This document shows, in pieces, positions 1-64,000 of a stretch of 64,000 nucleotides of DNA; positions within the stretch are counted from its first letter, which is position 1, and each line of letters starts with the position of its first letter. The position numbers were made by a program, and so were the translations under genes. Source of the stretch: Lagopus muta (lineage: Eukaryota > Chordata > Aves > Galliformes > Phasianidae); the NCBI RefSeq assembly GCF_023343835.1, contig NC_064437.1, forward strand, positions 5,098,001-5,162,000. Direction: 5' to 3'. The notes under the pieces were generated by a model. It was given only the letters and a program-made list of their open reading frames with translations, ran no database searches and was not told the origin of the DNA.

Positions 1-2402
1 CATATACAAGAAAAATAAACCACCTATGGGAAAAAAAATACACCTTATTTTCCTAGTCAGGACGTTAAAACCAGCTTCAATTAGCTTATGTTAACTCGGG
101 CAGTTCATACAGTCTTACCTTTGAGAAAAGTCACTTCTGATGCTAGAAATTTGCTGGTCTCTTCACTTCAGTCACTGCTCAGAATGAAAGCAGTCAGATT
201 ATCCCGTCTAAAAGTCTGTTCATTCTACCTGCTGAAACTTTGCAATGCTTTGAGGTTGTAGTTTCGAGCTTCTTTACCACCACAAACAGAATTCCAGTGA
301 GCATCTTGCTTTGATGGCTCAGACTCCAAGTTAAGTAAAATACTTGCACAACAGAGCTAGAGAAGTAACCCCACATCCAAATACTCATGTTAATCAAAGC
401 ACTGGAGGAAGCTTCCAAGCACAGAAAGAGATTTAATCTACTTCTTGGTTTGATATAAAATGGAGAGCTGTGCTGTCGTAATTCAGTGTCTTCTCATGTA
501 AGATGTAGCTCGCTTGCACTCAAGTCAGACACTTCTGAACTGCATCAGTTCTGCATGTGTTCTCTAGTGACTCCGTCCTGCTCCTACTGAGAACCTCAAC
601 ATCATCATACATGTGTGCTTTCTGTTTCCAGCGAGGAATCTGCTTCAGAATTTTCATCAGAAAAGCATTCCTGGAATATTCTAACTAAACCTCATACACT
701 CTTCTCTGCAGAGAAGACTTAGCATTTTGCATTCTGGACTGCATGCTGCTTTTCTTCCACAAAATGAACACCGCTCTATGGTTCAAAGCCTGTGTTCTGA
801 CCATAGTTCAATACATAATTTTATTTACATTTTTCAGAGTTAGTATGTGCTTTTATTGCCTCTAATTACATGTCCCTTTGAAAAGAACGAAATGCAGGGG
901 ATGAAATGCTCGCCCAAGTTAACTCCAACCAACAAGTCACTTTCTTTGAATGTCTCCAATTTCTTAGTCAAATTAGTATTTCTAAATTATGGCTCTGAGT
1001 TTGATCAAATGGAAAAGCAGCTGTATTTGAAGGGAGAAAAAGTTCATCTCGAATTGACAAAGTCCATATTCTAGAACTGCTGTGCTGGAAACTATCAGAG
1101 TAAGAAGAACATTTAGAAAATTATGCCTGGCTTTGCTTAGCATGTGTGAGGCACAAAGCCATCCTGATTCCATCTCAACCACTGCATCACCCTGCTGCCC
1201 AAATCACCACCAACAAGCTTATTTAACACGAACTAGAAATCTACTAAAAAGCTGTATGACGTAACTCTGTAATGATCACTAGTCACATTGGCAAGCTTGA
1301 GCTTAGAGGTTACAAGCTAGAAACAGTATAAAAATACTAAAAAAAATTAATCTTTTCCCTCCAGTTACAGAAATAAGTTTATTTCTTCATACAGAAGTGT
1401 CGGTAATTCTAGCAACCTGCCCGGCTGGTTAGCAGTCTTCTGAGTTTCACTTTTGAACGTGTGTCTGGCTCCAATTTATAGGAGGGAGATGGGGTTCTTT
1501 TAATATCGGTATACCCGGAGATTAAGAAACAACGGTTCATATGATGTTCTGACCAGTTTATTACAAAACCTAATCAGGGAGACAGGGAAGGGAAGGAGGG
1601 CGATAGAAAAGATGGAAAAGAAGCAGGAGTTGCGTAAAGCGGGGAGAGTCACCAGCAGGATCCAGCAGCGTCCTGTTGCACGGCGTTTGAAGGTCCAAGG
1701 CAGACACAGCGGGGGGGGGGGGGCGAGGAGCAGCAGTGTGGCGGCCTTGGGCAGCAAGCAGGCAGTGGAGGAAGTCACGGAGCCAAGCCTTGAGGAAGCA
1801 GCAGCGCTCAGGCAGCAGGCACAGGAGTTCGACAGCATGCAGGAGTCACCTCACGAGGAATCTGATCGTCAGGAATCCCTCTGTTCTGCTTCATGAGGAA
1901 TCTGTTGCCAGAAACCCCAATCTTCTTCACAAGGAATCTGTTGCCAGAAACCTGTCCTCATGGTTTTCGATTCCCCTTTTATCCTCCTTGTTCTCCTGCC
2001 TATGTGACAAGGATGGGCCTTGAGCAAGAGTCATTGAGTACCCCCTGAGATGGCCACCATCCTGAGATAGGTCCACACAAAGGAGCACTTCTCAGCTATT
2101 GAGCTGCAGCTCATCTTGCTCTGGTTGCCCCTAGCCTTGTCTATCTGCATCCCCGAGACAAAGGATTTCACACTCCTTGTTCGGGACTTGCCTGGACTTG
2201 AACAAGTAAGTCCATCTGTGTCCCCAGCAAGATTTGAGACACGGACGTTAACAGTATGATCTCTTACAATGTGGAAACTGGTGTAAGCAAAAGAAATCAG
2301 TGCAGCTCCAAGAAACAGCGTCAAGTTTTCATTTGGTCGGATGCAGGCTTCATCCGGTCTTAAATTTCAGACTGAGCACCAGGTGTCGCCGCTTGCCGCA
2401 CA
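1..2402. other. Left flank of the array, no gene recognised
   Basis: This stretch is not part of the tandem array: similarity to the later copies begins at 2403. It contains a run of about 12 G at 1711-1722 and a short minisatellite near 1852-1962. A plus-strand open frame at 1612-1896 (94 codons, Glu/Gln/Arg-rich after the G run) has no splice or family evidence. I searched both strands for nardilysin exons that should follow those in the array and found none. Confidence 0.6.
1852..1962. repeat. Minisatellite, about three units of ~37 bp
   Basis: Three imperfect tandem units share the core GAGGAATCTG/AAGGAATCTG followed by a CAGAAAC- or CAGGAAT-like stretch. The second and third units are most alike. 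It lies just left of the array. Confidence 0.6.
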
Positions 2403-2620
2403 GCGCGCGCGAGGCCGCAGCGGTCGGCCGTGGCCGCCGCCTCAGGTAGGGCCGCTACCTCAGCTCTCGCCCCGCAGGCGGCGCTCGTCAGCGCCCCATA
2501 GCGAAGGGCCGAGCCCGCCCGCCCCCCCGCAAAGCCCTGCGTTCACCGAACGGCGCTCTGCTCGTGCCGGGGATGGCGGAGTGCGAACGAGGGCAGAAGC
2601 AGCCAAGCGAGCAAACTCGG
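2380..2620. promoter_or_regulatory. CpG-rich block, possible promoter (copy 1)
   Basis: This GC-rich stretch with many CpGs stands out from its surroundings and recurs at about 10910-11150 and 19425-19665. Inside it, on the plus strand, is an ATG in a good context (ATGG after GCCGGGG) at 2573. That ATG opens a 34-codon frame ending at 2677, which is conserved in all three copies. It could be the promoter and first exon of a plus-strand transcript, or an unmethylated island with no coding role. No downstream coding exon could be joined to it. Confidence 0.35.
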
Positions 2621-3088
2621 TCCCTGGCTTTCGTGGCACTGCGCTTCTGGATAGGTTCTGCTTTTCAGCAGCAGTAAAATTTCCCTGCTCCTCGGCTTTT
2701 GAAACGTGTGGAGTGAAGAAAAACACAACCCAACCCATTGAGGACAGTACTCAGCAAGTCATGCAGGAGTTCGGGATCTGGCAGACTCCTGCTCAGGACT
2801 AGGAACTTCTGCTGGAAAAGGAACGTGTGCAGGCTTGCTGTACAAGTAGGCGCCTGTACAACGGTATGCAAACACTGTGCATCTGCAGTTCTCACAAGAG
2901 AGCACGCTGCATCGAGCTGGGAGCAGAAGTACTGGTGAAGACTAAGCTGCAGAATTTGTGCGTTCAAGTCTGGTTGCGTTAAGCTCACAAGGAAATCAAT
3001 ATATGCTGAAAGAACTTGGCAGGCGGTAGAGTCCTGCAGTTAGTTACACCTGACCTACATTCTCCTCAGAAATTTTATGCAATCTCAC

Positions 3089-3094
3089 TTTATT
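3089..3094 (-). terminator. Poly(A) signal of the two-exon gene, copy 1
   Basis: AATAAA on the minus strand (TTTATT on plus), about 195 bp after the stop codon at 3287. It is preserved in copy 2 (11622-11627) and copy 3 (20135-20140). Confidence 0.55.
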
Positions 3095-3286
3095 TATACA
3101 TCTGTATGAATGACATAAGATGGCAAGTAACAGACATATTCCAATCATTTGTTCATCACATCGTTGATCTTAAAGTTTTGAAGTTTTAGAAGTTTTCCAG
3201 GTTGTGCCTTATGGAAGCAGCTGGTGCGCTGTGTGAAGTGGCAAACTGGAGCTGGAAGTGGATGAGGAGCATCTCAGCTTCCTTGC

Positions 3287-4701
3287 TCATTGCTCCTTCT
3301 TCCTTTGGCACTGGCAGTTGCTCTTCTTCTGGAGGATCATCACGTATCTGTCCATTAAGAGAAGCAGGGACTTCATCTCACAGAGCTCGTCGTAATAATG
3401 CATGGCTTCTCCTTGCGAGATGTCTGTTCCCGTGGAAGCTGAGTCCATTTGTCCCATTGGTCCCTGGAAGTGAACACAGCATGAGCAGAGACAAAGGGAA
3501 GCAGGCTCCTTTGGCAGGGAATTATCCTGCAGGGCTCGGCTTCCTCTGGAGGCAGGCCAGCCTCACAGGACCGCTCAGTGCAGCACATGGGGCTCACAGC
3601 ACCTCCAAGCCCCACGTTGCATAGGGGCTCCCAGTTGCATAGGGGTGTCAGATCTGCGAATGAGCGAGTCCCTCTGGGGGAGGTAGTGGACTTTCTGGGG
3701 TCTGCTTTCCTTGGAAGCCTTCACGGACCAGGTCTGTGCGGCTCCCTGCTCCCACCAGCAGCCCCCTTCCCGTGCAGTGCACCTCAATCACTCACCTGTT
3801 CCTGAGGTGGTCTTACTTTTCTCCAGAGGCTGCGGGCAATGCTCAGCAGGCAGAGAATGCAGACATCTGTCAGGAGGTGAGGGACGAGCCAGGTTTTCCC
3901 CGCTTGGGCCAGGTAGTCCCAAAGGAGGCCCAGAGGGTAGGGCAAGCTGAGGGCCTTCAGCTTGGTGTACAAGGTCTGCTGCTCTGGGCCCTGCGTTACG
4001 CCAGCCTTGCTGACCCTGGAGCGGATCCACGTGAGGCAGGGGAACAGACCAAGCCTACAGGGGCAGCTGGAGTGCTGGTGCTCGGGGACGACTGGCAGCT
4101 GCTCCTCAGGAAGGACCATCTTCTTGACCCTTTCCCAGATCCCCATTGGGTACGTTGAAAGGCCAGGCTGGAAGGGCCGCTTGAAAGCCTTCTGCCCCAC
4201 GCGCAGGGGCTGCTGCTTTGGGCTCTGCGTTCCGCCAGCCCTGCTGACCCCATATTGCAGCCATGTGGGGCAGGAAGAAAGGCCTAGCCAACAGGGCCCA
4301 TTCGAAGCCTGTTCAGCAGCGATAACAGACTGCTTCTTCTTGGGAAGGACCATGTTGATGACCCTTTCCCAGATCTGAATGCGGTACATTGAAAGTCCCG
4401 ACCAGAAGGGCCCCTGAAAGGCCTTCTGCTCCGTGCCCAGGGGCTGCTGCTTCTGGTCCTCTGTAAAGATCGCTCTTCCGAACATGAAGCTGCCCCATCC
4501 GTGGCGGGGCCAAAGGCCAAGCCAACAGGGCCAGCTGGAGGCCTGGCACTGGGTGTCAACGGTCAGCTGCTCCTCAGGAAGGACCAGCTTTTTGGCCGTG
4601 CCCCAGGCACAGCCAAGAGAGCTGGAACGGCCAAAGCCATCCCAGATAAGTGAAACTATGGCCAGAGCCACAGTCAGGGTGGGAGTCAGGATGAGTTTCA
4701 T
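3287..4701 (-). CDS. Unrecognised two-exon gene, secreted/membrane repeat protein (copy 1)
   Basis: I do not recognise this family. Exon 1 runs 4701 to 3796 (302 codons) and ends in CAG with a GTGAGT donor. Exon 2 runs 3463 to 3287 (58 codons plus TGA) after a TTCCAG acceptor. Both boundaries are phase 0, giving about 360 residues. Residues 1-20 look like a signal peptide (MKL, then a hydrophobic run, then Trp-Asp-Gly). Three tandem repeats of 77-79 residues follow, with equivalent glutamines at 45, 124 and 201. Each repeat carries a PxxxQ start, a C-W/R-L-G-L motif and, in at least two, an IWERV end. Residues about 271-293 are hydrophobic and followed by Arg-Lys, so they may span a membrane. 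Exon 2 adds a Met/Leu-rich helix and a Cys/Lys-rich tail. The ATG at 4701 is preferred because the frame upstream of it has no earlier ATG. An AATAAA lies 195 bp downstream. The gene may instead be non-coding or a recent pseudogene; no homologue could be checked. Confidence 0.5.
3797..4701 (-). repeat. Internal ~235-bp tandem repeats in exon 1 (copy 1)
   Basis: Equivalent points (CTGCTCCTCAGG or its variant on the plus strand) fall at 4099, 4330 and 4567, giving periods of 231 and 237 bp. Both periods are multiples of three, so the reading frame is kept through all repeats. The same repeat occurs alone at 7500-7762 and as a fragment at 26521-26600. Confidence 0.85.
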
Positions 4702-4839
4702 CCTGTTCTCTCCCAAGGAACAATCCAACACACAAAGTGGCTGCTACCTTGAGCGGAGCTCCAGAGGTAACCACCAGTACAGAGCGGCTGCCCTGCGTAT
4801 CTGAGCTGTGGGAGGCTGCCAGCGTGACTGTGCCAAGAC

Positions 4840-4866
4840 TGATGTCATGCCGGCTTTGTGATGTCA
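4840..4866. promoter_or_regulatory. Pair of CRE-like sites upstream of the two-exon gene
   Basis: TGATGTCA occurs at 4840-4847 and again at 4859-4866, about 140-165 bp upstream of the ATG at 4701. The first is confirmed in copy 2 at 13373-13380, and the surrounding sequence is the same in copy 3. TGATGTCA is a one-base variant of the consensus cAMP-response element TGACGTCA. No TATA box is seen nearby. Function is inference only. Confidence 0.3.
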
Positions 4867-5973
4867 CAAAGGAGACTGTGACAGAGCTGGGGAGGACTTG
4901 GAAGCCTGCTGGCACTGCTGCTGTCCCCAGCACAGGACGTTCTGCGCAGCAGGATAGTGGGCCCAAACCCCTCATGTTTTGGGCATTGCCCTGCACTTGT
5001 CAGCAAGAAGGAGCCGTGGCCAGAGCCACATCCAGGCTCCTTTCAGCGCTGGCTCCATTGGGGAAACTGTGACACAACTTGCATCCAAAAGCCTTTGGGG
5101 GCAGAGTGGAAACCCCACCCTTGAGAGGAAAGCCAAGAGTTGAACAGTTGTTAAGGTTGTGTGATGTTTTTTGTTGTCGGTATTCCACATCTTAACATCA
5201 CGTAAAACTGTGTGAGCGAAAGAGTTAACGTTCTGGTTCTGTGGACTGCCTTTTCTGGGCATTTTGGGTTCTCGGAGAGGAGGGAAGGAGCGGCATTCCC
5301 GGAGGACTTTGTGTGCAGAGGAGGAAGGGTGGAGCTGCTGGCAGGATGCAGCCGCTCTCCCTGTGGCTGTTTTGCTCTTTGGGTTCGCTGCGGAGAAAAG
5401 CACGTGGTTCCAAACCTGCAGTCTTCTAGCGTAAGACCTCGTGTTTGCACGCTCTTTTCTCTCTGATTTGCTTGATTTTGTCGGATTTAGTAAATCACCG
5501 TTCCTCCTGAGATTGTTGCCGTGGTTTTTTTCAGTCCCACCTGCTATCTCCCTACCCTTGCCCCCCTCCCCTTCTCCCAGAGCGCACGGCCTGCAAGTGC
5601 CTTGCCTCATTAGTCCCAGGGCTGGGGCCGGCTGGGCTGCGCTGCAAAAGGTGAGCTAGTTTTTTCCCCCCTCTCTTGTCTTCTGTCGCAGACAGAGGTC
5701 TAGGGATAACTCCTGACAACAGTTCACTCAGCACGGCAGCTGTGGCTCTGCCTGACCCAGCTGAGACTCCTTCATCTCAGCGTGTGGAGAACAAGACATC
5801 ACAACCTTACACACACAAGGAAAGTTGTTTGCTAAGTGTTTAAAGTGACTCAATAAATACAAAACCTCTGCCTGTGATATGCCTAATTATATGTCTGTGT
5901 ATGCCTGCATTGTACAGTATGCCTGTATTTTCCTCACATCGAGACACGTAATCAGAATGCAAGGAACATTCAC
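4867..5973. other. Spacer upstream of the two-exon gene
   Basis: No supported gene. A minus-strand open frame of 212 codons (5610-4972) is broken in copy 2 by a ~20-bp deletion, so it is unlikely to code. The stretch 5629-5740 has a diverged relative at 22680-22855. Confidence 0.5.
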
Positions 5974-6078
5974 CTCTGGCTTGTATTCAAACAGGAGTTG
6001 GTCTCCTGTCAGAAAATCCTCCTTCGGAAACAGCTGCAAGCTCTTACACAGTCTTCTCATGTAGTCAGCGGGATCAGT
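5974..6078 (-). pseudogene. NRDC: Isolated nardilysin exon in array copy 1
   Basis: A clean 105-bp exon on the minus strand: a TTTCAG acceptor before 6078, 35 codons in phase 0, and a GAG/GTGAAT donor after 5974. The translation (TDPADY ... LTGDQLLFEYKPE) matches the M16-family metalloprotease nardilysin, in the part just after the catalytic domain. In nardilysin the next exon encodes the ADALSQL-type sequence. In this window that exon is at 26495-26375, upstream on this strand rather than downstream. The exon is therefore displaced and probably not part of a working gene, although its splice sites are intact. Confidence 0.8.
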
Positions 6079-7499
6079 CTGAAAGCAAAACAGTGAAGCT
6101 GTTTTATGCATAACCAAAAATAATAAGACATCAATTTCCTGGTCCGAGCAGATCTCGGAGTAGTCAGGTATGGTGACTGTGAGTTACACGCAGAGTTTGG
6201 GATGGCATTTAGTTTTGGTTATTAAACTAAACGTGTTTCGCAACCGTATCTGACACTGAGGACTCCTGCGAGACTGCCAGAGCATCAGAGACAGCATCTT
6301 CATGAAAGAGACCGTGTGCTTAACAGTCATTACACCTACTGGGTCCTTGTGTCCACAGTTCAAGATTTCAGGGTTTCTAGAACCTGGAAAGAGCAAGCTG
6401 AGGCACTGCACATGCACATATACCTCTGATTTGGCCCCTTCCCAAGCTCTCTAGCATACCGTACAGTACGAGAAGGAAAAGATTTCTCACTTGGACATGA
6501 AAGCATGGCAACTCTGTACAACTGCCTGCCTGGTGGACACTTCCCACTGCGTGCTTGGTTTTGGCTATTGCTTTATTTAAACCAGCCAACGTCATACTGC
6601 AAAGACCCTGGGGTCCAGATAAGGACCACAGCTCCCCCTGAGAGAAGTTTGGCATAGCTGTGTTTTAAAAATGAATCAGAAACAGAACCAAGAATTTCTT
6701 AAGACACTGCACATCTGAGAAACGGCAAAACACAATTACAGCTTGAGCTACAAACACAAAGAACACTAACAAGAACCTCTGAGAATTACATAGATTCCTT
6801 TTGATGGAAATGTCAGGCTTCAAACTGAACGACAACTGCTTGTAATAGTTAAAGACTGAATCATAAAACTGCACATAGGACAACAGACATTGCTGCCATG
6901 TGCACCGTCCCAAATAGCCATCTCTTACAGAGTTTTAGTTCTTCTCCGCTGTTCTACAGAAAGCTTTTGCTAGAAGACTGACAGCTCTACTTTTGTAATA
7001 ATCACATCCTGCTAACAAATTTGTAAGAATTGCACTGCAGTAATAAATAACACCATGCTACACCTTAAAAATGCACTTGGCAATCAGAGTTAACTCATCC
7101 TGTTAAAAAAACATCTGCTGCTCCGTTATGCATTACTTGGGGTTGTCGGCAGCAGTCCTTGCTGTCTGTACCACTTGCAAATATCACTTTCCTCTGTTAT
7201 TCAGAGGCCGCTCAAGACACTCAGTATCCTCCGCGTGCTCTTCTGAAGGCAGAGCTGCAGATGGAAGGATTTGCTACAGATGGTGCTTCCAACATCCCGA
7301 AGCTCCATGCAGACTGGCAGGTGGTAAAAGTGCCTGACCAGACTTGGAGCATCTAGAAAGACAAAATCTCCATTTCCAATACTGCCTGTTCCATTTCTTT
7401 TTGTACTCCTTGTATTTATGTACCTTACAGAAATGAATGAGCTTCAGTGATGTTCCCAAGCCACATACAAAACCTGGACTTGATTTCCCAAAAGTACAT
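6079..7499. other. Array spacer with one weak plus-strand exon candidate
   Basis: No established gene. On the plus strand 7205-7320 is flanked by an ATTCAG acceptor and a CAG/GTGGTA donor and stays open for 38 codons. A part-degraded upstream nardilysin exon was looked for near 6190-6340 and not supported. Confidence 0.5.
7205..7320 (+). other. Possible cryptic coding exon, plus strand (copy 1)
   Basis: A pyrimidine-rich tract and TTATTCAG precede 7205; CAG/GTGGTA follows 7320. The 116-bp segment is open in one frame (2 bases plus 38 codons) and reads as ordinary coding composition. Copy 2 (15718-15833) differs by a Gly-to-Asp change and one synonymous change. The donor is not a strong consensus, the product is unrecognised, and no partner exon was found. 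Confidence 0.25.
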
Positions 7500-7762
7500 T
7501 CTAGTGCCAGTTGGAGTCCTGGTGCTTGGCGACGACTGGCAGCTGCTCCTCAGGAAGGGCCATCTTCCTGACCCTTCCCCAGACCCTCACTGGGTACGTT
7601 GAAAGGCCAGGCCAGGGAAGTCCCCTTGAAGGCCTTCTGCTCCATGCCCTGGTGCTGCTGCTTCGGGCTCTCTGTAACACCGGCCCTGCTGATCCCGTAC
7701 TGGAACCGTCTGGAGCAGGAGGAAAGGTCAAGCCTACAGGGCCAGTTGGAGTCCTGGCCACA
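7500..7762 (-). repeat. Orphan ~235-bp repeat unit, as in the two-exon gene
   Basis: The stretch corresponds to one repeat of the unknown gene's exon 1. On the minus strand it reads the GLSTYP...VLPEEQLPVV-like half in one frame and the SRAGVTESPKQQ-like half in another, so it has a frameshift and cannot code the repeat. It is immediately followed on the plus strand by a CR1-like fragment (7763-7841). The same arrangement is seen at 26521-26640 and in copy 2 at 16013-16275. Confidence 0.75.
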
Positions 7763-7841
7763 GACAGAGGCTGGTGATGAATGGTTCTGTGTCCTGGTGG
7801 AGGCTGGTAACGGACGGCATCTCCCAGGGGTCTGTCTTGCG
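7763..7841 (+). mobile_element. Short CR1 LINE fragment
   Basis: The segment reading GTGATGAATGGTTCTGTG ... CTCCCAGGGGTCTGTCTTG matches the reverse-transcriptase part of the CR1 copy at 26606-26680. It is interrupted after GTCTTG by the LTR-like segment. Confidence 0.6.
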
Positions 7842-8390
7842 TTGGAAATATCCAAATAATTTATCAGGACGGTACTTCTGATAAAGCAGATTTTATTCGC
7901 AATTGCAATGGCGGGTCTCCTGCAAGCAGGAGAGCACCCACAAAACAGTGCTGCATCTTTTTATACCCTGTTGCCCGACGCTTCTCTTTCTCCCCTAGTT
8001 CCTCATTGACTGAGTACTTTAGGTACTTAGTACTTTTCACAATCTTCTCGACGCTTCACTAAACATGCAAACACTGGACAAACATAAATCTTCGCTGGCT
8101 GAGAGTGAATTTTAATTAATTTAATTCAGACCCTCACTCCACCCTTGGTCATTGTTTCTGGATATCTGCTTGTCCTCCCTTCCACCAAGAAGAGCTCAGA
8201 AGGAGGACAGAGGGGAGGATCTTGGTGCCCGCCTGTCACGTCCCAGCCCTCTCACAGCCCGGTGACAGTCTGGCCTTGTGCAGAGGCCCTGGCTTCTGGG
8301 ATGGTTGTTACATCTGTTTTTCTTCTGCTGGGAGTTTCTGATCCTAACAGAACAACCCTACAGTACGTTTTCTAATCCCTAACACTACAC
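7842..8390 (-). mobile_element. Probable solo LTR (minus orientation), copy 1
   Basis: Read on the minus strand this stretch has the layout of an avian endogenous retroviral LTR. A TG-starting end lies near 8390 (TGTTAGGGATTAG-like), a long U3-like part follows, then a TATAAAAAG box at 7965-7957 and an AATAAA signal at 7897-7892, and it ends in a CA-containing stretch near 7842. No internal retroviral genes are attached. Exact ends and target-site duplications could not be fixed. Copy 2 carries the same element at about 16355-16903. Confidence 0.5.
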
Positions 8391-8519
8391 CCACGCTGTT
8401 TGGAACATTTAACAACTACTGCAGTTTTGCAAGAAAGAATTACTCACATAATTCAGCAGTTATGTTTCTAAACCACGCTGCTGACACGTGCAGTATTTCT
8501 GCTTCTTAGGTCAACTATT

Positions 8520-10757
8520 TCAGAATTGTAGAATTCTCCATTCTTGGGGATGTCAAAAGAGTGGCCAGCAAAACTACCTTCTTGAACTTCCAGAGGGCGG
8601 ACTTGGACCTGTTCAGGGCGCTTGCAGCGCGGGTCCCTTGGGAGTCGCTTCTCAAGGGTAAAGGGGCCCAGGAAGCCTGGACGCTGCTCAAGACCGAAAT
8701 CGTAAAGGCGCAAGAACAGGCTGTGCTGAGTGCCGTAAGGTGAGCCGCAGGGGAAGACGACCGGTGTGGGTGAGCCGGGAACTAGTGCTGAGACTCAGGG
8801 AGAAAAAGAGAGTCTACACGCTCTGGAAGAAGGGACAGGCTGCTCAGGGAGATTACAAAGAAGTAGCTAAGGTATGCAGGGAGGAAGTTAGGAAGGCGAA
8901 AGCCCAACTTGAGCTCAGGTTGGCCTCTGCAGTAAAAGACAATAAAAAATCCTTTCATAAATATATCAACAGCAAAAGAAGAACCAAAGATAATTCTCAT
9001 CCTCTACTTGATGCAGCAGGGAATGTGGTCACTGAGGACAAGGAGAGGGCTGAGGTCCTCCATGCCTTCTTTACATCTGCCTTTAACAGCCAGATCAGTT
9101 ATCCTCTGGGCTTTCTATGCCCCGATCTGGAAGTCTGGGACGCTGCTCAGAATATGCCCCCAGCAATTCCAGGGGAGACAGTCAGAGAGCTCATCCTCCG
9201 TCTGGACTGTCACAAGTCCATGGGACCGGATGGGCTGCACCCTCGGGTGCTGAGGGAGCTGGCGGGGGTGATTGCTGAGCCCTTCTCAGCCATCTATCAG
9301 CGCTCCTGGTTAACTGGTGAGGTCCCAGAGGATTGGAGGCTTGCTGATGTGACTCCCATCTTCAAGAAGGGCCGTAAGGAGGATCCGGGGAACTACAGGC
9401 CTGTTAGCCTGACCCTCGGTACCAGGGAAGGTTATGGAGCAAATCATCTTGGATGAGATCGCACGGCATGTGCGCAGTGTCCAGGGGATAAGGCCCAGCC
9501 AGCACGGGTTGGTGAAAGGCAGGTCGTGCTTGACCAACCTCATCTCCTTCTACGACTGGGTGACCAGTCTGGTAGATGAGGGAAGGGCTGTTGACGCAGT
9601 CTTCCCAGGCTTCAGCAAAGCCTTTGACACGGTCCCTCACAGGCTTCTTCTGGGGAAACTGGCTGCCCGTGGTCTGAACAGATATATACACTTCTTTGGG
9701 TAAGGAACTGGCTACAGGGCCGTGCCCAGCGGGTCGTGGTGAACGGAGTGAAGTCCAGCTGGCGACCCGTTTCAAGTGGTGTACCACAGGGGTCGGTACC
9801 GGGGCCCATCCTGTTTAATATCTTTATTGATGACCTAGATGAGGGCATTGAGTGCACCCTCAGTAAGTTTGCAGATGACACCAAGCTGGGAGGTGGTGTC
9901 AATCTGCCTGAGGGTAGGGAGGCCCTTCAGAGGGATTTAGACAGGCTGCACCGCTGGGCTGAGGTGAATGGGATGAGGTTCAACAAGGCCAAGTGCCGGG
10001 TCCTGCACTTTGGGTACAACAACCCCATGCAGCGTTGTAGGCTTGGGGATGAGTGGCTGGATGAGTGTGGAGAAGAGAAGGACCTGGGGGTGTTGGTTGG
10101 TGCTGGGCTGAACATGAGCCCACAGTGTGCCCAGGTGGCCAAGAGGGCCGACGGCATCCTGGCCTGCATTGGAAATGGTGTGGCCAGCAGGAGCAGGGAG
10201 GTGAGCATCCCCCTCTACTTGGCACTGGTGAGGCCGCACCTCGAGTGCTGTGTTCACTTCTGGGCTCCTCACTACAGGAAAGGTGTTGAGGTCCTGGAGC
10301 GTGTCCAGAGAAGGGCAACGAAACTGGTGAGGGGTCTGGAGCACAAGTCTTATGAGGTTCATTAGGGTTCAGTGTGGAGAAGAGGAGGCTCAGGGGAGAC
10401 CTCACTGCACTCTACAATCTCCTGAAGGGAGGTTGTGGACAAGAGGGGTTTGGCCTCTTCTCCCAGGCGACGAGCAGGACACGGGGCAATGGCTGCAAGT
10501 TGTATCAGAGGAGGTTTAGATGAGATGTAAGGAAGAACTTTTTCTCTCAGAGGGTGGTCGGGCACTGCCATGGCCTGCTCAGAGAGGTGGTGGAGTCGCC
10601 GTCCCTGGCAGTGTTCAAGAGGCGTCTGGACGACGTGCTGCGTGATACGGTTTAGTGCTAGTGGTGGCAATGGTGATGAGAAGACGGCTGGACTGGATGA
10701 TCTTGGAGGTCGTTTCTAACCTTGTGATTCTATCATTCTGTGATTCTGTGATTCTAA
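8520..10757 (+). mobile_element. CR1 LINE, 5'-truncated (copy 1)
   Basis: A chicken-repeat-1 retrotransposon. The second open frame is present in pieces: 8740-9456 (the linker and start of the reverse transcriptase, with GPDGLHPRVL and PIFKKG motifs), 9434-9703 ([17 protein letters not shown]), and 9736-10365 (GVPQGS, then the FADDTK catalytic motif at about 9868-9885). Frameshifts and stops separate the pieces, so it is inactive. The 3' end has the CR1 tail of repeated ATTCTGTG-like octamers at about 10728-10757. The 5' end is truncated, as is usual for CR1. Confidence 0.95.
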
Positions 10758-11150
10758 GGATAAGTTACAAATGCATTATGTTCCACTTCTTCAAACTAGC
10801 TGCCCTTTTTAATATCAAATGCAGAAACAACATTCCATTCCTACAACCAGAGCTGCATTGAAGCCCAAGGGATGCAATACGGCAAACAGCCGCGGGCAGC
10901 GGCATCCCGCCTCGTGCCGCCGCCTCAGCCCAACGGCGCGCGCGAGGCCGCAGCGGTCGGCCGTGGCCGCCGCCTCAGGTAGGGCCGCTACCTCAGCTCT
11001 CGCCCCGCAGGCGGCGCTCGTCAGCGCCCCATAGCGAAGGGCCGAGCCCGCCCGCCCCCCCGCAAAGCCCTGCGTTCACCGAACGGCGCTCTGCTCGTGC
11101 CGGGGATGGCGGAGTGCGAACGAGGGCAGAAGCAACCAAGCGAGCAAACT
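10758..11150. other. Array joint and CpG-rich block (copy 2)
   Basis: About 180 bp after the CR1 tail lead into the GC-rich block at 10910-11150, which matches the copy 1 block at 2380-2620. The 34-codon frame starts at 11106 here. A 175-codon minus-strand open frame (11520-10993) exists only in this copy because of single-base indels, and is judged fortuitous. Confidence 0.5.
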
Positions 11151-11819
11151 CGGTCCCTGGCTTTCGTGGCACTGCGCTTCTGGATAGGTTCTGCTTTTCA
11201 GCAGCAGTAAAATTTCCCTGCTCCTCGGCTTTGAAACGTGTGGAGTGTAGAAAAACACAACCCAACCCATTGAGGACAGTACTCAGCAAGTCATGCAGGA
11301 GTTCGGGATCTGGCAGACTCCTGCTCAGGACTAGGAACTTCTGCTGGAAAAGGAACGTGTGCAGGCTTGCTGTACAAGTAGGCGCCTGTACAACGGTATG
11401 CAAACACTGTGCATCTGCAGTTCTCACAAGAGAGCACGCTGCATCGAGCTGGGAGCAGAAGTACTGGTGAAGACTAAGCTGCAGAATTTGTGTGTTCAAG
11501 ACTGGTTGCGTTAAGCTCACAAGGAAATCAATATATGCTGAAAGAACTTGGGCAGGCGGTAGAGTCCTGCAGTTAGTTACACCTGACCTACATTCTCCTC
11601 AGAAATTTTATGCAATCTCACTTTATTTATACATCTGTATGAATGACATAAGATGGCAAGTAACAGACATATTCCAATCATTTGTTCATCACATCGTTGA
11701 TCTTAAAGTTTTGAAGTTTTAGAAGTTTTCCAGGTTGTGCCTTATGGAAGCAGCTGGTGCGCTGTGTGAAGTGGCAAACTGGAGCTGGAAGTGGATGAGG
11801 AGCATCTCAGCTTCCTTGC

Positions 11820-13234
11820 TCATTGCTCCTTCTTCCTTTGGCACTGGCAGTTGCTCTTCTTCTGGAGGATCATCACGTATCTGTCCATTAAGAGAAGCAG
11901 GGACTTCATCTCACAGAGCTCGTCGTAATAATGCATGGCTTCCCCTTGCGAGATGTCTGTTCCCGTGGAAGCTGAGTCCATTTGTCCCATTGGTCCCTGG
12001 AAGTGAACACAGCATGAGCAGAGACAAAGGGAAGCAGGCTCCTTTGGCAGGGAATTATCCTGCAGGGCTCGGCTTCCTCTGGAGGCAGGCCAGCCTCACA
12101 GGACCGCTCAGTGCAGCACATGGGGCTCACAGCACCTCCAAGCCCCACGTTGCATAGGGGCTCCCAGTTGCATAGGGGTGTCAGATCTGCGAATGAGCGA
12201 GTCCCTCTGGGGGAGGTAGTGGACTTTCTGGGGTCTGCTTTCCTTGGAAGCCTTCACGGACCAGGTCTGTGCGGCTCCCTGCTCCCACCAGCAGCCCCCT
12301 TCCCGTGCAGTGCACCTCAATCACTCACCTGTTCCTGAGGTGGTCTTACTTTTCTCCAGAGGCTGCGGGCAATGCTCAGCAGGCAGAGAATGCAGACATC
12401 TGTCAGGAGGTGAGGGACGAGCCAGGTTTTCCCCGCTTGGGCCAGGTAGTCCCAAAGGAGGCCCAGAGGGTAGGGCAAGCTGAGGGCCTTCAGCTTGGTG
12501 TACAAGGTCTGCTGCTCTGGGCCCTGCGTTACGCCAGCCTTGCTGACCCTGGAGCGGATCCACGTGAGGCAGGGGAACAGACCAAGCCTACAGGGGCAGC
12601 TGGAGTGCTGGTGCTCGGGGACGACTGGCAGCTGCTCCTCAGGAAGGACCATCTTCTTGACCCTTTCCCAGATCCCCATTGGGTACGTTGAAAGGCCAGG
12701 CTGGAAGGGCCGCTTGAAAGCCTTCTGCCCCACGCGCAGGGGCTGCTGCTTTGGGCTCTGCGTTCCGCCAGCCCTGCTGACCCCATATTGCAGCCATGTG
12801 GGGCAGGAAGAAAGGCCTAGCCAACAGGGCCCATTCGAAGCCTGTTCAGCAGCGATAACAGACTGCTTCTTCTTGGGAAGGACCACGTTGATGACCCTTT
12901 CCCAGATCTGAATGCGGTACATTGAAAGTCCCGACCAGAAGGGCCCCTGAAAGGCCTTCTGCTCCGTGCCCAGGGGCTGCTGCTTCTGGTCCTCTGTAAA
13001 GATCGCTCTTCCGAACATGAAGCTGCCCCATCCGTGGCGGGGCCAAAGGCCAAGCCAACAGGGCCAGCTGGAGGCCTGGCACTGGGTGTCAACGGTCAGC
13101 TGCTCCTCAGGAAGGACCAGCTTTTTGTCCGTGTCCCAGGCACAGCCAAGAGAGCTGGAACGGCTAAAGCCATCCCAGATAAATGAAACCATGGCCAGAG
13201 CCACAGTCAGGGTGGGAGTCAGGGTGAGTTTCAT
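11820..13234 (-). CDS. Unrecognised two-exon gene, secreted/membrane repeat protein (copy 2)
   Basis: Same structure as the copy at 3287-4701: exon 1 from 13234 to 12329 with a GTGAGT donor, exon 2 from 11996 to 11820 with a TTCCAG acceptor, both phase 0. The poly(A) signal is at 11622-11627. Against copy 1 exon 1 has seven base changes, and all seven alter the residue. Six fall in the first 40 codons (signal peptide and the following stretch) and one is Met-to-Val in repeat 1. Exon 2 has one silent change (GGA/GGG). The exon-1 product is identical to copy 3. Confidence 0.5.
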
Positions 13235-14486
13235 CCTGTTCTCTCCCAAGGAACAATCCAACACACAAAGTGGCTGCTACCTTGAGCGGAGCTCCAGAGG
13301 TAACCACCAGTACAGAGCGGCTGCCCTGCGTATCTGAGCTGCGGGAGGCTGCCAGCGTGACTGTGCCAAGACTGATGTCATGCCGGCTTTGTGATGTCAC
13401 AAAGGAGACTGTGACAGAGCTGGGGAGGACTTGGAAGCCTGCTGGCACTGCTGCTGTCCCCAGCACAGGACGTTCTGCGCAGCAGGATAGTGGGCCCAAA
13501 CCCCTCATGTTTTGGGCATTGCCCTGCACTTGTCAGCAAGAAGGAGCCGTGGCCAGAGCCACATCCAGGCTCCTTTCAGCGCTGGCTCCATTGGGGAAAC
13601 TGTGACACAACTTGCATCCAAAAGCCTTTGGGGGCAGAGTGGAAACCCCACCCTTGAGAGGAAAGCCAAGAGTTGAACAGTTGTTAAGGTTGTGTGATGT
13701 TTTTTGTTGTCGGTATTCCACATCTTAACATCACGTAAAACTGTGTGAGCGAAAGAGTTAACGTTCTGGTTCTGTGGACTGCCTTTTCTGGGCATTTTGG
13801 GTTCTCGGAGAGGAGGGAAGGAGCGGCATTCCCGGAGGACTTTGTGTGCAGAGGAGGAAGGGTGGAGCTGCTGGCAGGATGCAGCCGCTCTCCCTGTTCG
13901 CCGCGGAGAAAAGCACGTGGTTCCAAACCTGCAGTCTTCTAGCGTAAGACCTCGTGTTTGCACGCTCTTTTCTCTCTGATTTGCTTGATTTTGTCGGATT
14001 TAGTAAATCACCGTTCCTCCTGAGATTGTTGCCGTGGTTTTTTTCAGTCCCACCTGCTATCTCCCTACCCTTGCCCCCCTCCCCTTCTCCCAGAGCGCAC
14101 GGCCTGCAAGTGCCTTGCCTCATTAGTCCCAGGGCTGGGGCCGGCTGGGCTGCGCTGCAAAAGGTGAGCTAGTTTTTTCCCCCCTCTCTTGTCTTCTGTC
14201 GCAGACAGAGGTCTAGGGATAACTCCTGACAACAGTTCACTCAGCACGGCAGCTGTGGCTCTGCCTGACCCAGCTGAGACTCCTTCATCTCAGCGTGTGG
14301 AGAACAAGACATCACAACCTTACACACACAAGGAAAGTTGTTTGCTAAGTGTTTAAAGTGACTCAATAAATACAAAACCTCTGCCTGTGATATGCCTAAT
14401 TATATGTCTGTGTATGCCTGCATTGTACAGTATGCCTGTATTTTCCTCACATCGAGACACGTAATCAGAATGCAAGGAACATTCAC

Positions 14487-14591
14487 CTCTGGCTTGTATT
14501 CAAACAGGAGTTGGTCTCCTGTCAGAAAATCCTCCTTCGGAAACAGCTGCAAGCTCTTACACAGTCTTCTCATGTAGTCAGCGGGATCAGT
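14487..14591 (-). pseudogene. NRDC: Isolated nardilysin exon in array copy 2
   Basis: Base-for-base equivalent of the exon at 5974-6078, with the same acceptor, phase and donor. As in copy 1 it has no neighbouring nardilysin exon in the unit. Confidence 0.8.
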
Positions 14592-15717
14592 CTGAAAGCA
14601 AAACAGTGAAGCTGTTTTATGCATAACCAAAAATAATAAGACATCAATTTCCTGGTCCGAGCAGATCTCGGAGTAGTCAGGTATGGTGACTGTGAGTTAC
14701 ACGCAGAGTTTGGGATGGCATTTAGTTTTGGTTATTAAACTAAACGTGTTTCGCAACCGTATCTGACACTGAGGACTCCTGCGAGACTGCCAGAGCATCA
14801 GAGACAGCATCTTCATGAAAGAGACCGTGTGCTTAACAGTCATTACACCTACTGGGTCCTTGTGTCCACAGTTCAAGATTTCAGGGTTTCTAGAACCTGG
14901 AAAGAGCAAGCTGAGGCACTGCACATGCACATATACCTCTGATTTGGCCCCTTCCCAAGCTCTCTAGCATACCGTACAGTACGAGAAGGAAAAGATTTCT
15001 CACTTGGACATGAAAGCATGGCAACTCTGTACAACTGCCTGCCTGGTGGACACTTCCCACTGCGTGCTTGGTTTTGGCTATTGCTTTATTTAAACCAGCC
15101 AACGTCATACTGCAAAGACCCTGGGGTCCAGATAAGGACCACAGCTCCCCCTGAGAGAAGTTTGGCATAGCTGTGTTTTAAAAATGAATCAGAAACAGAA
15201 CCAAGAATTTCTTAAGACACTGCACATCTGAGAAACGGCAAAACACAATTACAGCTCGAGCTACAAACACAAAGAACACTAACAAGAACCTCTGAGAATT
15301 ACATAGATTCCTTTTGATGGAAATGTCAGGCTTCAAACTGAACGACAACTGCTTGTAATAGTTAAAGACTGAATCATAAAACTGCACATAGGACAACAGA
15401 CATTGCTGCCATGTGCACCGTCCCAAATAGCCATCTCTTACAGAGTTTTAGTTCTTCTCCGCTGTTCTACAGAAAGCTTTTGCTAGAAGACTGACAGCTC
15501 TACTTTTGTAATAATCACATCCTGCTAACAAATTTGTAAGAATTGCACTGCAGTAATAAATAACACCATGCTACACCTTAAAAATGCACTTGGCAATCAG
15601 AGTTAACTCATCCTGTTAAAAAAACATCTGCTGCTCCGTTATGCATTACTTGGGGTTGTCGGCAGCAGTCCTTGCTGTCTGTACCACTTGCAAATATCAC
15701 TTTCCTCTGTTATTCAG

Positions 15718-15833
15718 AGGCCGCTCAAGACACTCAGTATCCTCCGCGTGCTCTTCTGAAGGCAGAGCTGCAGATGGAAGGATTTGCTACAGATGATGCT
15801 TCCAACATCCCGAAGCTCCACGCAGACTGGCAG
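15718..15833 (+). other. Possible cryptic coding exon, plus strand (copy 2)
   Basis: Counterpart of 7205-7320, open in the same frame with the same flanking AG and GT. One missense and one silent change separate the two. Confidence 0.22.
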
Positions 15834-16012
15834 GTGGTAAAAGTGCCTGACCAGACTTGGAGCATCTAGAAAGACAAAATCTCCATTTCCAATACTGCCT
15901 GTTCCATTTCTTTTTGTACTCCTTGTATTTATGTACCTTACAGAAATGAATGAGCTTCAGTGATGTTCCCAAGCCACATACAAAACCTGGACTTGATTTC
16001 CCAAAAGTACAT

Positions 16013-16275
16013 TCTAGTGCCAGTTGGAGTCCTGGTGCTTGGCGACGACTGGCAGCTGCTCCTCAGGAAGGGCCACCTTCCTGACCCTTCCCCAGACCCT
16101 CACTGGGTACGTTGAAAGGCCAGGCCAGGGAAGTCCCCTTGAAGGCCTTCTGCTCCATGCCCTGGTGCTGCTGCTTCGGGCTCTCTGTAACACCGGCCCT
16201 GCTGATCCCGTACTGGAACCGTCTGGAGCAGGAGGAAAGGTCAAGCCTACAGGGCCAGTTGGAGTCCTGGCCACG
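16013..16275 (-). repeat. Orphan ~235-bp repeat unit (copy 2)
   Basis: Counterpart of 7500-7762, again frameshifted in the middle and joined to a CR1 fragment on its right. Confidence 0.72.
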
Positions 16276-16354
16276 GACAGAGGCTGGTGATGAATGGTTC
16301 TGTGTCCTGGTGGAGGCTGGTAACGGACGGCATCTCCCAGGGGTCTGTCTTGCG

Positions 16355-16903
16355 TTGGAAATATCCAAATAATTTATCAGGACGGTACTTCTGATAAAGC
16401 AGATTTTATTTGCAATTGCAATGGCGGGTCTCCTGCAAGCAGGAGAGCACCCACAAAACAGTGCTGCATCTTTTTATACCCTGTTGCCCGACGCTTCTCT
16501 TTCTCCCCTAGTTCCTCATTGACTGAGTACTTTAGGTACTTAGTACTTTTCACAATCTTCTCGACGCTTCACTAAACATGCAAACACTGGACAAACATAA
16601 ATCTTCGCTGGCTGAGAGTGAATTTTAATTAATTTAATTCAGACCCTCACTCCACCCTTGGTCATTGTTTCTGGATATCTGCTTGTCCTCCCTTCCACCA
16701 AGAAGAGCTCAGAAGGAGGACAGAGGGGAGGATCTTGGTGCCCGCCTGTCACGTCCCAGCCCTCTCACAGCCCGGTGACAGTCTGGCCTTGTGCAGAGGC
16801 CCTGGCTTCTGGGATGGTTGTTACATCTGTTTTTCTTCTGCTGGGAGTTTCTGATCCTAACAGAACAACCCTACAATACGTTTTCTAATCCCTAACACTA
16901 CAC
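16355..16903 (-). mobile_element. Probable solo LTR (copy 2)
   Basis: Counterpart of the LTR-like segment at 7842-8390. It keeps the minus-strand TATAAAAAG box and AATAAA signal. Its presence at the same place in both copies shows it inserted before the duplication. Confidence 0.5.
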
Positions 16904-17032
16904 CCACGCTGTTTGGAACATTTAACAACTACTGCAGTTTTGCAAGAAAGAATTACTCACATAATTCAGCAATTATGTTTCTAAACCACGCTGCTGACAC
17001 GTGCAGTATTTCTGCTTCTTAGGTCAACTATT

Positions 17033-19268
17033 TCAGAATTGTAGAATTCTCCATTCTTGGGGATGTCAAAAGAGTGGCCAGCAAAACTACCTTCTTGAAC
17101 TTCCAGAGGGCGGACTTGGACCTGTTCAGGGCGCTTGCAGCGCGGGTCCCTTGGGAGTCGCTTCTCAAGGGTAAAGGGGCCCAGGAAGCCTGGACGCTGC
17201 TCAAGACCGAAATCGTAAAGGCGCAAGAACAGGCTGTGCTGAGTGCCGTAAGGTGAGCCGCAGGGGAAGACGACCGGTGTGGGTGAGCCGGGAACTAGTG
17301 CTGAGACTCAGGGAGAAAAAGAGAGTCTACACGCTCTGGAAGAAGGGACAGGCTGCTCAGGGAGATTACAAAGAAGTAGCTAAGGTATGCAGGGAGGAAG
17401 TTAGGAAGGCGAAAGCCCAACTTGAGCTCAGGTTGGCCTCTGCAGTAAAAGACAATAAAAAATCCTTTCATAAATATATCAATGGCAAAAGAAGAACCAA
17501 AGATAATTCTCATCTTCTACTTGATGCAGCAGGGAATGTGGTCACTGAGGACAAGGAGAGGGCTGAGGTCCTCCATGCCTTCTTTACATCTGCCTTTAAC
17601 AGCCAGATCAGTTATCCTCTGGGCTTTCTATGCCCCGATCTGGAAGTCTGGGACGCTGCTCAGAATATGCCCCCAGCAATTCCAGGGGAGACAGTCAGAG
17701 AGCTCATCCTCCGTCTGCACTGTCACAAGTCCATGGGACCGGATGGGCTGCACCCTCGGGTGCTGAGGGAGCTGGCGGGGGTGATTGCTGAGCCCTTCTC
17801 AGCCATCTATCAGCGCTCCTGGTTAACTGGTGAGGTCCCAGAGGATTGGAGGCTTGCTGATGTGACTCCCATCTTCAAGAAGGGCCGTAAGGAGGATCCG
17901 GGGAACTACAGGCCTGTTAGCCTGACCCTCGGTACCAGGGAAGGTTATGGAGCAAATCATCTTGGATGAGATCGCACGGCATGTGCGCAGTGTCCAGGGG
18001 ATAAGGCCCAGCCAGCACGGGTTGGTGAAAGGCAGGTCGTGCTTGACCAACCTCATCTCCTTCTACGACTGGGTGACCAGTCTGGTAGATGAGGGAAGGG
18101 CTGTTGACGCAGTCTTCCCAGGCTTCAGCAAAGCCTTTGACACGGTCCCTCACAGGCTTCTTCTGGGGAAACTGGCTGCCCGTGGTCTGAACAGATATAT
18201 ACACTTCTTTGGGTAAGGAACTGGCTACAGGGCCGTGCCCAGCGGGTCGTGGTGAATGGAGTGAAGTCCAGGTGGTGACCCGTTTCAAGTGGTGTACCAC
18301 AGGGGTCGGTACCGGGGCCCATCCTGTTTAATATCTTTATTGATGACCTAGATGAGGGCATTGAGTGCACCCTCAGTAAGTTTGCAGATGACACCAAGCT
18401 GGGAGGTGGTGTCAATCTGCCTGAGGGTAGGGAGGCCCTTCAGAGGGATTTAGACAGGCTGCACCGCTGGGCTGAGGTGAATGGGATGAGGTTCAACAAG
18501 GCCAAGTGCCGGGTCCTGCACTTTGGCACAACAACCCCATGCAGCGTTGTAGGCTTGGGGATGAGTGGCTGGATGAGTGTGGAGAAGAGAAGGACCTGGG
18601 GGTGTTGGTTGGTGCTGGGCTGAACATGAGCCCACGGTGTGCCCAGGTGGCCAAGAGGGCCGACGGCATCCTGGCCTGCATTGGAAATGGTGTGGCCAGC
18701 AGGAGCAGGGAGGTGAGCATCCCCCTCTACTTGGCACTGGTGAGGCCGCACCTCGAGTGCTGTGTTCACTTCTGGGCTCCTCACTACAGGAAAGGTGTTG
18801 AGGTCCTGGAGCGTGTCCAGAGAAGGGCAACGAAACTGGTGAGGGGTCTGGAGCACAAGTCTTACGAGGTTCATTATGGTTCAGTGTGGAGAAGAGGAGG
18901 CTCAGGGGAGACCTCACTGCACTCTACAATCTCCTGAAGGGAGGTTGTGGTCAAGAGGGGTTTGGCCTCTTCTCCCAGGCGACGAGCAGGACACGGGGCA
19001 ATGGCTGCAAGTTGTATCAGAGGAGGTTTAGATGAGACGTAAGGAAGAACTTTTTCTCTCAGAGGGTGGTCGGGCACTGCCATGGCCTGCCCAGAGAGGT
19101 GGTGGAGTCTCCGTCCCTGGCAGTGTTCAAGAGGCGTCTGGACGACGTGCTGCGTGATACGGCTTAGTGCTAGTGGTGGCAATGGTGATGAGAAGACGGC
19201 TGGACTGGATGATCTTGGAGGTCGTTTCTAACCTTGTGATTCTATCATTCTGTGATTCTGTGATTCTA
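17033..19268 (+). mobile_element. CR1 LINE, 5'-truncated (copy 2)
   Basis: Counterpart of 8520-10757. It has further damage: a TGA replaces a codon near 18275, and there is a small deletion near 18526 before the PMQRC-like segment. The FADD motif and octamer tail are present. Confidence 0.93.
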
Positions 19269-19665
19269 AGGATAAGTTACAAATGCATTATGTTCCACTT
19301 CTTCAAACTAGCTGCCCTTTTTAATATCAAATGCAGAAACAACATTCCATTCCTACAACCAGAGCTGCATTGAAGCCCAAGGGATGCAATACGGCAAACA
19401 GCCGCGGGCAGCGGCATCCCGCCTCGTGCCGCCGCCTCAGCCCAACGGCGCGCGCGAGGCCGCAGCGGTCGGCCGTGGCCGCCGCCTCAGGTAGGGCCGC
19501 TACCTCAGCTCTCGCCCCGCAGGCGGCGCTCGTCAGCGCCCCATAGCGAAGGGCCGAGCCCGCCCGCCCCCCCGCAAAGCCCTGCGTTCACCGAACGGCG
19601 CTCTGCTCGTGCCGGGGATGGCGGAGTGCGAACGAGGGCAGAAGCAACCAAGCGAGCAAAGTCGG
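19269..19665. other. Array joint and CpG-rich block (copy 3)
   Basis: Repeats the copy 2 joint at 10758-11150, including the GC-rich block. The 34-codon frame starts at 19618 and has one Thr-to-Ser change. Confidence 0.5.
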
Positions 19666-22600
19666 TCCCTGGCTTTCGTGGCACTGCGCTTCTGGATAGG
19701 TTCTGCTTTTCAGCAGCAGTAAAATTTCCCTGCTCCTCGGCTTTTGAAACGTGTGGAGTGAAGAAAAACACAACCCAACCCATTGAGGACAGTACTCAGC
19801 AAGTCATGCAGGAGTTCGGGATCTGGCAGACTCCTGCTCAGGACTAGGAACTTCTGCTGGAAAAGGAACGTGTGCAGGCTTGCTGTACAAGTAGGCGCCT
19901 GTACAACGGTATGCAAACACTGTGCATCTGCAGTTCTCACAAGAGAGCACGCTGCATCGAGCTGGGAGCAGAAGTACTGGTGAAGACTAAGCTGCAGAAT
20001 TTGTGTGTTCAAGTCTGGTTGCGTTAAGCTCACAAGGAAATCAATATATGCTGAAAGAACTTGGGCAGGCGGTAGAGTCCTGCAGTTAGTTACACCTGAC
20101 CTACATTCTCCTCAGAAATTTTATGCAATCTCACTTTATTTATACATCTGTATGAATGACATAAGATGGCAAGTAACAGACATATTCCAATCATTTGTTC
20201 ATCACATCGTTGATCTTAAAGTTTTGAAGTTTTAGAAGTTTTCCAGGTTGTGCCTTATGGAAGCAGCTGGTGCGCTGTGTGAAGTGGCAAACTGGAGCTG
20301 GAAGTGGATGAGGAGCATCTCAGCTTCCTTGCTCATTGCTCCTTCTTCCTTTGGCACTGGCAGTTGCTCTTCTTCTGGAGGATCATCACGTATCTGTCCA
20401 TTAAGAGAAGCAGGGACTTCATCTCACAGAGCTCGTCGTAATAATGCATGGCTTCCCCTTGCGAGATGTCTGTTCCCGTGGAAGCTGAGTCCATTTGTCC
20501 CATTGGTCCCTGGAAGTGAACACAGCATGAGCAGAGACAAAGGGAAGCAGGCTCCTTAGGCAGGGAATTATCCTGCAGGGCTCGGCTTCCTCTGGAGGCA
20601 GGCCAGCCTCACAGGACCGCTCAGTGCAGCACATGGGGCTCACAGCACCTCCAAGCCCCACGTTGCATAGGGGCTCCCAGTTGCATAGGGGTGTCAGATC
20701 TGCGAATGAGCGAGTCCCTCTGGGGGAGGTAGTGGACTTTCTGGGGTCTGCTTTCCTTGGAAGCCTTCACGGACCAGGTCTGTGCGGCTCCCTGCTCCCA
20801 CCAGCAGCCCCCTTCCCGTGCAGTGCACCTCAATCACTCACCTGTTCCTGAGGTGGTCTTACTTTTCTCCAGAGGCTGCGGGCAATGCTCAGCAGGCAGA
20901 GAATGCAGACATCTGTCAGGAGGTGAGGGACGAGCCAGGTTTTCCCCGCTTGGGCCAGGTAGTCCCAAAGGAGGCCCAGAGGGTAGGGCAAGCTGAGGGC
21001 CTTCAGCTTGGTGTACAAGGTCTGCTGCTCTGGGCCCTGCGTTACGCCAGCCTTGCTGACCCTGGAGCGGATCCACGTGAGGCAGGGGAACAGACCAAGC
21101 CTACAGGGGCAGCTGGAGTGCTGGTGCTCGGGGACGACTGGCAGCTGCTCCTCAGGAAGGACCATCTTCTTGACCCTTTCCCAGATCCCCATTGGGTACG
21201 TTGAAAGGCCAGGCTGGAAGGGCCGCTTGAAAGCCTTCTGCCCCACGCGCAGGGGCTGCTGCTTCGGGCTCTGCGTTCCGCCAGCCCTGCTGACCCCATA
21301 TTGCAGCCATGTGGGGCAGGAAGAAAGGCCTAGCCAACAGGGCCCATTCGAAGCCTGTTCAGCAGCGATAACAGACTGCTTCTTCTTGGGAAGGACCACG
21401 TTGATGACCCTTTCCCAGATCTGAATGCGGTACATTGAAAGTCCCGACCAGAAGGGCCCCTGAAAGGCCTTCTGCTCCGTGCCCAGGGGCTGCTGCTTCT
21501 GGTCCTCTGTAAAGATCGCTCTTCCGAACATGAAGCTGCCCCATCCGTGGCGGGGCCAAAGGCCAAGCCAACAGGGCCAGCTGGAGGCCTGGCACTGGGT
21601 GTCAACGGTCAGCTGCTCCTCAGGAAGGACCAGCTTTTTGTCCGTGTCCCAGGCACAGCCAAGAGAGCTGGAACGGCTAAAGCCATCCCAGATAAATGAA
21701 ACCATGGCCAGAGCCACAGTCAGGGTGGGAGTCAGGGTGAGTTTCATCCTGTTCTCTCCCAAGGAACAATCCAACACACAAAGTGGCTGCTACCTTGAGC
21801 GGAGCTCCAGAGGTAACCACCAGTACAGAGCGGCTGCCCTGCGTATCTGAGCTGCGGGAGGCTGCCAGCGTGACTGTGCCAAGACTGATGTCATGCCGGC
21901 TTTGTGATGTCACAAAGGAGACTGTGACAGAGCTGGGGAGGACTTGGAAGCCTGCTGGCACTGCTGCTGTCCCCAGCACAGGACGTTCTGCGCAGCAGGA
22001 TAGTGGGCCCAAACCCCTCATGTTTTGGGCATTGCCCTGCACTTGTCAGCAAGAAGGAGCCGTGGCCAGAGCCACATCCAGGCTCCTTTCAGCGCTGGCT
22101 CCATTGGGGAAACTGTGACACAACTTGCATCCAAAAGCCTTTGGGGGCAGAGTGGAAACCCCACCCTTGAGAGGAAAGCCAAGAGTTGAACAGTTGTTAA
22201 GGTTGTGTGATGTTTTTTGTTGTCGGTATTCCACATCTTAACATCACGTAAAACTGTGTGAGTGAAAGAGTTAACGTTCTGGTTCCGTGGACTGCCTTTT
22301 CTGGGCATTTTGGGTTCTCGGAGAGGAGGGAAGGAGCGGCATTCCCGGAGGACTTTGTGTGCAGAGGAGGAAGGGTGGAGCTGCTGGCAGGATGCAGCCG
22401 CTCTCCCTGTGGCTGTTTTGCTCTTTGGGTTCGCCGCGGAGAAAAGCACGTGGTTCCAAACCTGCAGTCTTCTAGCGTAAGACCTCGTGTTTGCACGCTC
22501 TTTTCTCTCTGATTTGCTTGATTTTGTCGGATTTAGTAAATCACCATTCCTCCTGAGATTGTTGCCGTGGTTTTTTTCAGTCCCACCTGCTATCTCCCTA

Positions 22601-22675
22601 CCCTTGCCCCCCTCCCCTTCTCCCAGAGCGCACGGCCTGCAAGTGCCTTGCCTCATTAGTCCCAGGGCTGGGGCT
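19448..22675. repeat. Tandem array copy 3, truncated
   Basis: The copy matches copies 1 and 2 almost perfectly up to about 22675 (equivalent to 5629 in copy 1). It contains the CpG block and the complete two-exon gene but lacks the nardilysin exon, LTR and CR1. Beyond 22675 the match continues to about 22855 with much lower identity and then ends. Confidence 0.92.
20333..21747 (-). CDS. Unrecognised two-exon gene, secreted/membrane repeat protein (copy 3)
   Basis: Exon 1 from 21747 to 20842, exon 2 from 20509 to 20333, same splice signals and phases as the other copies, poly(A) signal at 20135-20140. The exon-1 protein is identical to copy 2; one DNA difference in repeat 2 is silent. This copy lies in the truncated unit but the whole gene and about 900 bp upstream of its ATG are retained. 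Confidence 0.5.
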
Positions 22676-22855
22676 GGCTGGGCTGCTCTGTGAAAGGTGA
22701 GCTGTTTTTTTTTTCCCCCTCTCTTTTGTTTCCTTCTGGGCCTGTGCCCCTGTCACAGACAGGGATCTAGGGATCACATAGGGATCACATAGTCTAGGGA
22801 TAGTCACACAGGGATCACATAGTCTAGGGATAACTGACAACAGTTCACTCAGCAC
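22676..22855. repeat. Diverged extension of the array unit
   Basis: The segment is similar to 5629-5740 of copy 1 (shared GTGAGCT, T-rich/C-rich tract, CAGACAG and GACAACAGTTCACTCAGCAC). It has many more differences than the rest of copy 3 and contains a local tandem repeat of AGGGATCACATAGTCT-like units at about 22762-22835. It marks an abrupt drop in identity. Confidence 0.65.
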
Positions 22856-23149
22856 CGCATAACTTCAAGCCCTTAACACAATCCTGTGGCCCAAAGCACA
22901 GCCCAACCGACTGCCTTGGGATGTTTTTCTGCTCCACGGAGCTCCTACAGAACTGCTCCCAGGCACCAGCTTGCTGGGGAGGACACACGTCCCCTGCAGA
23001 TTTCCCAGGGTGTCCTGGAGGACTTCAAGGGATCCTCAGTATACCCTAGGGCAAACCTGAGTGCCCCCAGAGCTCCGCAGTGTGGTCTAGGGCACCCTAG
23101 AGGCTCCTCTGAACAGGCCAGTGTAACTGTATCAGAGTAGATGACTCTA
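22856..23149. other. Spacer, nothing recognised
   Basis: Unique sequence between the array and the decayed exon-1 fragment; no coding or repeat signal seen. Confidence 0.5.
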
Positions 23150-23377
23150 CCGACCCAGAGGCTGCCCCATCTGTGGCAGGGCCAAAGGTGAAGCCAACAG
23201 GGCCAGCTGGAGGCCTGGCACTGGGTGTCAACGGGCAGCTGCTCCTCAGGAAGGACCAGCTTTTTGTCCGTGTCCCAGACCCAGCCATGAGAGCTGGAAT
23301 GGCCAAGGCCATCCCAGATAAATGAAACTATGGACAGAGCCACAGTCAAGAGTCAGGGTGATTTTCATCCTGTTCAA
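23150..23377 (-). pseudogene. Decayed 5' fragment of the unknown two-exon gene
   Basis: On the minus strand this matches the first ~70 codons of exon 1 of the array gene, including the SFIWDG and KKLVLPEEQ stretches. A small deletion and insertion near 23350 shift the frame after MKITLT. It stops within the first repeat unit. It directly abuts a nardilysin exon at 23378. Confidence 0.75.
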
Positions 23378-23528
23378 GTTGCCTTGCATGAGACCCTCTA
23401 CAAACAGCTGTGCCTCGAAAGCCTCAACAAAGGATGTGAGAGCCTCAGTGGAAAGGCCCTTCATCAGTGTCTGGTACTTGTCTATCATGGACCACCTGCC
23501 ATGTTCTAAAATCAGGAGACGCACATCC
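23378..23528 (-). pseudogene. NRDC: Nardilysin exon, donor lost
   Basis: A TTTATTGCAG acceptor precedes 23528. The first base G completes the AAG codon of the previous exon. The translation runs DVRLLILE ... LFVEGLMQGN, a region of nardilysin in the C-terminal half. At 23378, where a GT donor is expected, the sequence continues TTGAACAGGATGAAA into the unknown-gene fragment. The splice donor is gone, so normal splicing onwards is not possible. Confidence 0.85.
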
Positions 23529-23864
23529 CTGCAATAAACAGAAGGAAAGCAAAGCCAGAAGTCCCAGGAGCTGCCTAATGTAAGTGATCCCACTTCTGAC
23601 TCAGGAGCACACAGCAGATGGGCAGATAGTACCCAGAGCACCGCTGTGGGCTCACCCTGCCCTGCCTCAGCCCCTGCTGCTGGCTGCTTCAGAACAGCAG
23701 CTACCTGCAGGCCCGGTCTGAGCCTCGAGTTTGATATACTGAGCAGTCAGAGCCACGAGCTGCCCTGGAACAAACCTCCACCAGCACAGAGCAGTGTTTT
23801 CTGGGCTCCTTGCTCAACCTCAACAACTGCAGTGCTGCCTCCTTTACTCTCCCCCAGAACTCAC

Positions 23865-23992
23865 TTGGCCAGAGTCTCAGGCTTGATAAGGATATTGAAA
23901 TATGTTTTCTTCAGCTGCTCTGTTATCATTTCAAAAACTGCTGGAGTAAAGCTGAAGTCAGTCAAGTAATCAATGATGAGCTGAAACAGAAG
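23865..23992 (-). pseudogene. NRDC: Nardilysin exon, intact
   Basis: 128 bp: a TTTACAG acceptor before 23992, 42 codons plus two bases, and a GTGAGT donor. The translation LLFQLIIDYL ... LIKPETLA matches nardilysin. Phase 2 at the donor fits the next exon exactly. Confidence 0.88.
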
Positions 23993-24172
23993 CTGTAAAG
24001 AAAACAGAATTTTCCATTTTCCAGAAAAAGACAACCGGTTTGGAATTATTCCAAATAGAATGCTTGAAAGAAACAAATCATTTGATCAACATAAAAGACA
24101 CTAAGGCATATTCCTCAGTTCTGCTTGATATTCTTCACTAAACAATTCCTTAGCAAATTAATTAGTACTTAC

Positions 24173-24323
24173 AGGTAGTTTATGATTGAATCCTTTCACT
24201 CGAATGATTAAGCCGTGCTCTCCAGCCACCAGCTTGTATTCCAGCTGGGCGACGTCTGCTGCGTAAGCTGGTTCACCAAGGTTGAGAGAAAGGATGTTTA
24301 CAAACGTATCGAACAACACTATG
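24173..24323 (-). pseudogene. NRDC: Nardilysin exon, intact
   Basis: 151 bp between a TGTGCAG acceptor and a GTAAGT donor. The translation includes VLFDTFVNIL and EYKLVAGEHGLIIRVKGFNHKLP, highly conserved nardilysin sequence. Phase 0 at the donor matches the next exon. Confidence 0.9.
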
Positions 24324-25250
24324 CTGCACAGAGAAAAGAGCAAAAGATGAACACTTGAACACTGCAGGTAATCAGCTTGGATGTACACACAAGAAATTCT
24401 CCAGCAGACATGAAAACTTGGGCAAAATGAGACTCCAACCCATTTTAACAAATCGGGAAATACACAGTGCAGATCTCCCTTCACCCAAACGCACGACTTA
24501 AGAATTACTTTGACATTCAACTGTTCTTTGCAAGGAATGATTCCAGCTTCACATGTGACAGGATTACTTCGGCACAGGAACGCGCACTGCAACAACACTG
24601 GAATGAGATCACTGCTTGCCAGTATGGAAATTGATGAGCTACAGCAAATCAGACTGCAATGTGGACATTGCTGCCCTGGCTCAGACATCCAGATTTTTGT
24701 TGCTGCCTGGATTCCAATTCAAAATGCAAAACATAAATCCCCATGGCGCTTCTAAAGCGCTCCTTGTGCGGGTCTCAACAGGCCAGGAGAAGACCGCTAT
24801 GAAATTTGTTGCAGACAGCAGTGCCAGCCTAAGATCAGCAAGGGAGCACTGTGTGCAGAGCCATCATCTCCAGTCTGTGCAACACACGGTTCCACACACT
24901 GTCGTGCTCTTCACCTGCTCCTGGAGGCCCCCAAGGCCCTGGATCGGGCCATGGCCGTGCTGTGTGCAGGACCAACTCCTCCCCTAACACTTCCTTGTGG
25001 CACACACACTGCTGCTGGCACATTTTGTACAGTTTGCACTGCAGAATAACACCATGAAACCCACACACAGCCGCTACAGTGACGGCCTGCTGCAAAGCCA
25101 CCCTTGCCAAAGGACAGATAAACTGCAACAAATGGATGAATAAGAAAGGAAGTCTAATTCTATTCCAGCTCAGAACGAGTCTCTCTGCACTTCCCTGTGT
25201 GTGGCACTATGGTTACCCCACACAGCGTGCACAACTCACACAGCCCTTAC

Positions 25251-25302
25251 TTCTCTGCAGACCGCTGTATCAACGGAGAGATCAGATGGAAACGAACGTA
25301 AC
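25251..25302 (-). pseudogene. NRDC: Nardilysin mini-exon, intact
   Basis: A 52-bp exon with a CCACCAG acceptor and GTAAGG donor. It encodes YVRFHLISPLIQRSAE with split codons at both ends, both of which join correctly to the neighbouring exons (Gly before, Asn after). Confidence 0.85.
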
Positions 25303-26052
25303 CTGGTGGGGAAGAGAGACTTCAGTGAGACATAGCAAGTGACAGCTTCCCAAAGGCAAAGCTTTTTTCCATCACATTCTATGGTCACAATTCAAATCTA
25401 ATGAGAAATGTCACTGAGCTATAAGGAAGTATTTTTGCTTGTATTAAGTCATCATTAAATGCTTCTCTTTTTCAATCCCAAATCTTTCCTTACAAATATC
25501 AACTGTTAGAAAACACAAAGCCGTACTTCATAGGATGCTTCGACACGTGGTGTGATCATTATCAATACAAACAACTCTAGGAAATTCCACAGAATGTATG
25601 CTTAGCAGACACTAAAACCTGCTGTTCTGCTTGAAAAGAGCAGTACATCTTCCACACATGTCCCAAATGCAGACTCTTATCTTTCTCTGCCTGTAGAAGA
25701 GACTACAGCTTTCTCTAGCTGTGATGTTCTTTGTTCTCACAACCTGCCACTGTCATCTGTTCCGTATGCCAAATTCTGTCCATAGCCAGGCTCTCTGAAG
25801 CCAACGTTTTCAGAATGTTCTGGTGATTCCACTTTTTAGCCTGTAGGATCTGCTGGGTTTCTTAGTTGCAGGGTAGTTCACCCGCTCCTCTCGTACTGCA
25901 GCCAATGAATGTGTCAAAAGGATCATAGAAGAGCTGGCAGTAAACACTGGAGCTTAAATGGTGAAGATCTGCATGAGTTACTGCCTTTCAAATAAATTCC
26001 AGCTGGTAAAAACAAGGGCTTTGTCATCTTAGGAAAGCCTTAAAGCATTTAC

Positions 26053-26176
26053 CTTTGGGGATTTTAAGTTTATGGTCCTTCCTGTACCACAGGCAGCTTT
26101 GCCATGTGCTCACTATTTTGATGGGATATTCTGTCTCTGGGCAGTCAGCAACCTTCAAAGCAAAGCTGGTGGCTAA
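26053..26176 (-). pseudogene. NRDC: Nardilysin exon with degraded 5' part
   Basis: From 26176 to the GTAAAT donor after 26053 the frame reads LATSFALKVADCPETEYPIKIV and on to WYRKDHKLKIPK, clearly nardilysin. Upstream, where the family has an ELWN ... LHLP stretch, the sequence is only loosely similar, contains stops and changes frame. No acceptor could be placed. Confidence 0.75.
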
Positions 26177-26374
26177 CAAAAAACACCTCACACTTACAAA
26201 CCCAGGGAGCAGGAGTCAAAAGATGCCAAAGTCCCATTACAGAGCAGGATGGAGCACTTGACTAATGACAAAGTCAGTTTCCCATGGAGGATTCACTCCC
26301 CTGCTTCCATGCGGTGTGTTTTGCGCTGCTCTGAGCACAGTCCAGGCACTCTTTATGTTTCAGCCACTGTTTAC

Positions 26375-26495
26375 CTTCCACGCTGTACTGCGTTCCAAAC
26401 CACCTCTCCTTTAGGTGACACTGGCCCTCGTTGGCAGCAGACAGCAGAACAAGGTTGGCCCTCTGTGGACGGAGCTGGCTAAGGGCATCCGCAAT
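26375..26495 (-). pseudogene. NRDC: Nardilysin exon with acceptor lost
   Basis: The translation from 26495 is IADALSQLRPQRANLVLLSAANEG ... WFGTQYSVE, and the GTAAAC donor after 26375 keeps the phase. No AG acceptor stands before the Ile codon: similarity stops there and the sequence runs into a 235-bp repeat fragment. The exon that should precede it exists only in array copies 1 and 2. Confidence 0.85.
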
Positions 26496-26520
26496 GATGT
26501 ATAACCACCTCAGCCCAACC

Positions 26521-26600
26521 ACCCTTCTCAGGAAGGGCCATCTTCCTGAGCTTTCCCCAGATCCTCATTGGGTACGTTGAAAGGCCAGTCCAGGAGGGTC
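26521..26600 (-). repeat. Fragment of the ~235-bp repeat
   Basis: CTCAGGAAGGGCCATCTTCCTGA and GGGTACGTTGAAAGGCCAG on the plus strand match the end of the orphan repeat at 7540-7615. It is followed by CR1 sequence, as in the array. Confidence 0.7.
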
Positions 26601-27450
26601 AAACAGAGCGTGGTGATTAATGGTTCTGTGTCCCAGTGGAGGCTGTTAACGAACAGCATCTCCCAGGGATCTGTCTTGGGACCAGTGCTCTGTAACGTCT
26701 TTACCAATGGCATCGACAAATAGCATTGAGTGCACCCTCAGCAAGGTTGCTGAGAACACCAAGCTGAGTGGTGTGGTTGACACAATCAAAGAAAAGAATG
26801 CCCTTAAGAGGAACCTCAACAGACTTGAAAGGTCAGCCTGGGTGAACTTAATGAGGTTCAACACAGCAAAGTGCAAATTTTTGCACTTGGCCAGAGGAAT
26901 CCCAGGCATCCATACAGAATGGAAGGAGCAGTCCTTGAGAGCAGCCCTGCAGAGAAAGACCTGGATGTTCTGATGGATGAAAAGCTTAACGTGAGCCAGC
27001 AGTGTGTTCTTGCAGCTCAGAGTGCAAATGGCATCCTGGGCTCCATCAGAAAAGGGGTGGCCAGCAGGGACAGGGAGGTGATTGTCCACCTCTCCTCTGC
27101 TCTTATGAGGCCCATCTGGAGTCCTGTGTCCAGGTCTGGAGCCCCAGTATAAGAAAGACAGAGAGCTGTTGGAGAGGGTCCAGAGGAGAGCCACAAAGAT
27201 GATCGGGGGACTGGTGCACCTCTGAGGGAGCTGGGCTTGTTCAGCCTGGAGAAAAGAAGTGTGCGGGGTCTGCACTTCATAACTGTAACAGGCTAGAGAG
27301 GTTGTGGATGCCCTGTTCAAGGTGTTCAAGGTGTTCAAGGCTAGGTTGGATGGGCCCTGGGCAGCCTGGGCTGGTATTAAATGGGGAGGTTGGTGACTCA
27401 TGATCCTTGAGGTCCCTTCCAACCCTGGCCATTCTGTGATTCTGTGAGAA
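26601..27450 (+). mobile_element. CR1 LINE, 3' part
   Basis: A 5'-truncated CR1 with the end of the reverse-transcriptase frame, interrupted by stops (NSIECTLSKVAENTKL-like, then a broken C-terminus). It ends with the CR1 3' region and ATTCTGTG tail at 27431-27448. It is more diverged from the array CR1 than the two array copies are from each other. Confidence 0.9.
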
Positions 27451-29180
27451 TGTCAGATCACAACTTGCCCATCATTAGAGCCATGGTTAGATCCAGATGT
27501 CACTCCGTGAAGTCATTAGCAAGGTCACCAGTAACACTGCACAGCTGAGAAGCACATCTGAAGAGCTGCTGAGAAGTGTCAAGGAGGAGAAATGTGGAAA
27601 ACGTCCCCTACTGCCCTTTTACTTCCCACCCCAGCCCCAAGGAGTAGTCTTGCCTAGGCTCTTTAAGCCTTACCGATGTCTGCTAAGACATGCTTGTAAG
27701 GATACCCAGGGATCTGGAGCTCTCTCAATGGCCTGTGCTGCAATACAGCATATAGTGACACTCTCATTTCAGGCACAGATTCCATAAAGTCTTTCTTTAC
27801 ATTTGGATACTTCTATTACAATTTGGCAAGCTAAGTAAGGACACAAATCTGTGCTACTGCTAGTCCTGCAGTAAGAAAATATTGGGCAAAAAATAGGAAA
27901 ACCAGACCCATCTACACATAAGAATGATTTAAGTTTCCACTGTTCCAAAGAAGGTATGTTTCACATAATAATTTTTCTGTCATGAAAATTATTTTTTTTG
28001 GAGGAGGGAGATTTTTGTTTACAACAAGCTGACTTTATTGGATTGCTGGTTAAAATTAATTACTTATTAATATGGAAAAAAACAGCTATAGTCTTGTTGT
28101 GGATTCAGAGGTTTGCAATTGGCTGCATTTAAATCCAAGAAGAATAAAAACAAATCACCAGTAAGACTGCTATTATCACTGTCATACAAAAACCTGCTGC
28201 GGTGCAGATGTGGAAGAGCACACCACAGAAATGTTAAGATATTGCAGTTGGCTGTGGGGGGACAAATGTATCTTACATATGCCTGCTGAATGGACATACT
28301 ATGTGATTCTTCAAGAATCCCTCGGGTTTGCTTTCCTTTTTCCAAAGCTTCTGCAGAAAATGCAGATCTACAATAATCTGAGGTTTTGGACAGTGTCACA
28401 GACAGCTCTGTGTAAAACCTGCAGCCCAAACTTGTGTACCTAACTAACGCTGTCAGCTCCATACCCCTGCAAATAATTCCACTGAAAGTAATGAAATCAG
28501 TGGTATGAGTAAACCTTAAAGACCTGGCTCCTGATTTTAGGTTTTAACCTTGAGTGTACGTTCGAAAGCTGGCTGCTCTGTGACAAACCCCATGGAGTTT
28601 GCCATGAGGACAGAGAATTGGCGCAAGTGTAACCTGTTAGAAATCGTATCTTCAGATGTTCGGAGTTAGCAAGGGAGTCTAATCCTTAGAAATCCAAAAA
28701 TAATAATGATGACATAAAGAATCCCTACTGCAGCGTGTAGCTGCTTGCATACAGAAAGATTTCAAAAGCGGGTCTCATAGCTAGCTTTCCTTTTTCTCCC
28801 CACATTTTATGAATTTGCCCAAGTTCTACATGGCTTCAGTTTAGGTCAGAAGAACACAGGAATGACTTGTCCAATCCAAATTATTCATTTCATACTGGAT
28901 TGATTTCATTATCCTGAGATGTTTAATTTAAATAAGTGGAGACAGAAGAGATCACAGTTCTGGAAACATTGCTTAGCACTAAGTTTGGAATGAAAAGTTT
29001 TTGCTCTGAAGCCCAAAGTGAACAGCATTGTAATAGCAGTTGTAAAGGAGCATTTCTTCCTTGGTTAAAAAGGACAAACAGCATAAAATGAAGAATGAGT
29101 GCTTGTCATATCCATATACTGTATAAGACAATTCTGCCTGTCAACTAGAAATGCACATATCACATTTTACTCTCTTACCA
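27451..29180. other. Spacer, nothing recognised
   Basis: AT-rich intergenic DNA. Open frames here are short and show no splice or family evidence. Confidence 0.5.
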
Positions 29181-29675
29181 AGTAATTGCGTCCAGTTCTG
29201 GGCTCCCCAGTGCAAAAAAAGACAGGGATCTCCTGGAAAAGAGTCCAGCAGAGGGCCACAAAGATGATAAGGGAGCACCTCTCTTATGAGGTCTTACCTG
29301 GGTCTGTTCAGCCTTGAGAAAAGACAACTCAGAGGGGATCTGACCAATGTCTATAAATATCTAAGGTGCAGCAGGCAGAGACAAGGCCAGGCTGCTTTCA
29401 GTGCTGTGTGACCACAGGACAAGGGGAAGCAGCCATGAATTGAGGCCTAGGAAGTTCTGCACAAATGTGTCCGAGAAGCTCTTCCCAGTAAGGGTGATGG
29501 AGCACTGGCACAGGCTGCCCAGGGAAGTTGTGAAGTCTCCTTCTCTGGAGACATTCAAGACCTGTCTGGATGCCTACCTGTGCAGCCTGGCCGATGGAGC
29601 CTGCTTTGCAGGGCGTTGGACTAAGTGATCCTTAGAGGTCCCTTCCAGCCCCTACAATTCTGTGATTCTGTAATT
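29181..29675 (+). mobile_element. CR1 LINE fragment
   Basis: Typical CR1 3'-region text (CCAGTTCTGGGCTCCCCAGT, AGGGCCACAAAGATGAT, CTGTTCAGCCTTGAGAAAAG) ending in CCCTACAATTCTGTGATTCTG. No coding capacity remains. Confidence 0.92.
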
Positions 29676-32059
29676 GACTTTTCCATGCAGTGACAGATGC
29701 AAAAGAACTTTGGGACAAATTTCCCAAAATGTAAAAATCTGAAACTTGATTATTCACTCAACACCAACCCAAGCAATGTTCATACATTTGAAACAGCATT
29801 TGCCCCACTGCCAACTCTACTTCTTTGTAACCACCCACCTCTAGGAATTCAGACTGGGGTAGCTGTGTATCATTTTAGTACAGAATGCAGTCAACCTGGT
29901 CAGGTATCGTTTGCCCCATCCCAAGTCACCTTGTCCTTCATGTGTCTGGAAACAGTAAGCCTTAGTAATGGTTTTGCATCTATTTTGCCACATTGTTATA
30001 TTCTAAAACTCTATCACCTCTTCCCCCCCAGCCTTCTCCTCTCCAAAATAAGATGATGCAAGTCCTTTTTAACTTCCCTTTAAGGCAACTGCTCCATTTT
30101 CTTGTTCTGTCAGGTGACCTTCTCTAGGTCTTCTTTAAATCTGCCACGTCCCTCTTGAGATAAGCACTGGTGGGTAGCAATGCAATGAGAGAAATCCTAC
30201 TAGAGTGCCCTACCACCAAAAAGTTTGGTTCAATGACAGTTCAAAAGGTGGGGGAAAAGGAGAATAAGGAGCCTGGCCTGACAGTCTGGAAGCAATCACT
30301 GGCACAGAAACACAGGGAGAAAATGGTAGTGTATATAAAGTGTATCTGCAATGCCTGTGCTTTACAGCCAGTGAAATGGGCTGGAATCCTTCCTGCTTTG
30401 GAGATTTAAGGAGTGCAATACAACGCTGAATAGGACTTTGGAAAAATAACTGGGTAGGAGACTACTGAACTGTTTGTCTTCTTTCTTTAAATCCTTTTTC
30501 TTAAATCTTAGATATATTAAGAAAAAAAAACCAAACTCACACAACTCCATCTACCAAAGCAGATACCAAAGAAGATATCTACTTTGCGAGTGCTGCTGGT
30601 ATTTCTATTCAGAGATTGTTTTATTTTAAGAAGAGCTTTGCTCCATTCAAACACCTTGCAGAAATACTCAGATTTTCCCAAACACAGCAGTTTTAAGAGG
30701 TTTGGGATACTCCTGGGAGCACAGATGCTGCTGTAAATCTAGCAAGTAACAAGTTGTATGCCAGATTATTTGGTATAGATACATGTGTTTTTCAATCTCT
30801 CTTCTTGGCAGTCTTAAGTTTGCCACTTTTACTTTCACCAAAACCCCGTCTGTGTGCTGAAAATCATCCATCTGCTATATTAAAAAGGGATTTATCAGCC
30901 TAATGTCTTTACATCTTGCACTGAGCAAGGGACTGTTAGTGTAAGTAGCAGAGAGGAATGTTTATTTTATTGCACTCACCTCTATGGTCTTCAGTAGCAC
31001 CTACTACAGTAGTGGTCATCTACACTCAGAAGTTTCAGAATAAAAATACTGAAACCTGGCTCTTACTTCAAGCAGGTTTGTTACTCAGGGCAACACCTGA
31101 AATTTGCCTAGAAGAATTACATGTAAATATACAACCTCAAATCATCAAAATCAAACAAACAATTCAAAGCTTTTTAATTACCCAGAAGTAACATTCTTCC
31201 AACATTCTTCCAACATTAACAATTCATCCGCTTAATACACAAAGCACTTGCTTTAGGCAAAACAGCAGAGGAATGCACCTTTCATTTTTATTTAAACAGT
31301 ATTATTGACAATTATGATATGTATAGCCTTGACCAATTGGTATTCTAAGCGGTGTTTTGTCCTACCTTCTAGGACATCACATCTTTGCTATGCCAGTGTA
31401 CTTCCAATCCACACGCACAAAGCTGTTCTATGTGAACCCTTTAAAAAATCTGTACTGTTTGTTTCAGCTGTACTGAGCTAAACAGCACTGCAATAACGTA
31501 TGAACTGTCAAAGGCACTCAAAATCCTGAAGCCTGATTTACGTACCAGCAACCCATACTGTCTTCCCATTCTCTCTCAGTCTTCAGGCTCTACATCACTT
31601 AACTCTTCCATAATACTCAGAACCGAGTTTCTGCTACAGCAAACTGATACACAAACAACACAGCAATTTTTGATTACTGTCACAAACATGAGAAGGCCAC
31701 AGAGTGCACATGGTGTGGAGACCTCACTCCAAAAATCAAGGAGCCATCCAACTTCAGCAAAGAAACCAGAAATCAAAGTCGTAATCCTTTCCTGCTTCCA
31801 TCTGCCTAAGGGGGATGCAATTTACCTTGGCTTTGGAAAACCTCTTTCACGCAGTGAAAACAAGGGTTTTACACTGCCAGGGAGCAGAGCTGTGAGGCTG
31901 GTAGCTCTAAACATGATCATGAAGTGAGCAGACATTAATCTCCTTCTTTTAGCTGTTGTGACTGCTCAGTAACTAAGTGTCACCCTAGCCTCATATTAAC
32001 AACACTCTCCTCAATAATGAAAATAGTGCTCCCTGCCACTCAGCTTTTCTCCAGACTAT
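29676..32059. other. DMRTB1 downstream spacer and 3' UTR candidate
   Basis: No separate gene seen. An AATAAA on the minus strand (TTTATT at 31287-31292), about 770 bp after the DMRTB1 stop, is a plausible polyadenylation signal; the intervening stretch would be 3' UTR. Confidence 0.4.
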
Positions 32060-35000
32060 TTACTGTTTAGAACATACAGATTGGTCTCTGCTTGCTTCTT
32101 CTGGGGAAGAAGATGGTTGGCTAGGTTCACTAACCATCCCTGAATCCTGGCTGTCAGCTGCAGTACCTAAAAAAAAAAAAAAAGAATAGGAAATAGGAAT
32201 TGGAGTTAAATGCAAACAAACAAAAAATCCCATCCAAATCCCTGTGTTTCAATTTGCCTTTCAGGTGTCAGTCACACTTTCAGAGAGAAACTCCCAGTGC
32301 AAAATAGCTTTTTTGTAAATCCAGTTCATTTTTCAGTGCAGTTAATTGGAAACTGCTTAACATCAAGAGCTGCTGCTCTCCATTCTGAGATGCTGTACTT
32401 CAGACAGCACTTCACTGTTTCAGCTAGGCTTAAGGAAAGCAGCAAGAACACTTGCTTCAAGATGGCAAATACAGAAGCTGCACTGGAATAGAAGTATGAG
32501 ACAGGCTCTTCTGCCCGCTTAGCCACAGTGAACCTGCAGCATGCCTCACGAACACTGCTGGGAATTTTAAAGGCCTTCACTGACTGACCTTTGTCTCTTT
32601 GAATCTATCTAGGATGTTGTTTTTTTTTAAACACAGGTTTTTTTACTTGCCAATTTTCATGTAAATCTCCCTCATCTTCCCATGTGGAGACAGGTTTTTT
32701 GTTTCTTTTTCTGCAGCTTGCTATTTTACAAAGCCAACAACTTGCAATCAGACTCTATCCTCAAATACTGTACTGGCTGTTCTGTTGGACATACCTTCTG
32801 TTTGTCTAATCTCTGTAACACTACTAGTCAATACAACCCGAAATTATACAACACAACACCCTACACTTCCTTTCTTAAGAAAAAAGACATGATGTGACCC
32901 TAACATGTCCCTGTGTACTTAATGTTACAGTTTTTCTCTTTTTTCAGGTATCCTGAAAACCAGAATCAAAGAATTGGTAGTTTCACTGTAGCTTTCTTCG
33001 TCATCTGTATCTTTTGCTGGAAGGCTGTTTTGTTTATGACCTCATGCAGAAACATCTCCTTCACTGGGTCACAATTGTAAGCTCTTACATATCCTGGAGC
33101 AAAAATACTATGTAGTGGAATTAATTTGTACTTTCTCCCTGGTACTAGGAAGACTAGTTTGTTCTCTGAACAGCATAATCCATGATGCACTGATTCCTAT
33201 GGCTTTGTGCCCGGGTTGTAATTTCCCTAGTGAGTAATAAGACTGAAGTCATTAGATGGCATTTTGCTCTCTAGGGGGGGTGCTCTCATTACCTCATTTA
33301 TCCCAGTTGCCTGTTTTCACGATTGTTTGCCCAGTAAAGCTTTATTCTACCAATGCAGGTCTGCATTTCCTGTTTCCCACATGCAATGCCACTACTTCTC
33401 TCCTGTTTACCAGCTACTCCCTGTTCCTCCTCTTTCCCGCACCACCCCAGAACTGCTACAAGCTCTCTGCCACTGCAAGTATCCCCCAGATTTCATCTCC
33501 ACTAAACCACACAACTCAGTAATCCTCACATACAATTTGTGCTTTGCCTGCCAGCTCTCAGCTTCCTCTCTTCCCCTCAAACTCAGCCCATATTATCTTA
33601 CCTCCATCAGCCCAGTATCTACACACTGCGCTGAAGCTCTGATTGATGCCTTTCTCGATATCCTAGAATATCTTTACATTTACATGATGTCTATACACCT
33701 CGATGCTTCCATATTCACATTCTCCTCACCCACTACTTCTCTTGCTTACTTTTCCTTGGCTTTCCAGACAGACACAAAGCAAACTGCTTGGGAGATAGGT
33801 GCCCACTGCTGGGCTGACTGGCAGGCGCTTAGTTGTTGGCCAAGGCACACACACGGCAGTCAGGAACTGAGTGCGAGCTGACTGCTGGCCAAACACCACA
33901 TCACGTCATGGCTGCAAGCCATTCTGTGGCAGGCACATGCTTCCCCTGCAGATCAACTGTGCAGGCCTCTGATCACAGCAGCTATGTTTGGCTGAAAATA
34001 ACCAATGTCCTGAAAAGTTACGAGGACACTGGTTTAACAGAAATGAGTCTGCACAAGAGACTTTTGGGAGAAATCAGGCCCAAACCTCCTCAACTTATAT
34101 TTTATCCCATGTGATCGCTATCAACACCATTTTAATTCAAATGAGAAAATCAGTCTGCTTTCCCTCCCTTTTATAGAAGATATTTCATTTTTCATTGGCT
34201 GATGATTATAATCTGTGTGATAAGCAGTTGGACTTACAGTTTCTCATGTTCAAGAAGAGAAATAAAGTTGTACTTATTTATCTGCACTTTCAGAAAGAAC
34301 TTCTTATGAGACTGGCTATTGACTCATCCAGTGCTAGTGGTTAATTCTCTGGGCAGCACTACCCTCTTGTGGTCACTGCTAGCTGCAGCCAAATGAACAG
34401 CTTACAGATAGGATCACAGTATGTCCACATATAGGCACTAGACACGAAAGAGACCCCAAAGAGGAGGTCATACATATTTACCTAGCCAGAAATTTAAAAT
34501 CTTGTGGGATTCAGTCTGAAAAATTTGAGATCTTGAAGATTCAATCTTTCATCTACAGCAATTAAAATGTAGGCTTTCCAAATGTGCAAGAAGTTTCACA
34601 CTGCTCATGCTAAGCTGTCCAAGCTGGCAGTCTGACCTGGGCTTTCAGGATCTCATTCCTGGCTCCATCACAGGGATCTGGGAAACCCTTAAAACTGAAG
34701 CTAGAATCAAGGTGTCTTGGGGCATCCATCTCAGCGTTTAGGTACTGAAACCAGATTAAAATTGGATCTCCCAAGGCTCATCTAACAATTCCTTACCGTG
34801 TGCTTCCTTGGCTGCTTCAGCAAACACATTCAGTGACAGGGGAGGTGGAATATAATGAACCCCTGGCAGAAAAGTTGGTGGGACAAACTGAGGCAGAGGA
34901 GTGTAGTACGCCTGATGGAAATCTCCACCTCCATCTGGAATCTGTGGAAACACAGGGAGCAAAGGATATTCAGAGACTCTCTCTCTCTCCAGGACACATC

Positions 35001-37001
35001 TGCACTACCAAACAATTTCTGTTTCCATCTCTACCTATGAAATTTCCATTTCTGGAGGGTCAATTTTGTGTCCATATGCTGTCACATGCAAAGCCCGCGC
35101 ATAGTGAAATATGCAGCTCAGAGGTAGCTAAAAGTAAAATACAGAATAGAATAGAACAGACCAGAATAAGAAGGGACCTTCAAAGATCTTCTAGTACAAG
35201 CAAAACCAGCAGTATTCCCAGAAGTAATTAAAAAACCACAAGGCACTACTCACTGACAAAGAAGCTGCATTCCCTGGTCCAGAGCTGCTTGGAACGGGTC
35301 GGAAACCCTTCTGAAGTGAAATCCCTGGAGGTGACGGTGCTGCCTTACAGCCTGGCTGGTTGATGGCAAATCCCATGGGAAATGGGTGGTAAGGATACAT
35401 CCCAGAACAAGCAGGATACACTCCTGCAGGGTCTCTCTCCATGTATTCTGTGCTGACCTTGTATTCTGGAGGAAAAGCAGAGTGAGCTGGGAAACAATGA
35501 GAAAAGAATAAAGTCATCACTATAATTCTACGCTGTTCAGCAGAAGTAATTGCAGGACTCAACTCTACCCTTAGCCTGGAGACTCTGGCCCTTGGATTTC
35601 ATGCTTGGCTCCTCACAAATTTGTGATTTTTTCTATAAAAAAGAGCAGCTATGTGAACACAAATAAGGTCCTTCTTGTCTACCTATCCTCCTATTGGTAG
35701 AGAACCTGTATAATCTGCTTCTAGAGCATATCTGCTTCTGGAGCACTATGATTACACTGGAAAAGTCAGCAGGTTACAAATATAATTAAGTGAAGGACTG
35801 GTAGGCACATGTACAGCCAGCACCATCTACAGGCATCATTTCCTTAGGAAACCAAGGTAAGAAAAACAGCAAACAGCTACCAGCAGATTAGGTGGGATCC
35901 AGACATGCCCCAAACGACTGTTTCCTTTGGGTTTCTCAGACCATTGTGTTCTTTGCCTTGTAGACTGCCAGCTTTCCTGAGGCCCAGACTAATGACTACT
36001 GCAGTCAGTCAGGATTTCTGTAAAATTACTATAGTAAATAGTATGAGTTTACTGTAATAAATAGTAATAAACTAGACAAGTGACATGAAAGCCTCTACAG
36101 AAGAAAGCAACTGAAGAAGTGACAAACCCTACAACTTTTCCACCTGCAAAACTTAGGTTCTGCTCATGAAGGCAAAATGCAGCTTCACGCCCAGTGATCC
36201 GAGCCAAGCTCAGCCTCTGCTGTAAGGCCAAAAAGTCTCTTTCTTTTGCACTATCAAAAACTTTTGCTTTAGACAACTGCAGCAGTAATTTCCTCATTTA
36301 CTTGTCATCCCTGACATCCTATTTTTTAGCATTTTTCCTGTTCTTTCTGCAGGTTGTGCACGAGCACTGTATGTGCATGCATCCCAACGCTGTTGGGATT
36401 ATCTCCCAAAGCGCACCCTATAGAGAAAAGCCACTCGCTGGAGCTTCAACCTCGCAACAAAAGAGCTTCATGAATCACGCTGCAAACCCTGCCTAAAGAG
36501 AAACAAAAGCAAGGCTGCGCACCCATCGTGTGCAAGCTGGGGGAAGAAAGGGAGAGACGGGAACCTGTTTCAGGGAGCTGGAGCCTTACCGTAGTCCCAG
36601 AAGGGAGGGCCAGCAGGAGGTGGCGGCAGACCCCTGCGTGCCGTGCCTTTGTCACTGCCAACGGCGGAATGGCCGCCTTTCGCCCGCACGTGGCTGCTCT
36701 GCTCAGAGGCACCGGCCGCGACGTCCTCCCCTGAGGGAGCGGAGCCCACAGCCACCCTGACAGGGGCGTCGGGCACCTGCTGCCACAGCGCCTTCTGGGC
36801 TGCCATGATCTTCTGGCGCTCGGCGATGAGGGAGCACTTGTCGCAGAGGCACTGCTTCCAGCGGCACCGGCCGGCGTGGCCCTTCACCGGCACCACGAAG
36901 CCGTGGTTGCGGCAGCGGGAGCATTTTGGGGTCCGCGCTGCTGCCTTCTCGCTTGCTGCTGCTGCTGCCGCTGCTGCTCCTGCAGCCCCGCTGGCCTGCA
37001 T
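32060..37001 (-). CDS. DMRTB1: DMRTB1 (DMRT6), DM-domain transcription factor, 4 coding exons
   Basis: Exons: 37001-36590, 35465-35254, 34941-34797 and 32166-32060, total 876 bp, 291 residues. Donors are GTAAGG, GTGAGT and GTAAGG; all acceptors end in AG; phases are 1, 0 and 1 and each junction restores a codon. Residues 23-72 form a DM DNA-binding domain with all zinc ligands present (C27, C30, H33, H42, C46, C51, C53, C56) and the ERQKIMAAQ recognition helix. The [13 protein letters not shown] wording is that of DMRTB1 rather than DMRT1, 2 or 3. The tail is Pro/Tyr/Ser-rich, as in the family. In mammals the protein acts in male germ cells at the mitosis-meiosis switch. The ATG at 37001 is chosen because the known family starts close to the DM domain and a TATA-like box sits 50 bp upstream. 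A longer in-frame opening to 37388 is therefore not used. An Ala run (residues 9-16) precedes the domain. Confidence 0.92.
35135..35205 (-). mobile_element. Short CR1 3'-end fragment in DMRTB1 intron 2
   Basis: ACAGAATAGAATAGAACAGACC followed by AGAAGGGACCTTCAAAGATCTTCTAGTAC resembles the reverse-complemented CR1 3' end. It lies about 50 bp below exon 2. Confidence 0.5.
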
Positions 37002-37049
37002 ATCCAGCAGCCCCCTAACCGCTCTGGCACACCCAGCCCCCCGCAGGGC

Positions 37050-37058
37050 TCTTATATG
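37050..37058 (-). promoter_or_regulatory. TATA-like box of DMRTB1
   Basis: CATATAAGA on the minus strand, about 50 bp upstream of the ATG at 37001, within a GC-rich stretch. It would place the transcription start near 37022 and leave a very short 5' UTR. Confidence 0.5.
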
Positions 37059-37059
37059 G

Positions 37060-40000
37060 GGCAGGGCCAGCTTCCCTCCAAATGTAGCAAACAGGGCAGG
37101 AGTGGCAGGAGAGCCCAAGGCAGGGGTGGGGAATGCCCCGTTCTGGGGAGAAGAGCCAGGGGCTGCTCGGTTCCACAGGCTCCCCCTTCCTGGGTAAGGC
37201 GCTTCCCTACCTGCCCGCCTCCCCCTGCCCCCTCGGGTGAGCCTGGAGGCGGACCTGGGCTGTGGGGGCTGGAGAAGACGCGGTGGGGCAGGGGGCTGCG
37301 GCCGCTGGAGCAGAGGAGCAGGCGGAGTGCACTGTAGTACGATCGGGAACTTCTGGACTGGTGAGGAGAGAAAGACGGCATCCCTCACACCTTAAGGGAC
37401 GGTTTTCCCTTTTGGCGCTTCAGCGGTCACAGTCACTTCTCATGCCTTGAGAGATTTCAGTTCTGTTTTGTTCCAGTTTGGAATATACTTCTCATGATGA
37501 GGAGAGTGACTGCTTCAGAAGAAAAAAACACACCAAACGTTTCATCATTGTTTTTCAAAACAAAGTACAAAGACGAGGGCAGAAAGCACGTGGCATTCGA
37601 CAAATCTGTCTCCTTTTCTTGGAATTCGTTATTCTCTGGAAGCAAAACAAGCTTACAATTGAAAGTATAGCAGTGCTCCAGTTCAAGTACTGCTTAGAAA
37701 GTGCTTGTTATTTGTTTCTGCTGGTAGCTTCAAAACTGTGGTGTACACAGTAGCCCCTTTCCAGGAGAAAACTCTCCCTTTTGCTAACACATGCAAGAGC
37801 TGTTTTAAACTCTGAGATGTAATATTTTTCCTACATTGAAAACAATGCCATAAAATTTTATCACCATGTAGTTGCAAAAAGGCTTTTTTTTTTTTTTTTT
37901 TTTTTTTTAACCCACTAGTTTCAAGAGAACCATGTAGCATCTATTTACTGCTATGAAACAGTTCTAACAGTAACTCAGTATGTTTCACAGCAGCCAACAG
38001 ACGTCCTTCTCACAGAGCAGGCCTTCTTGCAAGGCTTCAGTGCAGCCCTTCATGTCTGGAGGGTCGGTCTCAGGGTAGCAGCACTGACATTTGGCAGCAG
38101 TCTGGTTTGCTCCAGCAGTGAGCAGGCAACCGCTGCGTGCTGCAAGCCCTCAGGGCTCCACCTACATTCTGGTTTCTCACTTTGCAAAAGATCCATTAGG
38201 ATTAGCAATGGAGTCCCCCAGGCTTCCAGTAGGGTTTGGGCTCCCGAGAATGTCTGCAGTCCACAATGCCAGCATGCAAAGTTAAACTTGCTCTTGAAGC
38301 AATTCAAACCCAAATCCTCAGGTGCACACACGATTTATTCCCTAGCTCACCTGGCACAGCAGCAGCCCCAGCCTGCAAGTGTTGCAGACTCTGAGTGTTT
38401 CTGTGAAGGGCTTTCAGCCAGCCCCGTGCGACCTGCATTCAGGGACACTGCAGGAGCAGGACCACGCACCGCATGGGGAGCACTGTGGCACTGCACACGG
38501 TGGGTGTTGGATTGCATGCACACCAGCAGCTTCTTCTGCAAATTGGAGAATGCAAAGTATGCACAGAAATGTACTCAGAGTCCTTTCCTCAGCTGCAGAC
38601 CTGTTTCTCTAGAAGACTTCTACAGCACTGTCTTCAAAGCCAACTTCATGTGCGTAGGCCTGTGTGCAATTTGGATGCATATCTCTGAAAGTTTGACCTA
38701 AATGTGTTACTGTTTGCTCCCAGTTCAGAAAAGCACTTGGTTAACATGTCTACAATGTAAGCTACTTCTAAATCCAGTCTTGAAGAGCAGCTTGCTTGCG
38801 CCAGGGGCCTTGATGCTACCCTTAATCATTGATATTCAGAGAGTTCAAAGAATTGTGCTATTTCAATATCATAATGTGATTCTATGTACCTTTGGGTTAG
38901 CTTATCACACCATTAGCAAGACTACCACACAGAAAAGACAGAACAACTTCGTGTAAGTCCTTGGAACAAGATATCGAATTGCAGCTTCAAGTCTATTGTA
39001 ATTTGCTCCCTTATTCATATTTGAAAGAAAATGAGGCATAATACTCTGCAGCTTACTCAGTTTACTGCAATATTTTATGTAACATATGGTGAGACTGCAA
39101 CGTAAAGCACGTGCAGAATTCTGTATTAAAATAGCATTTATAAGAACTATTATCCTGCCAAAATGAAAGGAAAACAGCCTCCTGGTTTCATGTTATTGAT
39201 ATCAATATCAATATCGTCTCTACTTTCCAACTTCTGAATCACATAAAGTACGTGGCTTTGGTATGCAGGTTGTTTTGTGTGTGAGACAGTGAAGAAAAGC
39301 AGCGATTTAGCAAAAAGAGAGAACAAATGAGAAGACTGTCTTTAAACTCCATAGCAGAAACTCTGTTTTGGCTTTTTTTTCTGCTTCTCAGACTTCCTGC
39401 TAGCATTTTTTGCAGTCTATTTTTATTTATTCATTTTGGCAAGGAAATTGTTCTACTAGGATCTGACATTTCACAGAGCAATAGCAACACAATCAAGAAA
39501 TTCCTTCAGTACAGATCTCCATTAACAAATATTTGCAATCTTACTTCAAAATAAATGTTTTCTTATGCATGGAAATCAAGAATATCTTTTGAATTTTTAA
39601 GACATTTTAGATGAAGATAAAACCTTCTCTTCAAAAATTATCTTAGTGCTTTGGAAGCATCCCTTCTGTAAAGTCACAGCGCAAGAAGTGGTACAGCAGT
39701 AGTACCATCACGTCTTCTAGCACTGGTAACTTTTTACTGCCATGCTTGTGGCTACCAGATGTGATATACTCAATAGGACTTTTGCCTGCACAGGCAGAAG
39801 TGGCCACAGAGAATGAGACAGGCTTTAGATGCTCCCTTCTCCACCACACCCAGCTCCCTCCTGCTTTCCCTTCTTAACAAATACTCTTCTATCTATCTGA
39901 GTGACCAGAAAGCCAGACTTCCTTCTCCTTCTGTCCAGAGTAGGAAACTGCAATGTTTTTTTTCCTCTGAACACCACATGTGAAATCTTTTCTCACTCTT

Positions 40001-43000
40001 GCACACTCAGAAGCCTTCAGGGATTGCTCTGGACTATGTTGTGCATCCTTGTGAATTCCCATTTCTTCTGCATCCGAGTTTTCTTTTCCATCAGTTGTAT
40101 CCTACTTTCTTTTCATTAGAAAGAAAAATCCCTTTTACGCTACTTCCCCATCATACCTGTCAGCTTACGTTCACTGTAAAGCTATGGACTCACCTTCACC
40201 TTGCCCAGACTATCGTCTTCCTACATAGCATTGCTAACGCACATCCATGCTTTCTTTTGCAGTCGTCCTCTTATTTAGAAGCTCCTTATAACAACAGTCA
40301 AAGCCTTTAAAACGTCCTCTGACTGACCTACATCACAAAGTCACCCTTTCACTGTTGAGCTTACAGCAGAGCACATCCATCAGTGCTATCTGTCACAGAG
40401 CTGCAAGGTTCTGCTGACATGCCCGTGAGCTTGTCTGATGCTGCCCAAAGCAAGCGTGGATGACAATGAATAAAGTTCTTTGAGTTGCTTCTGTAGGCTA
40501 AAATTCCCACCTTTTAATCACTGTGAAATTGTACCACAATATACATGTTTTTAAAAAATGTGAAGTGCACTGAACACAAAGTTCAATACAATCAGGTCGC
40601 CTTAAGATTTGAAATGTCCAAAATATGTTTGGGTTGTTTTAAACTTGTTTCCAGTCAACTTCTCTAAATTCATACGTACAGATTCAATTTCTAAATTCTT
40701 TCAGCGTCGCTTCCTTCACTTTAAAATGGTGTCTTCAGTAATTCAAACAGGAATTCCACTGGGGTGGACATTTTGGTTGTTTTTGTACAGGTTTGATGCC
40801 TGCTGCATTAAAAAGGTGAAACTCTATGCTAGAACCAGAGGAATCTGTATGGCGTTCTTACATTTAAAATTGTAAAAAAAAATTTTAGGATGTAACAAGA
40901 AAGTTCTTAAATATTAACTACACAGACTTCATTAGCACGCCTGCAGTTTGTTTATTGTAAAAAGATCTTTACTAAGGAGAAAAGCAATAATGATTATGCT
41001 GAGAAGTCTGTGATCTGGTTACTGTATGAGTACCAAAACAACAAGATGGATCAGAAGAGAAATCGACCCCTGCAAGGAAACAAAACACACCATAATTCTT
41101 ATCCTTCATTAACGTATCTCCCATATAAACAGGCAATAAAAAGTCTTAAAGGGAAAAGAATGAGACAGTCATAAACACACACACACAGATGCTTTCTGCA
41201 CATACATGATGGAGCATTTAAAAACTCCTGTCTACAAAAAAGAAGATCCATGCTAAAAACTCGTGGAAGATGGTCAGCCAGTCTGCAGTGTGTAAGGATC
41301 TCTGCACTGCCAAAGTCTGATGGCTTCCTTATATCACTCTGAGAATCTGATTATCCTTTTAGAAGAAATCTTTCATTTCTTTAGAGGGTCACCTTCGTAG
41401 ACCTTAATAAAACAGAGAAACTGAAAACCCAAAGAATTGTCCACTCTGTTAGAGCTGTGAGAGCCTCAGGGATGCCTTAGCTGCAACACCATTTTACTTC
41501 AGTATGCTCTCAGATTGAGCAAATTCTAGCCTGGATAGCACTAGGCTTGTCAACCAGCCTTCTGCCCGGAGAAACAAACACATTTTTAATCCAGAGTCCT
41601 GTTCTCCTTCCCGTCAGCTACAGTTCTTGTCATGTTCTCTTAGACATGAATAACACAAAATCACATCTGAATTCCCCCAGACAGCAAAAAAATGATTTTA
41701 TGCAGAAACAGCCACACTCACGACAGGAACTAGATGGCCTGCTTAGAGCCATCTTTGCTTAGCACCTGTTTTGAACTGAAATTGTCATATTACCTGGTCA
41801 GCAAGCCTAAAGCAAAGCTAATAGATGGATAAATCAGGAGACAGCTGAAAGACTACTACAGACATTGAATGTGCTTGCTGTGGGCAGGGTTCCATTTGTA
41901 GTTGTCAGACTGGTATATATCCCACATTTTCTAAGGAAATGTTTCCACCAAACATCCAAATTAGATTTCAGCATATCTGAAGTAGCTTAAGCAATGCAAC
42001 ATAAATAAAAAGAGCTGTTTGCCACAATTTCTGCATATTGGCCTTCACTCTTCACAGATACTTCAATAAAGCAGCTGAAAATCAAATGACCAAATAGTAG
42101 TTACTTATCAACATAACCCAAAGATTATCATCAAAATATTTACTTTATGGAGAGAGTAGACAAGAATATTGTCTAGTTTTTGGCATATATGCTGGACTAG
42201 TTCTCTGGTATTCATACCAACAGCACATCATCTGCACCTTTGTATAATTCTAAGGATAGAATCCCAGTGAGGTGATAAAGCCCCCTGCCTGCTCCTTAGC
42301 CCTATTTGTCAGAAGCAAACTGTAGATTTTAGTGGGGGAGAAAAAACAAGCGCCAGCATTGATGCCTTGCATTAGCTGATTCCACCCAGCTACACTACAG
42401 GATGCTGTTCAGAAGCATTTCTTGTCTTCTGTGCTATTTCCATAAAATTATCCCATAGTGACAACAGAATCATTTCAGTTGAATCTTCTGGATTGCATTA
42501 GGTGGTAATAATTGAATTATATTTTAACTGGAGGTGACTTCTGCAAACACAAACATAGAAACACAAGTTGAAATAATCTCTGCTCATCTCCAAACTAAGT
42601 AAGGCTGTTCTCCCCTGACAGATTCATTTTCCTCTATGTTTGGAAAGCTTGCATTTTTCTCTCTTGCTAACATGAGACGCGCTGATGGGATGCCTCAGCT
42701 GGCTCCTAGAACTTCAAAGTCCACAAAGACAGCGTGGAAGGAAAAAGTGGAAATGAAAATAAAACTGATGCATTTGGAAGGGATGTCCTTGATGCAGCAA
42801 ATTTAAAAGTGAGAGACATTCAGCAGCGGACAGCAAATCATCATCAGCAGCAGATTTCATGGACCAAAGATGTAGAAATAGTGGACCAGCAACTGCCCAC
42901 TGGCAGCTTTGGCAGATAAAATAATAGAAGGAAGCTGGTGTGAAGCCATAAAAAAATATTTTTTCCCATGAAAGCAAAAGAGAAAATACAAAGGCATATT

Positions 43001-44187
43001 TCCTATCGTTTCATTTTTTGGAATTATAAAATAACTCTGTCTTGCAACACAGTCAATTTGCAAGATAAGTTCTTACAAAGCATAAAAACAATGGAATCAG
43101 ACCATAAGTTGTGAGCAGTTTTTTCTTAGAATCTAAAACAAAGCTGATTTTAAGTCGGGAAAGTTTAGTTTTCTCAACTCCAGAAAGCAAATAGAAAAAG
43201 ACACCAAATGTGTCATCTGACAGTTTCCCTAAAGCTGTGGGATCCAGCTGTCACAAAAGGTTGCCTTTTGCTACAGGGTTGTGTTGTTGGAGAGCTTGAC
43301 CTACACAGCAGTGGCTCCTCCAGGCTGCCCCGTGTAGATTCTTCCAGGGCAGCAGGCTGCTTCTCTGGGCAATTGCTCTGTATTGAGATGCAGATATTCC
43401 AAAGCAGCACGCCTGGGCAGCCATGGCAGCCACCAACACTGCCTGAATCTCAAAATCTGCAAGAAGCACCGGAGAGAAAGCTGAATGCCCAAAAGCAGAT
43501 CATACAGCCTTTAGTTTCTATTCTATTTAGTATCTGTTCAGTACAAAGATGTAATGGAACTGCTTGAAACCTTTTAGATGTATGCCTGTTTTCTCCTGTG
43601 ACTTTGCATAGCTGTGAAGTAGAGGGAAATCAGCAATGGTAGGAAATCTTTGCTACCTGCTGCATGGTAGCGGACAATAATTTCTGTCGGCGATCCCTAG
43701 TTTTATCTAACATCATCAGCTCTCAGTCTCTCTGTACACATATCTTCTTTCATATAAGAGCAAACACATATTTCAGTTGAGATAAAATACTTGAGGGTTG
43801 AAGGTGTATCAAACTTTAAACTGACTCAGTCAAGGTCGTCCTCAGGCTCCTTCAGCCTCTGCCACCACTCACAAAGTGGATCGAGTCCACAGATTCGGCA
43901 CTTTCCTCCGTTCACACAAACGTGAGCTTGCCCATGACAGCTCTCTTGAAGTTTATCAAAGCCTCCAGTCTCTTAACATCTGACTCTTATTTTCTGTGGA
44001 CACTGAACCTGAAAATGTTGGAATAGAACGTGCTGTAGTCCACAAAACTTCCGTGGATATTTAACAGGAGATTTGCTCTTCAATATTTTGAATAAATTCA
44101 CTCTGTATATACACCTGACCAAGCTGTGTGTCTGCACAGTTTATTGAAATTGCATATTTACAGCATTTATACTTTATTTTAACATTA
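37060..44187. other. Spacer upstream of DMRTB1, nothing recognised
   Basis: GC-rich to about 37350, then AT-rich. It contains a T run at about 37881-37907. A plus-strand open frame of 224 codons at 38027-38701 has no recognised domain and no splice context; it is treated as chance. Confidence 0.5.
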
Positions 44188-44612
44188 CAGAATCACAAAA
44201 TTCACAGAATCACAGAATTGTAGGGGTTGGAAGGGACCTCCAGAGATCATCGAGTCCAACCCCCCTGCCAAAGCAGGTTCCCTACAGCAGGTCGCACAGG
44301 TAGGCATCCAGGCAGGTCTTGAACATCTCCAGAGAAGGAGACTCCACCACCTCCCTGGGCAGCCTGTTCCAGTGCTCCGTCACCTCACTGTAAAGAAGTT
44401 CTTGTGCACATTTGTGCAGAACTTCCTATGCTGCAGTTTCCAGCCGTTTCCCCTTGTCCTGTCTCCACTCACCACTGAAAAGAGTCCGGCCTCGCCATTC
44501 TGCCCCCCACACCTTAGATATTTATAGACCTGGATCAGGTCCCCTCTCAGTCTCCTTTTCTCAAGGCTGAACAGACCCAGTTCACTCAGCCTTTCTTCGT
44601 AAAACATTCTTT
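44188..44612 (-). mobile_element. CR1 LINE fragment (minus)
   Basis: Reverse-oriented CR1 3' end: AGAATCACAGAATTGTAGGGGTTGGAAGG starts it on the plus strand, and it runs through the CTTGAGAAAAG-type region to about 44612. The element is only a 3' remnant. Confidence 0.93.
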
Positions 44613-47600
44613 GTCTCAGAACTAATACACAACCAAAGAAATACAGTATTTTTTGAGAACACTGTGTTCTTAAAGGTTAAGGTATTAACGACAGTTATTC
44701 TTATTTGCATTCAGCAGCAATGTTTACAGAATATTTACTGGAAGGCATCCAATGGCTTCCTTGCTCTTTAATAGGAAAACTGCACATAAAATAAACCTAC
44801 AATTTGCAGACTGTATTTTAAATTATTAAGCAGGAGAGAAGGGTAGGTATTACATGCACTAATTAGATGTTCTATCTATCTCTCTAAAAAAAACACAGCT
44901 TTTCACAAGTACCAATTAAAACCAATGCCATTAGTTTTCTTCAGTAACGGAATAAGGGAACATCATAACTCACAAAATATTTGTATGTATTCTTTACTCC
45001 GATTAATCCGAAGCACTACATCTCAAACCTATTCTCCCAAGAGTTACTTATGGAGTGTTTCAGTTTTTAAAATAGACAAAAAGCAAACCAAAATGTAATT
45101 TTCTGTAGGAAATCTTACATATAAGATTTTCCATTACCACAAAAAAAAATAGAGGTTATACTGAATATTTGTTTTGAGGCAGTAAATTATGATACAGATA
45201 TTTATGGGTGATTATATAGGGACAATAATTAGATTAACATCCTTCCCAAACCATATATTTTAGACTTGATGTGCTACACTTCCACGATAGTGAGCTATTC
45301 AACAGCCTTGTGATTCAAAATGGAGGAATGGAAAGCATCACAGACTGCCAGTAACTTGATAATAAGCTTGGGGAGAAGGGGCTATGTTTTAAGAAGCTGT
45401 ACTTTCTTTGTTATGTCAGTGAGACAACCTTTCCTATTTTTCTAGCAGTCCTTCTTTCTACCTGTCCTAACACTCAAACATGGAGAGTAAGAAGGAGCAT
45501 TTGACATGCATGAGATATCAGGAATTCTTTACACAATGATATTAATATCTTCATGTATCTACTAGTAATACCAAAACCTACTGCATTTCAGGATTGTTTT
45601 TCACACTGCTGTTGTCACAGCAGCCGTTCAACTAATGTATCTCCTCCTCATTCTATGTGGTTTTCAAGTGCCAAACACCTGATATTGGCTTCTCATACAT
45701 ACATTGTATGCTGTGAAATTTCATTCCATTCCTATTATTCAGGTGTCACTGTATGCACTTCTTTCCTACATAAGTCTTTAGCCCTCCTTGCTGCTGGACA
45801 TGCAATTTTGTGTGCCACTTCTTTCCAAATCCAGGGATGGAGATTATCCTGTCCCTCCCATTTCAGAGCTTTAAGCTTTTTGAGTTTTTCTTCTGCAGGT
45901 ATGATTATTTCCATTTCTAAATTCTCATTCCATATACATATTACATTTCTATTTTTTTTTTTTTTTTTTTTTTGATAGTTTTAATTATGAACTGCCTGGC
46001 AAAGCAAATCTTATTAGAAATTAATTTCATAATAAATGTCCTTGGATAAAACACAGTTAATTATTAGACTTTGGCACAATAAATAAATTTTAAAAGATGT
46101 ATGTGGGGGGTTGGTAGGAATTCTTACATCAAATTCTATATATGAACTTTATAGTGGAAGGAAAGAAATAGTTATGCAGCCATGCGTGTAATAGTGCTAT
46201 AACGATGTTTCTACTATCAGACCATGCACTGTTTAAATTATAAATACATCCCCAAACAGCTGGATATGGGGAGCACAAGTGGCAGTATTGAACAGAATAC
46301 ACTGTGAATGAATTAAGGATTAAGGCTTCAAGTCTGCTATCAGATTATTTAACTCAGAAATCTCCACTGATCTCCACAGGACAGTTCTGTTTTGGAGTTA
46401 CAAAACTTCACAGGTTGCAGTTTATGACTCTGTGCGTCTTCTCTTGGGCTAAAACTACATCCCTCCATGGTATTCTGAGCTCCTGTGGGCTGTTTCAGAT
46501 GTGATTGGAATGAGATTCTGAGAGTTTGCTAGGCAAGTTTCTTAAGAACCATTGGGCTAGGATTATGATTTAGGACAGTATAATTTATAGCAGTTTGTCT
46601 TCACAAACTGACAGTGAAAACAGTTCTTCTAATGAAGGTGGGAAGTTTGGGTATGCATCTCTTTCAATAAAGTCTACCGGAAGCAAAAATAATTAAAGCC
46701 AAAATCTGGCCTTTGTTGTGATGTATTTACACTGACATAATGCAGAAGAATCGGCTCTTTTTACTAGAGTGGGAAAAAAAAAGCTCTGCTTAATTTAGGG
46801 AAATTACACTAAATTGGTATTAGCGTAATCATCAGCAAAGAAAAACTCATGAAAGAACCACACCAGTGTGTTTTTATCAGCAAGGCAGAATCTGGATCAC
46901 AGATGTTCATGCTCAGGCAGATGGCATGCATGCGTAACAGAGATACAGAACAGATATTCAGGCATTTACAATGATCGTTCAAAACGTTGAATATCCCAGA
47001 AGAGTTGAAAAAATGGTTTCAGAATACACCCAGATATTTTTCCCTGACTTTGGTGCTCCACAATATCTCTTCAGCACTTCAAATGGCTAGACTTGTAAAG
47101 ACAAGAACCATCCTGAAATGTGACATTTTCTAAGAGACCGGCCTCTTTTTATGTAAACGTGGAACTGGGGCATACATTAGCTGGAAATTTCAGACTAAAA
47201 TTTTGCAGAGGAAACCATAAGGGTTGATGACTTCTCCTCAAATTCAAGCCCAGTTTTTGTCATGGGGGCCATGAACAGCTCCTGCTTTTCACATTATTGC
47301 TTTTTGTGTCTGTATAGCAGAAGCCTAGATGAAACAAAACATAGTTATTTCTCTTTGAAGAAAACAGCACTGTGTCAGCAGAAAATCTGTCCCCACTTCC
47401 CTCCCGGGGCTCCTTTCCTGCACTCCAGCACGGCAGCCATTTTGCTGTGCAGGAGAGGTGACGAGGATGCACTCATCACCTGAGTGCCCTTATGGCCCTC
47501 AGCTGAGCCTCCCTGGTCTCCATAGCTGCTGTGTGCCTTGAGACAGCATGATGAGAATTTTCATGGCCATTCCTGTGTTCGTGTGCAGGTTGAGGTTACT

Positions 47601-50600
47601 TAGGGGTCTCTGCATGCCTGCCTGGCCACGTTCCTCCCTAGTGCTTCTCCCTGCCTTTGCACCACAGCGGAAGGGCTGTGGCGGGAAAAAGAAAATCGCC
47701 TCCTGAGAGGAGCATGGAGCCCAGTGCTGCTGTGCAGGTTACCAGCCGTGCACAGCCAAAAAGAGAAGAAATAGGATGAAGCCCACCAAAATACAGTGTA
47801 GCTGAAGTGTGCATCTTATGGAAGGGAGCTGTGGGACACCCTAGTGTCTTGAGGCCCTGATTGCTCTTCCAGGTACAGCTGGGACAAGAGAAGGGCACCA
47901 AGGGCCAAGCCCACATATCAGAGAGCAGCTGCTATTGCCAGCATACACTCAGGAAGCATGAGACTGTTGTTTGGACAGGGGAAGCACGACATGGCCATCC
48001 CTGCAGTGGCAAGAGAAGTGCTCGCGTTGTCCCGGCAGGTGGTACAGGGCAGCAGCACACAGGAGGAGCAGCAGCCTTTGGAGGATCGCAGCATCAGGGG
48101 AAGAAGCAGCTGAGGAAAAGGTCAGGTTTTTTTAAATTATTTTCTAAGTAGGGGTTGTTTTGTGGCCCTTCTGGCACTGCGTGAGTCTCAGGTGCAGTGG
48201 AGTACTGTCATGGCACCTGCTTTTATTTTCCAACAGTGCTGTTTCTAGAAACTCAAATTAAGCTAGGCACTTCTGTCAAGAAAATATTAGAAGCTTCTGA
48301 CAGATCTTATGCCTTCATGCCAGGCATTTATGTTTGGTTTCTACCATTGTGGCAGGTGGCAATTTCATATGGATACAAGTAGTCTTGACAAGGCCTAATT
48401 AGCATTTTTTTAAGGACTGGATGTTACCAGAGCAAGGGCAGAATCAAAGTAAAACTCAAATGGAAAAGAAAAAGGCTGAAGCGATGAATTTGTCGGTTTG
48501 GCTTTTAGTGTTTACACTGCATCTGATGTATTAATGAAGAAAAATGTAAATGTTTGATACATTTGGAGAGAATTGGGTTGAAAACACTGTCTTAGGAAAT
48601 ACAGTCAGGTCCAGAAGATAATTTTGCACTGTACACACAGGCTTTATGTACATAGCCCTAGGAGGCCCTTTCTTTACTGGTCTCCTGTGATGGCTGAAAG
48701 TCACCTAGTTAATGTCATTATTGTTGGCAAGGGAAACAGATATTTAAATTGGTTTTCTGACAGTATAAAGCACATAATTAAGTATTTTTCTGACTTATTT
48801 TAATTATATGTGGTCTACTTTTTATTTCTTATTTGAGCCCTTGGATATCTTTGTCCGTATAAACATGCAATATGATTTTAATTAGACTTCAGGATAGAAA
48901 TTGTATCCTACAAAAAGATTTCTGTGGTGCTTTACTCTATGAGCAAATCCAAGGAAACTTTCTATGTTCTGGTTTTTCTATTTGCATGTTATGATTCCTC
49001 TGAGGCAGAACCGCCTTTGGACAGGAGCTTGTGCATGTGATGTTCGGCTGAGTTATCCTGCTGCCAGGTGTAACTGTGTTTGCCTGTGCAATTCTTTCCC
49101 TTTGTTGGTAAAACAGTGCATTTTTGAACCTGCACATCCCTTTTTGTCACTGTTGCCAGCAGGCTTTGTGCAGCACTAGCACAGCTGGAGCAATTCCAGA
49201 CATTTTCCTGGGGTGAATTCCTCCTGAATCTTGTGTTCCACAGTGCTACCCAGGCTGCAGAGCTGCGTGTTGTTTCCATGTTTTAATTTTGTGTTGCAAT
49301 GATACACATTCCTTTGTGGAAACCATTCTTATTCTGTGAGCTATTCAGGAAGGCAAAAGATTACAGCACAGACAACTGAGTTGCAAACTGAAGCAGCTAT
49401 CAACACTTCCATAGTCAGTGCTGGATGCTAGGTCAGGGAAGCACAAACCACATTTCATCCATCCTTCCACAAGAATAGGGCCTCAGTAGGTTAAATTTCA
49501 CCCCACATCTCTGCTGTGCTCGCTGCAAAACCTGGAATATAGTTTTGCAGGTGTGAGTTGTGTAGCACTGGGAGGTATGTGATGCAGAATGACGGGGCAG
49601 AAAGTGCTTGTGCTGGCACTGCTGCAGAGATGCTTGTCAAACAAGTTGTGTGAGCTGTGCATCAGTAGATGGCGCTCCAACACAAATCGTTTAGGCCCTG
49701 AAGCGGTGCCATCAGTTGAACGCAGCTCTTCGGAGGAGATGGTAATTACAAGATTAAATGATATCCTTAAATAATCACAAGGGATTTATATATTCTATTC
49801 TATAAATCGTATAATGCATGCTTAGAGGTTTTCTAGAGAAACAACATCATTCTGTGTCTCTTTGCCGGATCCCTCTGGTGTCCTTCCAAGAGTTTGGAAG
49901 AGTCTGAATGACAGCCACAGTCATACATGTATTCTTGGCTTCCGTGCTATGTGGGCTGCAGCCTATTCCCATCCAGCTTATGCAAAGCTGCTCATGATAC
50001 TGTGCTTTAATTTTTATCTTTGTCACATTACTTCTATAAATCGCAAACAGTTGGCACTGACACTTCCACATGTTTCTATACTTGACCATTTTGGCCCTTG
50101 GTCTCCCAGGTATGATGTACATTTAGTGCTATAATCATCATTCAAAAATCTGTCCCTCTCCTTTGTTCTTTGGCACTTTCCACTGTTCTTCAGATCATCT
50201 CTGATTTCTACTGTTCACACATTTGCTGATTGTTTCAGCTGTTTAAATGCCTCACAAAGGATGTTGGCATGTGGAGACAGCCGAGTGCCTAATAAAAAAA
50301 ATGTTATGAGTAAAAGAGAAGAACAATCAACATCAACAATAACAATTACCTCAATTACCTCTTTAAATTGCGGTGTCCATGAAAGATGCTGTTTTCCATC
50401 AATGCTTTTACTGTGGCAGACAGCAGTAAGCATAAGCTGTGAGAGCAGAAGTAAATGGATTTAAAATTGTTAATAAAATGGATGGGGTTAGGATAGAAAT
50501 GAAAATTAGTTTTAGGAGAAGCTGAGCTTCAGAAATACTTGTTGGAGAGTTAGAAATTAGAACACAGTAAGGGCATTGTCATGCAGCTTCATGCCAGATA

Positions 50601-53600
50601 AGTGAAATTGTGAATCTTTTGGGGAGGCTTTAGGAGGTTATGTGACTAGGTCCAGCGTTTTGGAGATGAAAGGTAAGATAAGGAGTGACTCTTTCAAGAA
50701 ACTTGAATTAGGTCTGTATTAATGTTCTGTTGTTTGCAGCATGGGATGGAAATGCTGCTGATTTTGTTTTGTATCTGACTGTCTGAAAGCTTCATGCAGT
50801 ACCAGTCTGTTCAAAACCACTATATCAATTTACTGAGATTCTGGTGTCCTGATATTTAAATGAATATCTATTTGCTTCTTCTGATGTATAAGAAATCCAT
50901 AGAGAAGCATTAGTGATATTATGTATTAATGTAAAATTGAATGACTAATGAATAGAAGCTAGTAAGCTGGGCTCTGAACTTTGGCTCCAATGGGAAAGAC
51001 TTCCCATTTCAGGTCAGGTAGAGGATTGTAATCTTCCAGCAAGTGATGGAAACTTGCCCAGACCTTCAAGTTATCAAATCCCAGCAACATTTGTTGGACA
51101 TGATGACTCGCACTGCTAGGGGACCTGGCTGCATCTTCGTGCAGATTCTATCTGGTGATTTTCCCAAGTCTACACCTCACACTGCATCCCTGTTTACTTT
51201 CCTGTCCCCTTGAAAGAATGAAATCCAGTTTTGTGAGAAGAGCAGGGAGAAAGTGAAAATGATCAGACACAGGTATATTGTGAGCCCTTCTTGCAGAGGA
51301 CGTGCATTGGAGCTGGGTGTACATCTGATGGTGAAAGCTGAGATAATGCTTCCTCCCATGGGAACACTGCTGAGATGGAGAGGCCAGAAGCCCTTGCTAG
51401 GAAAATGCAGATTTGTAGTAATGCTGCAAAATGGCTGTGGTTTGGTGGACCAGCTCCTTCCCCTTCCACTGACCTTGGAGGATGCTGAAGAGTTTGTGTG
51501 TATTAAGGGCTGTGCATAAGTTATGTTTTACAGAGTATTGCAGTGGAATTTTCTTTCCGAGGGTCTGCAGAGCTGCCCTGCTGTGACCTGCTTGCAATAT
51601 TTATGAAAATGTTTGGCTCAGCTTGTGAAGCTCTGTCAACCCCCAGGAGAAACCCTGAGCATGCAGGATTTCCATTGATGCCACCTGCAGTTAACTTTCG
51701 CCAAAATCCTTGAATATCCAAAATGGAGACCTCAAAGGGAAGTTCTTTGAAATAAAAGAAAAAAAAGAGAGAAAATTAATTAGGTGGAAAAAGCAAAACA
51801 CCTTCTATTGTTTAAAAATGCAGTTCCCTCTAAGTGCAACCCTTGGCACTTAGAGCATCATATTTAATCAGAACTGTGGCTGATTTTTTGAGATATGTTT
51901 TGTACAGCTGTCCAGCTTTGCTATTAAAACCCACTCTTCCATTGTGCCGAGGAGCAGAGATGGCTCTTTTGGGAAAAATATGAAACACGTCCATTGGATT
52001 TCTTTCTTTAAAAGAGCAGTTAAAATAGCAACAGCAGCCTTGTCACAAAGCAGTGACTGGGGAGAAGCCTGTGGAAGCAAATAGCCCCTGGTCTTGCCTT
52101 CAGAGAGCAGACCTGCAGGTGGTTGTCGACTCCTTGCTAATATTCTCAGTCTTGATTGTTATTTTTAATTATTTAGGTAAACACTGATACTTAGATAAGG
52201 GGTAAAAAGAATAACTTTTCAGTAAAACTCATTATCTGGGATATGTTAATGTTGGAATTTCAGTCTTTTCAAATCCTTTGGGATTTTTTGAAAGAAAGGA
52301 GAGGACAGACTCATGTCGCTGTTGAAGTTTCATCAAAGAAGCCGTAGGCCTTTGATAAGAAAATACTACGAAATGAAACCTGAACTCTTTGGTTGGCACA
52401 AATGGAAATGAATTTGATTGTGATCTTCATGATCACAGCTGGTCCAGTCTCCATGCATCTACTGAAAGACACCTGCAAGGAGGAAAGTAGGTAGCGAAAT
52501 ATACTTTCTATGTAAAGCATTTCATTCCTTCAAATTGAACCAGGTTGCATCAATGGAGAAGTGGGTGAGAACGATATCAAGAAGTTTCACAGGAAAAGGA
52601 AATACTGGATAAATCAGAAGTCTTAGATATTTCCCTTTACAGCTGGCATAAGCCAGCAGAGCAGCAAGCACTCATTATAAGCAGTGCTCTAGGAGAAATT
52701 CCCCTGAAAAGATAATGAATGTTCACTTTTGTCGTTGCAACACCAGCCGCAAGGCCAAACCTGTCTGGAATTTTAAATGAGTCCAAGGCAGAAGTTTTAA
52801 AACTAACTACAGCATATTTGGATATGGCTGTGGTTTCTCTTGAGTAGGTATGGTTTGCTCATGGAGTCTGACATTATCTGCTCGCTTGTGTATGTTTTTC
52901 AATGTGAATAAAAATCTAGTATTGATCCAAATGAAAGCAACAACAGGAGGGAAAGGATAAGCAGAGGGGACCACTGACAGAAAAAATGGATGCTACGTAC
53001 CATATCCTTTCTTCTGCATCCTCTAAACAGGACCCACAGAGATCGAATGCTTCCTGGCCAGAGAGCAAGAAAGGTGAAGAGCTGTAGTGAAAAGGACAGA
53101 ACCATCGCTGCCTCTTAATGCTTTGTCTTTTTGCTGCCCCTGTCTAGGGAGCCCTGCAGCCCTCTGAACACTTCACCATTTATCATCCTTCAGGGCTGCA
53201 ATCTCTCCTTGGAAGGGATTCAAAGAAATTAGGGAAGAGCAAAGAAATAAGGAAACTAATCTAGCAGCACTCTTCAGCTCCTCTGATAAATTGCTTGCTG
53301 GCCTAAGCTTGAGCTGTTAATGGTCTGATAAGACTTACAGTCGTGGGAGGTTTTTTTTAATAGAAATAGCATTGGTAATACAGTGAATGATTCAGGAAAT
53401 GATCCACTTTACACCAAACCTTCAAAAATAGACAGGCTGGGTTCATTTTCTGGAGAAACCACTCATGTAAAATAATCTGCCTGAAACGTCTCTGGCCACA
53501 GAGATGGTTTATTTCAGAGAGAATGATCCAAGACCTCAACCAGTTCAAATCAGCATGGCTTGATTGATTGAATCCTGTGAAAACTTAATTGGGCAGTGTA

Positions 53601-56600
53601 TTCTCTCCACTGCATTTCTAGGAAAAAAGTAAGGACTGGCCCAGTTCTCATGGCTAAGAGGAGAAAAGCTGTCACAAGAAGTCTGCAGTGGTGGAATAAT
53701 CAAAGAGAAATGAATTTGTCTGTGAAAGGATTCAAAACGTTTTGCAACAATAAAAAATGCAGTATAGCTGCTCATTTTCAAGATAATGTCACACACACAA
53801 AAAAAGTGGATCAAAAACTCCATCTCTTATTGCAGTAAAAAAGATGAAGTAAAATGATACCACTTTCAGCAGAAAATTGCAGGGAGAAAAAAGCAAAAGA
53901 CCTCAGCTCTTGCTTTGCAGAGTAATTACTAACAGATACCTAGTCAATAGCTTTGTTCTGTCAGAGTTCATGATAACACACACAGAGATAAAGTCAGACA
54001 GACTGTTTGGCTAGACATCATTAATATAAACTGCATAATTTAGAAAATACTTCTCCAGATTCACTCTCCTGATAGAAGTCTGCTAATGAACCATGATTCA
54101 GTTACATTCCTTATGAGGAGAATTTACTTCAAGCTCCATTCTAACTTCATATGTCCCAAATAACCAATTAAATGTTTTGTATGCAGCTATACTACAGATA
54201 ATGAATGTGCCACAAAAAAAAATGTTTAATTCAATCTTCAAGGGAAAAATAGCTCATGTTCTGCTTGTTTCATTTTTAAAAAAGGAAAAAAGAAAAGAAA
54301 AAATATGGCTGAACGATGGAACTTCTGTCATGGAACTACTCTCAAATGGATTTCTGCAAGGAAGAGAGCAGGGCGACTGTAAGTCTGGGTAACAGTGAGT
54401 GGGATCAGCCCTTGAAGAAATCACTGCCTACTCTGAATTTGCACCATGCCATCACAGTATGCTACTACTGCAGTCCTTCACCAGAGAGAGATTTGGCTCA
54501 CTTGGCTAGAAGGTTTGCAAAGGGTAAAGTCCTATCAGTAAGACCTGGAAATGGCTGGGAAGCTGAAACTCATCCACTAACGTCACGCAGGACTTTGTAA
54601 TTATTCTCTCATCACAGCTATGGGGATCTACTCTTGGCAGCTTCATTACTAAGTCTGTCCACTTTCAAATCTTCACTGCATGAGTTTAAATTAATTCCTA
54701 TCCATTTTTGCAAAGGGAAAAAGCAGAGGAAATACAAAAGCAAAAATGTCCATGTGGATCAGAATCAGAATAGAGTCTGTTGTCTTCAGCAGATCTCAAA
54801 CAATGAACTCCTATTTTAATAAATACCATTTTTCAGGAGGATCAGTGAAAGCTTAACTGATATCAGACCACTTGTCAGTACAGGTTTCTCCCAAAAGAAA
54901 ACTATGTTTCTTTGGTCATAAAAGATTAAAGAGTGTGTATTGGAGGGGAAAAAAAACCTCTTTGTTGATGTCTGTGAAGACCTTTTGTTGCCAGATACTT
55001 CAGAGAATCTTACTTTTCAGACTCTTTCCTGATAGCTTGAATCCTGATTACTTGTCCTCGGGAAGTCAATATAATATTAGTTCCACTGATCTTGTTGACT
55101 TTGCTTTCATGTGCAGTGGGTAACGCTGGGGAAAAGAAGAAAAGATGGAGTCATTATGGATTCTGAAAGAAGTGAAAACAAACATCCACCACAGAGCACT
55201 TGGAAGAACATAGGAGACCCTGCAGCACAATTCTGCCATAACCCACTCATTCCCTCAAGTTCTGTCTTTCTGAGTGGAAAACTTGCATGGCAATGCAGAC
55301 AAGCTGCTGTGAGAGGTGCAGACCTAAGCCTCCAGGTACAAACAAATCCAGCAAAAGAAGACAGATAGGAAATGCACGGTGCTGGAAAGAAAATCCGGAT
55401 CAATTCTGGTTTCCTGATCTACCCAGTCTTCAGGAAAGTTTCAGCTGTGGGTAAGCACTGGTTCCTGTCCCCATCTATTCATCCGTTGTCCCCTGCTAGA
55501 GCTTTATGAATCAGCTGCAGTGCTCATGGTGGTATTTAAATGCTGGAAGCTGTGACTAGGTAGACGGTCATGTCTATGCAGAAGAGATGCTTTGTTTTGA
55601 TGCAAATCAGGCAGGTCTTTTCCTACTTGAAAAACTAAGCCACTGAACGCCAATCTGCATGTTCTGAAATGATTTTTAATGTATAATCCTTTTTTTTCTA
55701 ATTTATTATTGTTTATTTAGCTCAAGCTGCCAAGGCCCTTGTGCTAAGCACTGAGGTTTCAAGGCTCAACTAAGATCTGCAAATCAAAGTTGATCAGTAA
55801 AGTGGCTATTAAGAAATGCAAAGCAGGCACACTGCCTCCCATTCCCATACCCATCTTGCCAATTCCATGTGGAACATTACATTTGTTTTCCTGTACCTTG
55901 CCTCTAAATGTAGTAGGATTTTGCTTATTTATTATGCCCTATGCCTTGTAGCAAATTCGATCTTTTTCAACTGTGAGCTCGTCACTGCTACTGATTTCAT
56001 CTTCCCTGTAGCATCCAGAGATTTCTTGTCCTGCTTTATATTGTAAAGGAAAATCTGGGTTTTTTTTTGTTTGTTTCTGTTTGTTGCATGCTAGAATGCT
56101 GAGATAGAGTTCAAGGGAGTGAATAGGATCTCTGGTGCTTAGAGAGGAGCAATGTGGATGACCTTAATTTTGCAGATCCCCAAGGTATCGATCACATGAA
56201 GTGCGAAGATTTTGCAGCAAAAACATGGCGTACAAGATTTACATAACAATGGAACCAAAGATAAACACTGCAACAGTTATTAGTTTTCTCTATGCAGAGC
56301 TAAAAACCAAAGGCACTGGCACTGAAAAAAAGAGTAGAAGTCAGAAAGGGAAAACACACATCTCTATGCATATTTCAGATGGTAGAACTGGAATATCTTA
56401 TTCACAGCACATGCCAGTAATTGCTATTTTGTGATGCTCCAAACCACATCAGGACTTGTGCTGATGCATTTGCACATTAATAGCTTTGTGCTGCTGTCCT
56501 CTAAAAGCAGAATTTTCCCCAAAACCTAATACTGCAAAGAAGAGACTTGCCAAGCAATGCTGGTTACATATTTCTGAAGACTCACATGCTGACATTCATA

Positions 56601-59600
56601 TCCCATTGATGCCATTGTTGGATGAGTGCCATGCGAAGAGATGGAGTGCCAATTTGGAACAACCAGAAGATGGAACCAAATGCCAAGGCTTTGATATTTG
56701 TATTGACACCTGACTTCATACCCCAGCACGGGATCTCTCTATTAGAAGACATTAACATCTCCCACTAAGGCAATAAAATAAAACGAACAGACAAAAAAAA
56801 CCCACATACAAACAACAGAAAGACAAAGACAGAACTTCTTAGTGAGAGAAGGGTGGAACAAAGACAATTTTTGGCTGGCTAACATAATTGGATTTGAATT
56901 CAGAAAGGTAACTCTACATGCAGAACTGAACAATCAGGTATTTGAGGGAATTATTTTTTCCAGCCCAGCTTGCCAGAAAGGCTGTAGCAGACAGGCAGAT
57001 GTAATGTCATCTTCACACTGCACATACAGCAGCTATGAGGGGAAAACTGAATTTGCATCTATTTGTGTTTACTAACCCTCCCCTATCTGGCAAGATTCCT
57101 GTACTGAATGTAACAGGAATATCTTTATTTCCTCTGAGAAATGATTTGAGGCTCCTGCAGAATTCAGAACAGCTGTGCAATGTGAAAAAGAGAAGGGATT
57201 GCACATAATGGAAGAGTTGGAGTAAGTGAAAATAAAGCTGAGTGGGTTGGTAATGGGCAGCATAACAAAAAGCAGGCAAGATCTGCTAAGGCTGCGATCC
57301 AGAGTTAATTGATTTCTGCAGAACTTTTCCTTTGTATTCAGTGGGCTTTTAAACAGTCCACGTTTGCATTTAGAATTAGTAGAGCTTCTTTTTACCAGCT
57401 TCCCAGTGTATAAACACTACTGGTCCTGAGAACCAGGAACGTAGTACATAATAATGTTGTTCTCTCACAGAGAAGTGCTCTGTGCCACTGTGGAGAGCCC
57501 ATCAGCCTGCTCAGGGGAGTGACGGAGGAGACCATGCATGATGTCAGCATAGCTGCATGTAAGGGAAGAGAAGGGCAGACTGAATTATTCAGATAGATGG
57601 GCACAATTTTCTTGAAGAACTAACTTAATCACCCAGTCAGGATGTGTTACATAGCAGCTGTACATGACAAAATCCATAGGAACAGTGATAAACTCGATGA
57701 ACAGTATGAGTTCCCACTTTCCTCTACTGTTTCTCATTTACTGGACCATTCTAGCTTCCTGTGAAAGATCCATGGAGAACAAATCCAGAGATGTAGAAAC
57801 ATCGTCGTGAAAGGACCCATAATGTATGTGGAGAGATTTCCGTCAAAAACCACAAGCTTTCCTGACTCTGCCCAGGACAGCTGCTGTAGAAGGAACTATC
57901 ACAGACAAAAATGATGTACAGTGTTATCTTCAAATGGAGAAGCACTCTTATTAAAAGGGCCATATAATTCATAGGTGATGCGATTACTCAGTTTTTCTAA
58001 GTCTCATAAAACTCATAAACAGAGCCATTTAGCAGCAAGTGCATACAGAAAGAGTGTATGATGGCAATCCACTGGGAAAAAAAGAAAAGCAAAACAAAAC
58101 CAAAAATTTGCAGTGTTGTGGAGGATTGTGCCAGTGTGATTGCAGTCAGCCAAGAGGGACTGGTAGCACCTGGAGCTTGAGCTGCACGCTTCATGTTGCC
58201 CTGCTTTGCCACAGCTGCAGGCTCGGGGTAAAGCTAGCTTGGGGCATCCTGGCTGTGGTGGTGGAAAGAGGCACTGAGTGACAGGGAAGCTGTATTGTAA
58301 TGTTCATTATTAAGTTCTTTGTGTAGAGGGATATTGTTGTCATGGCAAGGGAGAGAAAAACTGAAAATTCATTCCAGCTGTGATACAGTGTGATAAATCA
58401 GTCAGTGAGGAGCAGAGCCACAGACGTACAGGGCAAAGCTCTGTATGCTACAGTACATCTGAAATTACATTATTAGAGACTTTATTTGGCCATGTTCTGC
58501 ACAGCAGAGCCTGAAACAGTCCAAAATTTGTTGCAATTATTCTTTAGTTGTAAAGTAGCCATCAAACATTCGGATATGAATTTTACCAAGCAGTATTCTG
58601 TGAAGGAAAGAGATCTCTCTGTAGCGTGGGATCTGGGGTAGAAAGACTTAACAGGCAGCTCATAAGTCATGTGGTAAAGGCACAGGCTTACAATTGATAG
58701 TGTTTGGCTCAGTGCCTATCTCTGCTGGTTTTTGGTGTGAGATTCAAAAAGCCTTGACAGGTGTCCCTGAGAAACCTTTCTTTCACTCTCTGGAGCATTT
58801 CCCCCTGGCGGTGCTCACACTTACTCCTGTCTGAGAGAGGCTGGAGCACTCCCATACAGTGTGTACATGCCTCACTTCCCACTGCAGGCCCTCAACTCAG
58901 TGGGGCCTCACGTGTCCCCACTAATGAAACTGAAATGACCTTGCTTCATCCCAAGGCAGGGGTTAGACCCAGTGCTTTTCTTCAACGTACGTGATACAAA
59001 TCAGAGCCAAGAGATAACATGAATTCTAAGTCCTCTCTTCCCAGGAAAAGGAAAAGGAAAAGAGGCTACTTCCACTGAGGCAGACTTGCACGACCAAGAA
59101 TTTCCAGGGACTCTGCCTCTGGTCCTTCAGTTTGCAGCCTCGTTTCTCTGCTTTGTCACAGATCTGAATTGATGGTACTGCTGGAGTGTTCCAGGGAGAG
59201 CTTTTCTGTGTGCAATGTCTTTTACCTGAGAGAGCATCGTGACAGCACTTCATTTGCAAATGCAAGTACAACGGGATTACTTTAAAAAGAGCTCATCATT
59301 ATGCACACAGGCACTGATGTGCACAAATATGTATGAAATTTTGAAATGGTGATCCTGAGTATAAACTAGGAAGCTTCTGAATTTATCAAATTTATGGTAA
59401 ATGCAAACCAAGTAAGCACTGCATTTTAAAATTGTGGTGGTCTTCCATTTTGAAAAGATAAATCTGAAGTTAGTTGGTTCTTCATGTTAGCTAAAACCCT
59501 TTAGGGAATGTAAAAAAAATAACAGAGACATTGGAATTTGAGGAATAATTGCCTAGGTGTAAGCAAGCCTTTCATCCTTCATGGGAAGTTTTAAGCCTTC

Positions 59601-62600
59601 AGATGTGGTTGAGACATGGCAGTTAGGGCATACAACTGCCAACCTGTGCAATGCTTTTCTATTATCTGCTCAGGGAATAAACTCTCACATAAATAGATTA
59701 TCCTAAACAAACAAACAAAGAGCTAGACAGAAAGTGAGTGTGCTGTTATCTAGTTCCAGCTGCTGCTTGTGAAAAATTGCCTTTACAGCTTGCTTGCTGT
59801 GGCAGCTCTCTGCAAAGCCTTTCCTGAACCTACACATGGACCTCAGGCAGGACCTAGAATAGCAGCCTGACAGGGGATGGGCTCATCTTCGCCCTCTGTC
59901 ATTAACACAGTGGACTTAATTTCTCACTGATGTAGATCCTGAGAAGCCTGTAGCAGTGCTATAGGGTCTACCAACTGTATCATCCAGTGGGCTGATCTCA
60001 AAGTTACATTTTGCAGTCAACTGTACCGCAAAATGTTATTAAAACAACTCACTTAATAGTTAATAGATCTCAACAAAATAGGAATAATTACCATTTTTGT
60101 TGGCTAAAAAGGAAATCTTTTTCGTATATTGTAGAAATATTCAGTTAAATCATTGGGCATTAAAGAGAGATTTCCCATCAGCAGAAATATTGAAAAACCA
60201 GCATACAATGTGCCTCGATTCCCTTTGCAGAGAACCTGAAATGTGCCTTCTGTTTGTATTGCCAGCTGTAATCCTGTGAGAGGTGCAGCTCTTCATACAG
60301 CCAATACAGATCCCCAAACTGGGACGAGGGCAATACTATTTTCTTGTTTTATCAGACCTCACTGTAGATAATTAACCTCTCAAATTTTGTCTCTCAATAT
60401 TTTTAATTCAGCCAGTGAGAAACATTTGGATCAACATTACAATCCTTCAGGTTTGTAAACTATACTATAGAGTTTTAAGACAAAGATTTTCTGTTATGAA
60501 AATACCAAGAGTTATCTACTAAGATCCCAGTGTTCCTCCCTCCTCAGGAGCTGTTATTGCCATCATTCCAAATTGTTCAAACTATCATGGTGTAAATATT
60601 TGATTAGGTATCTGTTCATCTTATACCAGCCTGTGTTTAACACGTGAAAGAGCCATGCTTTAATGGTGGGAAAAAAATGCAGTGAGTGTGAAAGGAAAGA
60701 AGAGAAAAGCAAGAATTCAAATTTCAAAGTTGGGAATAGCAACTTAGAAGTCAGTACATTACTGGTAGGGTATTTTCTCAGTCTCCAAAATGAAATTAGT
60801 TTGAGATGCACCTGTGAGATAGATCCACTATCTCTGTGGTGAAACTGGAAGTGTAGCTACTTAAAATATTTAAAGCATAGCATGATTTGAAGTGTATTAG
60901 GCATGTTGTGCAGCACTCTGTCATGCTGCTGTACATTTTGGTGTGTGCACAAGTTGATTCTCAAAAACTGACCAGTACTTTCTCATGTTCCCAGTTCTAG
61001 AAGCATAGAGGATGCTGAACACCTATAGAAGCTCACACTGGGAACACAAACACTAATAAGTCACAGCTGTAGTTATCATGACAGCTCCAGATACAGCTCA
61101 TGGGTCTGCTGGAGCACTCCTCTGTGTTTTCAGCTCTATTCCATATTCCATCCCAGGGGAAGAAGAGGTGAATACATTTTCCTACTGCACCGGGTCCACA
61201 CTTAAGCTGCATGTTATTGTCATCATCTGCTTGTATTTTCTCTGACTTCCTGCAAACTCAGTGGGCCCTGAACATATTGTTTGGTATTCCCGTATCATGC
61301 CATATGTGCTGCCACATGCCTGTACTGTGCACCATGCAACGCTTATTTTGTGTTCTGATACCTCCAGCATGCCTGTTTTGGCATTTAACAGTGAAACTAC
61401 AGCAAAAGGAAGCTCCTTATTGTTTGGTTGCCTCAGAAATCCAGTCATGTAAGTATAATCAGTAAGAACAATCAGTGAATGACTGACAACTGTCTACCAA
61501 AAAATTTGACATGACAAATAATTTTGAATCACATTGAAAAGAGTGAAATTAGTACCATCAAATGTATCTTCAACTGTCCTCCCAAATCTTCCTCAGATTT
61601 CTGAATAGCTGCCAGCACCAGCAACTGTCTTCTGAACTGACAACTGTCTTTTTAACCTGAGCTTATCCTTACTGTATCCTCGTTACAAACCACAGCAGCA
61701 GCAAACTTTCTGCCCTGGCTACTTGTGCAAATGTGGTACCCAAGTCTCCTTTCATTTCATGTAAGTGGAGATACTCCACTGAAATAAGAAAATTATGTGA
61801 GTGTAAAAGCTGTGTATTATTAGAACTGATCTGCTAGCACTGCAAAGAGCAAAGAGCAAGTTCTCCTTAGCCTGATGTACCTGCTTAACTTGTGCTCCAC
61901 TACATCCTAATGTGGAGCTGTACCTTTCAGTCAGGATTGTGATGCACAGTGTTATTCCCTAACAAGTCTCTTTTCATGGGAATAAATGTGTTCCTTAGTA
62001 TATTTGCTTTCCTTCTAACTTATAATTCACTGACTCGACTCACTGGCCGCAGTCATCTTTTGGTTATGTCTGGGCATCAGAACTGTTCCTTGCTCATACA
62101 ATTTTCCCATTAACTGAACTTTGTTTGCAATAATTGTAAAAAATATTGCCTGTATTTTTGATGTGGGCATAAAGAGAAGCCTGACTTGCATGGAAAGTTG
62201 GGAAGAGACTAGATTCTGTCATTGATGAGTACCTTTCTGCAGCCACTCAGTGGATTTTTGTATTTCTATTTGTCCCCGCCACTCTAAATCAAAGCTGACA
62301 AAGGCAAATGTAGGCTCTTAGTTTGGTTCCTCTTTAATTTATATATAGAATACTAATATAGTGTGCTTTAATACCATATTCTATATCTCACATCTATTTT
62401 TGAGGACGTTAGTAAAAGAACCAACTTGGTGATGCATAAAATAGTAAGTAGAAACAGTTTGACAGAATAAAGCAATGATCACTGCAGTGTACAAACATGA
62501 AAGCTGCCCTGAGGAGGACCCTTAAACACATTGTTATAATAAATGCTTACAAACAGCTTTCCATGTCACTAAAGTCTACTGCTACAGAATATGCCATCAC

Positions 62601-64000
62601 TGAGAACAAACCAGGAAAGATGCCTCTAAGCAGAGTGGAATTGCTCAAAAGTGTGGAGATGGATCTCATGCAGACACTGAAAGACAATGAAAAATATCTG
62701 TGTGTCTATTCTGGGTCACTGCTGTTTTCCTATCAGCCAGCAGCTCCAAACTTTTTTTTTTCTTTTTTTTTTTTTTAGTTTGATCTGCTTCCACAGTAAA
62801 TTCTGTCTTTCCTCATATATGTAATTTTACTTTTGGATATGAGAAATTTCCACCGTGTAATTATTTTTGCATGGTCTGAGCCGTCTTTGGCCTTGTAATT
62901 TCTTTGGTGCAGTGATTGAGCCTTTTGCAAAAAGCACCCAGGTGAACTGCAAAGTCAAGGCTCAACGTGATAACAGGACCTGAGGGGTACTTTGAAAAAA
63001 TAAAAGTAGCTGTCCTTCCTCCTTGATTTCTATTTAAATCTATATGCTGTCATCTTTGGAAGTGCTAAGATTGTTTAGTTATAAATGTTGCTTTTTTGTG
63101 GTGTACTTATCACAAAATGTAATTTTAAAGCAGGTCAGTAAAGCTTTGATCTGAAATTTTCAGATATAGCTATCTTCTGCCTGACGTGCAGCAACTGAAA
63201 GAGGACTCGATTTACAGATGGTGCGTGCAGCGCTTTCTGAAGGCAAAGTCTCCCTCTTGTTTTCTCAAGTTGGATGTTCAAAAAGAAAAACATTCTAAAG
63301 CATCCAGCATGTACAGGAAGTCAAAGTGAATCTTTGCTGTAGCATATTTGGTGTAACTGACTGATTTACTTCTTCCTCTACTTAGTTTCAGGCATTAGGG
63401 ACAAACATTACAAAATCTCTCTTGTATCCTACATTTGTGGAGTGGAAGAAGTGATCCTACAAAAGAACTCTTATCTTTATGTTCACAATTTCCAAGATCA
63501 CAAGCCACGTAGGTCACTGTAAATAACCATTCAGCAACATTATAAGTTCTCCATGTAGCAAATCTGCTCCGTTATCCTAAAGCACCCAGCCTGAAGGAAG
63601 ATGCCTGATCAAACTCATCTGCATCATTCAGCCTTCACACCTGCTTGGAGGCAAGACAGTTTTCCATTCATAGACTCTCCCCCCTCATTGCCCTGTCCAA
63701 AGCAATTCTTAATACTAGCACTGAGCTGCAACAGCAGGTAATTCATACTTGTTAATAAAGGACCAGCTTTTACTGATGCAGATGCATGCAAAACAGTGCA
63801 GTTCTTACACTGAAATCTTTTCTTTTCTGATACAGGCTCAAAGATTGAGTCTTGCTTCCTGCTGTCATATGCATTTACTCAGCCCTTTATCACCACAGAG
63901 CAAAAGTGGTTTTCACCTGTCACAGAACTACTGGAACTCATCTTCTTGTGCCACTGGCATAAGGGTTTCTTTGAAAATTCCACGGGAGAGCCATTTGCAT
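44613..64000. other. Gene-poor AT-rich spacer
   Basis: No gene, RNA gene or clear mobile element could be supported in this 19-kb stretch. Homopolymer T runs lie at about 45951-45974 and 62753-62776. All open frames are short or end in these T runs. Confidence 0.5.

Follow-up and report, generated by a model that had tools for sequence, protein, structure and literature searches.

The question raised by this locus is whether three nearly identical minus-strand segments of the Lagopus muta genome encode a real protein and, if so, of what kind. The window, i.e., the whole stretch of DNA analyzed (64,000 nucleotides, contig NC_064437.1, positions 5,098,001 to 5,162,000), contains three copies (n = 3) in which an exon of 302 codons, a phase-0 GTGAGT donor, an intron of 332 bp, a TTCCAG acceptor and an exon of 58 codons join into a frame of 360 aa (3/3). 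The coordinates, exon lengths, splice signals, phase and intron of about 330 bp given by the initial annotation were all correct when checked against the sequence, and the AATAAA placed about 195 bp after the stop was measured at about 192 bp in copy 1:

3796..4701, minus strand, exon 1 of copy 1 (906 nt, 302 codons)
3464..3795, minus strand, intron of copy 1 (332 bp, GTGAGT...TTCCAG)
3287..3463, minus strand, exon 2 of copy 1 (58 codons plus TGA; similar tail at the equivalent junction in nine named relatives)
3089..3094, minus strand, AATAAA poly(A) signal of copy 1, read from the sequence
12329..13234, minus strand, exon 1 of copy 2
11997..12328, minus strand, intron of copy 2
11820..11996, minus strand, exon 2 of copy 2
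20842..21747, minus strand, exon 1 of copy 3
20510..20841, minus strand, intron of copy 3
20333..20509, minus strand, exon 2 of copy 3

Copies 2 and 3 differ by one nucleotide in exon 1 and one in the intron, copies 1 and 2 by seven in exon 1, one in exon 2 and none in the intron. The three are recent duplicates and, because they are nearly identical, their open frames are not independent and amount to about one observation. A processed retrocopy was rejected, since all three window copies and the subfamily models have kept the intron. The copies lie in a tandem array, which also contains broken pieces of the two-exon gene; the array and the broken pieces are:

2383..22725, no strand assigned, tandem array with about 2.4 units, each about 8.5 kb long and about 99% identical to one another
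7504..7825, minus strand, broken gene piece inside unit 1
16017..16338, minus strand, broken gene piece inside unit 2
22990..23352, minus strand, broken 5' gene piece adjoining a nardilysin-like exon
26482..26598, minus strand, short broken gene piece

In a separate plus-strand frame (9736-10365) the array also carries a reverse-transcriptase domain, RVT_1. The two-exon protein has neither a reverse-transcriptase nor an endonuclease domain, and a CR1/LINE-encoded or other retroelement product was rejected.

The family had been presented as carried in the array, to which it is not confined: a genome search (at least 68 matches, with 40 of 53 first-look candidates scored) showed that two large contigs of this genome carry additional loci, and broken copies are numerous. 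Within the genome stretches examined, the first frame is intact in 16 copies, of which 11 are complete two-exon genes. Intron length (322-332 bp) and donor phase are alike in the window, C1b, C1a and C1c subfamilies; C8b has the same phase-0 donor, and no open exon 2 of at least 40 codons was found there. In C8b and C1c, which account for 5 of the 16 intact frames, the first frame stops 7 or 2 codons ahead of the donor, and beyond about its first 13 codons exon 2 is poorly conserved between subfamilies.

When simple frame searches overlook a gene, the diverged paralogues of its own genome offer a way to check it. In ten exon-1 pairs diverged by 28-47%, no stop was present against 6-11 expected by chance, and each pair gave only 0-3 stop-free results in 2000 simulations; before counting, C8b2 and C1c2 were trimmed at the stops that end them, which lie 7 and 2 codons ahead of the donor, respectively. 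The signal of exon 2 alone was weaker, with 131-293 of 2000 simulations stop-free in three pairs. Exon-1 gaps in the paralogue pairs were multiples of three in 46 of 54 cases, the remaining eight all falling in pairs with C1a2, and 31 of the 51 intron gaps measured 1 bp.

Relatives of the locus, whose search in other galliforms the initial annotation had suggested, occur in turkey, prairie chicken, quail and chicken, and a profile search (the best 7995 candidates by shared words being scored) also reached the waterfowl, namely swan, goose and duck. Nine named database proteins from these seven species, all labelled uncharacterized or hypothetical, are relatives:

LOC128072728, Tympanuchus
LOC109364181, turkey
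LOC107314721, quail
LOC121106537, chicken
LOC121071506 and LOC121074392, mute swan
Anser cygnoides protein
LOC101800573 and Anapl_05242, duck

The window protein matches that of Tympanuchus with an E of 7e-223 and 92% identity over the full length, and that of turkey with an E of 5e-163. The nine relatives share with it the start, the core modules, the membrane segment and the exon junction, whereas the number of modules differs (one in waterfowl, several in galliforms) and the turkey and quail proteins have longer tails. Inspection by eye found an exon-2-like continuation at the equivalent splice junction in 9/9 named proteins, i.e., a phase-0 junction after the basic stop and an exon 2 with a G/E-x-G-Q/R-like beginning and an SAS-like motif; the same pattern recurs in the ptarmigan loci W, C1a, C1b and C1c, and C8b has the donor. 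The joined frames and this shared junction bear out a two-exon family with a genuine second exon. Stop codons in the same frame in related birds were to count against the gene; none interrupts the nine relatives, but the two subfamilies mentioned above stop early within the same genome. Frame maintenance and relatives together make us confident that this is a real protein-coding family.

Poultry genomes are among the best studied, and at least 16 intact frames of the family stand in one grouse genome, yet neither a Pfam model nor a paper was found for it. The window protein matched no Pfam-A family at E<=1; three of four relatives searched (P0030, P0012, P0036) gave no match and the fourth (P0018) sub-cut-off matches only, and the single match to the sequence among PDB chains (E 0.049) was not significant. 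A known domain family was rejected, none being present at the Pfam curated cut-off and no PDB match being significant. Open-licence literature searched by gene id, peptide string and locus neighbours held no description of the family, and the chicken hepatic NADB-LER genes were rejected as an earlier one, since they lie on chromosomes 11 and 21 and have no signal peptide or membrane span (PMC7136477). The term undescribed therefore stands with respect to Pfam and the literature searched, but the relatives were already in databases, none with a family name or known function. Among the matches listed by the protein database searches there was no Lagopus-named protein, although the NCBI annotation of the matching Lagopus assembly used RNA-seq including testes (PMC10320755); possible reasons are that the locus was not annotated as coding or that the protein is missing from the database. 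Overall, the family itself is undescribed, and the way in which it evolves is of a known kind.

That kind is apparent from the rates of change. Over 130 gap-free codons outside the repeats in five representatives, codon positions 1, 2 and 3 exceed the intron in divergence by factors of 1.92, 1.35 and 1.44 (95% intervals 1.54-2.46, 1.07-1.72 and 1.14-1.84, respectively), and the exons also diverge faster than the 5' flank. Omega was 0.744, and the recent changes pooled over four close pairs (those of the C1c pair were not modelled) were 38 nonsynonymous and 8 synonymous, a ratio not clearly above the approximately 3:1 expected for neutral change; with this ratio near the neutral expectation and an omega below 1, the data do not prove positive selection. 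Nor is positive selection alone sufficient for third positions that outpace the intron, which gene conversion keeping introns alike would explain.

As to the protein itself, hydropathy peaks fit a signal-peptide-like start and a membrane-type segment, and the structure model of the 360-aa Tympanuchus protein has helices at 5-22, 271-302 and 318-359, an order repeated in the model of the swan short form, both at low confidence (mean pLDDT 40 and 49, respectively). Hydropathy and model helices agree with the signal-peptide-like start, membrane-type segment and basic tail noticed at first. The Trp/Cys/Pro ectodomain is predicted to be disordered in the Tympanuchus model. The order along the protein would be a signal peptide, repeats without fixed structure, a helix in the membrane and a tail that is helical, and a type I topology is likely on these models. 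The C-terminal KKEQ of the window protein would predict that it is retained in the endoplasmic reticulum. The three repeats rich in Trp, Cys and Pro correspond to an internal period of 234 bp (78 codons). The two C8b frames (370 and 292 codons) are 78 codons apart, matching this period, and the two C1c frames (471 and 433 codons) are 38 apart, matching a 114-bp repeat period.

Upstream of each window copy, a tandem CRE-like element made of two TGACATCA was found:

4835..4868, minus strand, tandem CRE-like element of copy 1, conserved across aligned subfamilies
13368..13401, minus strand, tandem CRE-like element of copy 2 (window scan)
21881..21914, minus strand, tandem CRE-like element of copy 3 (window scan)

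Three such elements in the window compare with none in 100 shuffles. In the window's genome 156-166 bp separate the pair from the ATG. A scan that ignored the element yielded nine full-length frames, and in all nine it sits 165-166 bp upstream; in a scan that took the element as its anchor, an intact frame follows 16 of 17 elements, and none was found at truncated frames in the stretches examined. The part of PMC1796609 available describes TGATGTCA, the reverse complement of TGACATCA, as a functional lower-affinity CRE variant biased towards start sites in human, mouse and rat, and reports such a bias in chicken for the canonical TGACGTCA only. No open-licence literature joining TGACATCA with testis, CREM and promoter was found.

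We propose that every copy is a complete gene of two exons whose product would enter the secretory pathway and become a type I membrane protein. Its signal peptide (about residues 1-22) would be cleaved off, leaving a flexible ectodomain built of Trp/Cys/Pro modules and a single membrane helix (about 271-293) followed by a basic stop-transfer sequence; exon 2 would supply the cytosolic tail, which is predicted to be helical. A short promoter with the two CRE-like sites would drive transcription, predicted to involve factors of the CREB/ATF/CREM type. The family would evolve by birth and death, whole genes duplicating in arrays on the two large contigs and many decaying, modules being gained or lost in frame and amino acids replaced fast with the frame kept. 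Fast change, a kept frame and birth and death fit a surface protein in recognition conflict, which would most likely act on germ cells (sperm or egg) and less likely in immunity. To this overall reading, a diversifying type I membrane surface protein most likely on germ cells, we give about an even chance; a reproductive rather than another role falls somewhat short of that, the evidence pointing to it being the evolutionary pattern and the CRE-like sites, which are not tissue-specific. More tentatively, the fowl and waterfowl family may consist of membrane-anchored, module-repeat surface proteins of gamete or immune recognition with a double-CRE promoter and arrays on two chromosomes, whose exons would outpace intron and 5' flank because recombination homogenizes non-coding sequence and selection separates the exons.

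Other explanations were weighed against the same data. The absence of a Lagopus-named protein, an intron more conserved than the exons and the reverse-transcriptase frame of the array could suit a non-coding RNA locus, or a duplicated repeat whose open frames arose by chance, but diverged frames free of stops and relatives sharing the junction in seven species render this very improbable. Lineage-specific genes kept mainly by duplication, under weak constraint and with no important function, would agree with the omega of 0.74, the nearly neutral 38:8 and the numerous broken copies; nonetheless frame and splice sites are retained in subfamilies 28-47% diverged, the junction persists in waterfowl and the upstream element goes with full-length frames rather than truncated ones, and we regard such nearly neutral birth and death as unlikely.

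Stress and immune genes likewise use CRE/ATF sites, which are compatible with an immune or host-defence surface protein of the same architecture, diversifying in conflict with pathogens in lymphoid or epithelial tissue. The rapid change of the exons, the turnover of repeats, the arrays and the broken copies match immune families just as well. This role seems improbable too: the ectodomain is predicted to be disordered, and neither the window protein nor any of the four relatives searched has a known domain at the Pfam cut-off. Still more doubtful is a multi-copy precursor whose modules would release small disulphide-looped peptides (core like WLCWLGLTSCP) after basic-pair cleavage. C1b has four RK pairs at an exact spacing of 38 residues, and C1c has six KK/RK sites spaced by 33-39 residues, with C-x6-C cores between them in both, and the start is signal-peptide-like; however, basic pairs between modules are irregular in the window and C8b subfamilies, the second Cys is missing from one of the three window cores, and a C-terminal hydrophobic segment with a basic stop is unusual in a soluble precursor.

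Its evolutionary pattern suggests that the family may take part in the recognition of sperm and egg or in immunity in birds, for which a concrete junction, an upstream element and a set of loci are now defined. With CRE-driven vertebrate promoters the full-length copies would share two TGACATCA sites upstream of the coding start, although here the sites are predicted from sequence and placed relative to the ATG. Snake-venom phospholipase A2 genes are a fast-evolving tandem family with introns more conserved than exons. The likeness to them is of pattern alone, no sequence relation being known, and the ptarmigan genes differ in an omega below 1 and in a product that is probably membrane-bound; common to both are tandem arrays and exons that outpace the intron and the 5' flank.

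The initial annotation had described three two-exon gene copies in the window, and exon sizes, splice signals and joined frames all agree with that description. The features concerned are the following:

4701-3287, minus strand: family gene, copy 1
13234-11820, minus strand: family gene, copy 2
21747-20333, minus strand: family gene, copy 3
2383-22725: tandem array, period about 8.5 kb
4972-5610 and 22018-22656, minus strand: a 212-codon frame each, lying upstream of copy 1 and copy 3 respectively
8740-10365 and 17253-17969, plus strand: open frames, present in both full array units, which we take to be those of a CR1-like retroelement; reverse transcriptase domain within 9736-10365
5890-6183, minus strand: second nardilysin-like stretch (TDPADYM...) within the array unit, read by eye
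23372-26564, minus strand: nardilysin-like exons, presumably of an NRDC-like gene, with further exons read by eye
36570-37388, minus strand: open frame encoding a DM DNA-binding domain (PF00751, E 5e-22), closest solved structure DMRT1

All three copies have an exon 1 of 906 nt, an intron of 332 bp (GTGAGT/TTCCAG) and a 58-codon exon 2, joined into a frame of 360 aa. Copies 2 and 3 are nearly identical, while copies 1 and 2 are separated by seven exon-1 differences (7/7 nonsynonymous) and one synonymous difference in exon 2, their introns being identical. Of the seven amino-acid changes, six lie in the first 36 codons of exon 1, within the predicted signal peptide and just beyond it. Because the copies are very young, their three open frames are weak evidence alone. 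No Pfam match at the cut-off was found for the 4972-5610 frame, and among the frames listed none of at least 200 codons stands upstream of copy 2. Two of the exons at 23372-26564, when joined, matched Peptidase_M16_M (E 9e-11), the 23372-23527 exon scanned alone gave no match, and these exons abut a broken family-gene piece at about 23360. The nardilysin-like stretch inside the array unit suggests that a rearranged partial nardilysin copy travels with the family.

The family extends beyond the array and predates it. A DNA search of the genome returned at least 68 matches, placed on two large contigs, C8 (which holds the window, at G000:C8:5098001-5162000) and C1, as follows:

C8: 5.07, 5.10-5.12 and 5.77 Mb
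C1: 53.9-54.0, 57.4, 164.9 and 191.0 Mb

Two scans covered the window and 17 stretches fetched around these matches, in which the further loci or subfamilies are termed C8b and C1a to C1d. The frame scan, which used no promoter feature and required an MK or MR start, yielded nine full-length family frames (window 3, C8b 3, C1b 1, C1c 2) and six further frames with a family-like beginning, truncated or shifted. The other scan, anchored on a tandem CRE-like element (at most two mismatches) and blind to intact copies devoid of it, yielded 17 elements (window 3, C8b 3, C1a 7, C1b 1, C1c 2, C1d 1), with an intact family frame starting 156-166 bp downstream of 16 of them, the C1d copy being broken. 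The element was present at 9/9 full-length frames of the frame scan and at 0/6 truncated or shifted ones, and it brought to light another seven genes, all in C1a and beginning with MD. Complete two-exon genes account for 11 of the 16 intact frames (window 3, C1a 7, C1b 1). A stop lies seven codons before the donor in the three C8b copies and two codons before it in the two C1c copies (C8b1, C8b2 and both C1c copies were modelled directly, the third C8b copy coming from the two scans); as the donor is still conserved downstream of these stops in C8b (stretches L009-L010) and C1c (L021), a shorter product lacking exon 2 may have arisen on two occasions. C1a and C8b also contain many additional broken family pieces. 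Adjoining the chromosome-1 array are an exon with a 5'-nucleotidase domain (PF05761; L025, G000:C1:54016001-54024000), presumably of an NT5DC-like gene, and reverse-transcriptase-like frames (L024, G000:C1:53918001-53926000), together with further L024 open frames of retroviral appearance on visual inspection.

Coding capacity was tested on five subfamily representatives out of nine models built, C8b2 and C1c2 being trimmed at their own stop before stops were counted. The 10 exon-1 pairs differ by 178-404 substitutions (28-47% of aligned sites) and hold no stop on either side, against 6-11 expected from randomly placed substitutions, with 0-3 of 2000 simulations per pair remaining stop-free; the evidence from exon 2 by itself is less strong (in three pairs, 131-293 of 2000 simulations stayed stop-free). 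Exon-1 gaps were multiples of three in 46 of 54 cases, and the other eight (e.g., 359 and 11), every one in pairs with C1a2, are attributed to misplacement within the repeats; 31 of 51 intron gaps measured 1 bp.

Protein search gave 14 matches, the best being Tympanuchus LOC128072728 (92% identity), with turkey LOC109364181 (71%) and quail LOC107314721 also present; a profile search (20 matches) newly reached chicken LOC121106537, and a profile built from short forms (at least 26) reached mute swan, goose and duck. The matches listed comprise 38 distinct proteins, nine of them species-named and spanning seven species, with no named match outside Galloanserae among them. The family is already partly predicted in databases. 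An exon-2-like tail is entered at the same position in 9/9 species-named proteins, as judged by eye, and many unnamed contig proteins continue directly into the intron, reading ...VS, which implies the same donor there. Stop-free diverged frames and this shared junction uphold the earlier proposal of a real but hidden two-exon family, and, as also proposed, no known family was matched in the libraries searched. The modules, Trp/Cys/Pro repeats of exon 1, have a period of 234 bp in the copies of the window and of C8b, against 114 bp in C1b and C1c; since only one module is present in each waterfowl member that carries a species name, module expansion looks galliform. No Lagopus-named protein occurred among the matches listed in these searches, although the NCBI annotation of the rock ptarmigan assembly drew on RNA-seq, as described in a passage of PMC10320755; this is mild evidence against expression, unless it stems from what the database contains.

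Among subfamilies, identity is 69-79% in the intron and 71-99% over the 150 bp preceding the ATG, and similarity is gone 150-400 bp upstream, except between the two C8 arrays. Over 130 gap-free codons outside the repeats in five representatives, the ratio of mean divergence to that of the intron was 1.92, 1.35 and 1.44 at codon positions 1, 2 and 3, each ratio with a bootstrap interval above 1, and exon CpG content was not above that of the intron. The excess divergence at third positions suggests that the non-coding parts have been kept similar by gene conversion. Window copy 2 and C8b copy 2 are 99.3% identical over 150 bp before the ATG, with dN 0.229 and dS 0.082 in the first 48 codons. 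Codon-model omega was 0.744, and exon-2 pairwise values often exceeded 1 but are short and noisy. Recent changes pooled from four close pairs (38 nonsynonymous, 8 synonymous) are close to the neutral ratio, and positive selection on the family is possible, not proved.

The window protein has a hydrophobic N-terminal start and a second hydropathy peak at 271-289, followed by RSLWRKVR. The 360-aa Tympanuchus model (mean pLDDT 40) places helices at 5-22, 271-302 and 318-359, its middle being mostly disordered, and a swan short-form model keeps the helix order (mean pLDDT 49). No N-glycosylation motif was found in exon 1 of any of six gene models. The C-terminal KKEQ of the window and Tympanuchus proteins fits the dilysine KKxx motif, by which proteins are sent back to the endoplasmic reticulum, while turkey and quail tails are without a KKxx-type ending.

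Upstream, at a distance of about 156-166 bp from the ATG, TGTGACATCACA...TGACATCA is common to six aligned copies from five of five subfamilies. A passage of PMC1796609 describes TGATGTCA, of which TGACATCA is the reverse complement, as a functional CRE variant of lower affinity. Three instances of the element lie in the window, against none in 100 shuffles of the window, and the match to the CRE variant suggests CREB/ATF/CREM-type control of the family genes. Testis is one setting for factors of this type. The genes most likely encode a diversifying type I membrane protein, which would act as such perhaps on germ cells. As to the position of the element, PMC1796609 places most mammalian CREs no more than 150 bp from the start site, and the ptarmigan distances here are those to the ATG.
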